From positions 1 through 42,173 of IMG/VR virus record IMGVR_UViG_3300048103_000988: a stretch of DNA of 42,173 bases. One strand, given 5' to 3'. Numbering within the stretch: the stretch's first letter is position 1; every line of letters begins with the position of its first letter. The notes under the pieces were generated by a model. The model searched no databases. It saw nothing but the letters and a program-made list of their open reading frames with translations, and was not told where the DNA came from. Source of the stretch: a virus. Both the position numbers and the translations under genes were made by a program. This document shows, one piece after another, positions 1 to 42,173 of the stretch.

Positions 1-2
1 AT

Positions 3-19
3 AGTGTGTTATAATATAG
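3..19 (+). promoter_or_regulatory. Extended -10 promoter-like motif upstream of gp32
   Basis: AGTGTGTTATAAT lies at 3-15. TATAAT at 10-15 is preceded by TG one base upstream, the extended -10 form recognised by sigma70 holoenzyme. The same 13 bases recur at 6054-6066. It sits about 65 bases before the gp32 start, a sensible place for an early or middle promoter. The -35 region falls outside the window and cannot be checked. The function is inferred from the motif alone. Confidence 0.5.
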
Positions 20-80
20 ATTATATTATGTATAAAGTGGATAATTCAGACAATACAAAACATACATTGGAGAAAACAAT

Positions 81-974
81 ATGTCTTTAAGTAATTTAAA
101 ATCTAGTCGTGGCTCGTCAATCGACAAACTCGTTCAAGCAGCAGAAGCTGTATCTCAGAAAGCAGAAACAAAATCATACGGTGATGACCGTTTTTGGAAA
201 CCCTCACGTGATAAAGCTGGTAATGGCTATGCAGTAGTTCGTTTCCTTCCACCCAAGGAAGGTGAAGATCTACCGTGGGCACGTTATTGGGATCATGGTT
301 TTCAAGGTCCAACCGGTATGTGGTATATCGAAAACTCATTGACTTCTATTGGACAGGATGATCCAGTTTCAGAAGCAAACACCATTCTATGGAATAGTGG
401 TCGAGATGAAGATAAAGCACTTGCTCGTGAACGTAAGCGTCGTCTACATTATGTATCAAATATCCTTGTTATCTCGGATCCTTCTAACCCAGAGAATGAA
501 GGTAAAGTATTCCTTTATAAGTTTGGTAAGAAGATCTTTGATAAGATTATGGATGTAATGCAACCTCAATTCCAAGATGAAGATCCTGTCAACCCTTATG
601 ATTTCTGGGAAGGTGCTGACTTCAAGATTAAGATTCGTAAGGTTGAAGGTTGGGTTAACTACGACAAGTCAGAGTTTGGTAGTCAAGCAGCTCTGTATAA
701 CTCAGACGAAGAAAAGCTAGAAGAAGTATATTCGAAGGTTCATTCTTTAACTGATTTTACTAAGCCTGAAAACTATAAGTCTTATGCAGAATTGAAAGCT
801 AAGTTCAATAAGGTATTGGGTGTTGATGCGGGTGAAGTAGCTGCAGCTCCTGTAGTAGCTCAATCAGTTGCTGAACCAGCCATGGCTGCTGAATCTGCTC
901 CGGTAGGTAATACTGCTGAAGCTGAAGAAGATGATACCCTCAGTTATTTTGCTAAGCTAGCTCAAGAATCATAA
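81..974 (+). CDS. 32: gp32 single-stranded DNA binding protein, cysteine-free
   Basis: This is the T4 gp32 homologue, which coats single-stranded DNA cooperatively during replication, recombination and repair and binds its own mRNA in T4. At 297 residues it is close to T4's 301. The N-terminus carries a basic/serine patch (LKSSRGSS, 6-13) in the place of the T4 cooperativity motif. The OB-fold core shows AGNGYAVVRFLP (46-57), WYIENS (81-86) and NPENEGKVFLYKFGKKIFDKI. The C-terminus is an Ala-rich linker followed by an acidic tail (AEAEEDD), which in T4 recruits partner proteins. The T4 zinc site (His64, Cys77, Cys87, Cys90) keeps only the His (His72); the protein contains no cysteine, so it should not bind zinc that way. 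GGAGA at 69-73 fixes the start. Three TAA codons stand in tandem at 972-980. The gene is monocistronic, with a promoter motif before it and a terminator after it. Confidence 0.95.
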   Translation: MSLSNLKSSRGSSIDKLVQAAEAVSQKAETKSYGDDRFWKPSRDKAGNGYAVVRFLPPKEGEDLPWARYWDHGFQGPTGMWYIENSLTSIGQDDPVSEANTILWNSGRDEDKALARERKRRLHYVSNILVISDPSNPENEGKVFLYKFGKKIFDKIMDVMQPQFQDEDPVNPYDFWEGADFKIKIRKVEGWVNYDKSEFGSQAALYNSDEEKLEEVYSKVHSLTDFTKPENYKSYAELKAKFNKVLGVDAGEVAAAPVVAQSVAEPAMAAESAPVGNTAEAEEDDTLSYFAKLAQES

Positions 975-999
975 TAATAAAAAAATAATAACGTTTTTT

Positions 1000-1023
1000 G
1001 GAGTCCTTCGGGGCTCCTTTTTT
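1000..1023 (+). terminator. Rho-independent terminator of gp32 (UUCG loop)
   Basis: GGAGTCC (1000-1006) pairs with GGGCTCC (1011-1017) around a TTCG tetraloop, giving a seven-pair stem with one G-U wobble, followed by six T. It lies 26 bases after the gp32 stop and is a textbook intrinsic terminator. It isolates gp32 from the small gene downstream. Confidence 0.93.
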
Positions 1024-1024
1024 G

Positions 1025-1110
1025 TATATATAAAATAGGTTAGTCCACTTCAGCGACTCGCATTTGTTCATGCGTTAAAAGACTACTTCAATCCTAACTA
1101 GGAGAAGTAT
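1025..1110 (+). promoter_or_regulatory. Structured mRNA leader of the YRG peptide, riboswitch-like; AT-rich promoter candidate at 1025-1037
   Basis: Right after the gp32 terminator lies an AT-rich box (TATATATAAAATA, 1025-1037) that could be the promoter; it is not an exact TATAAATA. The following leader can fold. TAGTC (1041-1045) pairs with GACTA (1081-1085), enclosing a CGCAT/ATGCG hairpin (1059-1063 with 1070-1074). TACTTC (1084-1089) pairs with GAAGTA (1104-1109) and CCT (1093-1095) with AGG (1100-1102) around an AACT loop, burying the AGGAG ribosome binding site. A second ACTTC copy (1047-1051) and a second GACT copy (1055-1058) offer alternative pairings. The outer stem and the SD hairpin share bases 1084-1085, so they compete. 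A short gene behind a foldable leader recalls the glutamine-binding Downstream-peptide riboswitches of marine cyanobacteria and one of their phages, but I do not see their consensus bases, so the ligand is unknown. Confidence 0.45.
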
Positions 1111-1272
1111 ATGAACACTTTAATGTATCGTGGCGCAAGCCAACAAGTAAAAAACACAAAGGTAAACAGCGAATCAAAGAAAACTTATAGAGGAGCTTTT
1201 TACAAAAGATTGCCAAAGCAAGAAAGGAAGGAAAGTTTACACACGTATCGTGGTGTAGAATTTAGTTCTTAG
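1111..1272 (+). CDS. Small YRG-repeat protein (DUF4278-like)
   Basis: A 53-residue basic protein with three copies of a Tyr-Arg-Gly motif at exactly 20-residue spacing: Y6-R7-G8, Y26-R27-G28 and Y46-R47-G48. The copies read LMYRGAS, KTYRGAFY and HTYRGVEF. The YRG pattern in a short protein matches DUF4278, a family of unknown function known mainly from cyanobacteria and their phages. AGGAG at 1100-1104, seven bases before the ATG, fixes the start. The gene has its own leader (1025-1110) and its own terminator (1279-1305), so it is expressed as a separate unit between gp32 and the converging tape-measure gene. No catalytic motif, signal peptide or membrane segment is visible. The family call rests on the motif only; the function is unknown. 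Confidence 0.8.
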   Translation: MNTLMYRGASQQVKNTKVNSESKKTYRGAFYKRLPKQERKESLHTYRGVEFSS

Positions 1273-1278
1273 TATTAT

Positions 1279-1305
1279 GGGGGAACGCAATGTTCCCCCT
1301 TTTTT
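1279..1305 (+). terminator. Strong intrinsic terminator between converging genes
   Basis: GGGGGAAC (1279-1286) and GTTCCCCC (1292-1299) form a perfect eight-pair stem with a five-base loop, followed by six T (1300-1305). The T run is on the plus-strand side, so it ends the YRG peptide transcript. The T run overlaps the stop codon of the minus-strand tape-measure gene. On the minus strand the same hairpin is present but without a clear U tract, so it would be a weaker terminator in that direction. Confidence 0.93.
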
Positions 1306-3352
1306 ATGCAAATGATGCAGAGTTATCTAATGAATTATAATTAAAGGCGTTATTTGGACGTGATGTTTTCATATTGCTGCTGCCTTTACTCGTAATCATA
1401 TTAGTATTAGTAGAGTTATCTACATTATTTTGAACGACAGCCGGCTGATTTTTATTATTGTTCTTCATATTGCTTTGATCGTTAAGCAATTCAAAAATAC
1501 CTTTATCTTTGTCAAGGTCATTCCTTAGTGGGTTGTTAGTCCTGTCAATAAAATCATCAATTTTTTTAATGCCTTTATAATCATCTGATGTAAAATTATC
1601 GTCCTCGCCTTTTTTCTTTGTAAAGAATGCAATAAGAGAATCAAATATGCTTGATGCTCTATCAACTATTGTATCGCTAAGGATCTCGGCTTTTTCTTTT
1701 AGATTATTAAATTTTTCTTTATCAATACCTAAAGCCGCTTTAATTATACCGAGCATATAATCAAGAGCTTCTTTAACTTTATCTTTAATTGTTTGAAATA
1801 ATGTCGCAGCTGTATCTTTAATAATGTTGTATTTTTTCTTTGCCTCTTCCCATGCCGGTGATACATATCCCTTAGCTTTGTCATAAGCAGATTCTATATT
1901 ACCTCTTATACTTTCAAAAAGATCCTTAGCCTTTTGCTTTACTTCGTCGTATTTTGTTTTGGCTGCAGTCCATGCGGCGTCAACTTGAATAGATGCTTTA
2001 TCCATTGCAGTTTGAATAGCATTTGCTGACACATTATATATTTCATTAATTTTTTTCTTTATATTTTCGTTTGCTGTTGCGGGAAACTCTCTAACTTGTT
2101 GAAAAATTTCTTTAGATTTAGCAACAGTATCGTCAAAAGCTTGAGTTGCTATTGCTGCTATGTCTTTATATTTTTGTTTTACATTTTCCTTAAATTGTTC
2201 AAATGTGCTTGGAGCATTTAATATTGCATTCCATGCATTCTTAAGTCTTTCTATTTTTTGATTAAACATCTCAGTAAGTAATGTATCTAATACTTGATTT
2301 TGTGCCACGGCTTTATTATAGTAGTCTTGTCTGGCCTTCTCAGGGTCATTCGCTACATCTTTATTATTAAACCTTTCTGGTGTTATAGAATTCCAAAACT
2401 TTGCTAGGCCTAGCTCAGCATCTGCTGTTGCTTGGGCATTTAACTCTTTAGTACCTGCTATTAAACCTCTAAATTTTGAACCGGTCCTTTCGTATTCTTC
2501 CTTAGCTTTATTTACTACATCTTCACCATACGTAATGGCTAACAATAGTGCAGCTAATGCTAATGCGATTGGGCCGGCCATTGTTCCTACCCTAAGATAT
2601 GCAGCAACTTTCCCTAGACCCTTTTTAAGATGTGTTAGACCTCCTTTAATTTGGGTAACGAAAAAGGCAAATCCTCCTTTTAATCCTTTAAATCCAAATT
2701 TATATAATGCGAGACTGCCTATTAAAACACTTAATTTACCAAAGTTTTCTTTAAATGTATTAAGAGCTGCAGTAAAATCACCGGCTAGTATTTCCTCTAC
2801 AACCGTGAAAGCTGCTACTAGTGTCTCGGTTATCCGGTCGATAATTTTTTGCAATTTTTCAGGATCAAACATTGCTAATGCAACAGCTCCTAGCCCCGCA
2901 GCTGGCAATGCATTATTTTTTATTGATTCACCTAAACCACCTATACCGTCTTTAATTCCTTGAAGAAGCTTGCCTTCTTTTTTAGTTGCTTTTTCAGCTT
3001 CACGAGCTTTTTCAAGATCGCTCGAAGCACCTCCAAGTTTAGCTTGATTTTTTTCTTCTAGAGCAATTAGTTTTTCATCACCTTCTTCTATAGCTTTTTG
3101 TAATCTTTCTTGAGAAGCAATAAATTCATTTTTTAAATTATTTAATACATCTCTTTGTTGAAAATCGCTAAACTTCGAACTCTTAATTAACTCGTCTAGT
3201 TTATCAAGTCTATCCTTACTTGTCTTCTTTTTCTGTGCAGCAGTGTTTTGTGCTTTAAGTGCATTAGCTAATTGTTGTATACCCTTAGCGTCGCTACCAG
3301 CAAAGCCTGCTGCAACTTGTTTGTCTGACATTTTTGACTTATCTATAGCCAT
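1304..3352 (-). CDS. Putative tail tape-measure / hub protein (gp29-like)
   Basis: A 682-residue protein and the last gene of the minus-strand operon. The N-terminal 130 residues are charged and predicted to be helical or coiled coil. Two hydrophobic stretches follow, near residues 145-165 (LPAAGLGAVALAMF) and 260-285 (GPIALALAALLLAI). The middle to C-terminal half repeats long amphipathic helices of the type AW..AK.KYDE.K.KAKDLFESI. The end is Asn/Ser-rich. This profile and a length somewhat above T4 gp29 (590) fit a tape measure, which sets tail length and is ejected with the DNA. Context agrees: tube initiator gp54 and the chaperone-like gp26 lie upstream in the same operon. AAAGAG before the ATG serves as SD. 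No lysozyme or peptidase motif was recognised. The call rests on composition and context, not on a sequence signature. Confidence 0.7.
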   Translation of the reverse strand: MAIDKSKMSDKQVAAGFAGSDAKGIQQLANALKAQNTAAQKKKTSKDRLDKLDELIKSSKFSDFQQRDVLNNLKNEFIASQERLQKAIEEGDEKLIALEEKNQAKLGGASSDLEKAREAEKATKKEGKLLQGIKDGIGGLGESIKNNALPAAGLGAVALAMFDPEKLQKIIDRITETLVAAFTVVEEILAGDFTAALNTFKENFGKLSVLIGSLALYKFGFKGLKGGFAFFVTQIKGGLTHLKKGLGKVAAYLRVGTMAGPIALALAALLLAITYGEDVVNKAKEEYERTGSKFRGLIAGTKELNAQATADAELGLAKFWNSITPERFNNKDVANDPEKARQDYYNKAVAQNQVLDTLLTEMFNQKIERLKNAWNAILNAPSTFEQFKENVKQKYKDIAAIATQAFDDTVAKSKEIFQQVREFPATANENIKKKINEIYNVSANAIQTAMDKASIQVDAAWTAAKTKYDEVKQKAKDLFESIRGNIESAYDKAKGYVSPAWEEAKKKYNIIKDTAATLFQTIKDKVKEALDYMLGIIKAALGIDKEKFNNLKEKAEILSDTIVDRASSIFDSLIAFFTKKKGEDDNFTSDDYKGIKKIDDFIDRTNNPLRNDLDKDKGIFELLNDQSNMKNNNKNQPAVVQNNVDNSTNTNMITSKGSSNMKTSRPNNAFNYNSLDNSASFA

Positions 3353-3369
3353 AACTCTTTACCTAGTAA

Positions 3370-3486
3370 TTATTTTCCGAACCAATCGTCGATTAAATTT
3401 TTACCATAATATAAAATACCTAACCAGACAGTAAATAAAATACCGTCAAAGTATGATAGTGTTTCCCATGCGTTTACCGGATCCAT
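3370..3486 (-). CDS. 38-residue single-span membrane peptide
   Basis: A small open reading frame coding 38 residues from ATG at 3486-3484 to TAA at 3372-3370. It starts inside the stop codon of the EF-hand gene (TAATG overlap), so it is probably translated by coupling. The N-terminus is polar (MDPVNAWETL). A hydrophobic aromatic segment follows at about 13-27 (GILFTVWLGILYYG), then a short charged tail (KNLIDDWFGK). It therefore looks like a single-pass membrane peptide. It lies 17 bases upstream of the tape-measure gene. The tight coupling and clean frame support a real gene. The function is unknown; a role with the neighbouring two-span membrane protein is possible. Confidence 0.72.
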   Translation of the reverse strand: MDPVNAWETLSYFDGILFTVWLGILYYGKNLIDDWFGK

Positions 3487-3806
3487 TATTTCTTACCTTT
3501 CATTGCTTGTGTACCAAAGAAAGCAGCAACGATACCAGCAACAGCAACAAAATATGTTGGTGCCATATCGCCTAGCGTTTCTTGTGCTTGATCTAAACCA
3601 GCTAATGATGCAATAACAACAGCGAATGGATATAATAATAATCCACCAAGGGCAAACCATGTCATGTTACGTTGTGCATCACGCATTGCATCAGCATCTT
3701 CTAACTCTTTACGTTTAAACTCTAAGTATAATGCCTCTTCAGCCGCACTTACTTTACCATCACCATTTGTATCTGCTGGATGAAATACTTTTTCTTCTTC
3801 TGACAC
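3486..3806 (-). CDS. EF-hand protein with two membrane spans; holin candidate
   Basis: A 106-residue protein with a GTG start at 3806-3804, supported by AAGGAG eight bases upstream. Residues 12-23 (DTNGDGKVSAAE) match a canonical calcium-binding EF-hand loop, with D12, N14, D16, K18, S20 and E23 at the coordinating positions. A charged helix (28-47) leads into two hydrophobic segments, about 50-70 and 83-101, and the protein ends in a basic KGKK tail. Only one EF-hand is present. Small two-span proteins with a charged end are typical of holins, and related proteins sit in the structural regions of other marine phages, but no lysis enzyme is visible nearby. It lies between gp26 and the tape measure and is coupled to the 38-residue membrane peptide. 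EF-hand: clear. Membrane topology: likely. Holin role: a guess. Confidence 0.8.
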   Translation of the reverse strand: MSEEEKVFHPADTNGDGKVSAAEEALYLEFKRKELEDADAMRDAQRNMTWFALGGLLLYPFAVVIASLAGLDQAQETLGDMAPTYFVAVAGIVAAFFGTQAMKGKK

Positions 3807-3819
3807 TTTAATTACTCCT

Positions 3820-4008
3820 TTATTTTTGTTGCTTTAAACGTTCGTTTTCTTCTTCAATATAATTTTTTAATAGCGCAGTGTATATTTCTCTTTCCCACGG
3901 AACCATATTGTCGAGCTCTGTTAAGCTATAACCATGGTGCTGCATCATCGCGAAGTTGGTCTTATAGTGGTTATATAAACTATCGTGAGAGAGGCCTAAC
4001 CAAAAAAA
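3820..4008 (-). CDS. -1 frame extension of gp26 (gp51/GT-like), reached by frameshift
   Basis: Behind the gp26 stop a -1 frame stays open for 59 residues, from TTA at 3999 to TAA at 3822-3820. It reads LGLSHDSLYNHY, then NFAMMQHHGYSLTELDNM, then VPWEREIY, and ends in a charged Glu/Lys/Gln-rich helix. The 'YSL.EL..M.PWERE.Y' pattern resembles the short gp51-type or tail-chaperone extensions found behind gp26-like genes. The frame has no ATG or GTG before the internal Met-Met, and it opens only just upstream of the U7 slip site (a TGA lies two codons before it). Independent initiation would therefore lose the conserved beginning. Frameshifting at 4008-4002 would give a fusion of about 293 residues (gp26 1-233, Trp, then this tail). 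The stop overlaps the SD of the EF-hand gene (TAAAGGAG). A homopolymer sequencing error is the main alternative. Confidence 0.75.
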   Translation of the reverse strand, partial: FFWLGLSHDSLYNHYKTNFAMMQHHGYSLTELDNMVPWEREIYTALLKNYIEEENERLKQQK

Positions 4009-4700
4009 TTGTCAAGGCCTCTTAATTCGATATCATTATCTTTTCCACAGTTTTTACACTTAAATTGTAAATCATATTTTAATGAAGGTGAATCTGTAAA
4101 GAAATCAGTTAACTTACTAAACTGATCGCTATTTAAAGAATCAATAAAATCCTTTAACTCTTCTCTTTTCGAATCTTGCGCTGGATAAACATCATCAGCA
4201 TCATAGATTGAATCAATTGAATCAATAAGAATTTCTGTTAATCCTTCTACACCTTCTACATTCTTATCTTGTTTTTCTAAATTTCCTATTTTAGGATAGG
4301 ACATTACTACACCAACATCTTTAGTTAATTCAATAGTAGTAGTTGAGTTTTTAACAACTGGCATTTCAATATCATCAAATAATATTTCCATTTTGTTTTC
4401 TGTTTCACAATGATCACATTTTGCCGTAACTTCTGTTTTTTCTCCAACAGACTTAGATCTTAATTTTAAAAATAATGCTTCTAAGTCAAACATCGTTAAT
4501 TCATCTGCATCTATATCGTTATATACACAACTAACAATAACATCCTTAAGTGCACCTAAAATCTGATTTGAGTCCTTTGATTCTAAAGCGATCATTAAAA
4601 TCTTTTCTTCTTTTACTAAATAAGGTCTATACTCAATTTCCTTATTTTGTGATGGTATAACTGTTTTATATTTCGCAGCATTCAATACTGGTAAAGCCAT
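3996..4700 (-). CDS. 26: gp26-like baseplate hub assembly protein
   Basis: A 234-residue homologue of T4 gp26 (208 residues), the T4 baseplate-protein family needed to assemble the hub together with gp51. The N-terminus (MALPVLNAAKYKTVIPS, then YRPYLVKEEKILMIA) is typical of the family. Two CxxC pairs, C95-x2-C98 (CDHC) and C215-x2-C218 (CKNC), form a probable zinc ribbon that brackets the C-terminal half. The ORF ends at DNFFG-TAG, directly after a run of seven U that can shift ribosomes into the -1 frame. GGAGA upstream of the ATG is a strong SD. It lies 18 bases after gp54 and upstream of the membrane proteins and tape measure. This is the place of the lambda G/GT-type chaperone in other tailed phages and supports a chaperone role for the gp26/extension pair. 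Confidence 0.82.
   Translation of the reverse strand: MALPVLNAAKYKTVIPSQNKEIEYRPYLVKEEKILMIALESKDSNQILGALKDVIVSCVYNDIDADELTMFDLEALFLKLRSKSVGEKTEVTAKCDHCETENKMEILFDDIEMPVVKNSTTTIELTKDVGVVMSYPKIGNLEKQDKNVEGVEGLTEILIDSIDSIYDADDVYPAQDSKREELKDFIDSLNSDQFSKLTDFFTDSPSLKYDLQFKCKNCGKDNDIELRGLDNFFG
4002..4008 (-). promoter_or_regulatory. Candidate -1 ribosomal frameshift site (UUUUUUU)
   Basis: On the minus strand the last gp26 codons read AAT TTT TTT GGT TAG. The U UUU UUU heptamer is in the right frame for tandem slippage of both tRNAs by one base. After slippage the next codons are TGG TTA GGC, entering the gp51-like extension. The zero-frame stop TAG is only one codon downstream of the slip site. 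I did not identify a convincing downstream pseudoknot by eye. Confidence 0.65.
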
Positions 4701-4718
4701 TATATTCTCCTAATAATA

Positions 4719-5417
4719 TTAAAATAATTTTGAAATTTTCTTTCCTGCCGTAGATAATTGTGACGGCAATTTCATTATTCCCAAGTCGCCTGGTATCATT
4801 GATAAAACTTGCGATATCGCAGATTCTAAGAAATTCTCTGGTACATATCTATCATATGCAAATGTTACTGTAACCCGTTGTATAGTATTTTCTGCTGTTT
4901 GATTTAATTCAACGGCACTAATATTAATAGGATACGCATTTTGTAATCTTATGCCATATACATTCTTATCAAAATCATTTAATTGTTGTATTGTGATATC
5001 AGTTTGATAAGCTTTTTTGTATCCTACTTTATAATTTTCTGTGTCGACAATAGATGACATCCATGTTTCCATCATATCTTTTACATAGAAGTCATTAGTT
5101 AATAGAAATGTCATTGTCACATCGTCATCGATAAAGCCATTCGGCATTTTAATTGTTTCTTTTTCAGCCTGAAAATCGAGTGTGTTAATATTACGTCCAG
5201 GCATTTGAGCCGATTCTACTAAAAACGCAATATCTCTCGGATCGTTTATAAGATTTTTAGCATTAAATGTATCATTTGCTAATCTACCGACAATTGCCAT
5301 AGGATCTAGATTAAGCAATGATTGCGTTGGAGGTGTGAACATGACAAGGAAACGGTTAGTTTTTGCTAATCCTTGTTTCTTACCAACCAGTGCTTTAAAT
5401 TTTTCAATAGTAGACAT
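4719..5417 (-). CDS. 54: gp54-like baseplate tail-tube initiator
   Basis: A 232-residue protein, shorter than T4 gp54 (320). It shows the tail-tube-like pattern of the family: LAKTNRFLVMF near residues 18-28, the strand motif SAQMPGRNINTLDF (about 69-82), DDDVTMTFLLTNDF with the following ETWMSSIVD, and the closing LQNAYPINISAVELN plus IQRVTVTFAYDRYVPE. The C-terminus is hydrophobic and Ser/Leu-rich. In T4, gp54 sits on gp48 and is the platform on which the gp19 tube polymerises. gp48 here heads the divergent plus-strand operon. AGG eight bases before the ATG lies in the end of the preceding gene; only one base separates them, suggesting coupling. A tail-tube paralogue is the alternative, since both share one fold. 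Confidence 0.7.
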   Translation of the reverse strand: MSTIEKFKALVGKKQGLAKTNRFLVMFTPPTQSLLNLDPMAIVGRLANDTFNAKNLINDPRDIAFLVESAQMPGRNINTLDFQAEKETIKMPNGFIDDDVTMTFLLTNDFYVKDMMETWMSSIVDTENYKVGYKKAYQTDITIQQLNDFDKNVYGIRLQNAYPINISAVELNQTAENTIQRVTVTFAYDRYVPENFLESAISQVLSMIPGDLGIMKLPSQLSTAGKKISKLF

Positions 5418-5419
5418 TC

Positions 5420-6013
5420 TTATTTACCTGTATATTGTTTGCGAGAATATCTCCAAACGGTTTCTGATTTAACTTTCTTAAATTGTTCTGTTGGTAAGAA
5501 GATAGCAATTTCCCATTCAGTCATTGGAACTCTTACCATTTTACCTTGTATTTGACTTGTTAAGTAATGTTTAAAACAAGGTTGAAACTCTTTATATTTT
5601 TTTACACCTTTTAATAATTCATATCGCATTTTTGTAAGACGAGAATTTTCACCAATTTTATTTGGTGCAGTTTTCATTAACTCATCTAAAAATCTTGCTC
5701 TTACGCCTGGTGCTAAGTAATGTAAATTTAATCCATAAAATCCGCCTGGTGCTGGCTCAACCATAATTACTAATGGGAACCGATCATAATATGGTAATGT
5801 AGCTTTATGTTTTGGATCATAAAAATACATATACATCGAACCTGCTAACTCTTTTGAAGTTGGTTCGAGAGCTTTGTCCTTTAAAACTTTACGCGGATTA
5901 ACATCGCCAAGCTCAGCAACCTTTTTACGAAACCAGAGTTTAGACTGATCTGTTCTTGCTTTTATGCCAGCTCTAAATGCCTGTGCTTGTAGTGTATCAA
6001 ATAAACTTGCCAT
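5420..6013 (-). CDS. Conserved late structural-region protein of unknown function
   Basis: A 197-residue protein. An upstream in-frame TTG (6031-6029) is possible, but ATG at 6013-6011 is preceded by AAAGGT and reads MASLFDTL, so I take the ATG. Residues around 60-105 form the most distinctive part: MYMYFYDPKHKATLPYYDRF, then PLVIMVEPAPGGFYGLNLHY. The C-terminal half is basic. The 'YDPK....LPYYD.FPLV' and 'G.NLHYL.P..R..FL..L' patterns look like a protein recurring in T4-like marine phages, but I cannot name a function. It lies between gp4 and gp54, one base before the latter, and its own late promoter box (6026-6019) overlaps its translation start region. A virion or assembly role is inferred from location only. 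Confidence 0.75.
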   Translation of the reverse strand: MASLFDTLQAQAFRAGIKARTDQSKLWFRKKVAELGDVNPRKVLKDKALEPTSKELAGSMYMYFYDPKHKATLPYYDRFPLVIMVEPAPGGFYGLNLHYLAPGVRARFLDELMKTAPNKIGENSRLTKMRYELLKGVKKYKEFQPCFKHYLTSQIQGKMVRVPMTEWEIAIFLPTEQFKKVKSETVWRYSRKQYTGK

Positions 6014-6018
6014 ACCTT

Positions 6019-6026
6019 TATTTATA
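6019..6026 (-). promoter_or_regulatory. T4-type late promoter fused to SD and start codon
   Basis: TATAAATA on the minus strand (6026-6019) exactly matches the T4 late promoter consensus. It is followed at once by AAGGT and ATG (6013-6011). A start site six to eight bases after the box would fall at or next to the ATG, so the transcript would have almost no leader. The 18 bases TATAAATAAAGGTATGGC (6026-6009) recur exactly at gp25 (13318-13335). Confidence 0.6.
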
Positions 6027-6031
6027 TCCAA

Positions 6032-6100
6032 TAATAGTGTACTTTTACACGAAAGTGTGTTATAATAATATAGTTACCCCGGAGGACAGAGGTATACTAT
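6032..6100. other. Intergenic element: promoter-like 13-mer and hairpin between gp4 and its downstream gene
   Basis: This gap contains AGTGTGTTATAAT at 6054-6066 (plus strand), identical to the motif upstream of gp32, with an extended -10 (TGtTATAAT). It points toward the plus operon and is antisense to gp4. Just after it, ATAGTTACC (6070-6078) pairs with GGTA (6091-6094) and ACTAT (6096-6100), with one bulged base and a 12-base loop rich in GGAGGA/AGAGG. A run of T follows on the plus strand (6100-6105). ACAC-GAAA-GTGT (6047-6058) makes a further small hairpin. The gp4 stop codon lies inside the larger stem. The role is unclear; promoter, processing site or attenuator are all possible. Confidence 0.4.
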
Positions 6101-6564
6101 TTTTTCTTCTTCTTTATAGGACCACCGACTAATTTTATTCCAAGACTTTTAAGAGTATCTTCAGTCCAGACTTCAAACTTCCAACCACGATCTTCTGCAT
6201 ATTTCTGTGCAGCATTCCATTTATCAGTATTTTTAATATAGGTAGTTACCTCATTAATATATCTTTTAGTCTGACGTGCAGGTTTTTTAGGAGGAGCTGT
6301 TTCTTTCTTTGGCTTGATTTCTATAAGTATAATGTCACCATTATCCATTTTAATAAGTAGATCTACAAAATACCGATGATACTTTTTATCGACTTTATAT
6401 TTGTATGGCACAACAACTTCTTCGGAGTTCCAAGCAACAACCTTTGAATTATTTTCACACCACTTAAATGCTTGTCTTTCCCATAAAGATCTATACGTAA
6501 CTTTACTTGGATCACCCACATATTTTTCTGGTTTTTTTATTTTGTATCTACCTGAATAAGCCAT
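6097..6564 (-). CDS. 4: gp4 head-completion protein, endonuclease fold
   Basis: A 155-residue homologue of T4 gp4 (about 150 residues), the head-completion protein added to DNA-filled heads before the tail joins. The N-terminus YSGRYKIKKPEKYVGDP followed by TYRSLWERQ (24-31) is the family signature. A TnsA-like PD-(D/E)xK nuclease pattern is visible: Glu29 in WER, Asp68 in HRYFVDL, and Glu82-x-Lys84 in IEIKPK. The C-terminal part (AAQKYAEDRGWKFEVWTEDTL) also follows T4 closely, and a KKKK tail ends the protein. It is the first gene of the minus operon, 32 bases from a late promoter box at 6603-6596. No strong SD precedes the ATG. The stop codon lies in the intergenic hairpin. The nuclease residues are intact. 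Confidence 0.92.
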   Translation of the reverse strand: MAYSGRYKIKKPEKYVGDPSKVTYRSLWERQAFKWCENNSKVVAWNSEEVVVPYKYKVDKKYHRYFVDLLIKMDNGDIILIEIKPKKETAPPKKPARQTKRYINEVTTYIKNTDKWNAAQKYAEDRGWKFEVWTEDTLKSLGIKLVGGPIKKKKK

Positions 6565-6571
6565 ATAAATA
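6564..6571 (+). promoter_or_regulatory. Late promoter of the baseplate operon
   Basis: TATAAATA at 6564-6571 on the plus strand exactly matches the T4 late promoter consensus, 45 bases before the gp48 ATG. Its first base is also the first base of the gp4 start codon on the other strand. Transcription would begin near 6578 and run into the plus operon. Confidence 0.7.
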
Positions 6572-6595
6572 AAGATATAGTAGTTAATGTATTCT

Positions 6596-6603
6596 TATTT
6601 ATA
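6596..6603 (-). promoter_or_regulatory. Late promoter of the gp4 to tape-measure operon
   Basis: TATAAATA on the minus strand at 6603-6596, 31 bases before the gp4 ATG. Transcription would begin near 6589 and run leftwards. It faces the plus-strand late promoter at 6564-6571, so the two transcripts would overlap by roughly ten bases at their 5' ends. Confidence 0.7.
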
Positions 6604-6616
6604 GGATAAAAATAGT

Positions 6617-7414
6617 ATGTCTGATTCTAAAATTTACGTTTTTCCCGAAACTATCAGAGAAAAAGCTGAATCTGGTTATCCCTTTGTTTCGTTTAGCTTT
6701 ATAAAAAGAAATCTGCCGAATAATCCTCAGGTTTATTTGTATTTACCACCCGGCTTTTCTGTTCCTGATGGTGCGGCTTATGGTAATGTGGATTTAGGTA
6801 TTATTGGTGCAAAGGCTGATCTTTCTAATGATAATACTAAAGGCGCTCTAGCAAACGAAGCGGGTGGAAAATTTTTAAAAATGCTTGGTGCCGATGCAGT
6901 TTTTACCAAAAGACAAATAGATGCTGGTATGGCATTGAATCCTAATACTGTATTAGCATTTGATAATGTTACAGTAAGATCATTTAATTTTCAATTTAAA
7001 TTAGTTGCTGAATCTGACAAAGAAGCTAATCAGATATTAATAATCGAAAATTTATTTAGAGCTGCTTTATATCCAGAAGTAAAAGACAATTTATATCTAG
7101 AGTATCCTCCAACATTTAAAATTCAATTTTATCATGGAGAACAAGAAAATACATTTATGCCACAAATACAAGAATGCTTTCTAGCTAATATCACTACTAC
7201 ATATAATGCTAGTTCAAATATGTTTCATGCCGATGGGGCGCCATCTGAGATTGATATGTCATTAACATTTACAGAGACGAAGGCAAACACAAGAAATGAT
7301 TTATATGCTGATGGAGATTATACTGGAGGAGCCAGTGAAAGCGTAGATGAGTCAATTAATAGTATTAAAGATAAGATTAAAGATAAACTGAAATCATTAC
7401 GAGATATATTTTAG
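6617..7414 (+). CDS. 48: gp48-like baseplate tail-tube cap protein
   Basis: A 265-residue protein, shorter than T4 gp48 (364). gp48 closes the hub with gp54 and links it to the tail tube. The tube-like core is visible in the second half: VRSFNFQFKLVAESDKEA, a helix LIIENLFRAALYPE, YPPTFKIQFYHG, then CFLANITTTYNASSNMFH with DGAPSEIDMSLTFTETKA. The last part is the beta-hairpin and strand pattern shared by gp48, gp54 and tube proteins. The C-terminus is a short Lys/Asp-rich helix. It is the first gene of the plus-strand late operon, with a late promoter box 45 bases upstream and a weak GGAT SD. Assignment to gp48 rather than a tube paralogue rests on the TFTETKA ending and on position beside gp53 and the hub genes. 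Confidence 0.75.
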   Translation: MSDSKIYVFPETIREKAESGYPFVSFSFIKRNLPNNPQVYLYLPPGFSVPDGAAYGNVDLGIIGAKADLSNDNTKGALANEAGGKFLKMLGADAVFTKRQIDAGMALNPNTVLAFDNVTVRSFNFQFKLVAESDKEANQILIIENLFRAALYPEVKDNLYLEYPPTFKIQFYHGEQENTFMPQIQECFLANITTTYNASSNMFHADGAPSEIDMSLTFTETKANTRNDLYADGDYTGGASESVDESINSIKDKIKDKLKSLRDIF

Positions 7415-7422
7415 GAGTATAT

Positions 7423-8490
7423 ATGCCATTTTTTAATCAATTTCCAAAAATAATGTATGACTTTAATCGTACTGGTACCGCGCAACAAATGGTTAATATA
7501 TTTAGATCTGTTAGGCCACAATCTAGTTTATTAAACGATTCTACGTTATATAAAAAATTCACTATTCCAGATGGAATGAGACCTGATGTAATATCTGAAA
7601 AATTATATGGCACTACTGACTATTATTGGACGTTTTTTATTATTAATGATTTTTTACATGATGGGTTACAAGCATGGCCAATGTCAGAAAAAGCTATGAG
7701 ATCTCACATGGATAAAAATTATTCTGGATTAGCTTTGCAATTTACTCCTACTACATTAAATTTAGATGGTACAGTTGCTACTAAAAACTCACTTGCTGGT
7801 AAGCTTGAACTTGGTGCATTTATTTATGGATTAACATCAGGAGCTATTGGTAGAATTATAAGAAAAGATTTAGACTTAAATATAATTGTAGTAGATGATG
7901 TTATACCGGGTGTTCAAGGTCGTAATCCACAAACTGGATCAATTGATAATAATATAGAAGGTGGATCATTTAAAACTAATGAGTATCTACAATCAGAGTG
8001 GACTGATTTAGAAGGTGTTACAAGAACCCTTGCATCGGGCTCTGACACTTTACTTACCCTTAAGCCTGATAAGATTTTTAATTATGCAGAAGCACCCGCA
8101 TTTTATTATTTAGAAGGTGATCCAGAAGAAAGACCCGTTACAACACCGGACATAATACCTACGCAAGCTTCACAAATTACACCAGTATATTCAGAGCTTC
8201 AATGGAATTTAAATTTACAATCAGAAATTAAAAACTTTGATCTAGATCAGCTAAATCAAAATGCTTTAGGCGATAAAGCATTTATTGCAACAAATACTAG
8301 TGTTGGAGAACCATTAATATCTAGTGGGGGTTATCAGCCTTCTAATGATGATATAAGTGGTCAAATTGTATATAAATCGAATAGAGATTTTGTTAAAGAT
8401 AAAAACGATGCAAGGTCAGTTATAGAAGTTATTAATCCAGCATTTATAGGTAATTTTATTGAAGAATTTGAGAGAGTACTAAATGCTTAA
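7423..8490 (+). CDS. 53: gp53 baseplate wedge protein
   Basis: A 355-residue homologue of T4 gp53 (196 residues), which joins neighbouring wedges around the hub. The conserved N-terminal domain covers about residues 1-100: FFNQFPKIMYDF, FTIPDGMRPDVISEKLYG (47-64) and DYYWTFFIINDFLHDGLQAW. The 'RPDVISEKLYG..DYYW' pattern is the LysM-like signature of this family. The remaining 250 residues add strands such as GAFIYGLTSGAIGRIIR and a Pro-rich stretch near 225-250, with no match I can name. TTAGGAG ends eight bases before the ATG. The 3' end overlaps the hub gene by eight bases (ATGCTTAA), indicating coupled translation. It is much longer than in T4, as marine versions tend to be. Confidence 0.88.
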   Translation: MPFFNQFPKIMYDFNRTGTAQQMVNIFRSVRPQSSLLNDSTLYKKFTIPDGMRPDVISEKLYGTTDYYWTFFIINDFLHDGLQAWPMSEKAMRSHMDKNYSGLALQFTPTTLNLDGTVATKNSLAGKLELGAFIYGLTSGAIGRIIRKDLDLNIIVVDDVIPGVQGRNPQTGSIDNNIEGGSFKTNEYLQSEWTDLEGVTRTLASGSDTLLTLKPDKIFNYAEAPAFYYLEGDPEERPVTTPDIIPTQASQITPVYSELQWNLNLQSEIKNFDLDQLNQNALGDKAFIATNTSVGEPLISSGGYQPSNDDISGQIVYKSNRDFVKDKNDARSVIEVINPAFIGNFIEEFERVLNA

Positions 8491-9826
8491 TTCAGCAAAA
8501 ACAACTTCTGGAGCAGCTATTAGTCCAGCGTCTTATCAACTCGTTGGTGTCAAAATAACTATGAGTAATGATGCTACAATAGACATAACAAATCTAGTTA
8601 GTGATATAACTGTATCAGAAAGTATGTTTTTATCTTCCATTACTACAGTATTACATATTGTTGATGGATTTGATTTATTGCGTAAAGCCCATTTAACTGG
8701 TGGGGAAAAAGTACATATAAAAATAATGAGAAAAAATAATAGTGATGAATCGTATAGTACTGCCGAAAATAAATTTGATATAACATGTCATTTATCACGA
8801 ATAGTTAATCACGTAAAACCTAAGGCTGGTATTCAAACGTATATGCTGTCATGTCTAAGTGAGCATGCATTTATTAGTCAAATGAAATCTATTAGTAGAT
8901 CATTTAATTCTAATTCAAATGCACTCGTACGAGATATATGTTTAAATGATCTTAAGTATCCTGGTAAAACTAATTTTAGTGATAAAAACTTACCAGTTAT
9001 TTCCGGAATATATCCTAACTTAAAACCAATAGACGCAATACATTGGCTACTTAGAAATATTGATGACGAGGATACACCTTTTTTCTTTTATGAAACTGTG
9101 GTTGAAGGCCTTCAACTTAATTCTTATAATGAATTAGTTGAGCAAGAAGTTTTTAAAAAATATAACAACACTCCCTTTTATATTAATAAATTTGAAACAA
9201 AAGAACACTTTGATGAAGCTCAATGTAAAATTATTAATATGTCGTCGGACTTTGATATGCGTAAATTTGATCAAATTGGAGATGGTGCGTTTTCTGGAAT
9301 TGTGCATAATGTCGATATTGCAAATAAAAAATATACCATAAATAGTTTTGATCACTCTCTTAAAAATAACATAAAATTAAATAATTATGCTGGAGTATCA
9401 AAAAATATAAAATTTGATGACACTGGACTAAATGAAAGTTATAGTTCTAAAGAATTTTTTGTTTCTTCAAACTCTAAATCTTTTGAAGGCGAAAAAATAA
9501 CCTATCATGAAAAAATAAAAGATAGCATATCAGCAAAAAATTCTTATTTTCAAAATATTAGATTTATGGGATTAGAAATAGAATTATATGGTGATTTTAA
9601 TTTATGTCCCGGAAAAATAATAGAGTTAAAAATAGTAAAAAGCACTGATGTTAATATACTAGAAAGTAATCAAAAAGAAGGAATGATTGACAAGCATTTA
9701 TCTGGCAAATATTTAGTAGCAGCTGTAGATCATGTATTCGATGGAGATGAATACAGATGTTCGGTTAGTATACATAAAGATAGTCTAAATTATGATTTAG
9801 ATTCTAACATAACAATTGGAACATAA
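8483..9826 (+). CDS. 27: gp27-like baseplate hub protein
   Basis: A 447-residue protein between gp53 and the gp5 spike, where the trimeric hub that holds the spike is expected (T4 gp27, 391 residues). The sequence has the usual hub layout: an N-terminal beta domain (ITMSNDATIDITNLVSDITV, then TTVLHIVDGFDLL), a helix-rich segment with LKPIDAIHWLLRN near residues 181-193, and a C-terminal beta part with GLEIELYGDFNLCPGKIIEL and LVAAVDHVFDGDEYRCSVSI. 'L..G..IEL.I......L.GKYLV..V.H.F' is characteristic of gpD/gp27-type hubs. It is richer in Lys and Asn than its neighbours. Its start overlaps gp53 by eight bases, and gp5 follows after two bases. The identity is supported by fold pattern and neighbours rather than by a strict motif. 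Confidence 0.7.
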   Translation: MLNSAKTTSGAAISPASYQLVGVKITMSNDATIDITNLVSDITVSESMFLSSITTVLHIVDGFDLLRKAHLTGGEKVHIKIMRKNNSDESYSTAENKFDITCHLSRIVNHVKPKAGIQTYMLSCLSEHAFISQMKSISRSFNSNSNALVRDICLNDLKYPGKTNFSDKNLPVISGIYPNLKPIDAIHWLLRNIDDEDTPFFFYETVVEGLQLNSYNELVEQEVFKKYNNTPFYINKFETKEHFDEAQCKIINMSSDFDMRKFDQIGDGAFSGIVHNVDIANKKYTINSFDHSLKNNIKLNNYAGVSKNIKFDDTGLNESYSSKEFFVSSNSKSFEGEKITYHEKIKDSISAKNSYFQNIRFMGLEIELYGDFNLCPGKIIELKIVKSTDVNILESNQKEGMIDKHLSGKYLVAAVDHVFDGDEYRCSVSIHKDSLNYDLDSNITIGT

Positions 9827-9828
9827 AA

Positions 9829-10791
9829 ATGTTAAGTAGAAAACGTGATAGTTTTATTGGTTCTCCCTTTGCATGGTTTACAGGTGTGGTAGAAGATATA
9901 AACGATCCTGAAAAGCTAGGGCGAGTACGAGTACGATGTTTTGGTTACCATAGTGAAGACTTGGCTGACATTGCGACTGATTCGTTACCTTGGGCAACTG
10001 TCATGGGGCCGACTAACTCTGCAAATATATCTGGTATTGGTACAACCACTCATGGATTAGTGAATGGCTCATGGGTAGTCGGATTTTTTAGAGATGGGCA
10101 AAGCGCACAAGACCCAATTATTATGGGAACGGTCGGATCAACCTATGAGGAAAAACCTAGTATAGATACTGGCTTTTCAGATCCTTCTGAGACATATCCA
10201 AAGTTTCAGCAAGATACCGATGGTACAGATTTAGAATCAGATTACATCGATACTAACCTGTTAGCACGTGGCACGAACACCATTACACGAGAACTTGATA
10301 CTGTAACTGAAGAACCTGCCACAGCTTATGCAGCAGAGTATCCAAATAATAAAGTAACACAAACAACATCTGGCCATATTATTGAAATAGATGATACACC
10401 AGGTGCTGAAAGAATTAATGTAAGACATCGCTCTGGTACATTCGTAGAGATACATCCGAATGGTGATGTTGTACAGAATAATGGTAACCGATTCCAAATA
10501 ACAACTGGTAATGATAATGTTCATATAACTGGTGTATGTAATCTAACAATCGATCAAGACTGCAATACAACTATCTTAGGTGATTGGAATATCGATGTAA
10601 CAGGTAATAAAAACGAAACGATTGGTGGTAACGTAACAGAAGACGTCGGTGGTAGTGTTAATGAAACTGTTGCTGGTAGCGTAACAGAAACTTATACTGG
10701 TAGTCAAACAACAAAAGCAGCATCAATGGACATCGATGCAACCAGTGGTGATATCGACATGGATTCAAAAGGCGACATTTTATTAAACTAG
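9829..10791 (+). CDS. 5: gp5-like tail spike, OB fold plus beta-helix, no lysozyme
   Basis: A 320-residue central spike protein. Residues about 14-105 form the OB-fold that binds the hub ring (WFTGVVEDINDPEKLGRVRV, then DSLPWATVMG, GSWVVGFFRDG and DPIIMGTVG). A Thr/Glu-rich linker follows (about 110-200). The C-terminus is the triple-stranded beta-helix needle. HRSGTFVEIHPNGDV leads into octad repeats of the VxGxxxET type around 253-292 (VTGNKNET, IGGNVTED, VGGSVNET, VAGSVTET). T4 gp5 (575 residues) carries a lysozyme domain between these parts; it is absent here, so this spike should puncture without digesting peptidoglycan itself. The gene follows the hub gene after two bases and is followed by the PAAR tip gene. 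SD support is weak, consistent with translational coupling. Confidence 0.88.
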   Translation: MLSRKRDSFIGSPFAWFTGVVEDINDPEKLGRVRVRCFGYHSEDLADIATDSLPWATVMGPTNSANISGIGTTTHGLVNGSWVVGFFRDGQSAQDPIIMGTVGSTYEEKPSIDTGFSDPSETYPKFQQDTDGTDLESDYIDTNLLARGTNTITRELDTVTEEPATAYAAEYPNNKVTQTTSGHIIEIDDTPGAERINVRHRSGTFVEIHPNGDVVQNNGNRFQITTGNDNVHITGVCNLTIDQDCNTTILGDWNIDVTGNKNETIGGNVTEDVGGSVNETVAGSVTETYTGSQTTKAASMDIDATSGDIDMDSKGDILLN

Positions 10792-10800
10792 GAGAATAAT

Positions 10801-11091
10801 ATGCCAGGCATTACAAGAAAAGGTGACTCACATCAAGGGCATGCAAGTCCTACTCCTAACCCGTTTCATAAAACAACTTATACTGCAGGTTCTCCTAATG
10901 TAAAAGTAAATGGTAAAGACGCAATAAGAGAAGGGGATTCTACTGGTTGTGGAGATACGGCGGTAGGTAAAAGTAGTAGAGTAATTGTAAATGGTAAAGG
11001 TGTTCATCGTATTGGTGATTCAACAAGTGGTCATGGTAGCTGGGTTCCAAACGCTTCAGCAGCTGGATCAGGAAATGTAATTGCGGGGTGA
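10801..11091 (+). CDS. PAAR-domain spike tip protein (gp5.4-like)
   Basis: A 96-residue PAAR protein that would cap the blunt end of the gp5 needle and sharpen it. The start MPGITRKGDSHQGH and the repeated GDS turns (GDSHQGH, GDSTGCGD, GDSTSGHGSW) define the family. Metal ligand candidates are the histidines of SHQGH and SGHGSW and the single Cys of STGCG. The strand repeats VKVNGKDAIREGDS and VIVNGKGVHRIGDS are internal duplicates typical of PAAR folds. TAGGAG ends just before the ATG. The gene follows gp5 directly, as in T4, where gp5.4 is the tip. No toxin or effector domain is fused. Confidence 0.92.
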   Translation: MPGITRKGDSHQGHASPTPNPFHKTTYTAGSPNVKVNGKDAIREGDSTGCGDTAVGKSSRVIVNGKGVHRIGDSTSGHGSWVPNASAAGSGNVIAG

Positions 11092-11094
11092 TGA

Positions 11095-11448
11095 ATGGCT
11101 AAACCAAATTATGCTGCACTACTTGCTTCGATTGCACAAAAGGATCAGGAGATAAAAACTTTGACTGCAGAAATTGCAGACCTTACATCTAAAATTAATG
11201 ATGCTAGTCGTTCGCAATCTCAAAAGGACGCAGATGCAGCAACGAAGACATCGAAGGAATCGCAAAAAACAAGTAAGGAAGCAGCAAAGGAAGTAGACAT
11301 ATTAGCATGCTATGTGTTTCCTGAGCCTATAACAAAAGAAGAAGAAAATTTATTTAATTATGTTTCAGAAGAATATATTATCGATAATCCTGGAGCAGTA
11401 TCCTCTTATGTTGGAAAATACTATGGAGAAAACGGAGAATTGCAATGA
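11095..11448 (+). CDS. Coiled-coil protein of unknown function in the hub cluster
   Basis: A 117-residue protein. The first third is a regular heptad helix (AQKDQEIKTLTAEIADLTSK). A low-complexity Lys/Ser/Ala/Thr region follows (SQSQKDADAATKTSKESQK). The C-terminal 45 residues are acidic and aromatic (CYVFPEPITKEEENLFNYVS) and may form a small domain. The ATG at 11095 lies three bases after the PAAR stop; GCGGGGTGATG gives a modest SD. Its end overlaps the following gene by four bases (ATGA). I do not recognise the family. Its position between the spike tip and a fibre-like protein suggests an accessory structural or assembly factor, but nothing in the sequence proves it. Confidence 0.75.
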   Translation: MAKPNYAALLASIAQKDQEIKTLTAEIADLTSKINDASRSQSQKDADAATKTSKESQKTSKEAAKEVDILACYVFPEPITKEEENLFNYVSEEYIIDNPGAVSSYVGKYYGENGELQ

Positions 11449-13049
11449 GTTTAACTAAAAGATCAGTAAAGGGTAGCGCACTTACTTATGGTGAAATGGA
11501 TGATAATTTCACACATCTAGGTGGTGATGGATCTTATCAATTTCCCGCGACTGATGGTGCTATAGATCAAGTTTTAGCTACGAATGGTAGTGGTCAACTT
11601 AGCTTTATTAATCCTTCAACATTAACAACAGATTTACCTATAAAACATAATATGGGAACTGATGGAGCGTTAGTAGAAACCAACGTGCTTTCCATTGGAG
11701 GAACTCAATCTAATAAAAAAGATACCATTAATATAGGGCAAAGAGGAAGTGTCAATATTGCTGAAGTTAATGTTTATGCTGGAGATACAGGTAAAGTTAT
11801 TTTACATTATGGCGATGAAAATAACCCAGATCTTGCAACATTACAAGAATCTCAAAGATTACATACTACTGAAAGAGGTATACATGTAGGATCTAATTTG
11901 GTTGGTACCGGCACGTATACTGCAGGAGATAACCAAATTAACAATGATAGAGGTTTTGGTTTTGTAGTTGGATCTGGAATTGAAAATTATGGCTATAATA
12001 CATTTGCTGTAGGCCAAAACCACGATATAAGTTCATATTCAAATAATAATTTTGTTATGGGTTATAATGTTGATACTACATTATATGTTCATCAATCGAT
12101 GGGAATTGGTACAAATATTAAGCTGAAAGGAGGCCACAGCGGCCTAGCTAAACACGAAGGGATGCTTGCAATCGGAAAATATGTGGAAGTTGATGACACC
12201 GGTGCAGTAGGTATTGGAACCGGTTTATCAAATTCATATTTAAAAGCTACCGGTAGAGGTGCAATTGCATTAGGTGATCAATCACAAGCTACATCCAGTT
12301 ATGCCTTTGCTCAAGGCGATACACAAGATGCTGGATCTCCTTTAGGTTTCATGAAGCCTACAGCATCTGCAACAAATGCTGTTTGTTTTGGTCCTAATAC
12401 AGTTTCAACCGCTTCGAGCTTTTCAGTTGGTAAATTTAATAGAATTTCTGGTTCTGGATGTATTTTACAAGTAGCAATCGGTGACTATAATAACGTGCTT
12501 ACTAATCGTTCAGTTGTTATTGGCCAAAGCAATGTAGCACAAGTAAATCCAGAGAATGTAGCAGGTATACCTGCATCATGCTTTGCAGTAGGTAGTACGA
12601 ATACTGTAAGGGGTGATCATGGTATGGCACTAGGTAAAGACAATATTATCGGTACTTATCAAGTAGGAAATATTTTAATCGGTATAGGTAATAAATCTCC
12701 TCAGAGAAACAATAGTGGTGGTTGGGCTTCTATGGGAGATGGGCAAGTGGTCGTCGGTCGGTTTAATGAAGTACATTCCGAATATACTTCTGCAGATTAT
12801 ACTTATGGGTTTGTACAACCTTTAGCTTTAAGCGTAGGTACCGGTACTGCAGACGGTTCTAGATATACTTCAATGGCAATAGGACCACGAAGTAATACTA
12901 AAACAAATGGTGAAGCTAAATTTTGTGGTATTATAATGCAAGCTCTTGCAGAATCTAAAAGTTATACAGATGCAGAAGCTGCTGCTTCCAATGATATACC
13001 TGCAGGTGGTTTATATAGAACAGATAACACAGTAAAGATAAAAACTTAA
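11445..13049 (+). CDS. Fibre-like structural protein with YadA-head-type repeats
   Basis: A 534-residue protein. The N-terminus carries the fibre-type motif ALTYGEMDDNFTHLGG (12-27), followed by DGAIDQVLATNGSGQLSF, both common in marine phage fibres. From roughly residue 170 to 460 it is built of short loops of the type AIALGDQSQATSSYAFAQGD, FAVGQNHDIS, VAIGDYNNVL and FAVGSTNTVRGDHGMALGKD. This is the degenerate Hep_Hag/YadA-head repeat that forms a trimeric left-handed beta-roll. The C-terminus has a short helix and the ending GGLYRTDNTVKIKT seen in many phage virion proteins. Its start overlaps the preceding gene (ATGA). Its place inside the hub cluster, away from the fibre genes, is unusual and hints at a baseplate or whisker-like appendage. 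Adhesin-like fold: likely. Location and role: unknown. Confidence 0.82.
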   Translation: MSLTKRSVKGSALTYGEMDDNFTHLGGDGSYQFPATDGAIDQVLATNGSGQLSFINPSTLTTDLPIKHNMGTDGALVETNVLSIGGTQSNKKDTINIGQRGSVNIAEVNVYAGDTGKVILHYGDENNPDLATLQESQRLHTTERGIHVGSNLVGTGTYTAGDNQINNDRGFGFVVGSGIENYGYNTFAVGQNHDISSYSNNNFVMGYNVDTTLYVHQSMGIGTNIKLKGGHSGLAKHEGMLAIGKYVEVDDTGAVGIGTGLSNSYLKATGRGAIALGDQSQATSSYAFAQGDTQDAGSPLGFMKPTASATNAVCFGPNTVSTASSFSVGKFNRISGSGCILQVAIGDYNNVLTNRSVVIGQSNVAQVNPENVAGIPASCFAVGSTNTVRGDHGMALGKDNIIGTYQVGNILIGIGNKSPQRNNSGGWASMGDGQVVVGRFNEVHSEYTSADYTYGFVQPLALSVGTGTADGSRYTSMAIGPRSNTKTNGEAKFCGIIMQALAESKSYTDAEAAASNDIPAGGLYRTDNTVKIKT

Positions 13050-13064
13050 TTGAAGGATAACGAA

Positions 13065-13295
13065 ATGGCAATTACAAAAACAACTGAATTAAAAAAAGTA
13101 GATATCATATTTCCTCGTGGTGTTACGGATAAAGGCGAAGCAGATTTGCACATTACGATGAGAGATACGTGGGACGATCCAGACGATGCAGAGCTTCCCT
13201 TTATAAAGCAAAGGGTAGATGCCGTTGGACCGGGTGAAGATGTATCTGGTTATCCACAGTTTGTTCAAGATTTAGCTGCTTGGTTACAGAGTTAA
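13065..13295 (+). CDS. Small conserved protein of marine phage structural regions
   Basis: A 76-residue protein. An upstream TTG at 13050 is in frame, but GAAGGA at 13052-13057 lies eight bases before ATG 13065, so the ATG is chosen. The start MAITKTTELKKVDIIFP and the end GPGEDVSGYPQFVQDLAAWL match a pattern I have seen in small proteins beside fibre or baseplate genes of marine phages. The middle is predicted to be two or three strands (ADLHITMRDTW). No catalytic motif or membrane segment is present. It lies 15 bases after the YadA-like gene and before the gp25 promoter. The function is unknown. Confidence 0.75.
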   Translation: MAITKTTELKKVDIIFPRGVTDKGEADLHITMRDTWDDPDDAELPFIKQRVDAVGPGEDVSGYPQFVQDLAAWLQS

Positions 13296-13317
13296 CTTAA
13301 ACAGCTGCACTAAAAGG

Positions 13318-13325
13318 TATAAATA
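13318..13325 (+). promoter_or_regulatory. Late promoter fused to the gp25 SD and start
   Basis: TATAAATA at 13318-13325 followed by AAGGT and the gp25 ATG (13331). The whole 18-base block is identical to the one at 6026-6009 on the minus strand. A transcript starting six to eight bases after the box would begin at or beside the start codon. The SD would then act only on read-through transcripts from upstream. Confidence 0.6.
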
Positions 13326-13330
13326 AAGGT

Positions 13331-13819
13331 ATGGCTACATATTACTCATCAGGTTCATCTTTTAATTCGTCGACCACTAGTGGTCAGAACTCTTCGGCTG
13401 GATCACGATCAGTAACTGGTGGGAGTAATAGCGTACCTAAAGAACGGTACACTGATTTAAATTTGCAAATGATTGTACATCCGCAAAAAAGAGATATCAT
13501 TCCTTTAAAAGGGGCTGCAGCTGTTAAAAACGCAATAAGAAATTTATTGCTTACTAGTTTTTATGAAAGACCATTTGATTCTAAATTAGGTTCTAATTTA
13601 AGAGGATTATTATTTGAACCAGCAGACGCAGTTACAAAAATATCCTTAAAAAATAATGTTAAAAGAGTTTTAGAAAATCATGAACCAAGGATCGATAATA
13701 TTAATGTTATTGTTGATTCATATCAAAACGATACTGAATATAGAGTTACTGTTGTATTTAGTATAAAGGCAACGGACGAAGTTTCTGAAGTAGAAATTAA
13801 TTTAAGACGACTCAGGTAA
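13331..13819 (+). CDS. 25: gp25-like baseplate wedge protein
   Basis: A 162-residue homologue of T4 gp25 (132 residues), which sits at the wedge core and triggers sheath polymerisation. The first 35 residues are an extra, low-complexity Ser/Gly/Thr/Asn tail. The core then follows the family: YTDLNLQMIVHP, KGAAAVKNAIRNLLLTSFYE, RPFDSKLGSNLRGLLFEP, NVKRVLENHEPRIDNINV and VEINLRRLR at the end. The 'L..S..ERPFD...GS.L..LLFEP' block is the strongest signature. gp25 is named for lysozyme similarity but is structural in T4-like phages. Its late promoter box abuts the SD (see 13318). gp6 follows after six bases, the T4 order 25-6-7-8. Confidence 0.93.
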   Translation: MATYYSSGSSFNSSTTSGQNSSAGSRSVTGGSNSVPKERYTDLNLQMIVHPQKRDIIPLKGAAAVKNAIRNLLLTSFYERPFDSKLGSNLRGLLFEPADAVTKISLKNNVKRVLENHEPRIDNINVIVDSYQNDTEYRVTVVFSIKATDEVSEVEINLRRLR

Positions 13820-13825
13820 ATAATT

Positions 13826-15688
13826 ATGGCATCAAATTTAAACGTTACAGAATTAGACTTTGATCAAATAAAAGAAAATTTAAAAAACTTTATGAAGTCA
13901 CAATCGCAATTTAAAGATTATGATTTTGATGGTTCTGGTCTAAGTGTATTAATGGATGTCCTCGCATATAATACACATTATAATGCAATGCTTGCGCACT
14001 TTGCTTTAAACGAAGCATTCCTTGATTCTGCTCAAATTCGTGGTAATGTTGTATCGCGCGCAGGTCTATTAGGATATACTCCAAGATCTATATTGGCGCC
14101 TAGAGCAACTGTAAAATTAGTTGTAGATGTAAGTGCTTATCAAGGTACAATTCCTTCGGCTCTTGTTGTAGAAAGAGGTACTAAATTTAACTCAGTAGTT
14201 GATGGGGTTGCTTATACATTTTCTGCACTACAATCACAAACGGCTATTCTTGTAGAAGAAGGTTCGTTAAAAACATATACATTTGATGAAATCACAATAG
14301 GTCAAGGGAAGTTTAGATACTTATCATATAGAGTAGATAATGAAATAGAAAATCAAAAATTTCAAATATCTGATTCAAATGCAGATACTTCTTCGTTAAG
14401 AGTACGTATACAAGAAAACCAAGATTCAAATGCATTTGATTCATATGTCAAATTTACTACGTTACAAGAAGTTGATTCAATAAGCCAAGTATATCATTTA
14501 CAAGAAAATTCAAGTGGATATTTTCAAATATATTTTGGAGATGGTATTATTGGTAAAAAACCAGTAAATGATAATATTGTTAATTTAGATTATCTTGTAA
14601 CAGATGGTGAAGCGGCTAATGGTGCAAATTCGTTTACGCTTACTACAGACTTCCCAACATTGACAGGTAATATTAATACTACTGTTACTACAATTACTTC
14701 TGCGACTGGTGGTACTCCTGCAGAAACAACTGAGTCAATTCGATTTAATGCTCCTATCACTTTCCAAGCACAGGATAGAGCAGTTACATCTCAAGACTAT
14801 GCATCAATTATTCAAAGAAACTTTGCAAATATCGAATCTATTTCTACGTGGGGTGGCGAAGATAATGTCATTCCTGATTACGGAAAAGCATATCTAAGTA
14901 TAAAGCCTTTAATTGGTAATACTTTAACTCAAAGCGAAAAGGAAGAAATTATTGCAATATTGGCTAATAAAAATACAGTGTCTATTACTCCAGAAATATT
15001 AGATCCAGAGTTTACAAATATTGAATTAGATGTTATATTTAAATATAATCCGGCTCTTACAAGTAGAACAAGGCAAGCAATTGAATCATTAGTAACTGAT
15101 ACAATTCTAGATTATAACTTTAATCAGTTAAATAAATTTGACGGAGTATTCAGACATTCAGAACTTTTAAGCTTAGTTGATAATTCTGATCCAGCTATTA
15201 CAAGTTCGACTATTAGACCTTTTATGTATAAAAATATTACGGCTAGTACAATAAAGGCCGATAATACATTTACATTAACTTTTGCAGGTAGCTTTTTTGT
15301 GCAAAAAGGTAGTGATTTTAGTATTTCTAGCAGTCCATTTAAAATAGGAGGAGTTGATCATTTCTTTGGTGATTTAGAAATTGAAAATTCAGATAACAGA
15401 AGAGTGATAGTATATAAGATTGTAAATGCACAAACACAAATTATTGTTGCAGATGCTGGTTTAGTTAATACAGTAAATGGTGTAATTACATTAAATAATT
15501 TTGTAGTTGACGAACCTACGGAAATACGAGTATCAATTGCACCTAACTCTTTAGATATAGCACCAAAAAGAAATCAAATAATTAATATTGAAGCTTCACG
15601 AATTCTTGCATCGGGTTCTGTTGATCAAATCGCATACTCAGGACCAGCAGGTACTCTTGAATATACAACTACTAGTAGATTGAGATAA
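13826..15688 (+). CDS. 6: gp6 baseplate wedge protein
   Basis: A 620-residue homologue of T4 gp6 (660 residues). Two copies bind gp7 in each wedge, and the gp6 ring holds the baseplate in the high-energy state. The N-terminus LNVTELDFDQIKENLKNFMK and the block VLMDVLAYNTHYNAMLAHFA (about 46-65) are the classic start of this family, followed by AFLDSAQIRGNVVSRAGLLG. The middle carries FQIYFGDGIIGKKP and FNAPITFQAQDRAVTSQDYA. The C-terminal half keeps TILDYNFNQLNKFDGVFRHS and an added beta region. The spacing to gp25 is six bases and to gp7 three bases, so the wedge genes are tightly coupled. No disruption is seen. Confidence 0.95.
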   Translation: MASNLNVTELDFDQIKENLKNFMKSQSQFKDYDFDGSGLSVLMDVLAYNTHYNAMLAHFALNEAFLDSAQIRGNVVSRAGLLGYTPRSILAPRATVKLVVDVSAYQGTIPSALVVERGTKFNSVVDGVAYTFSALQSQTAILVEEGSLKTYTFDEITIGQGKFRYLSYRVDNEIENQKFQISDSNADTSSLRVRIQENQDSNAFDSYVKFTTLQEVDSISQVYHLQENSSGYFQIYFGDGIIGKKPVNDNIVNLDYLVTDGEAANGANSFTLTTDFPTLTGNINTTVTTITSATGGTPAETTESIRFNAPITFQAQDRAVTSQDYASIIQRNFANIESISTWGGEDNVIPDYGKAYLSIKPLIGNTLTQSEKEEIIAILANKNTVSITPEILDPEFTNIELDVIFKYNPALTSRTRQAIESLVTDTILDYNFNQLNKFDGVFRHSELLSLVDNSDPAITSSTIRPFMYKNITASTIKADNTFTLTFAGSFFVQKGSDFSISSSPFKIGGVDHFFGDLEIENSDNRRVIVYKIVNAQTQIIVADAGLVNTVNGVITLNNFVVDEPTEIRVSIAPNSLDIAPKRNQIINIEASRILASGSVDQIAYSGPAGTLEYTTTSRLR

Positions 15689-15691
15689 TAT

Positions 15692-18600
15692 ATGCCAGTT
15701 AAAAGTTTAAAAAATCTAGATTCGTTTTCTCGAGGATATATTGAAGGCCGTACTACAAAAGTCGACTTTGATACAACATTATCTGGTGATATTAAAACTG
15801 CAGTTACTAGTGGTGTTAATATTACTTTTACTTCTAAGTTATCAAAAAATGAAGGTTCACACGATGAAGTTATTCCAAGAATCGGTCAATTAGTTTCTGG
15901 TAAAGACATAGTTGGTCTACCAAAAGTTACTGCCTTTATTCTAGATAATGGGAATGGCGAATCGGAAATCACAATAGATACTCCGCAAACTCTCGATGCA
16001 AATACGTATTTAACAATAAGTGATACCAATTCAGGCCTTGACAAATTTAATATTGTTGGTAGTACTTTATCTAGAACAAAGGAAGATATAAGAACTAATA
16101 ATTTAGTTCCAGAAGAATTGTTAAGCTATGCTGGTAACGTTGATTCTGGTGGTATGCAAGTATTTCTTGATGCGTATTATAAGTTTATGAATACTGAAGA
16201 GTTTCTTTATAAAGAAATAGAGGAATTTGAAGATGTAGTTATTAATAATGTTGCTACAATACGTATACCAAACCCAAATAACAAAGATACTAAGTTTTTT
16301 AGTCAACGAGGTGCAAGGGCTTCTCAAATTATTGATAGTGATGGAAATATTTTAACAGTTGGACCAAATGCATCTGAGTATGATATAGCTGAAGATGAAA
16401 TTAATATATTTAATGTAGATAATTTACCAAGTGAAATATCATTAGATAATAATTCCGGAAGAACATTATCTATTGTTGGATTACCTGCAAGATTAAATAA
16501 TAAAAAAATTACTGTACGTACATCGGTACAAAATCTTGTAATTTCTAATCCGTCATTTAAAATAAACACATTAGAAGATGCATTAAATATTAACGAAACT
16601 GACGAAGCTTTGCTAGATATGATGCAAAGAGAAATTGCTCCTGCAGTCGATAAAAATATAAAGGTAAATAAAAGAGCGCTTTATCAAAGATTAATTGATT
16701 TTTATAGAATACGAGGTTCAAAAGATTCAGTAGATTTATTCTTTAAACTATTCTTTCAAGACGAAGAAATAAAAGTTGATTATCCATGGGATTCTACACT
16801 AAAAACTTCAGCTGGTAATTGGGACAATCAAACACTAGTAGCAGCAACATATGATAAATTATCTAATAATATTACGGCAAGTGACGTTGCTTCGGGTGAT
16901 GAGTTTGGTAGTTCCATATCGTTAGACAACGTAGTAAAAATGATAGCTGTAGGTGCACCTGGTGAGACTTCCGATGAAGGCGCAGTATACATTTATAACT
17001 CCATTAATGGAGGTCAAAATTATAATACAGAGAAAAAACTTGTAAGTGCTACTGGTGCATCTGGAGATAACTTTGGTAAAGTTGTATCTTTGTCTGATGA
17101 AGTTGTTGCCATATCAGCTCCTAACGATACTGATTATACTGGAGGTACTGCAGCTAATAGTGGTACAGTAGAAATATGGCAAAGATTTTTAACAACGCCT
17201 GGTGGTAATCCTGATTATACTTGGACGTTTCAAGCAAAGTTAAAAGGTAATTCCGGTGGATTAAATTTTGGTACAGATATATCTTTACAAAAAGACACAT
17301 TAGCTGTAGCTGTTCCGGGTTATGTGAATGCCGGCAAATCTAATGGTGCTGTTATAATTTATAAAGGTACAGGTGCTAGTTGGGTAGAGTCTCAAGTTAT
17401 TTCTACTCCAATACAATTAAACGAAGGTGGTAATAATGGATTTGCTGATAAAGTTATTTTAAAAGGAAATTATTTATTAGTTTCTTGGACAGGTAAAAGC
17501 TCTAATAGTGGTTCTGTATGTATATTTTCGAAAAATTTATCTACTGGTTTATTTACTGAAATTCCGGAAGCAATATTAACACCCGACACATTGTCTAATA
17601 ACGATTTATTTGGTTCCTCCATAGATATTGATGTATCTACAGCCCCTGCTAATCCAGTTTGTGCAATTAGTTCACCCGGCTCTAGATCAGTATATGTATT
17701 TCAAAGAAATGTTGCAAGTAATAATACTATACAGTGGGACTTACAAGATAGACTACAACCTCTTAGTGGTCAATCGAACGACGGCTTTGGAACATCGATT
17801 AATATATTTAATAATAACGTTATAGTAGGAGCTCCTCTTTCTGACGGATTAGATTCGACTAATCCTGTAACAAATTGTGGTGTGATATATCACTTTGAAA
17901 ATACTGATCAATGGGTGCAAAAAGCTACGTATGAAGAAGTAAAAACTGCTAATAATAAATTTGGTTCGTTTATAGAAATTTCAAACGCGGCGACTTATAA
18001 TTTACTTATAGGAACACCACATTCTAGTGGCGGCGGTCATATTGTTAATTTTCTTAGACCATCTCAATCTGGTAAATACTTAGATAATCAAGGGTTTTTA
18101 TCAGATAAACAAAAAATACAAGATTCAGAATTTTATCAAAAATTTTCTTATGTAATTAAAGCTGGCCGAAATATTTCTCAATGGAAAGACACGTATAATA
18201 AATTAGTGCATCCAGCTGGATTTAAATACTTTGGTGAAATCCTTGTTATCATTAAAGCTGTTCGTGAATCATTAGGAGATGGCGCGGGTCCTCTAGGTCC
18301 TCGTACAACCATTGTTGAAAGAACAAGAGATATTTTTGGTAATGAAATAACTGAAGAAAGAGATTTAATTGCATACAGCAATGCTGCAGCATTCAGAAAA
18401 ACATTTTCTTCTATGCCTGGTGTACAACCTGGATTAGTTCGTGATGATTTAGCATTACTTGTTATAGCTTTAGCTTCTTTCTTTAGTTCAGTTTCAGATG
18501 CTCGTCCAAATAGATCGTCACGATTGTCTATTGTAAAACTTGAAACTGGTGGAGCTATTCCAGCTGATGGCGTATCAATTGTTGAACCTGGAGCTGGTTA

Positions 18601-20023
18601 TAATACTGCTCCAACAGTCACAGCATCAGACGGTTCTGGCGCTGTATTTGAAACTGAAGTAAATAGATTTGGTGAAGTAGTTGACGTAATTGTGAAAGGT
18701 GGTCATCCACTTACTGTATCTACACCTACTAGCTCTACAGCATTTGTGTTTAATGGATCTGCAGATAATAGTCGTACAACAGGAAATAAAACTGGTAAAT
18801 CAACTGGTGGATCACGTTCTTCTGGTTCGGGTATTAATGGTCAAGTTACTATTGTTGTTGCTAATGATAAAACAATTGAAAGTGTAACTCCAACAACAGC
18901 TGGTACAGGTTATAAAGTTGGTGAAGTAATTACTATTCCTGGAAGTGATTTAGGGGGTGGAGCCGATTTATTACTTACAGTTAATCAAGTGCATTCCGGA
19001 ACTGGTTATGATGCAAACTCTTCTCTTACTGTACAATCATTGAGCCAAGTTCCTAATAGTGGTCTAGAAACTGCTATTGGTAAAGTAACTGATTTAACAG
19101 AAATTACAGTAGCAAGTAATCCGTTAACGGCTGGCCTTTTCTATAAGATATTAGATCTAGGAAATGCTACTTTTGCAAACTTTAATACCATATCGACAGA
19201 AGGATACGATAGAGAAACTTGGGAAGTAGGCGATATATTCCAGGCTGCAACTACTGGATCTGGTTTGACTACAACTGCAAAACTTCAAATTGCAGAGATA
19301 GGTTTGACTGTAAATCTAGATTTAACTAAAAAATATAGAATACCGCCTAATATAAAAATTGGAGCTCCAGACGCAATTGATTCTCTAGGAAGGGCATTAA
19401 CTACTAATGTAAATACAGAAGCAAGACTTACTCTTAATACGGAAATACCATTAGACGGTACTGCAAGATTAGCTTTAATGAATAGATATATAATTGCATT
19501 TAAAGGTAATGCTACTGATGCAAACTTTAATGCTATTGCTAAGGATCAACAAACAACATGGAATGTTGGAGATACATTTATTGCATATAATGACGGAAGT
19601 GTACTATCTTCAACAACTGCAACAGTAGTATTGTATGAAGCTGAAGGAAGGTTAAACGGATTTTCAATTACAAACGCTGGACTAGGATACATTAATGATC
19701 CAGAAGTAAAAATAGTAAGTAATTCTATTCACGAAAAACGAGTACCTACAGTTATACCAATTAAAATTGTAACTAATGGTAATGACATTCAACATATTTC
19801 GGAAATTTCTGGAAGAGTTACTACAACAAACATTGATAGAAATAATAATTATTTTAAAAGAAAAATATATAATCAAAACCCAATACTTGGTGTTAAAAAG
19901 TTTACAGGGGAGTATCGAATCGATCAATTAGGATCATTTAATATAGAAAATGTCGATACAACTACTATAAATAATTTTAATGTCAACACAATTATTCAAC
20001 CGGAAAAGGACCGAAGTTCCTAG
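15692..20023 (+). CDS. 7: gp7 baseplate wedge protein with inserted beta-propeller
   Basis: A 1443-residue protein, well above T4 gp7 (1032), the wedge subunit on which gp6, gp8, gp10 and gp53 assemble. The N-terminal part is canonical: NLDSFSRGYIEGRTTKVDFD, FLDAYYKFMNTEEFLYKEIE, and YQRLIDFYRIRGSKDSVDLF with FKLFFQDEEIKVDYPWDSTL. At about residues 390-790 an insert of seven FG-GAP-type repeats follows, which should fold as a seven-bladed propeller. The gp7 sequence resumes at LDNQGFLSDKQKIQDSEFYQ and LVHPAGFKYFGEILVIIKAV. The C-terminal part has beta repeats with GxGY turns (GAGYNTAPTV, GTGYKVGEVI, GTGYDANSSL, GLGYINDPEV). A Ser/Gly/Thr-rich linker lies near 1030-1050. The start is three bases after gp6. 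Confidence 0.93.
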   Translation: MPVKSLKNLDSFSRGYIEGRTTKVDFDTTLSGDIKTAVTSGVNITFTSKLSKNEGSHDEVIPRIGQLVSGKDIVGLPKVTAFILDNGNGESEITIDTPQTLDANTYLTISDTNSGLDKFNIVGSTLSRTKEDIRTNNLVPEELLSYAGNVDSGGMQVFLDAYYKFMNTEEFLYKEIEEFEDVVINNVATIRIPNPNNKDTKFFSQRGARASQIIDSDGNILTVGPNASEYDIAEDEINIFNVDNLPSEISLDNNSGRTLSIVGLPARLNNKKITVRTSVQNLVISNPSFKINTLEDALNINETDEALLDMMQREIAPAVDKNIKVNKRALYQRLIDFYRIRGSKDSVDLFFKLFFQDEEIKVDYPWDSTLKTSAGNWDNQTLVAATYDKLSNNITASDVASGDEFGSSISLDNVVKMIAVGAPGETSDEGAVYIYNSINGGQNYNTEKKLVSATGASGDNFGKVVSLSDEVVAISAPNDTDYTGGTAANSGTVEIWQRFLTTPGGNPDYTWTFQAKLKGNSGGLNFGTDISLQKDTLAVAVPGYVNAGKSNGAVIIYKGTGASWVESQVISTPIQLNEGGNNGFADKVILKGNYLLVSWTGKSSNSGSVCIFSKNLSTGLFTEIPEAILTPDTLSNNDLFGSSIDIDVSTAPANPVCAISSPGSRSVYVFQRNVASNNTIQWDLQDRLQPLSGQSNDGFGTSINIFNNNVIVGAPLSDGLDSTNPVTNCGVIYHFENTDQWVQKATYEEVKTANNKFGSFIEISNAATYNLLIGTPHSSGGGHIVNFLRPSQSGKYLDNQGFLSDKQKIQDSEFYQKFSYVIKAGRNISQWKDTYNKLVHPAGFKYFGEILVIIKAVRESLGDGAGPLGPRTTIVERTRDIFGNEITEERDLIAYSNAAAFRKTFSSMPGVQPGLVRDDLALLVIALASFFSSVSDARPNRSSRLSIVKLETGGAIPADGVSIVEPGAGYNTAPTVTASDGSGAVFETEVNRFGEVVDVIVKGGHPLTVSTPTSSTAFVFNGSADNSRTTGNKTGKSTGGSRSSGSGINGQVTIVVANDKTIESVTPTTAGTGYKVGEVITIPGSDLGGGADLLLTVNQVHSGTGYDANSSLTVQSLSQVPNSGLETAIGKVTDLTEITVASNPLTAGLFYKILDLGNATFANFNTISTEGYDRETWEVGDIFQAATTGSGLTTTAKLQIAEIGLTVNLDLTKKYRIPPNIKIGAPDAIDSLGRALTTNVNTEARLTLNTEIPLDGTARLALMNRYIIAFKGNATDANFNAIAKDQQTTWNVGDTFIAYNDGSVLSSTTATVVLYEAEGRLNGFSITNAGLGYINDPEVKIVSNSIHEKRVPTVIPIKIVTNGNDIQHISEISGRVTTTNIDRNNNYFKRKIYNQNPILGVKKFTGEYRIDQLGSFNIENVDTTTINNFNVNTIIQPEKDRSS
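16870..18060 (+). repeat. Seven FG-GAP repeats inside gp7 (beta-propeller)
   Basis: Seven successive units share 'xFGxxIsl....vavGaP......GxvyIy'. Their first motifs are DEFGSSISL, DNFGKVVSL, LNFGTDISL, NGFADKVIL, DLFGSSIDI, DGFGTSINI and NKFGSFIEI. Each is followed by a core strand (MIAVGAPG, VVAISAPN, LAVAVPGY, LLVSWTGK, VCAISSPG, VIVGAPLS, LLIGTPHS) and a closing strand such as GAVYIYN, GTVEIWQ, GAVIIYK or GVIYHFE. Seven units are the number found in integrin-alpha propellers. No clear DxDxDG calcium loop is seen. Confidence 0.85.
19966..19973 (+). promoter_or_regulatory. Candidate late promoter for gp8
   Basis: An exact TATAAATA inside the last codons of gp7, 59 bases before the gp8 ATG. 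The position and exact match to the late consensus make it plausible. In AT-rich coding sequence a chance match cannot be excluded. Confidence 0.45.
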
Positions 20024-20032
20024 GATACAATT

Positions 20033-21787
20033 ATGGCCGCAATCGTTTCAAATAATTTTAGATCACTCAATGCAAAAGGTTTTATTGAAGACGTAAGATC
20101 TGAGCAAAGTAACATATATGTAGGTGTAGGTAAAACTACAGCTTGGCAGGATTCAACTCCTGACTTGCAAGATTTTACAGATGGACAAGCACCTTTACCT
20201 GTCGACACTATTGATGATGTTAATGAAGCTAGAGCTAATATGATTGGCATAAAGCTTTTAAAAAATAGTGAAGTATCGCACGTTGTACCTCGTTATGACT
20301 GGACTGCAGGTACTGTTTATTCACCATGGGATTCAGACGATCCAAATATCTATGAGAATTCAGAAAATCCTTTTTATGTTTTAACTAAAGACTTTAAAGT
20401 ATATAAGTGTATAGACAGAATATCTAGTACAGCAGTTGCTAGTGATGTTCCAACAAAGGTACAAGCCGCACCATTTGAAACTGCTGATGGTTATAAGTGG
20501 AAGTACATGTATACAATTATTGCTACTGATTCAGAAAAGTTTTTAACTCGTTCTTATATGCCAGTAAAAACTCTTACAATTGAAACTGAAGCTAAATGTG
20601 CTGCTGGGCAAAGCCAGTTTGCAGCAGGTGCAGAACAAACAATTCAATTAGCTAATGAAAATCCAAAGATTACTATAGGACAAAAGGTGGAAATGGCTAA
20701 TCCAGATCAAGGGACGTTCACTGGTACCATTGTTGTAACTGGAATATCTGGTAAATTTGTTACTGTTTCTGCAAGTACTAGTACTTATACTGTAGACGAT
20801 AATACACTATTAACGTTTGGTGATTTCGAAGACACCAATCCTCTTTATGATCAACAGCAAGCACAAAAAGATAGCCTATCTCTTGCTGGAGCAATTGATC
20901 GTATTGAAATAATTGATACAGGAAGTGGATATAATGAAGTTGATACTGATCTAATTGCTAATCAAATTAATATTGTTGGTGATGGTTCTGGTGCGCAAGT
21001 AGACGGTGCTGCTAATGTTTTAACAGATAATAATACAATAATTAGATTAAAACCAAGTACTGGAGGTGTTGGTTATAGTGTGGCTCAAGTATCGATTATC
21101 GATTCCAACTTAAACGGTTCTGCTTTTAAAGCTCGTGCAGTTATTGCTCCTCCTTCTGGTCATGGTGTAGATCCTGTTGCAGAGCTCGGTGGATTTTATG
21201 TTGGAGTAAATACTCAAATAAGTGGTGTTGATGATACCGATATTGCTAACAATCAGGACTTCAGACAAATTACTATTCTCAAGAATCCTACTGTAAATAG
21301 TAAAATTGAAACAAAGGCTGCAGCACAAGCAAGAGGCAGCAACCGCGGTACGTTTAGAGCAACTAAATTTTTAACTTACGATATTAGTGCTGTGGGAAGC
21401 TCAGTTATAACTATGTCTAATTTAGTTCAAAACGGTAATGATGTATTACTAAAAGGTAGTGCTGATACAGCATCTTCACAAGGCGTAATACCTCGTGCTT
21501 ATGTGACAAACGTCGATTTAACAGATGATGGCCGTGGTGATGGCAATGGAAGAATATATTATGTTCAAAATAGTCTTACTGGATATAATTCATTCCCTGC
21601 AACTGATAGTATAACTTATTCAAATAGTGCTGCACCAACTGCAACTGTAAGTGGTATTACATTAAATGGAGCTGGTGGTACTGATTATAATAAGCAATCT
21701 GGTGAGATCTTATTTATTGAAAATCGTGATCCTATTCAAAGAAGTAGTACACAAATAGAAGATATTAAATTAATCCTTGAATTTTAA
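20033..21787 (+). CDS. 8: gp8 baseplate wedge protein
   Basis: A 584-residue protein. The first half matches T4 gp8 (334 residues), the wedge subunit that binds gp10 and gp7. Diagnostic blocks are NNFRSLNAKGFIEDV, NIYVGVGKTTAWQD (about 28-41), SHVVPRYDWTAGTVYSPWDS, PFYVLTKDFKVYKCID and TADGYKWKYMYTIIATDSEK, where 'DGY.WKYMY.I...D..KF' is typical. The second half is an extra beta-rich region with GxGY turns (GSGYNEVDTD, GVGYSVAQVS) like those in gp7, and ends IQRSSTQIEDIKLILEF, a typical gp8 end. AGGA at 20022-20025 precedes the ATG. It follows gp7 by nine bases. Confidence 0.93.
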   Translation: MAAIVSNNFRSLNAKGFIEDVRSEQSNIYVGVGKTTAWQDSTPDLQDFTDGQAPLPVDTIDDVNEARANMIGIKLLKNSEVSHVVPRYDWTAGTVYSPWDSDDPNIYENSENPFYVLTKDFKVYKCIDRISSTAVASDVPTKVQAAPFETADGYKWKYMYTIIATDSEKFLTRSYMPVKTLTIETEAKCAAGQSQFAAGAEQTIQLANENPKITIGQKVEMANPDQGTFTGTIVVTGISGKFVTVSASTSTYTVDDNTLLTFGDFEDTNPLYDQQQAQKDSLSLAGAIDRIEIIDTGSGYNEVDTDLIANQINIVGDGSGAQVDGAANVLTDNNTIIRLKPSTGGVGYSVAQVSIIDSNLNGSAFKARAVIAPPSGHGVDPVAELGGFYVGVNTQISGVDDTDIANNQDFRQITILKNPTVNSKIETKAAAQARGSNRGTFRATKFLTYDISAVGSSVITMSNLVQNGNDVLLKGSADTASSQGVIPRAYVTNVDLTDDGRGDGNGRIYYVQNSLTGYNSFPATDSITYSNSAAPTATVSGITLNGAGGTDYNKQSGEILFIENRDPIQRSSTQIEDIKLILEF

Positions 21788-21799
21788 GAGAATAAAAAA

Positions 21800-24700
21800 A
21801 TGGCAATTAGTAAAGTAAAGAGTATTTTTTCAACATATACTTTTGATGACTCTGTTGAAACAAAGAATTATCATAGAGTATTATTTAGACCGGGTGTATC
21901 AGTACAAGCTCGGGAACTTACAGAGCTTCAAACTAATTTGCAAAGGCAAGTAGATTATCATGGACAGTTTGCTTTTGCTGATGGGAGTCGTGTTACTGGC
22001 GGCGAGCTTGCCTTAGATATTGAATATGATTATGTAAAAGTTGAAAATTCTTTTACAGATGGATCAACTTTTAATAGTGAAAGTTTTATATCGACTATTG
22101 CTAATACCGATGCAGCAAAATTAACAAATGCAAATGGCGTTGAAGCTGAAGTTCTTCAAGTAATTAGTGAGGCTGGTGTTGATTTATCATCAGCGTCTAG
22201 TAAAACCGGAATTTTACAATCTGGTAATATTAAAGACGATCTTACATTATATATTAAATACATTAAGGGTAGTGGCACCACCGATTTAAATTATTTTGCT
22301 AACGGGGAGGTTTTAACTTCCAGTACCGATACTAATAATCATAAATTAAAAATTGGTGGAGGCACAGGCTCTACTATTCAAAATGCAGTCGGTCAAGGAT
22401 CAAAAATAACTATTAATGAAGGTTCATATTTTATATCTGGTAATTTTGTTTATGTTGCTGCCGATACGCTTATACTAGATAAGTATAGTAATTCTCCAAA
22501 TTTTACTGTAGGTTTAAATATTATTGAAGATGTTGTATCATCTATAGATGATAACAGTTTAGTCGATAATGCTCAAGGATTTCCAAATGCATCTGCACCA
22601 GGAGCAGATCGTTATAAAATTTCTGCACAGTTAATTAAAGAACCTCTTGATGCTCCTAATTCAGTATATACAAATTATTTAACACTAATGCGAGTTGAAG
22701 ATGGTGTAGTTCAAAGAAAAATTGCTCCTAAGGCAGAAATCGATGCCGAGCTTACTAAGCGCCTTGCTAATAGAACTTTTGAAGAGTCAGGAAACTATGC
22801 AATAAATCCGTTTATTTTAGATATAAAAGAGCATTTAGATGATGGATCTAATAATGGTTATAAAATTCAATCTGCTGGAGGCTCAGCGGATAAATATGTA
22901 GTTGGTGTAGAACCAAACATTGCATATATTCAAGGGTTTAGGACTGAAATTAAGAAAACTAAATTTCTCGAGGTCGATAAACCTCGCGAGGTAAGTACAG
23001 CACCTTTTGATTTTGCAACAAAGCAAAGTACGACAAGTAGTTTACCCGTAGGTAACTATATAAAAGTAAAAATTAATGCAACAAGTGATTCAGTCGGTAT
23101 ACCAGATATTAATGATTTTAGAGAATTAGCTCTTCAAGATATATCAGATAGCACTCCTGGTGTTGCTTTAGTAGATAATGTTGAAGACGCTGGTAATGAT
23201 TTTGCAAGTTCTTCCTCTACCGGTAGAGCTACGGGCATTTATTTTGTAACTGATAATGGATCTACTTATGGTTCTCAGAACTGTAAATCAGATAATAGTG
23301 GTACAGGTTCATCACAAGGTTCTGGAGCTCAATTTAAAATTACAATTGATCAAAATAAAATTCCAACAATTGAAGTTATACAAGGTGGTAGTGGGTATGG
23401 CGTTAATAACACCTTTACTGTTAAAGGTACTGCTCTTGGTGGTACAACTACAGCCAATGATCTTACTTTTGATGTTGCAGCAACTGGTGTTGGTAGAGCA
23501 AGATGTAGAGCTATTACAGTAGAAAGCGCAGATGTTTTAAGATTATATCTTTTTGATATAACTATGACAAAAGGATCTTTTTCACAAGTTGACGAAGTAA
23601 TGCAACTTGGTGCTGCTACTGATGGTGGATTAACAAACGACTTTAGAGCCAAGCTAGTATCTCAAATTGGTGCTTCTACTGGTAAAAAATATGATTCTGA
23701 AAATAATTCTTATATTTGGAGACTTCCATATTACGGTATAAAAACCACTCAAGAGGCAAGCGACCCAAAACCAATTTATCAAATTCAAAAGAAATTGTAT
23801 GTCGACACTGCTAGTCAAGGTGGATTTCATACATTTGCTGGTGTACTTGCAGCTGATGAAACATTAATATCAACTTCTGGTGTAGTACTATCGATTGGCT
23901 CTGGTACTGGTCTTTCTGAAGCAACTGTAACAGATGCAACTGCGAGTGCAGTTGGAACAGATAATAGAGATATTAGAGTTGCTCATGCAAATATATCAGC
24001 TTCAAAGAGTGCAGCAGTAGTTGTTATTGTTCAAAAAACTGGTGCTGGTGATAATAAAAAGACCAAAACGTTTAATACTGTAACAAATCAACAGTATACA
24101 TTTGATGGTGAAAATCCTTTATTTTTAGATGCATATGATATTTACAAATTAGATTCTGTAAAATTAGGTTCAGCATCAGGCCCAGATATCACAGATAAGT
24201 TCAAACTAGATAATGGCCAAACATCAAACTATTATGGTGAAGGTAAAATCATTCCATTACAAAAAGTGGCAGCTGGTCAATTATACGTATCTTTTAGTCA
24301 TTATACACATGGCGCAGGTGATTATCTTGTAAAAGATTCATATCCAGCAGATGGTACATCAGCTGATCACTATTTAAAAGATACACCTACCTTTAAATTG
24401 CCATCAGGAGAAGAAGTCGATTTAAAAAATTGCGTAGATTTTAGACCAGTTAAAGCTACTACTGGATCTACTTCTAATAGATATGGCTTATCTGACGATG
24501 AAAACCAAGGAGGATTTAGTGGTGCTTCTGGTTCTGATGGTGGTGGGTCGGTAAATTCTCCTGCTGTACATCCTTCTTCTCAGTTTATTATGAATGCACA
24601 AACTTGGTTACCTAGAATCGATAAAATTATATTAAGACGCGATGGTGAATACAGTATAATTAAAGGCGTATCTGCAGAAAATCCAGTAGCTAAAGAAGAT

Positions 24701-27700
24701 CCTTCAGATTGTATGGTAGTAGCGACATTAAAAGTTAAGCCTTATGTCTATAATGCGCGTATCGATGTTATACCTGAAATCAGAAATTATAAGCGATATA
24801 CTATGAAGCATATTGCTGAAATTGATAAAAGACTTAAGAAACTAGAATATTATACTTCTTTAAGTCTACAAGAGCAAGCTACATTTAATATATCTCTTAA
24901 TGAAGTTGTACAAAAAAGTACAGATGGTGGCGATACTTATACTGATACGGTTGAAAGATTTAAGAATGGTATTTTCACCGATCAGTTTAAAGGCCATGGT
25001 AATGGTCACGTTGTACACCCAAACTATAAGTGTTCAGTTGATAAAACTAATAATTTAGTAAGACCTTTTTATGATGAGCAAGGTGTAAACCTTGTGCGAA
25101 AAGCTAATGACTCCGGAGCTGCAGTACATAATAGATCAATGTACACTTTGCCGTACGATAGTGTACCATTTATTAATCAACATAATGCAACTGAAACTGA
25201 GTTTATAAATCCATATAATATGTTTGTGTGGACTGGAACCTGTCGTCTATCACCTGATAGTGATGAATGGAAAGATGTTGAACATTTACCAGATGTTATT
25301 ATTAATGATGATAGTCAATATGATTACCTAGTTGCTTTATATGAAGAAAAAGGACTGGTAGGTCAATATGAATGGGGCGAATGGGAAACTGATTGGACTG
25401 GTGTCGAAAGCGATATTCAAAATTTTGCGTTTGATCGATCTATTGATGGCGACACACAATGGCGAGATGCTGGTGGATGGATGCAACCTGGTAATGTTAC
25501 TGGTACTATCACAACTACTACTACTACTAAGGGTCAATCTCAATCAGGAACATTAAGTTATATAAAAGAAAATTCAACTACTTCAGAATCAGGCGATCAA
25601 GTAATTGAAGTTAATTACATACCATTTATTCGTTCAAGAGAAGTTTTCTTTACTGCAGAGTTACTAAAGCCTAATACGAAGCTTTATGCATTTTTTAATG
25701 ATGTTAATGTTACTGCATGGTGTGCAGAAAAAGCATTTCAAGAATTTACAGATAGAGTTAATGTTGTACCACATACTGGTAAAACTTCACATGATTTGAC
25801 TACTGAGTTAATAACAGATGCAAATGGTAGAATTACTGGTTCATTCTATATTCCAAACACAGAGGCACTAAGATTTAAAACTGGTGAACGTATATTTAAA
25901 CTAACCGATTCGCCTAGTAATGATACTGCTAATCTTAATGATCAAAGTACTTATGCTGAAGCAATTTATCGTGCACAAGGTATGCTAGAAACTAAGCAAA
26001 ATAAAATTATTAATACCAAAGGTGCCGAAATTGCTTTCCAAGAAGTAACAGAAAGTAGAGTTATAACTGAGCAAACTGTAAGCGATAATAGAAAAGTTCA
26101 GTGGTTTGATCCATTAGCACAATCTATTCTAATTGAAGAAAAAGGTGGGTGTTTTGTTACTGAACTAGATTTATTTTTAAATACTGCAGATCCTTCGATA
26201 CCAATTAATGTATCAATAAGAGAAATGTTTAACGGATTTCCTACACAAAAAATTGTACCAGGATCTGATACAATAATTTATCCATCGAGTCAATCTTCAG
26301 GAACAAAAACTGCAAACACAATGGTTGCCGGTGAAAAATATAGAATTAAGAATAATACTGGTGTTGACTTTACAAGTGTTGGTGCACGCGATAATGATGT
26401 AGGCACAGTATTTAGAGTTCCTCTAGATGCACAGTCTTTAGTAAATAATTTAAACTCTAGCGGTAAAGTTGACGAAATAAATGTATTATATACTGGATCA
26501 GCAGGTTCGATGTTATCTGATAATGCATCAGCTGCAATGCCAGTTACATTTGCTAATCCGATTTATTTATCTCAGGATCAGGAATACGCAATTGTATTAA
26601 TGTCTAATTCTGATATTTACAAATTGTTTGTAACGAAGCCAGGTAAAAACGATTTAACTACTGGAGCATTAGTTCAAGGTAATGAATATGGTGGTTCATT
26701 CTTTATGTCACAAAATGCTTCTACTTGGACTCCAGATCCAGCAAGAGATCTTAAGTTTAAACTTTATAAAGCACAATTTGATTCTAGTGCAACAATTACG
26801 TTTGTAAATGATAGTATTCCAGCTAAAAAATTGCAATCTGATCCTTTCTTAGTATGTAGTGATAGTGTAGATAATAGCGCAGTTCTTAGAGTGAATCATC
26901 CCAATCACGGTATGATGAATGGAAGTAAAGTTACAATTACAGGAGCTACGGGCATACAAACATGTACTGCTGGATTACTTAATTCAAGTCATACGGTTTC
27001 TAATGTTGAAAGAGATTCTTATTGTATTATAATTGCAGATAACGCAATTGACCCCTTAGCAGTATCTACGTATGGTGGAGGAGACAATGTAACTGCTACT
27101 GAAAATATGACAGTTGATGCGCTAGTTCCTTATGCTGAAATGTTAAATTTACCAGAAACTGATATTGTTGTAAACTTTGATTCATTTAGTGCACGATCTG
27201 TAGATGGAAATCAATCACCATTTGTTAAAACATCAGGTTTACCTTTAACGATGAATAAAACAAATTATTTGGATGATCCAATTTGTATAGCTAGTGATGC
27301 AGAACATACTGCAAATCCTACCTTAGGAAACCTTAATAATACTATTGCAACTAATAAATCATTTGGCATGAATGTTACACTTAGTACAACAAATACTAAT
27401 TTAACACCTATGATTGATGGTGATAGATGCTCACTATTTTGTATTTCAAATAGAACGAATGATGCATCAAGTAATAGTGGTTCTGGAGGATATAATGATA
27501 CTGGTAAAGGTAGAGTTTATGTTGCAGATACAGCTGCTGTAGGTAATTCAAATCTTAATGCATATATTACAAAAGAAATTACATTAGCTCAAGAAGCTAC
27601 ACATCTTAACTTCTATGCAGATGTGTTTAAGCCTGTTGGTTCAGATATAGTTTTATATTATAAAGCTCAAACTTCTGGTGATGACGTACCATTTGATGAT

Positions 27701-27904
27701 TTGCAATGGACTCGTCTAAATCCTACTGTGCCAATTGGTGCTGACGACACTACGTTTGGTGCTGTCGAATATGCAGTTAATTTGGCTGATGTTCCAGAAG
27801 TTACTGATACATTCTCTTCATTTGCATTTAAAATTGTATTTATTGCCAACAACAGTTCTAGGCCTCCAATGATATCAAACGTTAAGGCTATTGCGAGTAC
27901 TTAA
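21800..27904 (+). CDS. Giant virion structural protein (DUF4815 type)
   Basis: A 2034-residue protein directly after gp8, in the place where T4 has gp9 to gp12. The N-terminus (STYTFDDSVETKNYHRVLFR, then PGVSVQARELTELQTNLQRQ, residues 11-50) is the hallmark of DUF4815-type structural proteins of marine myophages. The central part near residues 1000-1080 keeps YTMKHIAEIDKRLKKLEYYT and NPYNMFVWTG, and further on VNYIPFIRSREVFFTAELLK with GSFYIPNTEALRFKTGERIF. VQWFDPLAQSILIEEKGGCF and the beta repeat QGGSGYGVNNTFTVKG are also visible. The C-terminus is a beta-sandwich-like region ending in VKAIAST. The role is probably a baseplate-associated peripheral structure or fibre connector, possibly replacing gp9/gp10; this is inference. 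TAAGAG before the ATG is the SD. Confidence 0.85.
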   Translation: MAISKVKSIFSTYTFDDSVETKNYHRVLFRPGVSVQARELTELQTNLQRQVDYHGQFAFADGSRVTGGELALDIEYDYVKVENSFTDGSTFNSESFISTIANTDAAKLTNANGVEAEVLQVISEAGVDLSSASSKTGILQSGNIKDDLTLYIKYIKGSGTTDLNYFANGEVLTSSTDTNNHKLKIGGGTGSTIQNAVGQGSKITINEGSYFISGNFVYVAADTLILDKYSNSPNFTVGLNIIEDVVSSIDDNSLVDNAQGFPNASAPGADRYKISAQLIKEPLDAPNSVYTNYLTLMRVEDGVVQRKIAPKAEIDAELTKRLANRTFEESGNYAINPFILDIKEHLDDGSNNGYKIQSAGGSADKYVVGVEPNIAYIQGFRTEIKKTKFLEVDKPREVSTAPFDFATKQSTTSSLPVGNYIKVKINATSDSVGIPDINDFRELALQDISDSTPGVALVDNVEDAGNDFASSSSTGRATGIYFVTDNGSTYGSQNCKSDNSGTGSSQGSGAQFKITIDQNKIPTIEVIQGGSGYGVNNTFTVKGTALGGTTTANDLTFDVAATGVGRARCRAITVESADVLRLYLFDITMTKGSFSQVDEVMQLGAATDGGLTNDFRAKLVSQIGASTGKKYDSENNSYIWRLPYYGIKTTQEASDPKPIYQIQKKLYVDTASQGGFHTFAGVLAADETLISTSGVVLSIGSGTGLSEATVTDATASAVGTDNRDIRVAHANISASKSAAVVVIVQKTGAGDNKKTKTFNTVTNQQYTFDGENPLFLDAYDIYKLDSVKLGSASGPDITDKFKLDNGQTSNYYGEGKIIPLQKVAAGQLYVSFSHYTHGAGDYLVKDSYPADGTSADHYLKDTPTFKLPSGEEVDLKNCVDFRPVKATTGSTSNRYGLSDDENQGGFSGASGSDGGGSVNSPAVHPSSQFIMNAQTWLPRIDKIILRRDGEYSIIKGVSAENPVAKEDPSDCMVVATLKVKPYVYNARIDVIPEIRNYKRYTMKHIAEIDKRLKKLEYYTSLSLQEQATFNISLNEVVQKSTDGGDTYTDTVERFKNGIFTDQFKGHGNGHVVHPNYKCSVDKTNNLVRPFYDEQGVNLVRKANDSGAAVHNRSMYTLPYDSVPFINQHNATETEFINPYNMFVWTGTCRLSPDSDEWKDVEHLPDVIINDDSQYDYLVALYEEKGLVGQYEWGEWETDWTGVESDIQNFAFDRSIDGDTQWRDAGGWMQPGNVTGTITTTTTTKGQSQSGTLSYIKENSTTSESGDQVIEVNYIPFIRSREVFFTAELLKPNTKLYAFFNDVNVTAWCAEKAFQEFTDRVNVVPHTGKTSHDLTTELITDANGRITGSFYIPNTEALRFKTGERIFKLTDSPSNDTANLNDQSTYAEAIYRAQGMLETKQNKIINTKGAEIAFQEVTESRVITEQTVSDNRKVQWFDPLAQSILIEEKGGCFVTELDLFLNTADPSIPINVSIREMFNGFPTQKIVPGSDTIIYPSSQSSGTKTANTMVAGEKYRIKNNTGVDFTSVGARDNDVGTVFRVPLDAQSLVNNLNSSGKVDEINVLYTGSAGSMLSDNASAAMPVTFANPIYLSQDQEYAIVLMSNSDIYKLFVTKPGKNDLTTGALVQGNEYGGSFFMSQNASTWTPDPARDLKFKLYKAQFDSSATITFVNDSIPAKKLQSDPFLVCSDSVDNSAVLRVNHPNHGMMNGSKVTITGATGIQTCTAGLLNSSHTVSNVERDSYCIIIADNAIDPLAVSTYGGGDNVTATENMTVDALVPYAEMLNLPETDIVVNFDSFSARSVDGNQSPFVKTSGLPLTMNKTNYLDDPICIASDAEHTANPTLGNLNNTIATNKSFGMNVTLSTTNTNLTPMIDGDRCSLFCISNRTNDASSNSGSGGYNDTGKGRVYVADTAAVGNSNLNAYITKEITLAQEATHLNFYADVFKPVGSDIVLYYKAQTSGDDVPFDDLQWTRLNPTVPIGADDTTFGAVEYAVNLADVPEVTDTFSSFAFKIVFIANNSSRPPMISNVKAIAST

Positions 27905-27905
27905 T

Positions 27906-28130
27906 ATGAAAGTATTAATACAAGATAATGTCTCATTAAGTCGCGATACTACGAATGGCGCTGTTATAAATACTAATAACAGTTTATATCAAAAACGTTT
28001 AAATGAAATTAAAGCTCTAAAAAATCGTCAAATTGAAAGTAAAAAATTCAAGGAAGAGTTTAATAATCTTAAAACTGATGTAGATGAAATAAAAACTTTA
28101 TTAAAAACCTTATTAGAGAGTAAAGAATAA
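27906..28130 (+). CDS. Small coiled-coil protein coupled to the giant fibre
   Basis: A 74-residue protein. An in-frame TTG at 27891 overlaps the preceding gene, but the ATG at 27906 lies one base after that gene's stop and reads MKVLIQDNVSL, so it is preferred. The second half is a regular charged heptad helix (LNEIKALKNRQIESKKFKEE, then LKTDVDEIKTLLKTLLESK), expected to oligomerise. The stop overlaps the start of the giant fibre (TAATG), so the two are translationally coupled. A fibre-assembly chaperone (T4 gp57A has 79 residues and is also helical) or a small connector are possibilities; no homology to gp57A is visible. The function is unknown. Confidence 0.75.
   Translation: MKVLIQDNVSLSRDTTNGAVINTNNSLYQKRLNEIKALKNRQIESKKFKEEFNNLKTDVDEIKTLLKTLLESKE
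27961..27982 (+). promoter_or_regulatory. Candidate late promoter inside an inverted repeat, upstream of the giant fibre
   Basis: TATAAATA at 27965-27972 overlaps a perfect seven-base inverted repeat, CTGTTAT (27961-27967) and ATAACAG (27976-27982). It lies in the small coiled-coil gene, 158 bases before the giant fibre start. It may give extra fibre transcript. Chance is a real alternative. Confidence 0.35.
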
Positions 28131-31100
28131 TGTCAAAAGAAACCTTAGTAAATAAGTCAGAAACCTTTGAGGATTGGAGATTAAAATCTAATGAGGTCTC
28201 ATTAGATCTTGGAGCCGTTGCTAGTGATGATACATATAGTTCAACTAGTCTTGATACCGAGTCTCGATTAACAGATCAATATATTACTAAAAATGATTTA
28301 GGAGATGGTGCAGTATATATTCGTGATATTTCAAGTATTGCTGGTGGATTAGAAATAGATCACTCAGCAGATAGAATGCTAGATAATACTGATGGTTATA
28401 TTATTCTTAAAGATGGTGTCGAAAATGCTGCATCATGGGCACAATTTCCACCAGGCACTAAATTATGTCAATATGCAAATAACACTACTGGTACTACAGT
28501 AATATTTAGTGCTATTGTTGTTTCTTGCTCTAATAAAAAAATATTAATCGATAATGTAGGTGGTACCGAACCGTTTAATCCAACGTTACGTTTATATGAT
28601 AGCGGCAATGCCGGTTATACAAAATTTATTCCAGCATCGTATTTAAAAGAACTAATAGTCGAATCATACAATCATGGTAATGTTAGAGTTTATTTGAGTC
28701 GCAATTATCAATTCCCTGCAAGTCACCAGGGAGGAGCAACTACTAATACATTAACATTAAGTGATGATACGTATTATGCGATTCAAGATGGAGAAAAAGT
28801 AACTTATACTACACCAGATCCGGCAAGTAACGGCATTTTGGCCGGTAAAAGTGCCGGTGAAGTTACAACACTTTATGTTAAAAAATCCGAATCATACGAT
28901 AATACTGAAATTTCATTGTCTTTAAGTCCTGGTGGTAGTGATGTAACATTATTAAATGGTAGCGAAACACAGACTTTAACAACTTCCAGAGTGGCCTTAA
29001 AACAAGGCATGGTACGTAATGGTTTTCACATTGCGCCACAATCATATTATGTAACACATACTGCTTCTTCTATTCCAGTAACTTTCTTGGAAGGAGAAGT
29101 TGTATATCAAGGTAGTGATGTTAATAATCCGGATTTCCAAGCAACATTATATACAGCTGATGTTGCTGGTACTTTAATATTTAAAAACATTTTATTAGGT
29201 ACATTTAATTCATCTGTGGATCTTAAATCTACTACGCTAACTAACGGTGCTGGTACTGCATTAACTGCAGCTAATACTAAAATTGCTGCAGCCGATTTAA
29301 ATAATGATTTTAAAACATCTAATGCTACTATTAGTCAAATGATAGAATTTAATACACCTGCAGCTGCAAGTGATGACTATAAAGTATACTTTGGTAGTGC
29401 TGTTGATGCTGTACTTGAATTACAAGATGATGTTGGTACAGTAGAAAATCTACAAACAAATAATACAACAGATTTAACAGTTGCAATCAACGAATTAGAA
29501 CTTGGTATTCGCGGAACAAGTAATAATCTTGTTGCAGACGATTTAGGTAATAGTACAGGTCGGCCAGCATTTACTGCAGATGATATCGTATCAGCTCTTG
29601 TTGAACACGAAGTTGATCTGTTTGGTGCTAGTAAATCGCTTTCAGATTTAGGTACAAACGACAAAGGTGATTTTGTTTTATCAATCAATGAGCTAGAAAC
29701 TGCAATTAGAGGTACAAATACTGCATTAGTGTCTGCTGACTTAGTATCTACTTCTAGTCCTAGTGCTCACCCAGCAATGACTGCAACTAACTTAATCGAT
29801 GCGGTACTTGAGCATGAAGTTGATTTGTATGGTACCGGATCTCAAACATTAGGTTCACTTGCAACTAATAACCAATCTAACTTTGTTGCAGCAATTAATG
29901 AATTAGAAACTGCTATTCGTGGTACAAATGGTGGTTTAGTATTAACTGATTTAGGAGTAACACTTACTTCATATAGCAATAGCGCTGTAAATCTTGTAGA
30001 TCATAATGAAGAACTGCAGCGTGATATTGGTGATGTTACAAATACTAAACTCGGTCTATTAAATACTTCAAATGTAACACTAGCGACTCATGGTAGTGCT
30101 ATTGCTTCTGGTGAAACTGTTCTTACAATGGTATCAAATCCTATTGTTGCCGGTATTAAGGTTGGCATGTTTGTAACTAGTCAACACAGCCCCAATTCGA
30201 TTGATACATCGACTGGAGGTGGTACATTTGTAACAGCAGTGAGCACAACTCAAGTTACACTTTCAAGAGCAACAGCTGGTGCGCTCACTAGTGCAGCTTT
30301 GATTTTTAAAGTTGAAGATATTGTAACAAAAATTAAAGATCTAGATGATGTTTTAGGGGATATTGCTTTAATCAATAACGATACTTTCTATACTGATATT
30401 GCATTTACTGATACAACTGTAAAAGATTCAATTAATAGTATTACAGATTATATTGGTGGAACAGATATTGGATCAGTTATTAATAGTGGTAGCGAGACAC
30501 TTACAAATGCGATTGCACAGTTATATACTGATATCGGTGAAGTAGGTACTTCAGGTGCAAACATTGTTGCTAGTAACTATAATGATAATACCACTGATCT
30601 TAAGAAAGCTGTAATCGCTGCAGCCGTAGGTATGACAGGAAGTGTTGAGTTTGATACTGCATTCCATGCAAGTAATTCTGGTAGCTTGGCGGAAAAGTCT
30701 GGCTATAGCGCAACCGATTTACATGCAGGTATTAGAGAACTTCAAACCTATGTAGGTGATGCAAGCACACTAAGTACATCTGGTGATACTGTAACAACAC
30801 ATGTTGAAACCGCTGGTGGTTCAGCACATACCGGTAATTCGACTACTACTCTTACATTAGCGTCTCCAGCAACTTTTGCTCAAGTTGACGTAGGGTATCA
30901 AGTACAAATTAACGTTAATGGAGATAGTTATCAAAATGGCGATGAGAGCCAAATTCCAGCTGGAACTAAAGTTGTTAGACGAATTAGTAGCACTGAGTTT
31001 GAACTTAATAATGCTGTAACGGTTGATACTGCAGGCGGCGTTACACGTAATTTAGCATTTAGTAAAACCGCTGATTACGGATTCCAAAATGATGTTATAA

Positions 31101-34100
31101 CTGATGCTCTTATTGAATTAAGAAATGCATTGGTTGGTGGTACTGCAGATTTAACTGATAAAATTAATACTCTCGATGATTCGGATGGTGCAGGTACTGA
31201 CTTTAGTTCAACAAACGTTGTTGATGCAATTAGAGAGCTTCAAGACGATTTAGGCCAAAGAACATTAATTACTGGATCGCCTTTCCACTCAGATATCAAT
31301 GGAACATATAATACTACAAATATTGTAACAGTATTAAATGCTATTACTGCTGCAATCGGCTCTCATGATATTGGAGATGCTGTTAATACTGGTAATGAAA
31401 CTCTTACAAACGCAATTGCTCAATTAAGAACTGACATTGGTGATGCTGGTAGTAGTGGTGCAACTTTAACTACAACTGCAACTGATTTAACGACTGCAAT
31501 TAATGAATTAGATTTTGAAATTGGACCAATTAGTAATGCTAAATTAGGTACAGCTGCCAATCGATCTAAAACTTATGCTTCAGGTGGAGCAAACGGTGCT
31601 ACTACTGTTACACTAAATAATGTAGCTGGATTGATAGAAGGAATGAATGTATCTGGTACTAATATTCCAGCTGGAACAAAAATCAGTAGTATTAGTAGCA
31701 ATACAATAACCCTTACTCAAGCGGTTAACGGAGCAGCTGGCGTATCAGGTACTCTTTCATTTACAACAGAAGATATTCAATCATCTATATTAGCTAATAC
31801 TGCAAATATTGGTAGTACTGAAGATTTGGACGATGCTGTTGGTTATACCACTCAGCAGGTTGTTCTTGCAATTAAAGAGATTCAAGGATTAATTGGTGAT
31901 ATTCAGGATAATAATGAAGCACCTATTTTAAATAGTGTTAATACTCGTATTACTCGCAATACTAATGCTGAAGTTACTACTGGCGCAACAATTGCAGTGG
32001 CTGATACAACTGGTATCACAGTAGGTATGAAAGTTAAAAATACTGCGTCTGGTCGCACAGGAAGTATTGCAGCCGGAACTTTAGTAAATGCTGTTAATGT
32101 TGGTGTAAGTATTGGTGTAGATACAGCCGTTGTTTCAACAATTAATAGTGGTGATACCTTACAATTCGATTCACCTACTGTTGTAAACGCTGTTAGATCA
32201 ATTGATGCACGTATTGGTCAACAAGTTACTCCAGCAAACATGGGTACAACTGCAACTACATTAGTAACAGCAATTAAAGAAACTACTGATGAAATTGGTG
32301 ATGTAACTGCAAATAACCTGGGAACTACATCATCTACTATTACAACTGCAATTAAAGAAATTGTAGATGGTACTGGCCAAGCTGATGTTCAAGTCGGTGC
32401 TGAGGCAACAGGCGGGGCTACGATTACGCGTAATGCCGCTAACGGTGGTTTCCTTAAAAAGGTTAAAGCTGGTTATGGTGCTGATGCACAAACAATTGTG
32501 AGTAACTTAAACTTCGATGCAGCAGGCCCTACGGATGTTCTTCATAAAACTACCATGAAGTTTGGCGCTAATACAGTATTAGACGTAAGCCTAGCAACGC
32601 TTATTACAGAAGCTGCTGATGCTAATTTCGACACAACTGCTCGTAAGATTGTATTCGGATCTACTGTAAATGATGGACAAGGTATTGAAATCGATAGATC
32701 AAACGAGGTAGTTGGTACTGGTAATAGAACTATTACTGGTGCAGTTGGTAATCTTGGTATTAATCCATCTATTCTATGGGTTGATGGTGAAGTAACTGCT
32801 CGTGATCCTTCGGCTGCTACAGCCACTGCAACTACCGGTGGATCTAATACTGCTAGTGGTACGACTACTATAACTGTAGTAAGTACAGGTAATCTTGAAG
32901 CAGGAATGGTAGTAACGTCAGATGTTGCTGGAGCTTTAGTGCCAGGTACATTTATTGCTAATATAATAAACAGTACTAGTTTCGGTATATCACAAGCAAC
33001 AACTGCTATTATACCAGCTAGTACAATATTAAACTTTGATATTCATAGCCGAAATGATCTAGGCTGGAAAGTTAAAGGCTTTAAACCAACAAGTACTCCT
33101 GATGCCGCCGATAGTTTTTATCAAGCTCCTAACGTTGATTTTTACAATGCTGGTAGATTATTTGGTAAGGGTACATCAGGAATTGATAGTACACAAAACG
33201 GTGTAACTGTAACATGGGATCCAGTTACACAACATTTTGATACATCATTACAAACTATTCCAGGTTTAAGTGCTGGCACCACTGGTAATACGACAACTGT
33301 ACCAGTTATTACTGTCGATACCTTTGGTAGAATAACTGCAGTTACTACTGCTAACGTTGCAGATGCTCTTGGCCAATTTACTCTTGAAGGTGATAGTGGA
33401 TCACAAACTATTGGTGTTAATGAAACTGTTAAAATCTTAGGTACAAGTAATGAAATTACAACAGCATTAACTGAATCCGGAGGTATTAATACAGTTACTG
33501 TTGGTTTACCAAACGATGTTACAATTGGAAACGATTTAACAGTAACAGACAGATTAATTGTTCAAGGTACTAGTGATGATCCTAGTACCTTTGATGGCGA
33601 TGTTCAGATAGATGGTGATCTAAATGTACAAGGTTCTATCTCTGTAGGTGAACAATCTTTAAGCTTTACTACAACATCTGCTACTGTATCATCCAAGCAA
33701 ATTATATTAAATGCACTTGCAGATACTGCTCAAGCAGATGTTGCTTCTGATACTGGACAAGCAAACGTTCCAGCTGCATCCTTTGTTGCTCACCGCGGAT
33801 TTAAATCAACTATACTTAGTGGCGGTTTAAGTATCTTAACTAAAGGATTAAGATATAAAATTAAATCGTCTGGAGCTGATAATGCTATTACTGCAAATGA
33901 ACAAGCTGCAATTAAAGCAGTATCTGGCGCCACTGATGATCATGTGCATAATGAGGTAATTACTGCAACTACAACTGGTAATTTTGTGCTAGGCAATTAC
34001 AGTAACATTACTTTCAGGGAACAACAAACTGAAGCTAAGATTGCATGGAATGAAGGAACTGATCAATGGGAATTATATAGAGGAACTGATGAAACACAAG

Positions 34101-37100
34101 GTGCTATTGTAACTCAAACCGACACATTTAAAGGAGCTTTAAGTGCTAATGCTCAGGTAACTCCGTTTAATAGTAGTGCAACCGAAGATTACAATTTATT
34201 ACATTTTCCAGTGTCTGCGCCTAGCGATAGAGAAAAACTATATCAAAATAACAGTTTAACATTTAACCCTGGAAGAAAAGATCTTAAGCTTAATGGAAGA
34301 ATGGCTATTGGTGGAACTGGTGTGCCAGACGGAAGTACATTTTTTAATCCTCTAGCACAACTTCATATTAAAACTAATATAAATTCTGAAGATGCTACGC
34401 TTATTTTAGAATCAGATCATGATAATGATAATGAACTTTCAAATCCTGTATTACAATTAATACAAGACGGTAGACGCATTAGATCAGCAATTCAAATGAC
34501 TGGCAATGGTAATGACGGGGCAACTGGTGCAAAAAGAAATGCATTACTATTTTCTACATCAGCTGAGAACGTTTCCGGAAATGCATATATGCACTTTGCA
34601 ACTGGTGGTGTTATAACAACTACTGATGGTGCTACTGATATTACACTTGATAGTACTGCAGATTGGAAAGGCTGGAATGAAGTATATCTAATTGATCAAA
34701 ATGGCGGTGAAGGTGCATTACAATACGGCTTTAACCCAACGATGGATGCCAGCGGTAGAGCAAATCAAAAACTATCGTTTATCGACGCTAATGATCAGGT
34801 TTCTCTAGGTGCAAATACATTCTATGCTTCAAATGCAAGTGAAGGTCTTTTCATTGATACCAATGGTGATCAACAAAATGATACTGATATTCGTATAAAC
34901 CAAGCCGGCACCGACGGCGGCGCTTATATGAAAATACAAAGTTTTAGAGAAGATCTTACATGGCATGGCCGAAGTCTTACCTTTAGTGGTGATGTTGGAC
35001 CAGCTGCTGATGCAGATAATATGCATAGTAGTTATGAAGTATTTGCTTTTATTAAATATGTTATTAGAAGTGGTAATGGGCCTATATATGGCTATAGACT
35101 TGGTGCCATTGAGCAAGTTGATATAAGAAACTTATCAGGTACTAGTTTTAGTTTAAGCTTAAATATTCCTAATAATTTTGAACTAGCGGCCACAGAAATA
35201 GCTATACCACAAATAGGATTTACAGTAAATGGTGTTAATGCTGTTGCAAACACTCAACGAGCTACTGGTGATCTTGATGTTACTAATTTGGCTGCTACTG
35301 TATCAGAAGTTTTAACTGGTGGCGCAGATGATGCTGCTGCAGGTAATCCTCTAATTACAACTAAACCACAAGTTAGAATGACAATTACTTCTGACACTGG
35401 TCATGTTGGTATTGCTACTACTGAGCCCGGCGCTAAATTAGATGTTCATGGTAACTTTAGAGTAGAAGGTGATCAAAATTCTAGCTTCCCAATTACAACA
35501 GGTGATGGAGCAGAGGACGATGATTTGCTTCATACTGCGGTCTTTGCTTCAAATAATCTATCGCAAGCAAATTCGCTATCAACAACACTCAATAAGCAAT
35601 TAAAACAAGCTGTATTTGTTTCAAGACCCGCATATAGTGGTGCATTAAGTTATTTAGATATTACTGATGTACGTACTATTAGTAATAATAACACACTAGC
35701 TGGATCTGCAAAACGTATACAGTCTCGTACTAGTACTAATAAAAACGAACAAGGTGATCGAAAAGGATTTATATCATTCCCAGGCAATAGTAATCTTGTT
35801 GAAATTGGTGGTATACATACGAATGTAGATAAAGTTGGTGTATCGACTAACTCTGGCGGTCCTACTCAAATATTCCATAACACAGCAAACGCAACTCCAT
35901 CATCTAAGAAACTTGAAACAACTACTGGTGGTATTGCAGTTACAGGTCATTTAACCTCAACTACTGCTAAAATTGGTGGTCTTAAAATCGCTGATACTGT
36001 TTCTGATAATCATGCAACATATCCAGCCTATAACAATTATATTGCATTTAAAGGTACTAGTGGTGATCAATACGGAAATTATAATCATACTTATATTGGT
36101 GAAAGAATTTATGGTGCCGATAGTGCGGGTGATGGTGATACTCGTCCAGACGGTGAAAAATCAGAATTATTATTTATGAAGCTAAATGATACTGAAACCA
36201 CGGGTGGCGGTTCGGATAGAATCAGGCATTTTGCTTCTAATCACGTTTTCGATATTAGCACTAGTACTGCAGTTGGTGCTGCAGATGGAGATTTAGAAGC
36301 TGCTCTTAATGCAACTAATAGAACCTCATTTACTGCAATGACAATTAGGCAAAGTGGTAATGTTGGTATTGGTACAGTTACTCCATGGTCGCCTTTACAT
36401 ATAATGGCACCTAATACTCTTGGAAATAGCTTTACTGGAACAACAAAAGGACAAGGTTTAACTATTAGCCAATCAGAATATACAGCTGAAAACCATATTA
36501 GTCTAATAGAAGGAGCTTATGTAGGTAGTGGTAGTAATAACCCAAATTACAGAATTGGTGTAAAATTCACGGGAGCTGAAGGATCATTCCTTAAATTTGG
36601 TACTAGCACAAATTACGCGTCAGGTATTACTAATACTGCAATGGTTATTGATCACCGAGGGCGAGTTGGTATTGGTGTAGACGAACATGTGCCCGCAGCA
36701 GGTGATGTACCAGCTAATAATAATGGCGTTTTAGCTAAGCTGCATGTTAATGGCACTGGTCAATTTGAAGGTAAATTAACTATTACTGATGGAATTGATA
36801 CTACTGGCGATATACAAGTTGGTCAATATGGTAACCAACAAATAAGAGTTAGGGATATTCAAGCGGGCGGACCTAGTACCGGTGGTAACAATTCGGCAGC
36901 ATTAAGATTAAATGCAGGTGAATCAATTGATTATGCTCCTACAAATCAAGATGGCAAGCTTGTATATATAAATGCAGAAGGTGGCCTTCAAGTTAATTCG
37001 CATCCTAGCAATTGGATCGCGAATGCTGATGCAGGTACGACTGGTGGGTGGGCTGGTAAAAACGGCACGGTTTCTATTAATAAAGCAGATGGTAGTTCAG

Positions 37101-37558
37101 AGTTTAATCAGATAAAGCATACCGGTTTGACAATGACTTCTGGTACTGATATTGATCAGTTGTATACATTGAACTTTACTCCACCGACTAATAATGAATG
37201 GACAGATATTGGAATCAACGGTGATGATTTAGCTACAGGTACATACATAGTTCAAATGCACATTTATGAAGGGGCCGGTGGCCAGTATGATGAATTTTAC
37301 AGTGGCACAATGTCATGGTTTGGTGCCAGTGTTAATGATGATAATACTGATGAAATATTTTTGCATAATGCTGGTCATGCTTCGCAAGCATCTTCTGGTG
37401 AACTTAATGCAAACTGGTTCTTGAGAACTAAACGATTATTGCATACAGAAAATCCTAGCGGTAACGGATATTTAAAACTACAGGTGAGATCATCATATAC
37501 ACCACCAGCAGACAATGCGAATAGAACATATACTATTAAACTACGGAGAATGATATAA
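28130..37558 (+). CDS. Giant long tail fibre protein (3142 residues)
   Basis: The largest gene in the window. The N-terminus (SETFEDWRLKSNEVSLDLGA, about 11-30) is the fibre attachment motif of marine myophages. Residues about 445-605 hold three tandem 70-residue units ending in 'INELE..IRGTN'. Further single 'AI.EL' helices follow up to about 1400, interleaved with five copies of a beta domain with 'GM.V....IP.GT.I..I....L..A' (near 672, 917, 1164, 1292 and 1585). The second half is a shaft with GHVGIATTEPGAKLDVHG, GNVGIGTVTPWSPLHIMAP and GRVGIGVDEH motifs (near 2422, 2742 and 2843). The last 130 residues form a distinct tip (TGTYIVQMHIYEGAGG, EIFLHNAGHA, YTIKLRRMI) of the kind seen at receptor-binding ends. 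It should bind the host surface. The start overlaps the coiled-coil gene stop. Confidence 0.9.
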   Translation: MSKETLVNKSETFEDWRLKSNEVSLDLGAVASDDTYSSTSLDTESRLTDQYITKNDLGDGAVYIRDISSIAGGLEIDHSADRMLDNTDGYIILKDGVENAASWAQFPPGTKLCQYANNTTGTTVIFSAIVVSCSNKKILIDNVGGTEPFNPTLRLYDSGNAGYTKFIPASYLKELIVESYNHGNVRVYLSRNYQFPASHQGGATTNTLTLSDDTYYAIQDGEKVTYTTPDPASNGILAGKSAGEVTTLYVKKSESYDNTEISLSLSPGGSDVTLLNGSETQTLTTSRVALKQGMVRNGFHIAPQSYYVTHTASSIPVTFLEGEVVYQGSDVNNPDFQATLYTADVAGTLIFKNILLGTFNSSVDLKSTTLTNGAGTALTAANTKIAAADLNNDFKTSNATISQMIEFNTPAAASDDYKVYFGSAVDAVLELQDDVGTVENLQTNNTTDLTVAINELELGIRGTSNNLVADDLGNSTGRPAFTADDIVSALVEHEVDLFGASKSLSDLGTNDKGDFVLSINELETAIRGTNTALVSADLVSTSSPSAHPAMTATNLIDAVLEHEVDLYGTGSQTLGSLATNNQSNFVAAINELETAIRGTNGGLVLTDLGVTLTSYSNSAVNLVDHNEELQRDIGDVTNTKLGLLNTSNVTLATHGSAIASGETVLTMVSNPIVAGIKVGMFVTSQHSPNSIDTSTGGGTFVTAVSTTQVTLSRATAGALTSAALIFKVEDIVTKIKDLDDVLGDIALINNDTFYTDIAFTDTTVKDSINSITDYIGGTDIGSVINSGSETLTNAIAQLYTDIGEVGTSGANIVASNYNDNTTDLKKAVIAAAVGMTGSVEFDTAFHASNSGSLAEKSGYSATDLHAGIRELQTYVGDASTLSTSGDTVTTHVETAGGSAHTGNSTTTLTLASPATFAQVDVGYQVQINVNGDSYQNGDESQIPAGTKVVRRISSTEFELNNAVTVDTAGGVTRNLAFSKTADYGFQNDVITDALIELRNALVGGTADLTDKINTLDDSDGAGTDFSSTNVVDAIRELQDDLGQRTLITGSPFHSDINGTYNTTNIVTVLNAITAAIGSHDIGDAVNTGNETLTNAIAQLRTDIGDAGSSGATLTTTATDLTTAINELDFEIGPISNAKLGTAANRSKTYASGGANGATTVTLNNVAGLIEGMNVSGTNIPAGTKISSISSNTITLTQAVNGAAGVSGTLSFTTEDIQSSILANTANIGSTEDLDDAVGYTTQQVVLAIKEIQGLIGDIQDNNEAPILNSVNTRITRNTNAEVTTGATIAVADTTGITVGMKVKNTASGRTGSIAAGTLVNAVNVGVSIGVDTAVVSTINSGDTLQFDSPTVVNAVRSIDARIGQQVTPANMGTTATTLVTAIKETTDEIGDVTANNLGTTSSTITTAIKEIVDGTGQADVQVGAEATGGATITRNAANGGFLKKVKAGYGADAQTIVSNLNFDAAGPTDVLHKTTMKFGANTVLDVSLATLITEAADANFDTTARKIVFGSTVNDGQGIEIDRSNEVVGTGNRTITGAVGNLGINPSILWVDGEVTARDPSAATATATTGGSNTASGTTTITVVSTGNLEAGMVVTSDVAGALVPGTFIANIINSTSFGISQATTAIIPASTILNFDIHSRNDLGWKVKGFKPTSTPDAADSFYQAPNVDFYNAGRLFGKGTSGIDSTQNGVTVTWDPVTQHFDTSLQTIPGLSAGTTGNTTTVPVITVDTFGRITAVTTANVADALGQFTLEGDSGSQTIGVNETVKILGTSNEITTALTESGGINTVTVGLPNDVTIGNDLTVTDRLIVQGTSDDPSTFDGDVQIDGDLNVQGSISVGEQSLSFTTTSATVSSKQIILNALADTAQADVASDTGQANVPAASFVAHRGFKSTILSGGLSILTKGLRYKIKSSGADNAITANEQAAIKAVSGATDDHVHNEVITATTTGNFVLGNYSNITFREQQTEAKIAWNEGTDQWELYRGTDETQGAIVTQTDTFKGALSANAQVTPFNSSATEDYNLLHFPVSAPSDREKLYQNNSLTFNPGRKDLKLNGRMAIGGTGVPDGSTFFNPLAQLHIKTNINSEDATLILESDHDNDNELSNPVLQLIQDGRRIRSAIQMTGNGNDGATGAKRNALLFSTSAENVSGNAYMHFATGGVITTTDGATDITLDSTADWKGWNEVYLIDQNGGEGALQYGFNPTMDASGRANQKLSFIDANDQVSLGANTFYASNASEGLFIDTNGDQQNDTDIRINQAGTDGGAYMKIQSFREDLTWHGRSLTFSGDVGPAADADNMHSSYEVFAFIKYVIRSGNGPIYGYRLGAIEQVDIRNLSGTSFSLSLNIPNNFELAATEIAIPQIGFTVNGVNAVANTQRATGDLDVTNLAATVSEVLTGGADDAAAGNPLITTKPQVRMTITSDTGHVGIATTEPGAKLDVHGNFRVEGDQNSSFPITTGDGAEDDDLLHTAVFASNNLSQANSLSTTLNKQLKQAVFVSRPAYSGALSYLDITDVRTISNNNTLAGSAKRIQSRTSTNKNEQGDRKGFISFPGNSNLVEIGGIHTNVDKVGVSTNSGGPTQIFHNTANATPSSKKLETTTGGIAVTGHLTSTTAKIGGLKIADTVSDNHATYPAYNNYIAFKGTSGDQYGNYNHTYIGERIYGADSAGDGDTRPDGEKSELLFMKLNDTETTGGGSDRIRHFASNHVFDISTSTAVGAADGDLEAALNATNRTSFTAMTIRQSGNVGIGTVTPWSPLHIMAPNTLGNSFTGTTKGQGLTISQSEYTAENHISLIEGAYVGSGSNNPNYRIGVKFTGAEGSFLKFGTSTNYASGITNTAMVIDHRGRVGIGVDEHVPAAGDVPANNNGVLAKLHVNGTGQFEGKLTITDGIDTTGDIQVGQYGNQQIRVRDIQAGGPSTGGNNSAALRLNAGESIDYAPTNQDGKLVYINAEGGLQVNSHPSNWIANADAGTTGGWAGKNGTVSINKADGSSEFNQIKHTGLTMTSGTDIDQLYTLNFTPPTNNEWTDIGINGDDLATGTYIVQMHIYEGAGGQYDEFYSGTMSWFGASVNDDNTDEIFLHNAGHASQASSGELNANWFLRTKRLLHTENPSGNGYLKLQVRSSYTPPADNANRTYTIKLRRMI
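29461..29940 (+). repeat. Tandem INEL-type fibre repeats, unit about 68-70 residues
   Basis: Three consecutive units of about 204-210 bases encode '(L)AINELE.AIRGTN..LV..DL.......A.TA..I..A..EHEVDL.G'. Their cores are VAINELELGIRGTSNNLV, LSINELETAIRGTNTALV and AAINELETAIRGTNGGLV. The codons differ between copies, so the duplications are old rather than recent. Each pairs a helix with a beta turn, as in trimeric fibre shafts. Confidence 0.8.
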
Positions 37559-37559
37559 A

Positions 37560-39605
37560 ATGGCAAAGGGCTATAATAAAAACCAAGGGTCTAGATTTAG
37601 TGACGGAATAGTTTCTGAAGGACATATTACACTGAATGGCAGCCTGTGGCTTCCAGATGCTGCAGTCGACACAGGCCCAAATGACGAAGATCCTGGAAGA
37701 ATCTATTTTGGTAATGGCAATGACATGAACATTTCCGTTTCTGGTAGTAAGCATGGTGTAGTACGACAAGTTAATACGGACGGAAGTCTTTATCTTCAAT
37801 CAGCTAATATTAATGGTGGTGAAGTAATAATTAGTAACAACGGTGCTTCGGAAACCTTAGCAAGATTTAAAAATGGACCTGATGTAACTACCGGTGATAA
37901 TCAATATGTGGCAGGTTGTTTTTTATATCATAATAACGTGCAAAGATTTAGTACTCTTGGTAGTTTTGCTTACGGCTCTGGCACGGATAATACGGAGAAT
38001 TGTGATGGAGGCGTTAAAATTCATGGGCCCGCTAAAGCAGCTGCTGCCGATTTGGTTGCAGGTCAGCCGATGGTTGATAGTAGCTTGAAGGTTGCTAGAA
38101 TCGTATTCGATCAAGGCATTAATACCAACGATCATTGTATGATTAAATGGGTATCAACAGAAAATGCAACTGCAGATCGTTGTGCTTTAGACTTTGTAAT
38201 TTCTGATAATGCAAGTGATACCGTCACGCAAGCAGATAAATTTAGATTTAGATATAATCCTCACCTAGATACTATTAATAGCGCGAATGAATATTCATTA
38301 GTAGAAATAAGTGCTAAGGCTGACGGTTCTACTCGAATGGATCTTACAACTTTAGTTATGGACGAAGGTGAAACCCGTACAAGTGAAGTTATTGCTGATA
38401 AGTTTACTGGTGAGGCCTCTACTGTTGCTGCGCTTGATAATGCTGCAGGGACTCTAACTACTGATAATTTAACTCAAGGTGCTACTAATAAGTATTTTAG
38501 TACTGCTCAAGTGGATAGTCATATTTCTGTAACAACTGGTGATGCAAGTGGCGGAGGAAGCTTATCATATACCACCGGTACATTTACATTTGCGCCTGCA
38601 CAACTTGCATCAACTAGCACGGCTGGTATTGCATCGTTTAGCAGTAATGATTTTGCTGTTAGTGCTGCTGGTGACGTCACACTAAATTCTCTTAAAAACG
38701 GAGATATAGCATCTGACGCAGCAATTGCTTACAGTAAATTAGCTAATGTTGCTAAACAGACATTTTTAGGGAATAATACTAATGCCGCGGCCAGTGCTAT
38801 AGCTATGACTCCGTCTCAAGCTCGAGCATTACTTGGTAATATAGCTAATAACGCTGATAACTATGATGGCTGGAATATTAATCATAAAGAAGATGCAAAC
38901 GATACCACAGCTCATACTGCTACTAAAATAGGATCTGCCGGTAATGTTAAGTTTGTTGGTGACGGTGCAACAAAAGTAACACGGGATAGCGGTACTGTTA
39001 CAATTACTTCAGTTAATGATGATACTACGTATACATGCGACGCAGATTATGGAACTGTAATGGAAGGTACTTCTATACGTCTTAATGATGATAGACGCCG
39101 TAATAAAAATGCGGCGACTATTAAAGACGGTAATACACAAGAATATATTGTATATAATCATGACGTGAATGGTGCTGGTTCAGGAACTCCAGGAGCTATT
39201 CAATTTTTTACTGAAAATGTTGAAGAAATGCGTTTGGATAAAGATGGTAACTTACATGTTAACGGAGATATTGTTGGTTTCTCTGGTACTATTTCTGATG
39301 AAAGATTAAAAGAAAATATTAAAACCGTTGATAATGCTTTAGATAAAGTAAGTCAACTTAAAGGTGTTACTTTTGATTGGGAGAAAAGCGGAGAAGCTTC
39401 AGCAGGTTTAATTGCACAAGATCTTGAAAAAGTTTTACCTTCAGCTGTAAAAGAAAGAGAATTAGCTCTTTATGCTGAAAACAAAGAATATAAAACAGTC
39501 GAATATTCTCAAGTTACAGCTCTTTTAATCGAAGCAATTAAAGAGTTAAAAGAGCAAAATACTCAGCTAAGAGCTGACATTGAAGAGTTGAAGGTGAATA
39601 AATAG
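37560..39605 (+). CDS. Tail fibre with C-terminal peptidase S74 chaperone domain
   Basis: A 681-residue fibre. The N-terminus (RFSDGIVSEGHITLNGSLWL) is followed by a beta-rich shaft. Around residue 299 lies the shared fibre motif TTDNLTQGATNKYFSTAQVD. The C-terminal 103 residues from Ser579 are a complete intramolecular chaperone of the peptidase S74/endosialidase type: SDERLKENIKTVDNALDKVS, then GVTFDWEKSG, AGLIAQDLEKVLPSAV, YKTVEYSQVTALLIEAIKEL and a final coiled coil. In this family the domain trimerises the fibre and then cuts itself off at the conserved Ser-Asp, using a Ser/Lys dyad; the SDERLK site is intact. The start lies one base after the giant fibre stop, without a strong SD, suggesting reinitiation. 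The receptor is unknown. Confidence 0.92.
   Translation: MAKGYNKNQGSRFSDGIVSEGHITLNGSLWLPDAAVDTGPNDEDPGRIYFGNGNDMNISVSGSKHGVVRQVNTDGSLYLQSANINGGEVIISNNGASETLARFKNGPDVTTGDNQYVAGCFLYHNNVQRFSTLGSFAYGSGTDNTENCDGGVKIHGPAKAAAADLVAGQPMVDSSLKVARIVFDQGINTNDHCMIKWVSTENATADRCALDFVISDNASDTVTQADKFRFRYNPHLDTINSANEYSLVEISAKADGSTRMDLTTLVMDEGETRTSEVIADKFTGEASTVAALDNAAGTLTTDNLTQGATNKYFSTAQVDSHISVTTGDASGGGSLSYTTGTFTFAPAQLASTSTAGIASFSSNDFAVSAAGDVTLNSLKNGDIASDAAIAYSKLANVAKQTFLGNNTNAAASAIAMTPSQARALLGNIANNADNYDGWNINHKEDANDTTAHTATKIGSAGNVKFVGDGATKVTRDSGTVTITSVNDDTTYTCDADYGTVMEGTSIRLNDDRRRNKNAATIKDGNTQEYIVYNHDVNGAGSGTPGAIQFFTENVEEMRLDKDGNLHVNGDIVGFSGTISDERLKENIKTVDNALDKVSQLKGVTFDWEKSGEASAGLIAQDLEKVLPSAVKERELALYAENKEYKTVEYSQVTALLIEAIKELKEQNTQLRADIEELKVNK
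39597..39604 (+). promoter_or_regulatory. Candidate late promoter (AATAAATA) before the small beta-sandwich gene
   Basis: AATAAATA overlaps the stop codon of the S74 fibre gene and lies 34 bases before the next ATG. It differs from the T4 consensus only at the first position, which is relaxed in marine relatives. Position is good; motif is imperfect. Confidence 0.4.
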
Positions 39606-39638
39606 AAGTATACATATACAATTTTAAGGTACATATTC

Positions 39639-39980
39639 ATGGCAATTGTTTCAAATTTAGTAATAGATCAAGGATCAGCTTTTACATCAACCGTTACAGT
39701 AACAGATGGTGACGGCGACGTAGTTAATTTAAGTAACTATACATATGCTGGTAAGATTAAAAAAAATTACACCTCTTCAACTGCAGTTAGTTTTGCCACT
39801 CCAACGACACCTGGGGCTAGTGGACAAATAACACTTACTCTTACAGATACTATTACAAAAACAATGAAACCTGGTCGATACGTTTATGATGTTGAGATTA
39901 CTTCAGCTGGTGGTTTAACAACTCGAGTAGTAGAAGGCCAGGTTGAAGTCATGCCCGGAGTCACACTAGGAGGAACATAA
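39639..39980 (+). CDS. Small beta-sandwich protein of fibre clusters
   Basis: A 113-residue protein with alternating strands: SNLVIDQGSAFTSTVTVTDG, VVNLSNYTYAGKIKKNY, ITLTLTDTITKTMKPGRYVY, then DVEITSAGGLTTRVVEGQVE. The 'IDQG..F...V.V.D..G.....L..Y' start and 'PGRYVYDVEI....G....V.EG.V.V.P' end are a recurring small immunoglobulin-like family next to marine phage fibre genes. AAGG ten bases before the ATG is the SD. It sits between two fibre genes and ends one base before the next start. It probably decorates or connects fibres; this is inference from location. No catalytic residues stand out. Confidence 0.82.
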   Translation: MAIVSNLVIDQGSAFTSTVTVTDGDGDVVNLSNYTYAGKIKKNYTSSTAVSFATPTTPGASGQITLTLTDTITKTMKPGRYVYDVEITSAGGLTTRVVEGQVEVMPGVTLGGT

Positions 39981-39981
39981 T

Positions 39982-42173
39982 ATGTCAGATATAAAAGCAA
40001 AGATAACGCAATCTGGCTTATTAAAAGGTTCTACTTCATCTCAGGGTAATGTAATAGCATCTAAGGTAGAAGTTAATACTGCTGGAATAAATCTGGGTGA
40101 TCTCATCGATGTTACTATTACGAGTCCTGTTGATGGTAGCTATGTCGTATATGACAGCAATACAAATACCTTTCTAGACGATCAAACCATAACTAAAACT
40201 GATGATGGCATTACTTTGTCAAGCGATATGTCATTTCCAGACGATGTAAAAGCTAAGTTTGGTAATAGTGGCGACTTGCGTATTTATCACGATACAACTA
40301 GTGCAACTGCTGGAGATGGAAAGTCTATAATTGAAGATGCCGGCACCCAGGGTCTAGAGTTAGTTACTAACGGCAATGCTATAGTTTTAAGAACAGACAC
40401 TGGTAAAATCATGTTGCAAGCCAACAAAGATGCTGGTGTTTTAATAGGCTATGATAATACGATAAGCCTACAAACACAAGAGGATGGAGTCAAAATAATT
40501 AGAAATCTAATTATTAAAGATGATAAAAAAATACTTCTAGGCACCGATGATGATTTACAAATCTGGCATGAAAGTAGCACAGGAAATAGCTACGTTGCCG
40601 GAAACAATTTGCGACTAACTAATAATAATAGTACAGAAAGCTATTTGCAGGCCGATGTTAATGGAGCGGTAAGCCTTTATTATAATGGTTCTCCTAAAAT
40701 TGCAACAACTAACAGTGGTGTAGACATTACTGGCAAATTAGAAGTTGACGGCGGGGCAAATAATGGTATAGTTTTTGATGCTAAGGTTGGATTTGTTGAT
40801 AGTTCTTTCGATGTAGATAGTAACGATTTTTCTTATGTAACAAATGATATTGGATTAGATCTTAATGGCTGGAATATTAAAAATGCGTCACAGATATCTG
40901 GTGCCAATCTTTATGTAAAATCTATTTCAAATTCTCATGCGAATCCTAATCTTGGACAGAGTAATAAATCTAGTATACAGTTACCAGGTTATGATAGTTT
41001 AAGTCAGTTTATTATAACTAGTCCATATGGCCATACTCCTATAGTTGATATTGCATTAGATGGAATTTCAACTACCCTTGATATTACTACTTCACAAGAT
41101 ATTACTGCAGCAAACATTACAGCAACTACAATAAATGGTGAATTTGAAGGTACTATTCTAGAATCTCCTCATATACTTGTAGGGGCAGGGGGTACTGAAA
41201 GTAGTGTTAATATAGGCTCACCTGTATACATTTCAGGGCATGATTCTAATGGTCCAATATTCGGTGCAGCAGACGCATCAGATCCGTCTAAAATGCCAGC
41301 AGTTGGTATTGTAAAAGAGCTATTTGGAAACTTTAATTATGGCGTTAAAGCAGTTACATTTGGAAATTTATATAATACTAACTCAAGTGGCAATCCGTTT
41401 AACAATATTCCTACTGTTGGTTTAAATTCAGGTGCAGATCTATATGTATCTGCTACAACTCCAGGTACCTTCACAGAAACTGTTCCTGCAGGTGAAGGTA
41501 ATCTTATACAAAAAATTGGTGTTGTTCTTGATGGTGGTAAAGTGAGTGGTAAAATACAAGTTTTAGGAACCGCTAGTGAAAATGTGGCGCCAAATTTAAA
41601 CTCTGGAAATATTTTAATAGGAAACGCTAGTAATATTTCTACTACAGCATCATTTAATACAACATTTGATAATTCATTGGCATTAAAATCAACTGATAAT
41701 ATTACTGAAGGTGACAGTAACTTATATTTTACTAATTCAAGAGCAGATGCCCGAGTTACTGAACAAACGGGAGCCAATTTAGATCTTAGTCTTAAAACAA
41801 CTGATGAACTGCCCGAAGGATCTACTAATGTTTATCATACACCCTTAAGAGCTGTATCTGCAGTCACTGCATCAAATCTTGACATGGGTGGTAATAAAGT
41901 TTTATTTGCAAATGTTTATTCAACTGAAGGTGATTTACCAAATGCAGGCACTTATCATGGTATGTTTGCGCATGTTCATGAAACTGGAAAAGGTTACTTT
42001 GCTCATGCTGGGGCTTGGCACAAATTACTAGATGAGTCAAGTTCTACTACTGATAACTTAAGCGAAGGTAGTACTAATCTTTATTATACTGATGCTCGCG
42101 TAGATTCAAAGCTAGCAGCTGGTGTTAGTAATATTGTAACTACTGGATATTTAAGAGGTCCTGCAGAATTTAC
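39982..42173 (+). CDS. Tail fibre protein, 3' end outside the window
   Basis: An open frame from ATG 39982 to the last base (730 codons plus two bases, no stop), with TAGGAGG at 39968-39974 as a strong SD. The N-terminus (MSDIKAKITQSGLLKGSTSS) is followed by NSGDLRIYHDTTSA near residue 94 and DDDLQIWHESSTGNSYV near 191, a repeat common in marine fibres. Later parts hold three copies of the motif 'D.L.EGSTNLYYTDAR': NITEGDSNLYFTNSRADARV (near 572), DELPEGSTNVYHTPLRA (near 607) and DNLSEGSTNLYYTDARVDSK (near 691). The same motif occurs once in the S74 fibre. It is the third fibre gene of the cluster. The truncation is by the window edge, not a mutation. Confidence 0.9.
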   Translation, partial: MSDIKAKITQSGLLKGSTSSQGNVIASKVEVNTAGINLGDLIDVTITSPVDGSYVVYDSNTNTFLDDQTITKTDDGITLSSDMSFPDDVKAKFGNSGDLRIYHDTTSATAGDGKSIIEDAGTQGLELVTNGNAIVLRTDTGKIMLQANKDAGVLIGYDNTISLQTQEDGVKIIRNLIIKDDKKILLGTDDDLQIWHESSTGNSYVAGNNLRLTNNNSTESYLQADVNGAVSLYYNGSPKIATTNSGVDITGKLEVDGGANNGIVFDAKVGFVDSSFDVDSNDFSYVTNDIGLDLNGWNIKNASQISGANLYVKSISNSHANPNLGQSNKSSIQLPGYDSLSQFIITSPYGHTPIVDIALDGISTTLDITTSQDITAANITATTINGEFEGTILESPHILVGAGGTESSVNIGSPVYISGHDSNGPIFGAADASDPSKMPAVGIVKELFGNFNYGVKAVTFGNLYNTNSSGNPFNNIPTVGLNSGADLYVSATTPGTFTETVPAGEGNLIQKIGVVLDGGKVSGKIQVLGTASENVAPNLNSGNILIGNASNISTTASFNTTFDNSLALKSTDNITEGDSNLYFTNSRADARVTEQTGANLDLSLKTTDELPEGSTNVYHTPLRAVSAVTASNLDMGGNKVLFANVYSTEGDLPNAGTYHGMFAHVHETGKGYFAHAGAWHKLLDESSSTTDNLSEGSTNLYYTDARVDSKLAAGVSNIVTTGYLRGPAEF

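Follow-up and report, generated by a model that had tools for sequence, protein, structure and literature searches.

A conserved structured RNA leader upstream of YRG peptide genes in T4-like marine phages, a candidate glutamine riboswitch

Upstream of genes for very small peptides with YRG motifs, T4-like marine phages carry a conserved structured RNA with a hairpin over the start site of translation. The leader is real and conserved, and it is very probably a structured cis-regulatory element. That it works as a metabolite riboswitch seems fairly likely, and L-glutamine, proposed from the gene link, would be the most likely ligand, with chances about even. The best explanation overall is a translational glutamine riboswitch, distinct from both known classes, that would control the YRG peptide; we hold it at evenly balanced probability because start-site control of the peptide holds across the ligand question. 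The fuller proposal, a third natural class of glutamine riboswitch with a fold unrelated to types I and II, found in T4-like phages that infect marine heterotrophs and interchangeable with those two types before peptides of one YRG family, is tentative and falls a little short of an even chance. If true, the leader would be a third RNA solution to the glutamine signal, through which phages of marine heterotrophs time a tiny peptide of a family tied to cyanobacterial nitrogen control; even with a ligand other than glutamine, it would be an undescribed conserved cis-regulatory RNA. The original prediction for this DNA had proposed a riboswitch-like leader before a YRG peptide, possibly of a new class, and this part stood, whereas the specific enclosed fold and the cyanobacterial setting that came with it did not.

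The window, that is, the whole stretch of DNA analysed, is a 42,173-base virus record, in which the leader lies between a gene 32-like (gp32) gene and a 53-aa YRG open reading frame (ORF). The features are as follows:

81..974, plus strand: gene 32-like single-strand DNA-binding protein (PF08804, E 5.3e-44; phrog_224, E 8e-114), the upstream neighbour, given as context only
1000..1017, plus strand: terminator of the upstream gene (fold z -3.28)
1025..1032, plus strand: putative T4 late-promoter-like -10 box TATATATA, with 7 of the 8 letters of TATAAATA
1042..1045, plus strand: 5′ arm of P1, AGTC (covariation), with an invariant T just before it at 1041
1055..1058, plus strand: 3′ arm of P1, GACT (covariation)
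1059..1063, plus strand: 5′ arm of P2, CGCAT, invariant in 44 of 44 aligned leaders and predicted by RNAalifold
1064..1069, plus strand: loop of P2, NNGTTC (leader alignment)
1070..1074, plus strand: 3′ arm of P2, ATGCG, invariant across the aligned leaders
1075..1082, plus strand: conserved single-stranded linker TTAAAAGA (leader alignment)
1084..1089, plus strand: 5′ arm of P3, the start-site hairpin (stem in 44 of 44 leaders, 11 types of arm pair)
1100..1104, plus strand: ribosome-binding site AGGAG, within P3, about 94% paired by prediction in the window leader
1104..1109, plus strand: 3′ arm of P3 (stem in 44 of 44 leaders)
1111..1272, plus strand: 53-aa DUF4278-like peptide with three YRG motifs (PF14105, E 6.4e-5), with a third-position excess among relatives; as predicted, a small gene with its own terminator
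1279..1299, plus strand: terminator of the peptide gene (fold z -4.04)

The core of the leader keeps a fixed order: the P1 hairpin, the CGCAT-NNGTTC-ATGCG hairpin (P2), TTAAAAGA, and then the hairpin that hides the ribosome-binding site. We collected 47 distinct leader sequences with this core, from 99 occurrences among which one contig may recur under several ids, and a YRG (DUF4278-like) peptide gene of 18-54 aa follows 45 of them; the other two (L145 and L164) are chance matches to the core and were dropped. A first pattern scan of viral contigs, in which the P2 arms were mostly free, returned 43 stretches, all followed by a YRG peptide except one that was left out as a chance match (L135), and each of the 42 YRG-linked matches carries CGCAT/TGCG despite that freedom. 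The pattern of a second scan (84 stretches) prescribes most of P2 and its loop, and is therefore biased toward the canonical form. In a third scan only the linker and P3 were prescribed, and 31 of its 37 stretches are canonical. The remaining six (L348-L353) share one variant, which has lost the A of the P2 3′ arm but kept CGCA/TGCG, has TGAAAA in place of TTAAAA and still precedes a YRG peptide; it offers a handle on how much change the core tolerates. The working alignment (A1) holds 44 distinct leaders, one further leader (L143), cut at a contig end, being left out. A covariance model (R1) finds a single copy in the window (76.4 bits), with the next match at chance level, and 11 phage records each contain a single exact copy of the core. 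Among bacterial genome contigs the exact core pattern gave a single match (L138), in a contig of a Rhodobacteraceae bin, and bacterial genomes do not seem to carry the motif in its exact form. In blastn searches of 50,697 phage records, neither the window region nor any of three other leader types turned up a convincing leader relative, so that, at that sensitivity, no isolate is known to carry it.

Supplied with the 44 distinct leaders and no structure, RNAalifold returned exactly P1 and P2. P1 is a local hairpin (1042-1045 with 1055-1058), fully paired in 40 of the 44 leaders and with three of its four pairs in the rest, against a mean of 21.1 and a maximum of 28 in shuffled data, a count to which the promiscuous arms GGTT and GATT contribute little. 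All four pairs show changes on both sides in a model-fitted alignment of 46 distinct rows, which itself leans toward the structure; the 38 both-side cells compare with a shuffled mean of 9.4, and none of 500 shuffles reached as high, in statistics that ignore relatedness. The swap from AGTC/GACT to GATC/GATC is found in L138/L141/L157, in L142 and in L159/L174, with different peptide types, which argues for repeated events, and L147 holds a G-U intermediate. The compensatory changes to be sought in homologous leaders before other YRG peptides are thus present in P1. P2, the predicted CGCAT/ATGCG hairpin (1059-1063 with 1070-1074), is found in all 44 leaders; since it shows no variation, covariation is neutral on it. 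A different fate met the enclosing stem proposed around it, TAGTC (1041-1045) with GACTA (1081-1085), which can form in the window but is complete in only 9 of the 44 leaders, with no both-side change and pairing no better than shuffled. GACT is indeed duplicated (1055-1058 and 1081-1084), and across the leaders AGTC (1042-1045) has kept the first copy as its partner; an enclosed fold in competition with the start-site hairpin is confined to leaders of the window type. Single-sequence folding is weak or ordinary (z -1.2 to -1.6), so it is the comparative data that reveal a signal which the window alone would not have shown.

The same comparisons weigh on two readings in which the core would not act as a folded RNA. 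The palindrome CGCAT-N6-ATGCG, invariant in the 44 aligned leaders, could be a DNA operator or promoter-associated site, but we consider this very improbable given the RNA-type compensatory changes in P1 and P3, the L348-L353 variant, whose palindrome is shorter and whose hairpin is kept, and a conserved stretch bounded by the expected start of the transcript and the start codon. It is even harder to believe that the core is coding, either as an upstream frame VHALK(D/E) or as a minimal leader ORF, AUG CGU UAA, for attenuation. Both are open in the canonical core, but VHALK has no shared start codon or ribosome-binding site, and the base lost in L348-L353 removes both AUG CGU UAA and the frame from a leader that still has P1, P3 and its YRG peptide.

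The structured leader thus extends to the start of translation, where the predicted nine-pair hairpin over AGGAG forms part of the lowest-energy fold (TACTTC 1084-1089 with GAAGTA 1104-1109, plus TCC 1092-1094 with GGA 1101-1103). This P3 stem is present in all 44 leaders and has been rebuilt with quite different arms, such as TACTTC/GAAGTA, ATCGTA/TACGAT and CATTGAA/TTCGATG, 11 types of arm pair in total. By pattern, the ribosome-binding site falls inside P3 in 43 of the 44 leaders, and in 34 of the 44 the hairpin also covers the beginning of the start codon. The site is predicted to be 94% paired in the window and, as a mean over the leaders, 75%. No conserved helix beyond P1 and P2, and no conserved alternative pairing able to open P3, was found in the leader set. 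A pseudoknot between the P1 loop and TTAAAAGA was dropped, as the two are complementary, by eye, in some leaders only. In the longest fold the P2 loop (GTTCAT) pairs with the beginning of the ORF (ATGAAC in the window), but that beginning varies among relatives.

These elements could form a cis-acting RNA switch of T4-like marine phages that works at the level of translation. The 5′ part of the transcript would fold into the adjoining P1, which covaries, and P2, which is invariant, followed by TTAAAAGA; P3 would hide the ribosome-binding site and keep the YRG peptide off by default, and a ligand bound by the P1-P2-TTAAAAGA core would destabilize P3 and so allow translation, a direction modelled on the type 2 glutamine riboswitch. 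At about 75 nt, the leader is small enough for direct in-line probing and crystallography.

The transcript itself probably begins just upstream of the motif, at a phage late promoter. We take TATAAATA to be the T4 late-promoter box, and of 50 distinct flanks 15 have it exactly, in 14 cases 25-29 nt upstream of CGCAT. At least seven of its eight letters are matched in 22 of the 50 flanks (null mean 4.0, maximum 12), and at most five in 16 others. This nearly fixed spacing points to a likely start close to P1. PMC9004378 gives this box as TATAAAT.

The case for glutamine comes from the gene that the leader precedes. The window peptide scores 23.7 bits with PF14105 (DUF4278), just under the cut-off of 25.3, and of seven relatives six score 14.9-24.4 bits and one has no match, while peptides linked to type-I aptamers reach 31.2 (L271), 26.5 (L275) and 25.7 bits (L291). 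According to PMC6316151, DUF4278 spans the N-terminal part of IF17, a glutamine-synthetase inactivating factor, and DUF4278 genes are the main genes behind both types of glutamine aptamer in cyanobacteria. The suspected link with glutamine riboswitches was borne out in other marine phages, where the YRG peptide family stands behind genuine RF01704 (L227; 42.6 bits, cut-off 33) and RF01739 aptamers. A type-I aptamer pattern matches at least 120 stretches, of which 80 were listed and examined, and in 23 of the 80 a YRG ORF lies 40-250 nt downstream. These 23 ORFs occur in the 17,640 nt that follow the listed aptamers, versus a single ORF in the 1.32 million strand-nt outside them; by reading, this exception (L287) is the riboswitch-linked gene with another start; among the loci of the type-I matches listed, 23 of 24 small YRG ORFs directly follow a glutamine aptamer. 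Of 14 such loci given to Rfam (13 of the 23 YRG-linked ones, and L287), RF01739 scores above its cut-off in 12 and below it in L264 and L281. HMMs of the motif-linked peptides recovered mostly riboswitch-linked ORFs from 11,961 candidates; the best match of the short profile, counted there as background, is the RF01704-linked peptide of L227, and two other weak matches (L232_+1170 and L239_-5044) are true background. Among the stretches listed (L228-L307), phage type-I aptamers also precede several further kinds of short basic peptide, which means that glutamine riboswitches have targets besides YRG.

Because the same peptide family follows glutamine-I and glutamine-II riboswitches in other marine phages, glutamine appears the likeliest ligand, and the simplest reading is that one YRG peptide family is under glutamine control by three different RNAs. 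A riboswitch for another signal or metabolite of nitrogen state, such as 2-oxoglutarate or another amino acid, is unlikely in our estimation: the fold is new and lacks known glutamine-binding nucleotides, and only the gene link points to glutamine, but that link is specifically to both glutamine classes. The leader is in turn a way into the function of YRG/DUF4278 peptides, so tightly linked to glutamine aptamers among the phage loci listed.

None of the known RNA families accounts for the motif. At gathering score, no Rfam 15 family was found at the motif in the window or in the motif-bearing loci among the 17 scanned, and in 11 loci of motif records no match appeared there up to E 10; the near-misses CrcZ, TarB and DapZ on the window align mainly to the two terminators. 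RF01739 and RF01704 were each absent from the 11 motif records, in searches that detected their positive controls (phage Melnitz and L227, respectively), and neither matches in the window, in line with the earlier remark that the known consensus is not evident. The motif shares with glutamine-II (RF01704), whose Downstream-peptide layout had been invoked for it with reason, a short leader, start-site control and a small DUF4278/YRG-like peptide downstream, but it has no covariance match in the window up to E 10 (gathering score 33), and helices and conserved letters differ. In glutamine-II, PMC6698751 describes a 5′ CGUUC pseudoknot strand that pairs with GGAACG. By reading of the 44-leader alignment, no CGUUC strand lies 5′ of P1, where conservation is limited to the T next to P1, and the window leader has no GGAAC downstream. 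CGCA directly follows the first hairpin in both the motif (1059-1063 in the window) and the RF01704 consensus, a likeness of four letters that may be chance; in glutamine-II it is part of the binding-site strand (PMC6698751). Glutamine-I (glnA, RF01739) also precedes peptides with one to three YRG motifs in marine phages, and in Melnitz, by reading, a start-site hairpin follows it; the motif, in contrast, has no RF01739 match (gathering score 35) and two adjoining hairpins instead of a three-way junction. As the CGUUC/GGAACG helix, the glutamine-binding element of both known classes, was not seen in the motif, a glutamine site there would have to be a new solution. The gifB/IF17 leader and the cyanobacterial DUF4278 genes come close in that DUF4278 forms part of IF17 and glutamine aptamers are linked mainly to genes of that family (PMC6316151), but the RNA is different, the peptides of the phages, a mere 18-54 aa long, show no evident IF C-terminal part, and the motif hosts are probably not cyanobacteria. 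Phage glutamine riboswitches were already known (PMC9004378), a pelagimyophage survey reported no riboswitches (PMC7029224), and the motif was not found described in open-access literature on glutamine, phage and pelagiphage riboswitches, a third glutamine class or viromes.

Instead of a metabolite aptamer, a conserved leader of this kind could also be a translational operator, the target of an RNA-binding protein of the phage or its host. T4-group phages use such operators, for instance those of gp32 and RegA, two small hairpins whose loop and stem do not vary in sequence are what a protein site typically looks like, the P2 stem, loop and linker are nearly invariant in sequence, and in the window the motif adjoins gene 32. 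But gp32 lies next to the motif in no more than 13 of 46 distinct loci, and in both orientations, so the association is not fixed; related peptides elsewhere stand behind metabolite riboswitches and not protein operators, and each of the 11 records has a single exact copy, where sites of a shared regulator often recur. We therefore regard the protein operator as rather unlikely and keep the riboswitch as the preferred reading. The window gp32 itself has only about 54% identity to the closest phage records, among them Methylophilales phage Melnitz, Pelagibacter phage HTVC008M and cyanophages.

The motif-bearing phages are T4-like. Most cyanomyophages carry psbA; this gene was found in none of 12 records searched, 10 of them motif-bearing (six of these at least 110 kb), and its absence from all 10 makes cyanobacterial hosts, the setting first implied, unlikely. 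In L101, the capsid protein encoded beside the motif is closest (67-70%) to those of large phages of Vibrio, Sinorhizobium and Pseudomonas. Leader and peptide would thus move together through T4-like phages whose hosts are probably proteobacteria.

Melnitz (L139, MZ577097.1), a T4-like phage of a marine heterotroph, likewise has a glutamine riboswitch (PMC9004378), but of RF01739 (52.8 bits) and not of the new motif, and its next small ORF has no YRG. Its riboswitch (3613-3661) overlaps the annotated 3′ end of the tmRNA and lies 22 nt upstream of an unannotated 32-aa basic ORF (3684-3782) that resembles the peptide of the L251 type-I aptamer; control of this peptide, rather than of ssrA, is more likely. 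Downstream of the motif, several of the phages carry freshwater-2 RNA (RF02980), a separate element of other structure and position, about 125 nt after the YRG start codon in L101, L134/L190 and L194 and about 690 nt after it in L119, which suggests runs of small genes controlled by leaders. Matches resembling the ROSE_3 thermosensor occur in L185 (1704-1772, 37.3 bits) and L192 (1254-1319, 32.8 bits; cut-off 43), and an ORF that is hsp20-like by eye lies downstream of the motif in L148 and L150.

Follow-up and report, generated by a model that had tools for sequence, protein, structure and literature searches.

A predicted -1 ribosomal frameshift would join gp26 to a gp51-like tail in the tail assembly chaperone gene of a T4-like marine phage

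In an uncultured marine phage, the gene assigned to gp26 ends one sense codon past a run of seven thymines, and the -1 reading frame opened at this run continues beyond the gp26 stop, which raises the question of whether translating ribosomes are shifted there in order to produce gp26 in an extended form. The gp26/gp51 pair of this phage had been proposed in a first-pass annotation to work as a frameshifted chaperone of the kind known from lambda, where a short form (G) and a -1 frameshifted long form (GT) are encoded upstream of the tape measure gene. In the current work, the whole stretch of DNA analysed (42,173 nucleotides, positions 1 to 42,173 of the IMG/VR record IMGVR_UViG_3300048103_000988) is referred to as the window. 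Its gp26 locus was compared with 80 IMG/VR relatives of the window gp26, 80 relatives of a cyanophage gp26, nine further viral contigs that are more distantly related, and eleven regions from annotated phage records, which after removal of duplicates left a first set of 54 loci (the window clade and three phages) and a second set of 81, making a total of 135.

The gp26 gene occupies positions 3996..4700 of the minus strand and encodes 234 amino acids, being assigned as TAC-N (the short form of a tail assembly chaperone, TAC) from its matches to PF12322 and phrog_150 and from the comparison of its AF2 model with TAC structures. Its 3' end reads ...GGC CTT GAC AAT TTT TTT GGT TAG on the minus strand, corresponding to exactly seven A's at 4002-4008 on the plus strand. 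The heptamer T TTT TTT (4002..4008, minus strand), predicted to be the -1 frameshift site from direct reading and from the relatives, has the X XXY YYZ phase relative to gp26 and is separated by one sense codon from the stop TAG (3996..3998, minus strand, direct reading); the in-phase U UUU UUU reported earlier was thus right in sequence and in coordinates. The closest stop upstream in the -1 frame immediately precedes the heptamer, and the frame entered after the shift is open from 4002 to 3823 (60 codons), with its stop at 3822-3820. This tail (3820..4002, minus strand; the gp51 domain or TAC-C, recognized by phrog_634, pN/pS and AF2 helices) reads WLGLSHDSLYNHYKTNFAMMQHHGYSLTELDNMVPWEREIYTALLKNYIEEENERLKQQK after the shift, and the conceptual gp26-gp51 fusion amounts to 293 amino acids. 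The open frame had been noted before with a length of 59 codons, a figure which differs from ours by whether or not the junction codon is counted. The first ATG of the -1 frame is codon 19 (3948-3946) and no ATG, GTG or TTG is found earlier, in agreement with the previous statement that the tail has no start codon ahead of it.

Alignment of the gp26 loci revealed T TTT TT(T/C) in gp26 phase, with zero or one sense codon before the gp26 stop, in 134 of the 135 non-redundant relatives, these being counts of sequences and not of independent events, as metagenomic contigs share ancestry. The heptamer was present in all 54 loci of the first set (3 nt from the gp26 stop in 53 and 0 nt in one) and in 80 of the 81 of the second, where the gap to the stop is 3 nt and rarely 0. 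The T ahead of both Phe codons and the first Phe codon, TTT, are invariant in the heptamer-bearing sequences, and the run itself is T7, in some cases T8, in the window clade. The concern that the seven T's could be a misread six or eight is removed, as regards sequencing error, by the occurrence of the heptamer in more than 100 separate contigs. The same comparison bears on the explanation by which a pseudogene, or a sequencing frameshift, has split a formerly single in-frame gene. Such a gene does occur in one relative (L153, IMGVR_UViG_3300049043_000112; L153:1001-1900), in which gp26 and the tail share one frame with two bases missing at the slippery site, on a 236-kb contig where the profile search retrieved a single PF12322 gene and no second one. 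This locus represents either an assembly error or a phage in which the short form has been lost, and, being two bases short with respect to its relatives, it may itself be the error. Relatives with a single in-frame gene had been named in advance as evidence against frameshifting and are confined to this one locus of the 135, whereas the same split layout is found in 134 non-redundant loci with purifying selection on both halves; the pseudogene or sequencing-error explanation is already refuted by these comparative data and is given next to no weight.

The protein encoded by the -1 frame, previously described as conserved-looking, has a pN/pS of 0.26 across the 54 first-set loci; reading either of the other frames instead gives 1.04 or 2.66. 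For codons 1-18, which precede the first ATG, the value is 0.30. By this measure the -1 tail is under purifying selection, codons before the first ATG included, and the stretch from the slippery site to the first ATG is therefore most likely translated. The tail (59 aa) also matches phrog_634, 'baseplate hub assembly catalyst' (gp51), with E=2.5e-27 over profile positions 60-116 of 121, its 36-aa core doing so alone with E=2.4e-14. The AF2 model of the tail consists of three helices (pLDDT 83), one of which spans tail residues 6-23, so that an internal start at codon 19 would truncate that helix.

These observations have to be weighed against the alternative that the tail constitutes a small protein of its own (gp51), whose translation starts close to the gp26 stop through re-initiation or coupling, with the T-run being incidental. 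Start codons are indeed found there in several lineages: the GenBank record of P-SSM4 has gp51 annotated from an ATG 5 nt past the gp26 stop, TGATG or TAATG is present at the stop in Cr30, AF3, VP-1 and nt-1, and in most cyanophage-like contigs an ATG lies 2 nt past it. However, no ATG, GTG or TTG lies near the stop in the window and its clade is alike, the first ATG of the -1 frame being codon 19 or 20 in 52 of the 54 first-set loci; in the window this ATG falls within the predicted helix and after strongly conserved residues. MbCM1, AsFcp_1 and ZPAH1 likewise have no nearby ATG, and in these phages, as in the window clade, the tail would depend on frameshifting. Moreover, the heptamer is kept even in relatives possessing an ATG: it is retained in the cyanophage-like contigs just mentioned, nt-1, Cr30 and AF3 have T TTT TTN together with TAATG or TGATG, and XG4 has T TTT TTA together with TAATG. 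An independent ATG for the second reading frame, regarded in the first-pass annotation as an argument against its proposal, is thus common among cyanophage-like relatives, yet it has not displaced the heptamer. Vibrio phage VP-1 (L088:2489-3417) has GTTTTTC and hence no heptamer, and its gp26 stop overlaps an ATG (TAATG), which suggests that frameshifting has been replaced by coupled re-initiation in this phage. For the locus as a whole, a separately initiated gp51 with an incidental T-run is considered improbable.

The identity of gp26 as a chaperone was assessed by profile and by structure. The profile search matched gp26 to PF12322 T4_baseplate (E=6.9e-59; 199.6 bits with a curated cut-off of 24.5) and to the phrog_150 baseplate hub family (E=3.5e-64). 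With residues 1-94 of its AF2 model (pLDDT 88), VIA-align placed 3FGX, 2OB9 and 3KLU on top with Z values of 8.0, 7.5 and 6.9 over 84-85 residues, a range (6.9-8.0) which VIA-align calls middling, all three being TAC-family matches that stand clear of the rest (5IR0 follows at Z 4.8 and the remainder at 3.5 or below). Foldseek with the same model returned no significant E-value, with 2OB9 at a probability of 0.96, and no relevant match was obtained when PDB chains were searched by sequence with the gp26 profile. The N-terminal 94 residues of gp26 are thus predicted to adopt a TAC fold, which would be common to HK97 gp13 (2OB9), YqbN (3KLU) and rbstp2171 (3FGX), described as TACs (PMC9603447); with respect to these, gp26 is extended at its C-terminus by some 140 residues that include a CxxC motif.

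The gene order is in line with this assignment, as the tape measure was said to lie downstream of the pair and is found there on the same strand. It is a gene of 682 aa (1304..3352, minus strand; phrog_167 and phrog_1272 tail length tape measure, E=1.4e-11), preceded by one small ORF of 106 aa (3486..3806, minus strand; taken from the ORF list), and the order of chaperone, small ORF and tape measure on one strand is the same in Cr30. The small ORF has a weak EF-hand match (PF13202) through the motif DTNGDGKVS, and apparent hydrophobic segments. Elsewhere, on the plus strand of the window, a separate 'tail protein' ORF (8483-9826; phrog_350) precedes a gp5-like ORF (9829-10791) encoding a 320-aa hub/lysozyme protein (phrog_430), much shorter than the 868-position profile; the tail-fibre/baseplate region comprises a 2034-aa ORF with DUF4815 (21800-27904) and a 3142-aa ORF (28130-37558).

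Taken with the heptamer, the selected -1 frame, the predicted TAC fold and the gp51 profile match, this gene order supports well the earlier reading of gp26/gp51 as a frameshifted, G/GT-like chaperone. The locus is very probably the TAC gene of a T4-like marine phage in which a -1 shift generates a gp26-gp51 fusion beside the short gp26, where the slippage itself, its efficiency and the roles of both products are what we infer. Most ribosomes would terminate at the gp26 TAG and release the 234-aa TAC-N. In a minority, re-pairing of the tRNA-Phe in both the P and the A site would move the reading frame back by a single base at U UUU UUU, and translation would then pass the gp26 stop and yield the 293-aa fusion (TAC-NC). 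If the two products behave like lambda G and GT, TAC-N would form a coat on the tape measure protein, and TAC-NC, the less abundant of them, would use its helical tail to bring in subunits of the tail tube. Counting against this reading are the in-frame gene of L153, the lost heptamer of VP-1, the ATG close past the gp26 stop from which many cyanophage-like relatives could make the tail as a separate protein, the small ORF ahead of the tape measure and, as set out below, the outcomes for the upstream purines of the window clade and for RNA structure. The window shares with lambda a short form and a predicted -1 long form upstream of the tape measure; it differs in the heptamer (GGGAAAG in lambda), in the larger gp26 with two CxxC motifs and in the small ORF before the tape measure.

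In order to recognize cis elements near the site, conserved columns of one amino acid were compared inside the same gene, a comparison in which shared ancestry is controlled for, since the columns of one gene share one tree. All 75 sequences of the cyanophage-like set have TTC as the second Phe codon of the heptamer (75/75), the next-highest Phe column reaching 63%. At the Glu column that precedes the last heptamer codon by six codons, GAG accounts for 84% (other conserved Glu columns: 32% or less), the Gly after it is GGG in 25% (the other conserved Gly column: 7%), and the duplex with the anti-Shine-Dalgarno has an energy of -7.21 kcal/mol versus -5.23 for the synonymous null (spread 0.18). 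This codon-selected, Shine-Dalgarno-like GAGGG of the cyanophage-like relatives, which is possibly new, lies 9 nt upstream of the heptamer and about 24 nt from the post-stop ATG, too far away to serve that start, which is a further point against a separately made gp51. The layout resembles that of dnaX, in which a Shine-Dalgarno-like sequence is located about 10 nt ahead of the slippery site.

The same data bear on transcriptional slippage, by which the T-run would shift the mRNA instead of the ribosome. Runs of T7 and some T8, as in the window clade, have lengths that can provoke polymerase slippage; against this, the run in the cyanophage-like set stops at six T's, with a C always in the seventh place (TTT TTC in 75/75), which is short for a polymerase and suits tRNA-Phe re-pairing, the phase of the heptamer is strict, and an upstream Shine-Dalgarno-like element is selected in that set. 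Transcriptional slippage is accordingly judged very unlikely, somewhat more so than a separate gp51, and ribosomal frameshifting is retained as the preferred reading.

The window itself has AGAGG, a purine-rich element, at a distance of 9 nt ahead of the heptamer (4018..4022, minus strand), equivalent to the GAGGG of cyanophage-like relatives and a possible internal Shine-Dalgarno stimulator. Among the 51 sequences of the window clade no codon-level signal was detected for this upstream purine-rich element, and its anti-Shine-Dalgarno energy (-4.77) equals the synonymous null (-4.81); being fully explained by amino acids and codon usage, it is not claimed as a stimulator in that clade. A different element, GCCTC, is located just past the gp26 stop (3991..3995, minus strand), where the codon control indicates nucleotide-level constraint in the window clade: at the Leu four codons past the shift, 96% of the clade has CTC, compared with 12% or less at 11 other conserved Leu columns, and the codon preceding that Leu has C as its third base in 98% of the 54-locus set. 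As it lies beyond the 0-frame stop, GCCTC is not explained by gp26 coding, and this post-stop element of the window clade is likewise possibly new.

Among structures free of pseudoknots, no conserved stimulatory RNA structure emerged. RNAalifold returned no consensus structure at the site on 51 and 47 sequences. A candidate stem downstream of the stop (+28..+49), located by hand, has its pairs formed in only 66% of cells; its covariation is weak and confined to part of the set. An inverted repeat, AGAGGCCT...AGGCCTCT, surrounds the site and yields a good fold in the window (z -2.15); this stem was rejected as a stimulator, as the AGAGG/CCTCT pairing displays no compensatory change in relatives and the stem would enclose the slippery site within the ribosome footprint.

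The comparison with T4 clarifies what the tail represents. T4 gp51 (249 aa) is a PF12322 protein (E=7.7e-55), as are T4 gp26 and the window gp26; an alignment of T4 gp51 with the conceptual window fusion continues past the junction (E=2e-5). T4 has two PF12322 genes, 26 and 51, which are divergently transcribed neighbours, whereas eight T4-related genomes from outside the group of T4 itself (Cr30, AF3, AsFcp_1, VP-1, nt-1, ZPAH1, P-SSM4 and MbCM1) have one each. By these matches, T4 gp51 is paralogous to gp26 and continues in frame into the same tail, and the cyanophage "gp51" is the equivalent of only the C-terminal part of T4 gp51. T4 thus has a gene of its own for each of the two forms, short and long, with no frameshift, unlike the window and these phages, where a single gene encodes both. 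Genes 26 and 51 of T4 are separate, as stated in the first-pass annotation, with the correction that T4 gp51 is more than the tail, being a whole gp26-like protein plus tail.

Frameshifting is reportedly conserved in several T4-like groups, T4 itself having separate genes 26 and 51, in the 2022 work of Vladimirov and colleagues. That paper identifies the TAC genes of T4-like phages (Vladimirov, Gautam and Davidson, Virology 2022, 566:9-15, doi 10.1016/j.virol.2021.11.003), and in PMC12846349 it is cited for poly-T -1 frameshift signals in the TAC-N genes of these phages. None of the papers covered by our literature search joins frameshift, gp26 and gp51 of T4-like phages. Given that T4-like TAC frameshifting was reported in 2022, the central G/GT inference was right but already published in kind: the link between the T4 hub genes and the G/GT system is supported, its novelty is not, and the window, which comes from an uncultured marine phage, extends the set of these TAC genes by one, with no difference in kind. 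The TAC of phage Adele (Vandenendeviridae / Andersonviridae), with GTTTTT (PMC12846349), has a poly-T -1 frameshift at the TAC-N end and an open -1 frame, as in the window, with another slippery sequence and in another phage family.

As judged from sequence comparison across the many uncultured marine phages sampled here, the assignment of the T4-like hub genes 26 and 51 to a tail assembly chaperone pair would be confirmed, with frameshifting as the probable route in most T4-like lineages sampled outside T4's own group. In cyanophage records gp51 is often mis-annotated or missing, as in P-SSM4 and in metaG-MbCM1, where it was left unannotated. Cis elements are indicated by the codon comparisons made inside the gene, and we tentatively suggest, as a possibility somewhat short of even, that the frameshift is tuned by lineage-specific elements (GAGGG in cyanophage-like phages, GCCTC in the window clade) and that in several lineages a start codon is stacked on the site, so that the tail may be produced by two routes. 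If true, a stacked start codon together with the frameshift would be a step toward the two-gene solution of T4.

Follow-up and report, generated by a model that had tools for sequence, protein, structure and literature searches.

In the 42,173-nucleotide stretch of viral DNA analysed here (the window), the baseplate-wedge protein gp7 carries an inserted domain that is predicted to be a seven-bladed integrin-type beta-propeller, and this propeller is probably a swappable host-gripping module. Although gp7 and the FG-GAP propeller are each known, the combination of the two at a defined slot of variable content is apparently unreported: in the literature searched, which excludes most subscription papers, we found no report of a folded integrin-type propeller in gp7. 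By surveying the slot among relatives we define, where annotation had left a blank, a site that occurs naturally in empty, propeller-bearing and lectin-type versions, and these variants make contact between wedge and host directly testable by comparison.

The host protein is identified as a gp7 homologue by its position and its core. Its 1443-aa ORF (15692..20023; this ORF and all parts of it described below lie on the + strand) is preceded by gp6 (13826-15688; PHROG 219, E=2.9e-162) and followed by gp8 (20033-21787; PHROG 438, E=2.6e-85), the same gp6-gp7-gp8 order as in T4 (PDB 5HX2, 5IV5), and it matches the Pfam family Baseplate_wedge (PF23786). As in T4 gp7, both halves of a conserved core are present. 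The N-terminal half (16559..16801, residues 290-370) is 57-94% identical to propeller-bearing relatives, can also be aligned with relatives whose slot is empty, and ends in the letters YPWDSTL; the longer motif VDYPWDSTL spans residues 362-370 and ends at nucleotide 16801. The C-terminal half (18062..18301, residues 791-870, GKYLDNQGFLSDKQKIQDS...VHPAGFKYFGEI), in which LDNQGFLSDKQKIQDS begins at residue 797 (nucleotide 18080), is 61-94% identical to propeller-bearing relatives and is found as well in the gp7 of cyanophage, pelagiphage, methylophage and Ochrobactrum phage. When a core profile of the relatives was searched against the PDB, significance was reached for T4-type gp7 chains only (9f4a_AY at 5.2e-5; 5hx2_A at 6.8e-5), and segments 71-100 and 128-184 were collinear; the N-terminal half corresponds in this match to T4 gp7 residues 732-760 and the C-terminal half to 861-900. 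An earlier note on this DNA had named the protein gp7, and the neighbouring genes, PF23786 and the T4 core matches bear this out.

Between the halves, residues ~379-790 (approximately 16826..18061) are, from their repeat pattern and profile matches, a seven-bladed integrin-type propeller with a predicted closed ring. These limits were set by alignment to empty-slot relatives. A profile search for FG-GAP repeats, suggested in the earlier note, gave a match of 97.3 bits to FG-GAP_2 (PF14312; E=5.8e-28; curated cutoff 23), and FG-type motifs occur seven times, beginning at residues 405, 461, 526, 584, 640, 699 and 757, a spacing of 53-67 residues. An independent repeat HMM, for which the sole source was ORF127, a stand-alone FG-GAP protein of Vibrio phage nt-1, matched at all seven expected places, five of them above 3 bits; no match above 3 bits was found in the remainder of gp7, and none in 50 shuffled inserts. 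The repeats are therefore far beyond chance. With this HMM, blade 1 (16883..17047) scored 16.0 bits, blade 2 (17048..17248) 8.5, blade 3 (17249..17407) 3.9, blade 4 (17408..17584) 11.3 and blade 6 (17762..17941) 7.0. Blade 5 (17585..17761; -1.2 bits), the weakest repeat, and blade 7 (17942..18055; -0.5 bits), which comprises strands a-c only, are weak individually and are placed by position and FG pattern. One d-type strand precedes the first FG motif and none follows repeat 7, which stops at strand c. The preceding outer strand (TYDKLSNNITAS, 16847..16882), which was placed manually on the basis of the repeat pattern, would thus close blade 7. Integrin propellers are closed by this same arrangement, in which the first outer strand comes before repeat 1 and the last repeat has none of its own.

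Comparison with known structures points the same way. A profile of 16 inserts retrieved integrin alpha-4 first in the PDB (2.7e-6), followed by alpha-M (5.5e-6); the 16-row profile was needed for this, as a PDB search with the single insert sequence gave nothing significant (0.42). Across 11 close relatives, the a, b and c strands are 70-77% identical, the d strands 54% and the loops 46-58%, so that conservation falls off from a, b and c strands to d strands and loops as propeller geometry predicts. Integrin alpha propellers share with the insert seven FG-GAP-type repeats and the order of the outer strand; here, in contrast, the domain belongs to a phage baseplate protein, sits in a loop rather than at the N-terminus, and has neither an I-domain nor the DxDxDG metal motif. 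In integrin alpha subunits, the later blades carry DxDxDG metal sites in their a-b loops. The window's insert lacks this motif, and among 24 relatives only 5 show it, as isolated single matches, so we do not assign the insert as an integrin. Of what the earlier note had proposed, seven FG-GAP-type repeats between two gp7 segments were confirmed; its span of 16870-18060 was right in location and slightly too narrow against the aligned limits; and its term "integrin-like" holds for fold and repeat order, in line with the PDB profile matches, but not for the metal motif.

By alignment, the propeller is a true insertion into gp7. Both core halves were found in 160 gp7 ORFs, representing 81 distinct slot sequences. 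As the survey was seeded from the window's gp7, the counts that follow are not natural frequencies. In ~50 distinct relatives the slot is empty, being a linker of 12 or 17 aa (range 12-17), which argues for a real insertion; a few relatives have 32-94 aa there, and single cases 177 and 280 aa. A propeller of 419-524 aa occupies it in 24 distinct sequences, the window included, and 2709-2824 aa do so in cyanophages S-CAM8 and ACG-2014d. FG-GAP_2 was above its cutoff in all nine other propeller-size gp7 inserts scanned, and a broad propeller alignment recovered 25 loci, most of them on contigs already in the survey. The earlier note had read the propeller as an insert and suggested a survey of gp7, and the majority of gp7 relatives indeed lack it. 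An assembly chimera was considered and rejected, since the same in-frame insert occurs on ~30 IMG/VR contigs from many metagenomes. Apart from the slot, gp7 also varies in length at its N- and C-terminal parts.

The slot is, on the alignments compared, a general variable insertion site with several kinds of occupant, the propeller being one of them. Isolates illustrate its range: ~519 aa in HTVC008M, 386 in Melnitz, 367 in Mosig, 95-103 in Ochrobactrum and Desulfovibrio phages, ~77-96 in T4 and 4 in C48C1. The C48C1 homologue (L175:11845-12795), only 316 aa long and with a nearly empty slot, is a minimal gp7. The giant gp7 proteins of the cyanophages (ACG-2014d, 6817 aa; S-CAM8, 6167 aa; ORFs L017:3324-23777 and L021:3705-22208) contain both core halves, which are split at this slot by a long inserted stretch (L017:5541-14012, L021:5880-14006). 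Unlike the insert described here, theirs is ~2,700-2,800 aa long and carries Laminin_G_3 (concanavalin-A-like) and YHYH domains; an FG-GAP search of these inserts gave no match. Core halves were located likewise in HTVC008M (L172:11861-14911), Melnitz (L171:11851-14541) and Mosig (L173:11855-14479), and thus occur in pelagi-, methylo- and cyanomyophages. T4 gp7 has been stated to be absent from these three groups, with VrlC in its place (PMC7029224); contrary to that report, the core-half matches restore gp7 to pelagi- and cyanomyophages. The HTVC008M copy carries the annotation "head closure Hc2".

As to its history, a tree of the core halves places the 23 propeller rows in one clade (support 100/99), nested among empty-slot rows, the nearest of which are L069, L054, L044 and L039. 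No loss of the propeller was seen among the 23 members, and the simplest reading of one clade inside an empty-slot group is a single gain: the common ancestor of this clade of marine T4-like phages would have acquired the propeller in a gp7 slot that tolerates insertions. The insert is 69-78% identical to that of close relatives, whose cores are 88-94% identical. Its dN/dS in close pairs is 0.21-0.28, and that of the core 0.035-0.105, apart from one C-core value of 0.24; the insert is under purifying selection and changes faster than the core. There is no sign of recent transfer, as the G+C content of the insert (0.352) nearly equals that of the window (0.350). A search of bacterial genome contigs for a donor found no relative by close alignment, only distant FG-GAP proteins on plasmids. 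These, annotated as 'FG-GAP repeat' or 'integrin alpha beta-propellor' proteins, are 22-26% identical to the domain over 78-89% of its length. FG-GAP_2 (PF14312) proteins of bacteria and archaea belong to the same repeat family but are stand-alone or surface proteins, and nt-1 ORF127, which aligns over 78% of the domain, is a separate gene and not gp7. FG-GAP repeats outside gp7 were noted in two phage settings: the stand-alone nt-1 protein (L018:7761-8969), and Sinorhizobium phage Phosso, where a giant protein (L019:7725-17257) begins with them.

In some relatives the propeller has taken up a mobile tail-protein module. The b-c (top-face) loop of blade 1 accommodates a 77-aa module in four loci (L006:3571-3801, L040:2407-2637, L045:3952-4182 and L117:6968-7198), whereas the window's own propeller is without it. 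Overall the module is 83-97% identical across propellers that are down to 38% identical; L006 matches the other three at 87-92% in the module and 38% in the rest of the propeller. At the DNA level, the module is 88-90% identical and its 300-base flanks 54-62%. Such a gulf shows that the module moved horizontally into one loop. Elsewhere in the window, positions 31988-32167 encode a segment 40% identical to the module (E=4e-4), within a 3142-aa ORF (28130-37558) that gave no Pfam match.

What might such a propeller do? We lean towards a gp7-borne baseplate adhesion module, predicted to touch a glycan or protein of the host surface. If the N-terminal strand closes blade 7, both ends of the propeller would leave from its bottom face, where it would be attached to gp7, and its top loops (d-a, b-c) would point outward. 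Assuming the gp7 stoichiometry of T4, each virion would bear six propellers, which would make contact during landing of the baseplate; the LamG/YHYH domains that cyanophages have in the same slot would serve likewise. Homologues of gp7 are known in contractile systems as a mount for receptor-binding proteins. Together with the lectin-type occupants of cyanophages, this makes an exposed position and binding of glycan or protein more likely. Published orthologues offer parallels: in Vibrio phage XM1, loop 80-106 of gp17, inside a split domain I, holds the tail spikes (PMC10457771); in the T6SS, loops of TssG hold TssK trimers (PMC6300606); and in AlgoCIS, the gp7-like part of Alg12 is exposed, touches tail fibres and has been termed a hotspot for re-engineering (PMC8894135). 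In XM1 gp17 and TssG, as here, loops of the core domain are the site concerned, but they are short and without an inserted folded domain, and their equivalence to the slot is our inference.

The same homologues lend themselves to another reading, in which the propeller is a docking adaptor that binds a virion protein (a fibre, a spike or a gp8/gp10-like protein) on the wedge and has no contact with the host. What they hold is, after all, spikes, TssK or fibres (PMC10457771, PMC6300606, PMC8894135), and the window's large tail proteins (2034, 3142 and 681 aa) need a mount. Consistent with docking as well, residues of the top face are no more variable than those of the bottom face (54% and 48% identity; permutation p=0.15). 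This counts against adhesion, since an arms race over a single binding surface would be expected to diversify one face; loop length alone points to the top face, and the 77-aa module accounts for much of that. Against docking, empty-slot relatives manage without a propeller, and the lectin-type domains in the cyanophage slot suit host contact better, and we regard it as unlikely, if still a serious competitor. An exposed role, be it adhesion or docking, is favoured by the other slot occupants, the published homologues and the uptake of the module at one loop. A purely structural role, as a spacer or stabiliser that binds no particular ligand and was retained as the wedge adapted, would explain why the propeller is under purifying selection and was lost in none of the 23 clade members; its several-fold faster evolution than the core and a mobile module in a loop are not what one would usually see in a component buried within the wedge, which leaves this reading improbable.

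The alternative of an ordinary gp7 domain in this region, rather than an acquired propeller, draws on T4. There, residues ~762 to 845 face the slot in the core profile match and domain V (PF21427) spans residues 766-861; since the core halves flank this domain, the propeller stands at its position. The claim that T4 gp7 has no such domain, made in the earlier note, is thus correct in that T4 has no propeller there, but its slot is filled by domain V. A diverged domain V is nevertheless hard to reconcile with the size of the region (412 vs ~96 aa), its FG-GAP_2 and integrin matches and the empty slot of its nearest relatives. A diverged T4 N-terminal domain fares no better, as the 640-aa N-terminal part of T4 gp7 is without profile similarity to the propeller. 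Kinship with T4 gp7 155-639, tried directly, was not supported (hhalign probability 0.4%), and a family profile of this part retrieved gp7 only from the PDB, with no propeller match. Overall, derivation from an ordinary gp7 domain is strongly disfavoured and, in our estimate, very improbable. By eye, residues 155-639 of T4 gp7 (L016:2523-3977) look like a BNR-type beta domain or blade (SNDKGQTW).

Returning to the adhesion module, we tentatively extend it to a wider and more doubtful proposal, namely that the gp7 slot of Kyanoviridae-like phages may be a cassette site at which the wedge subunit itself becomes an adhesin by accepting a propeller, lectin/YHYH domains, other modules or nothing. 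The propeller would then be the occupant of one clade, lectin/YHYH arrays those of cyanophages and other modules those of pelagi- and methylophages, with many slots empty. Were this true, the wedge, which triggers contraction, would itself provide host contact alongside the fibres. Weighing against the adhesion reading, receptor-binding tail fibres may be encoded elsewhere in this phage, by the large ORFs at 21800-42171.

Two further ORFs of the window deserve mention. Directly upstream of gp25, a 534-aa ORF (11445-13049) without a PHROG match has a weak match to the YadA head (E=0.003) and is a possible adhesin or fibre. At 37560-39605, a 681-aa ORF ends in a C-terminal Peptidase_S74 intramolecular chaperone, a domain typical of tail fibres and spikes.
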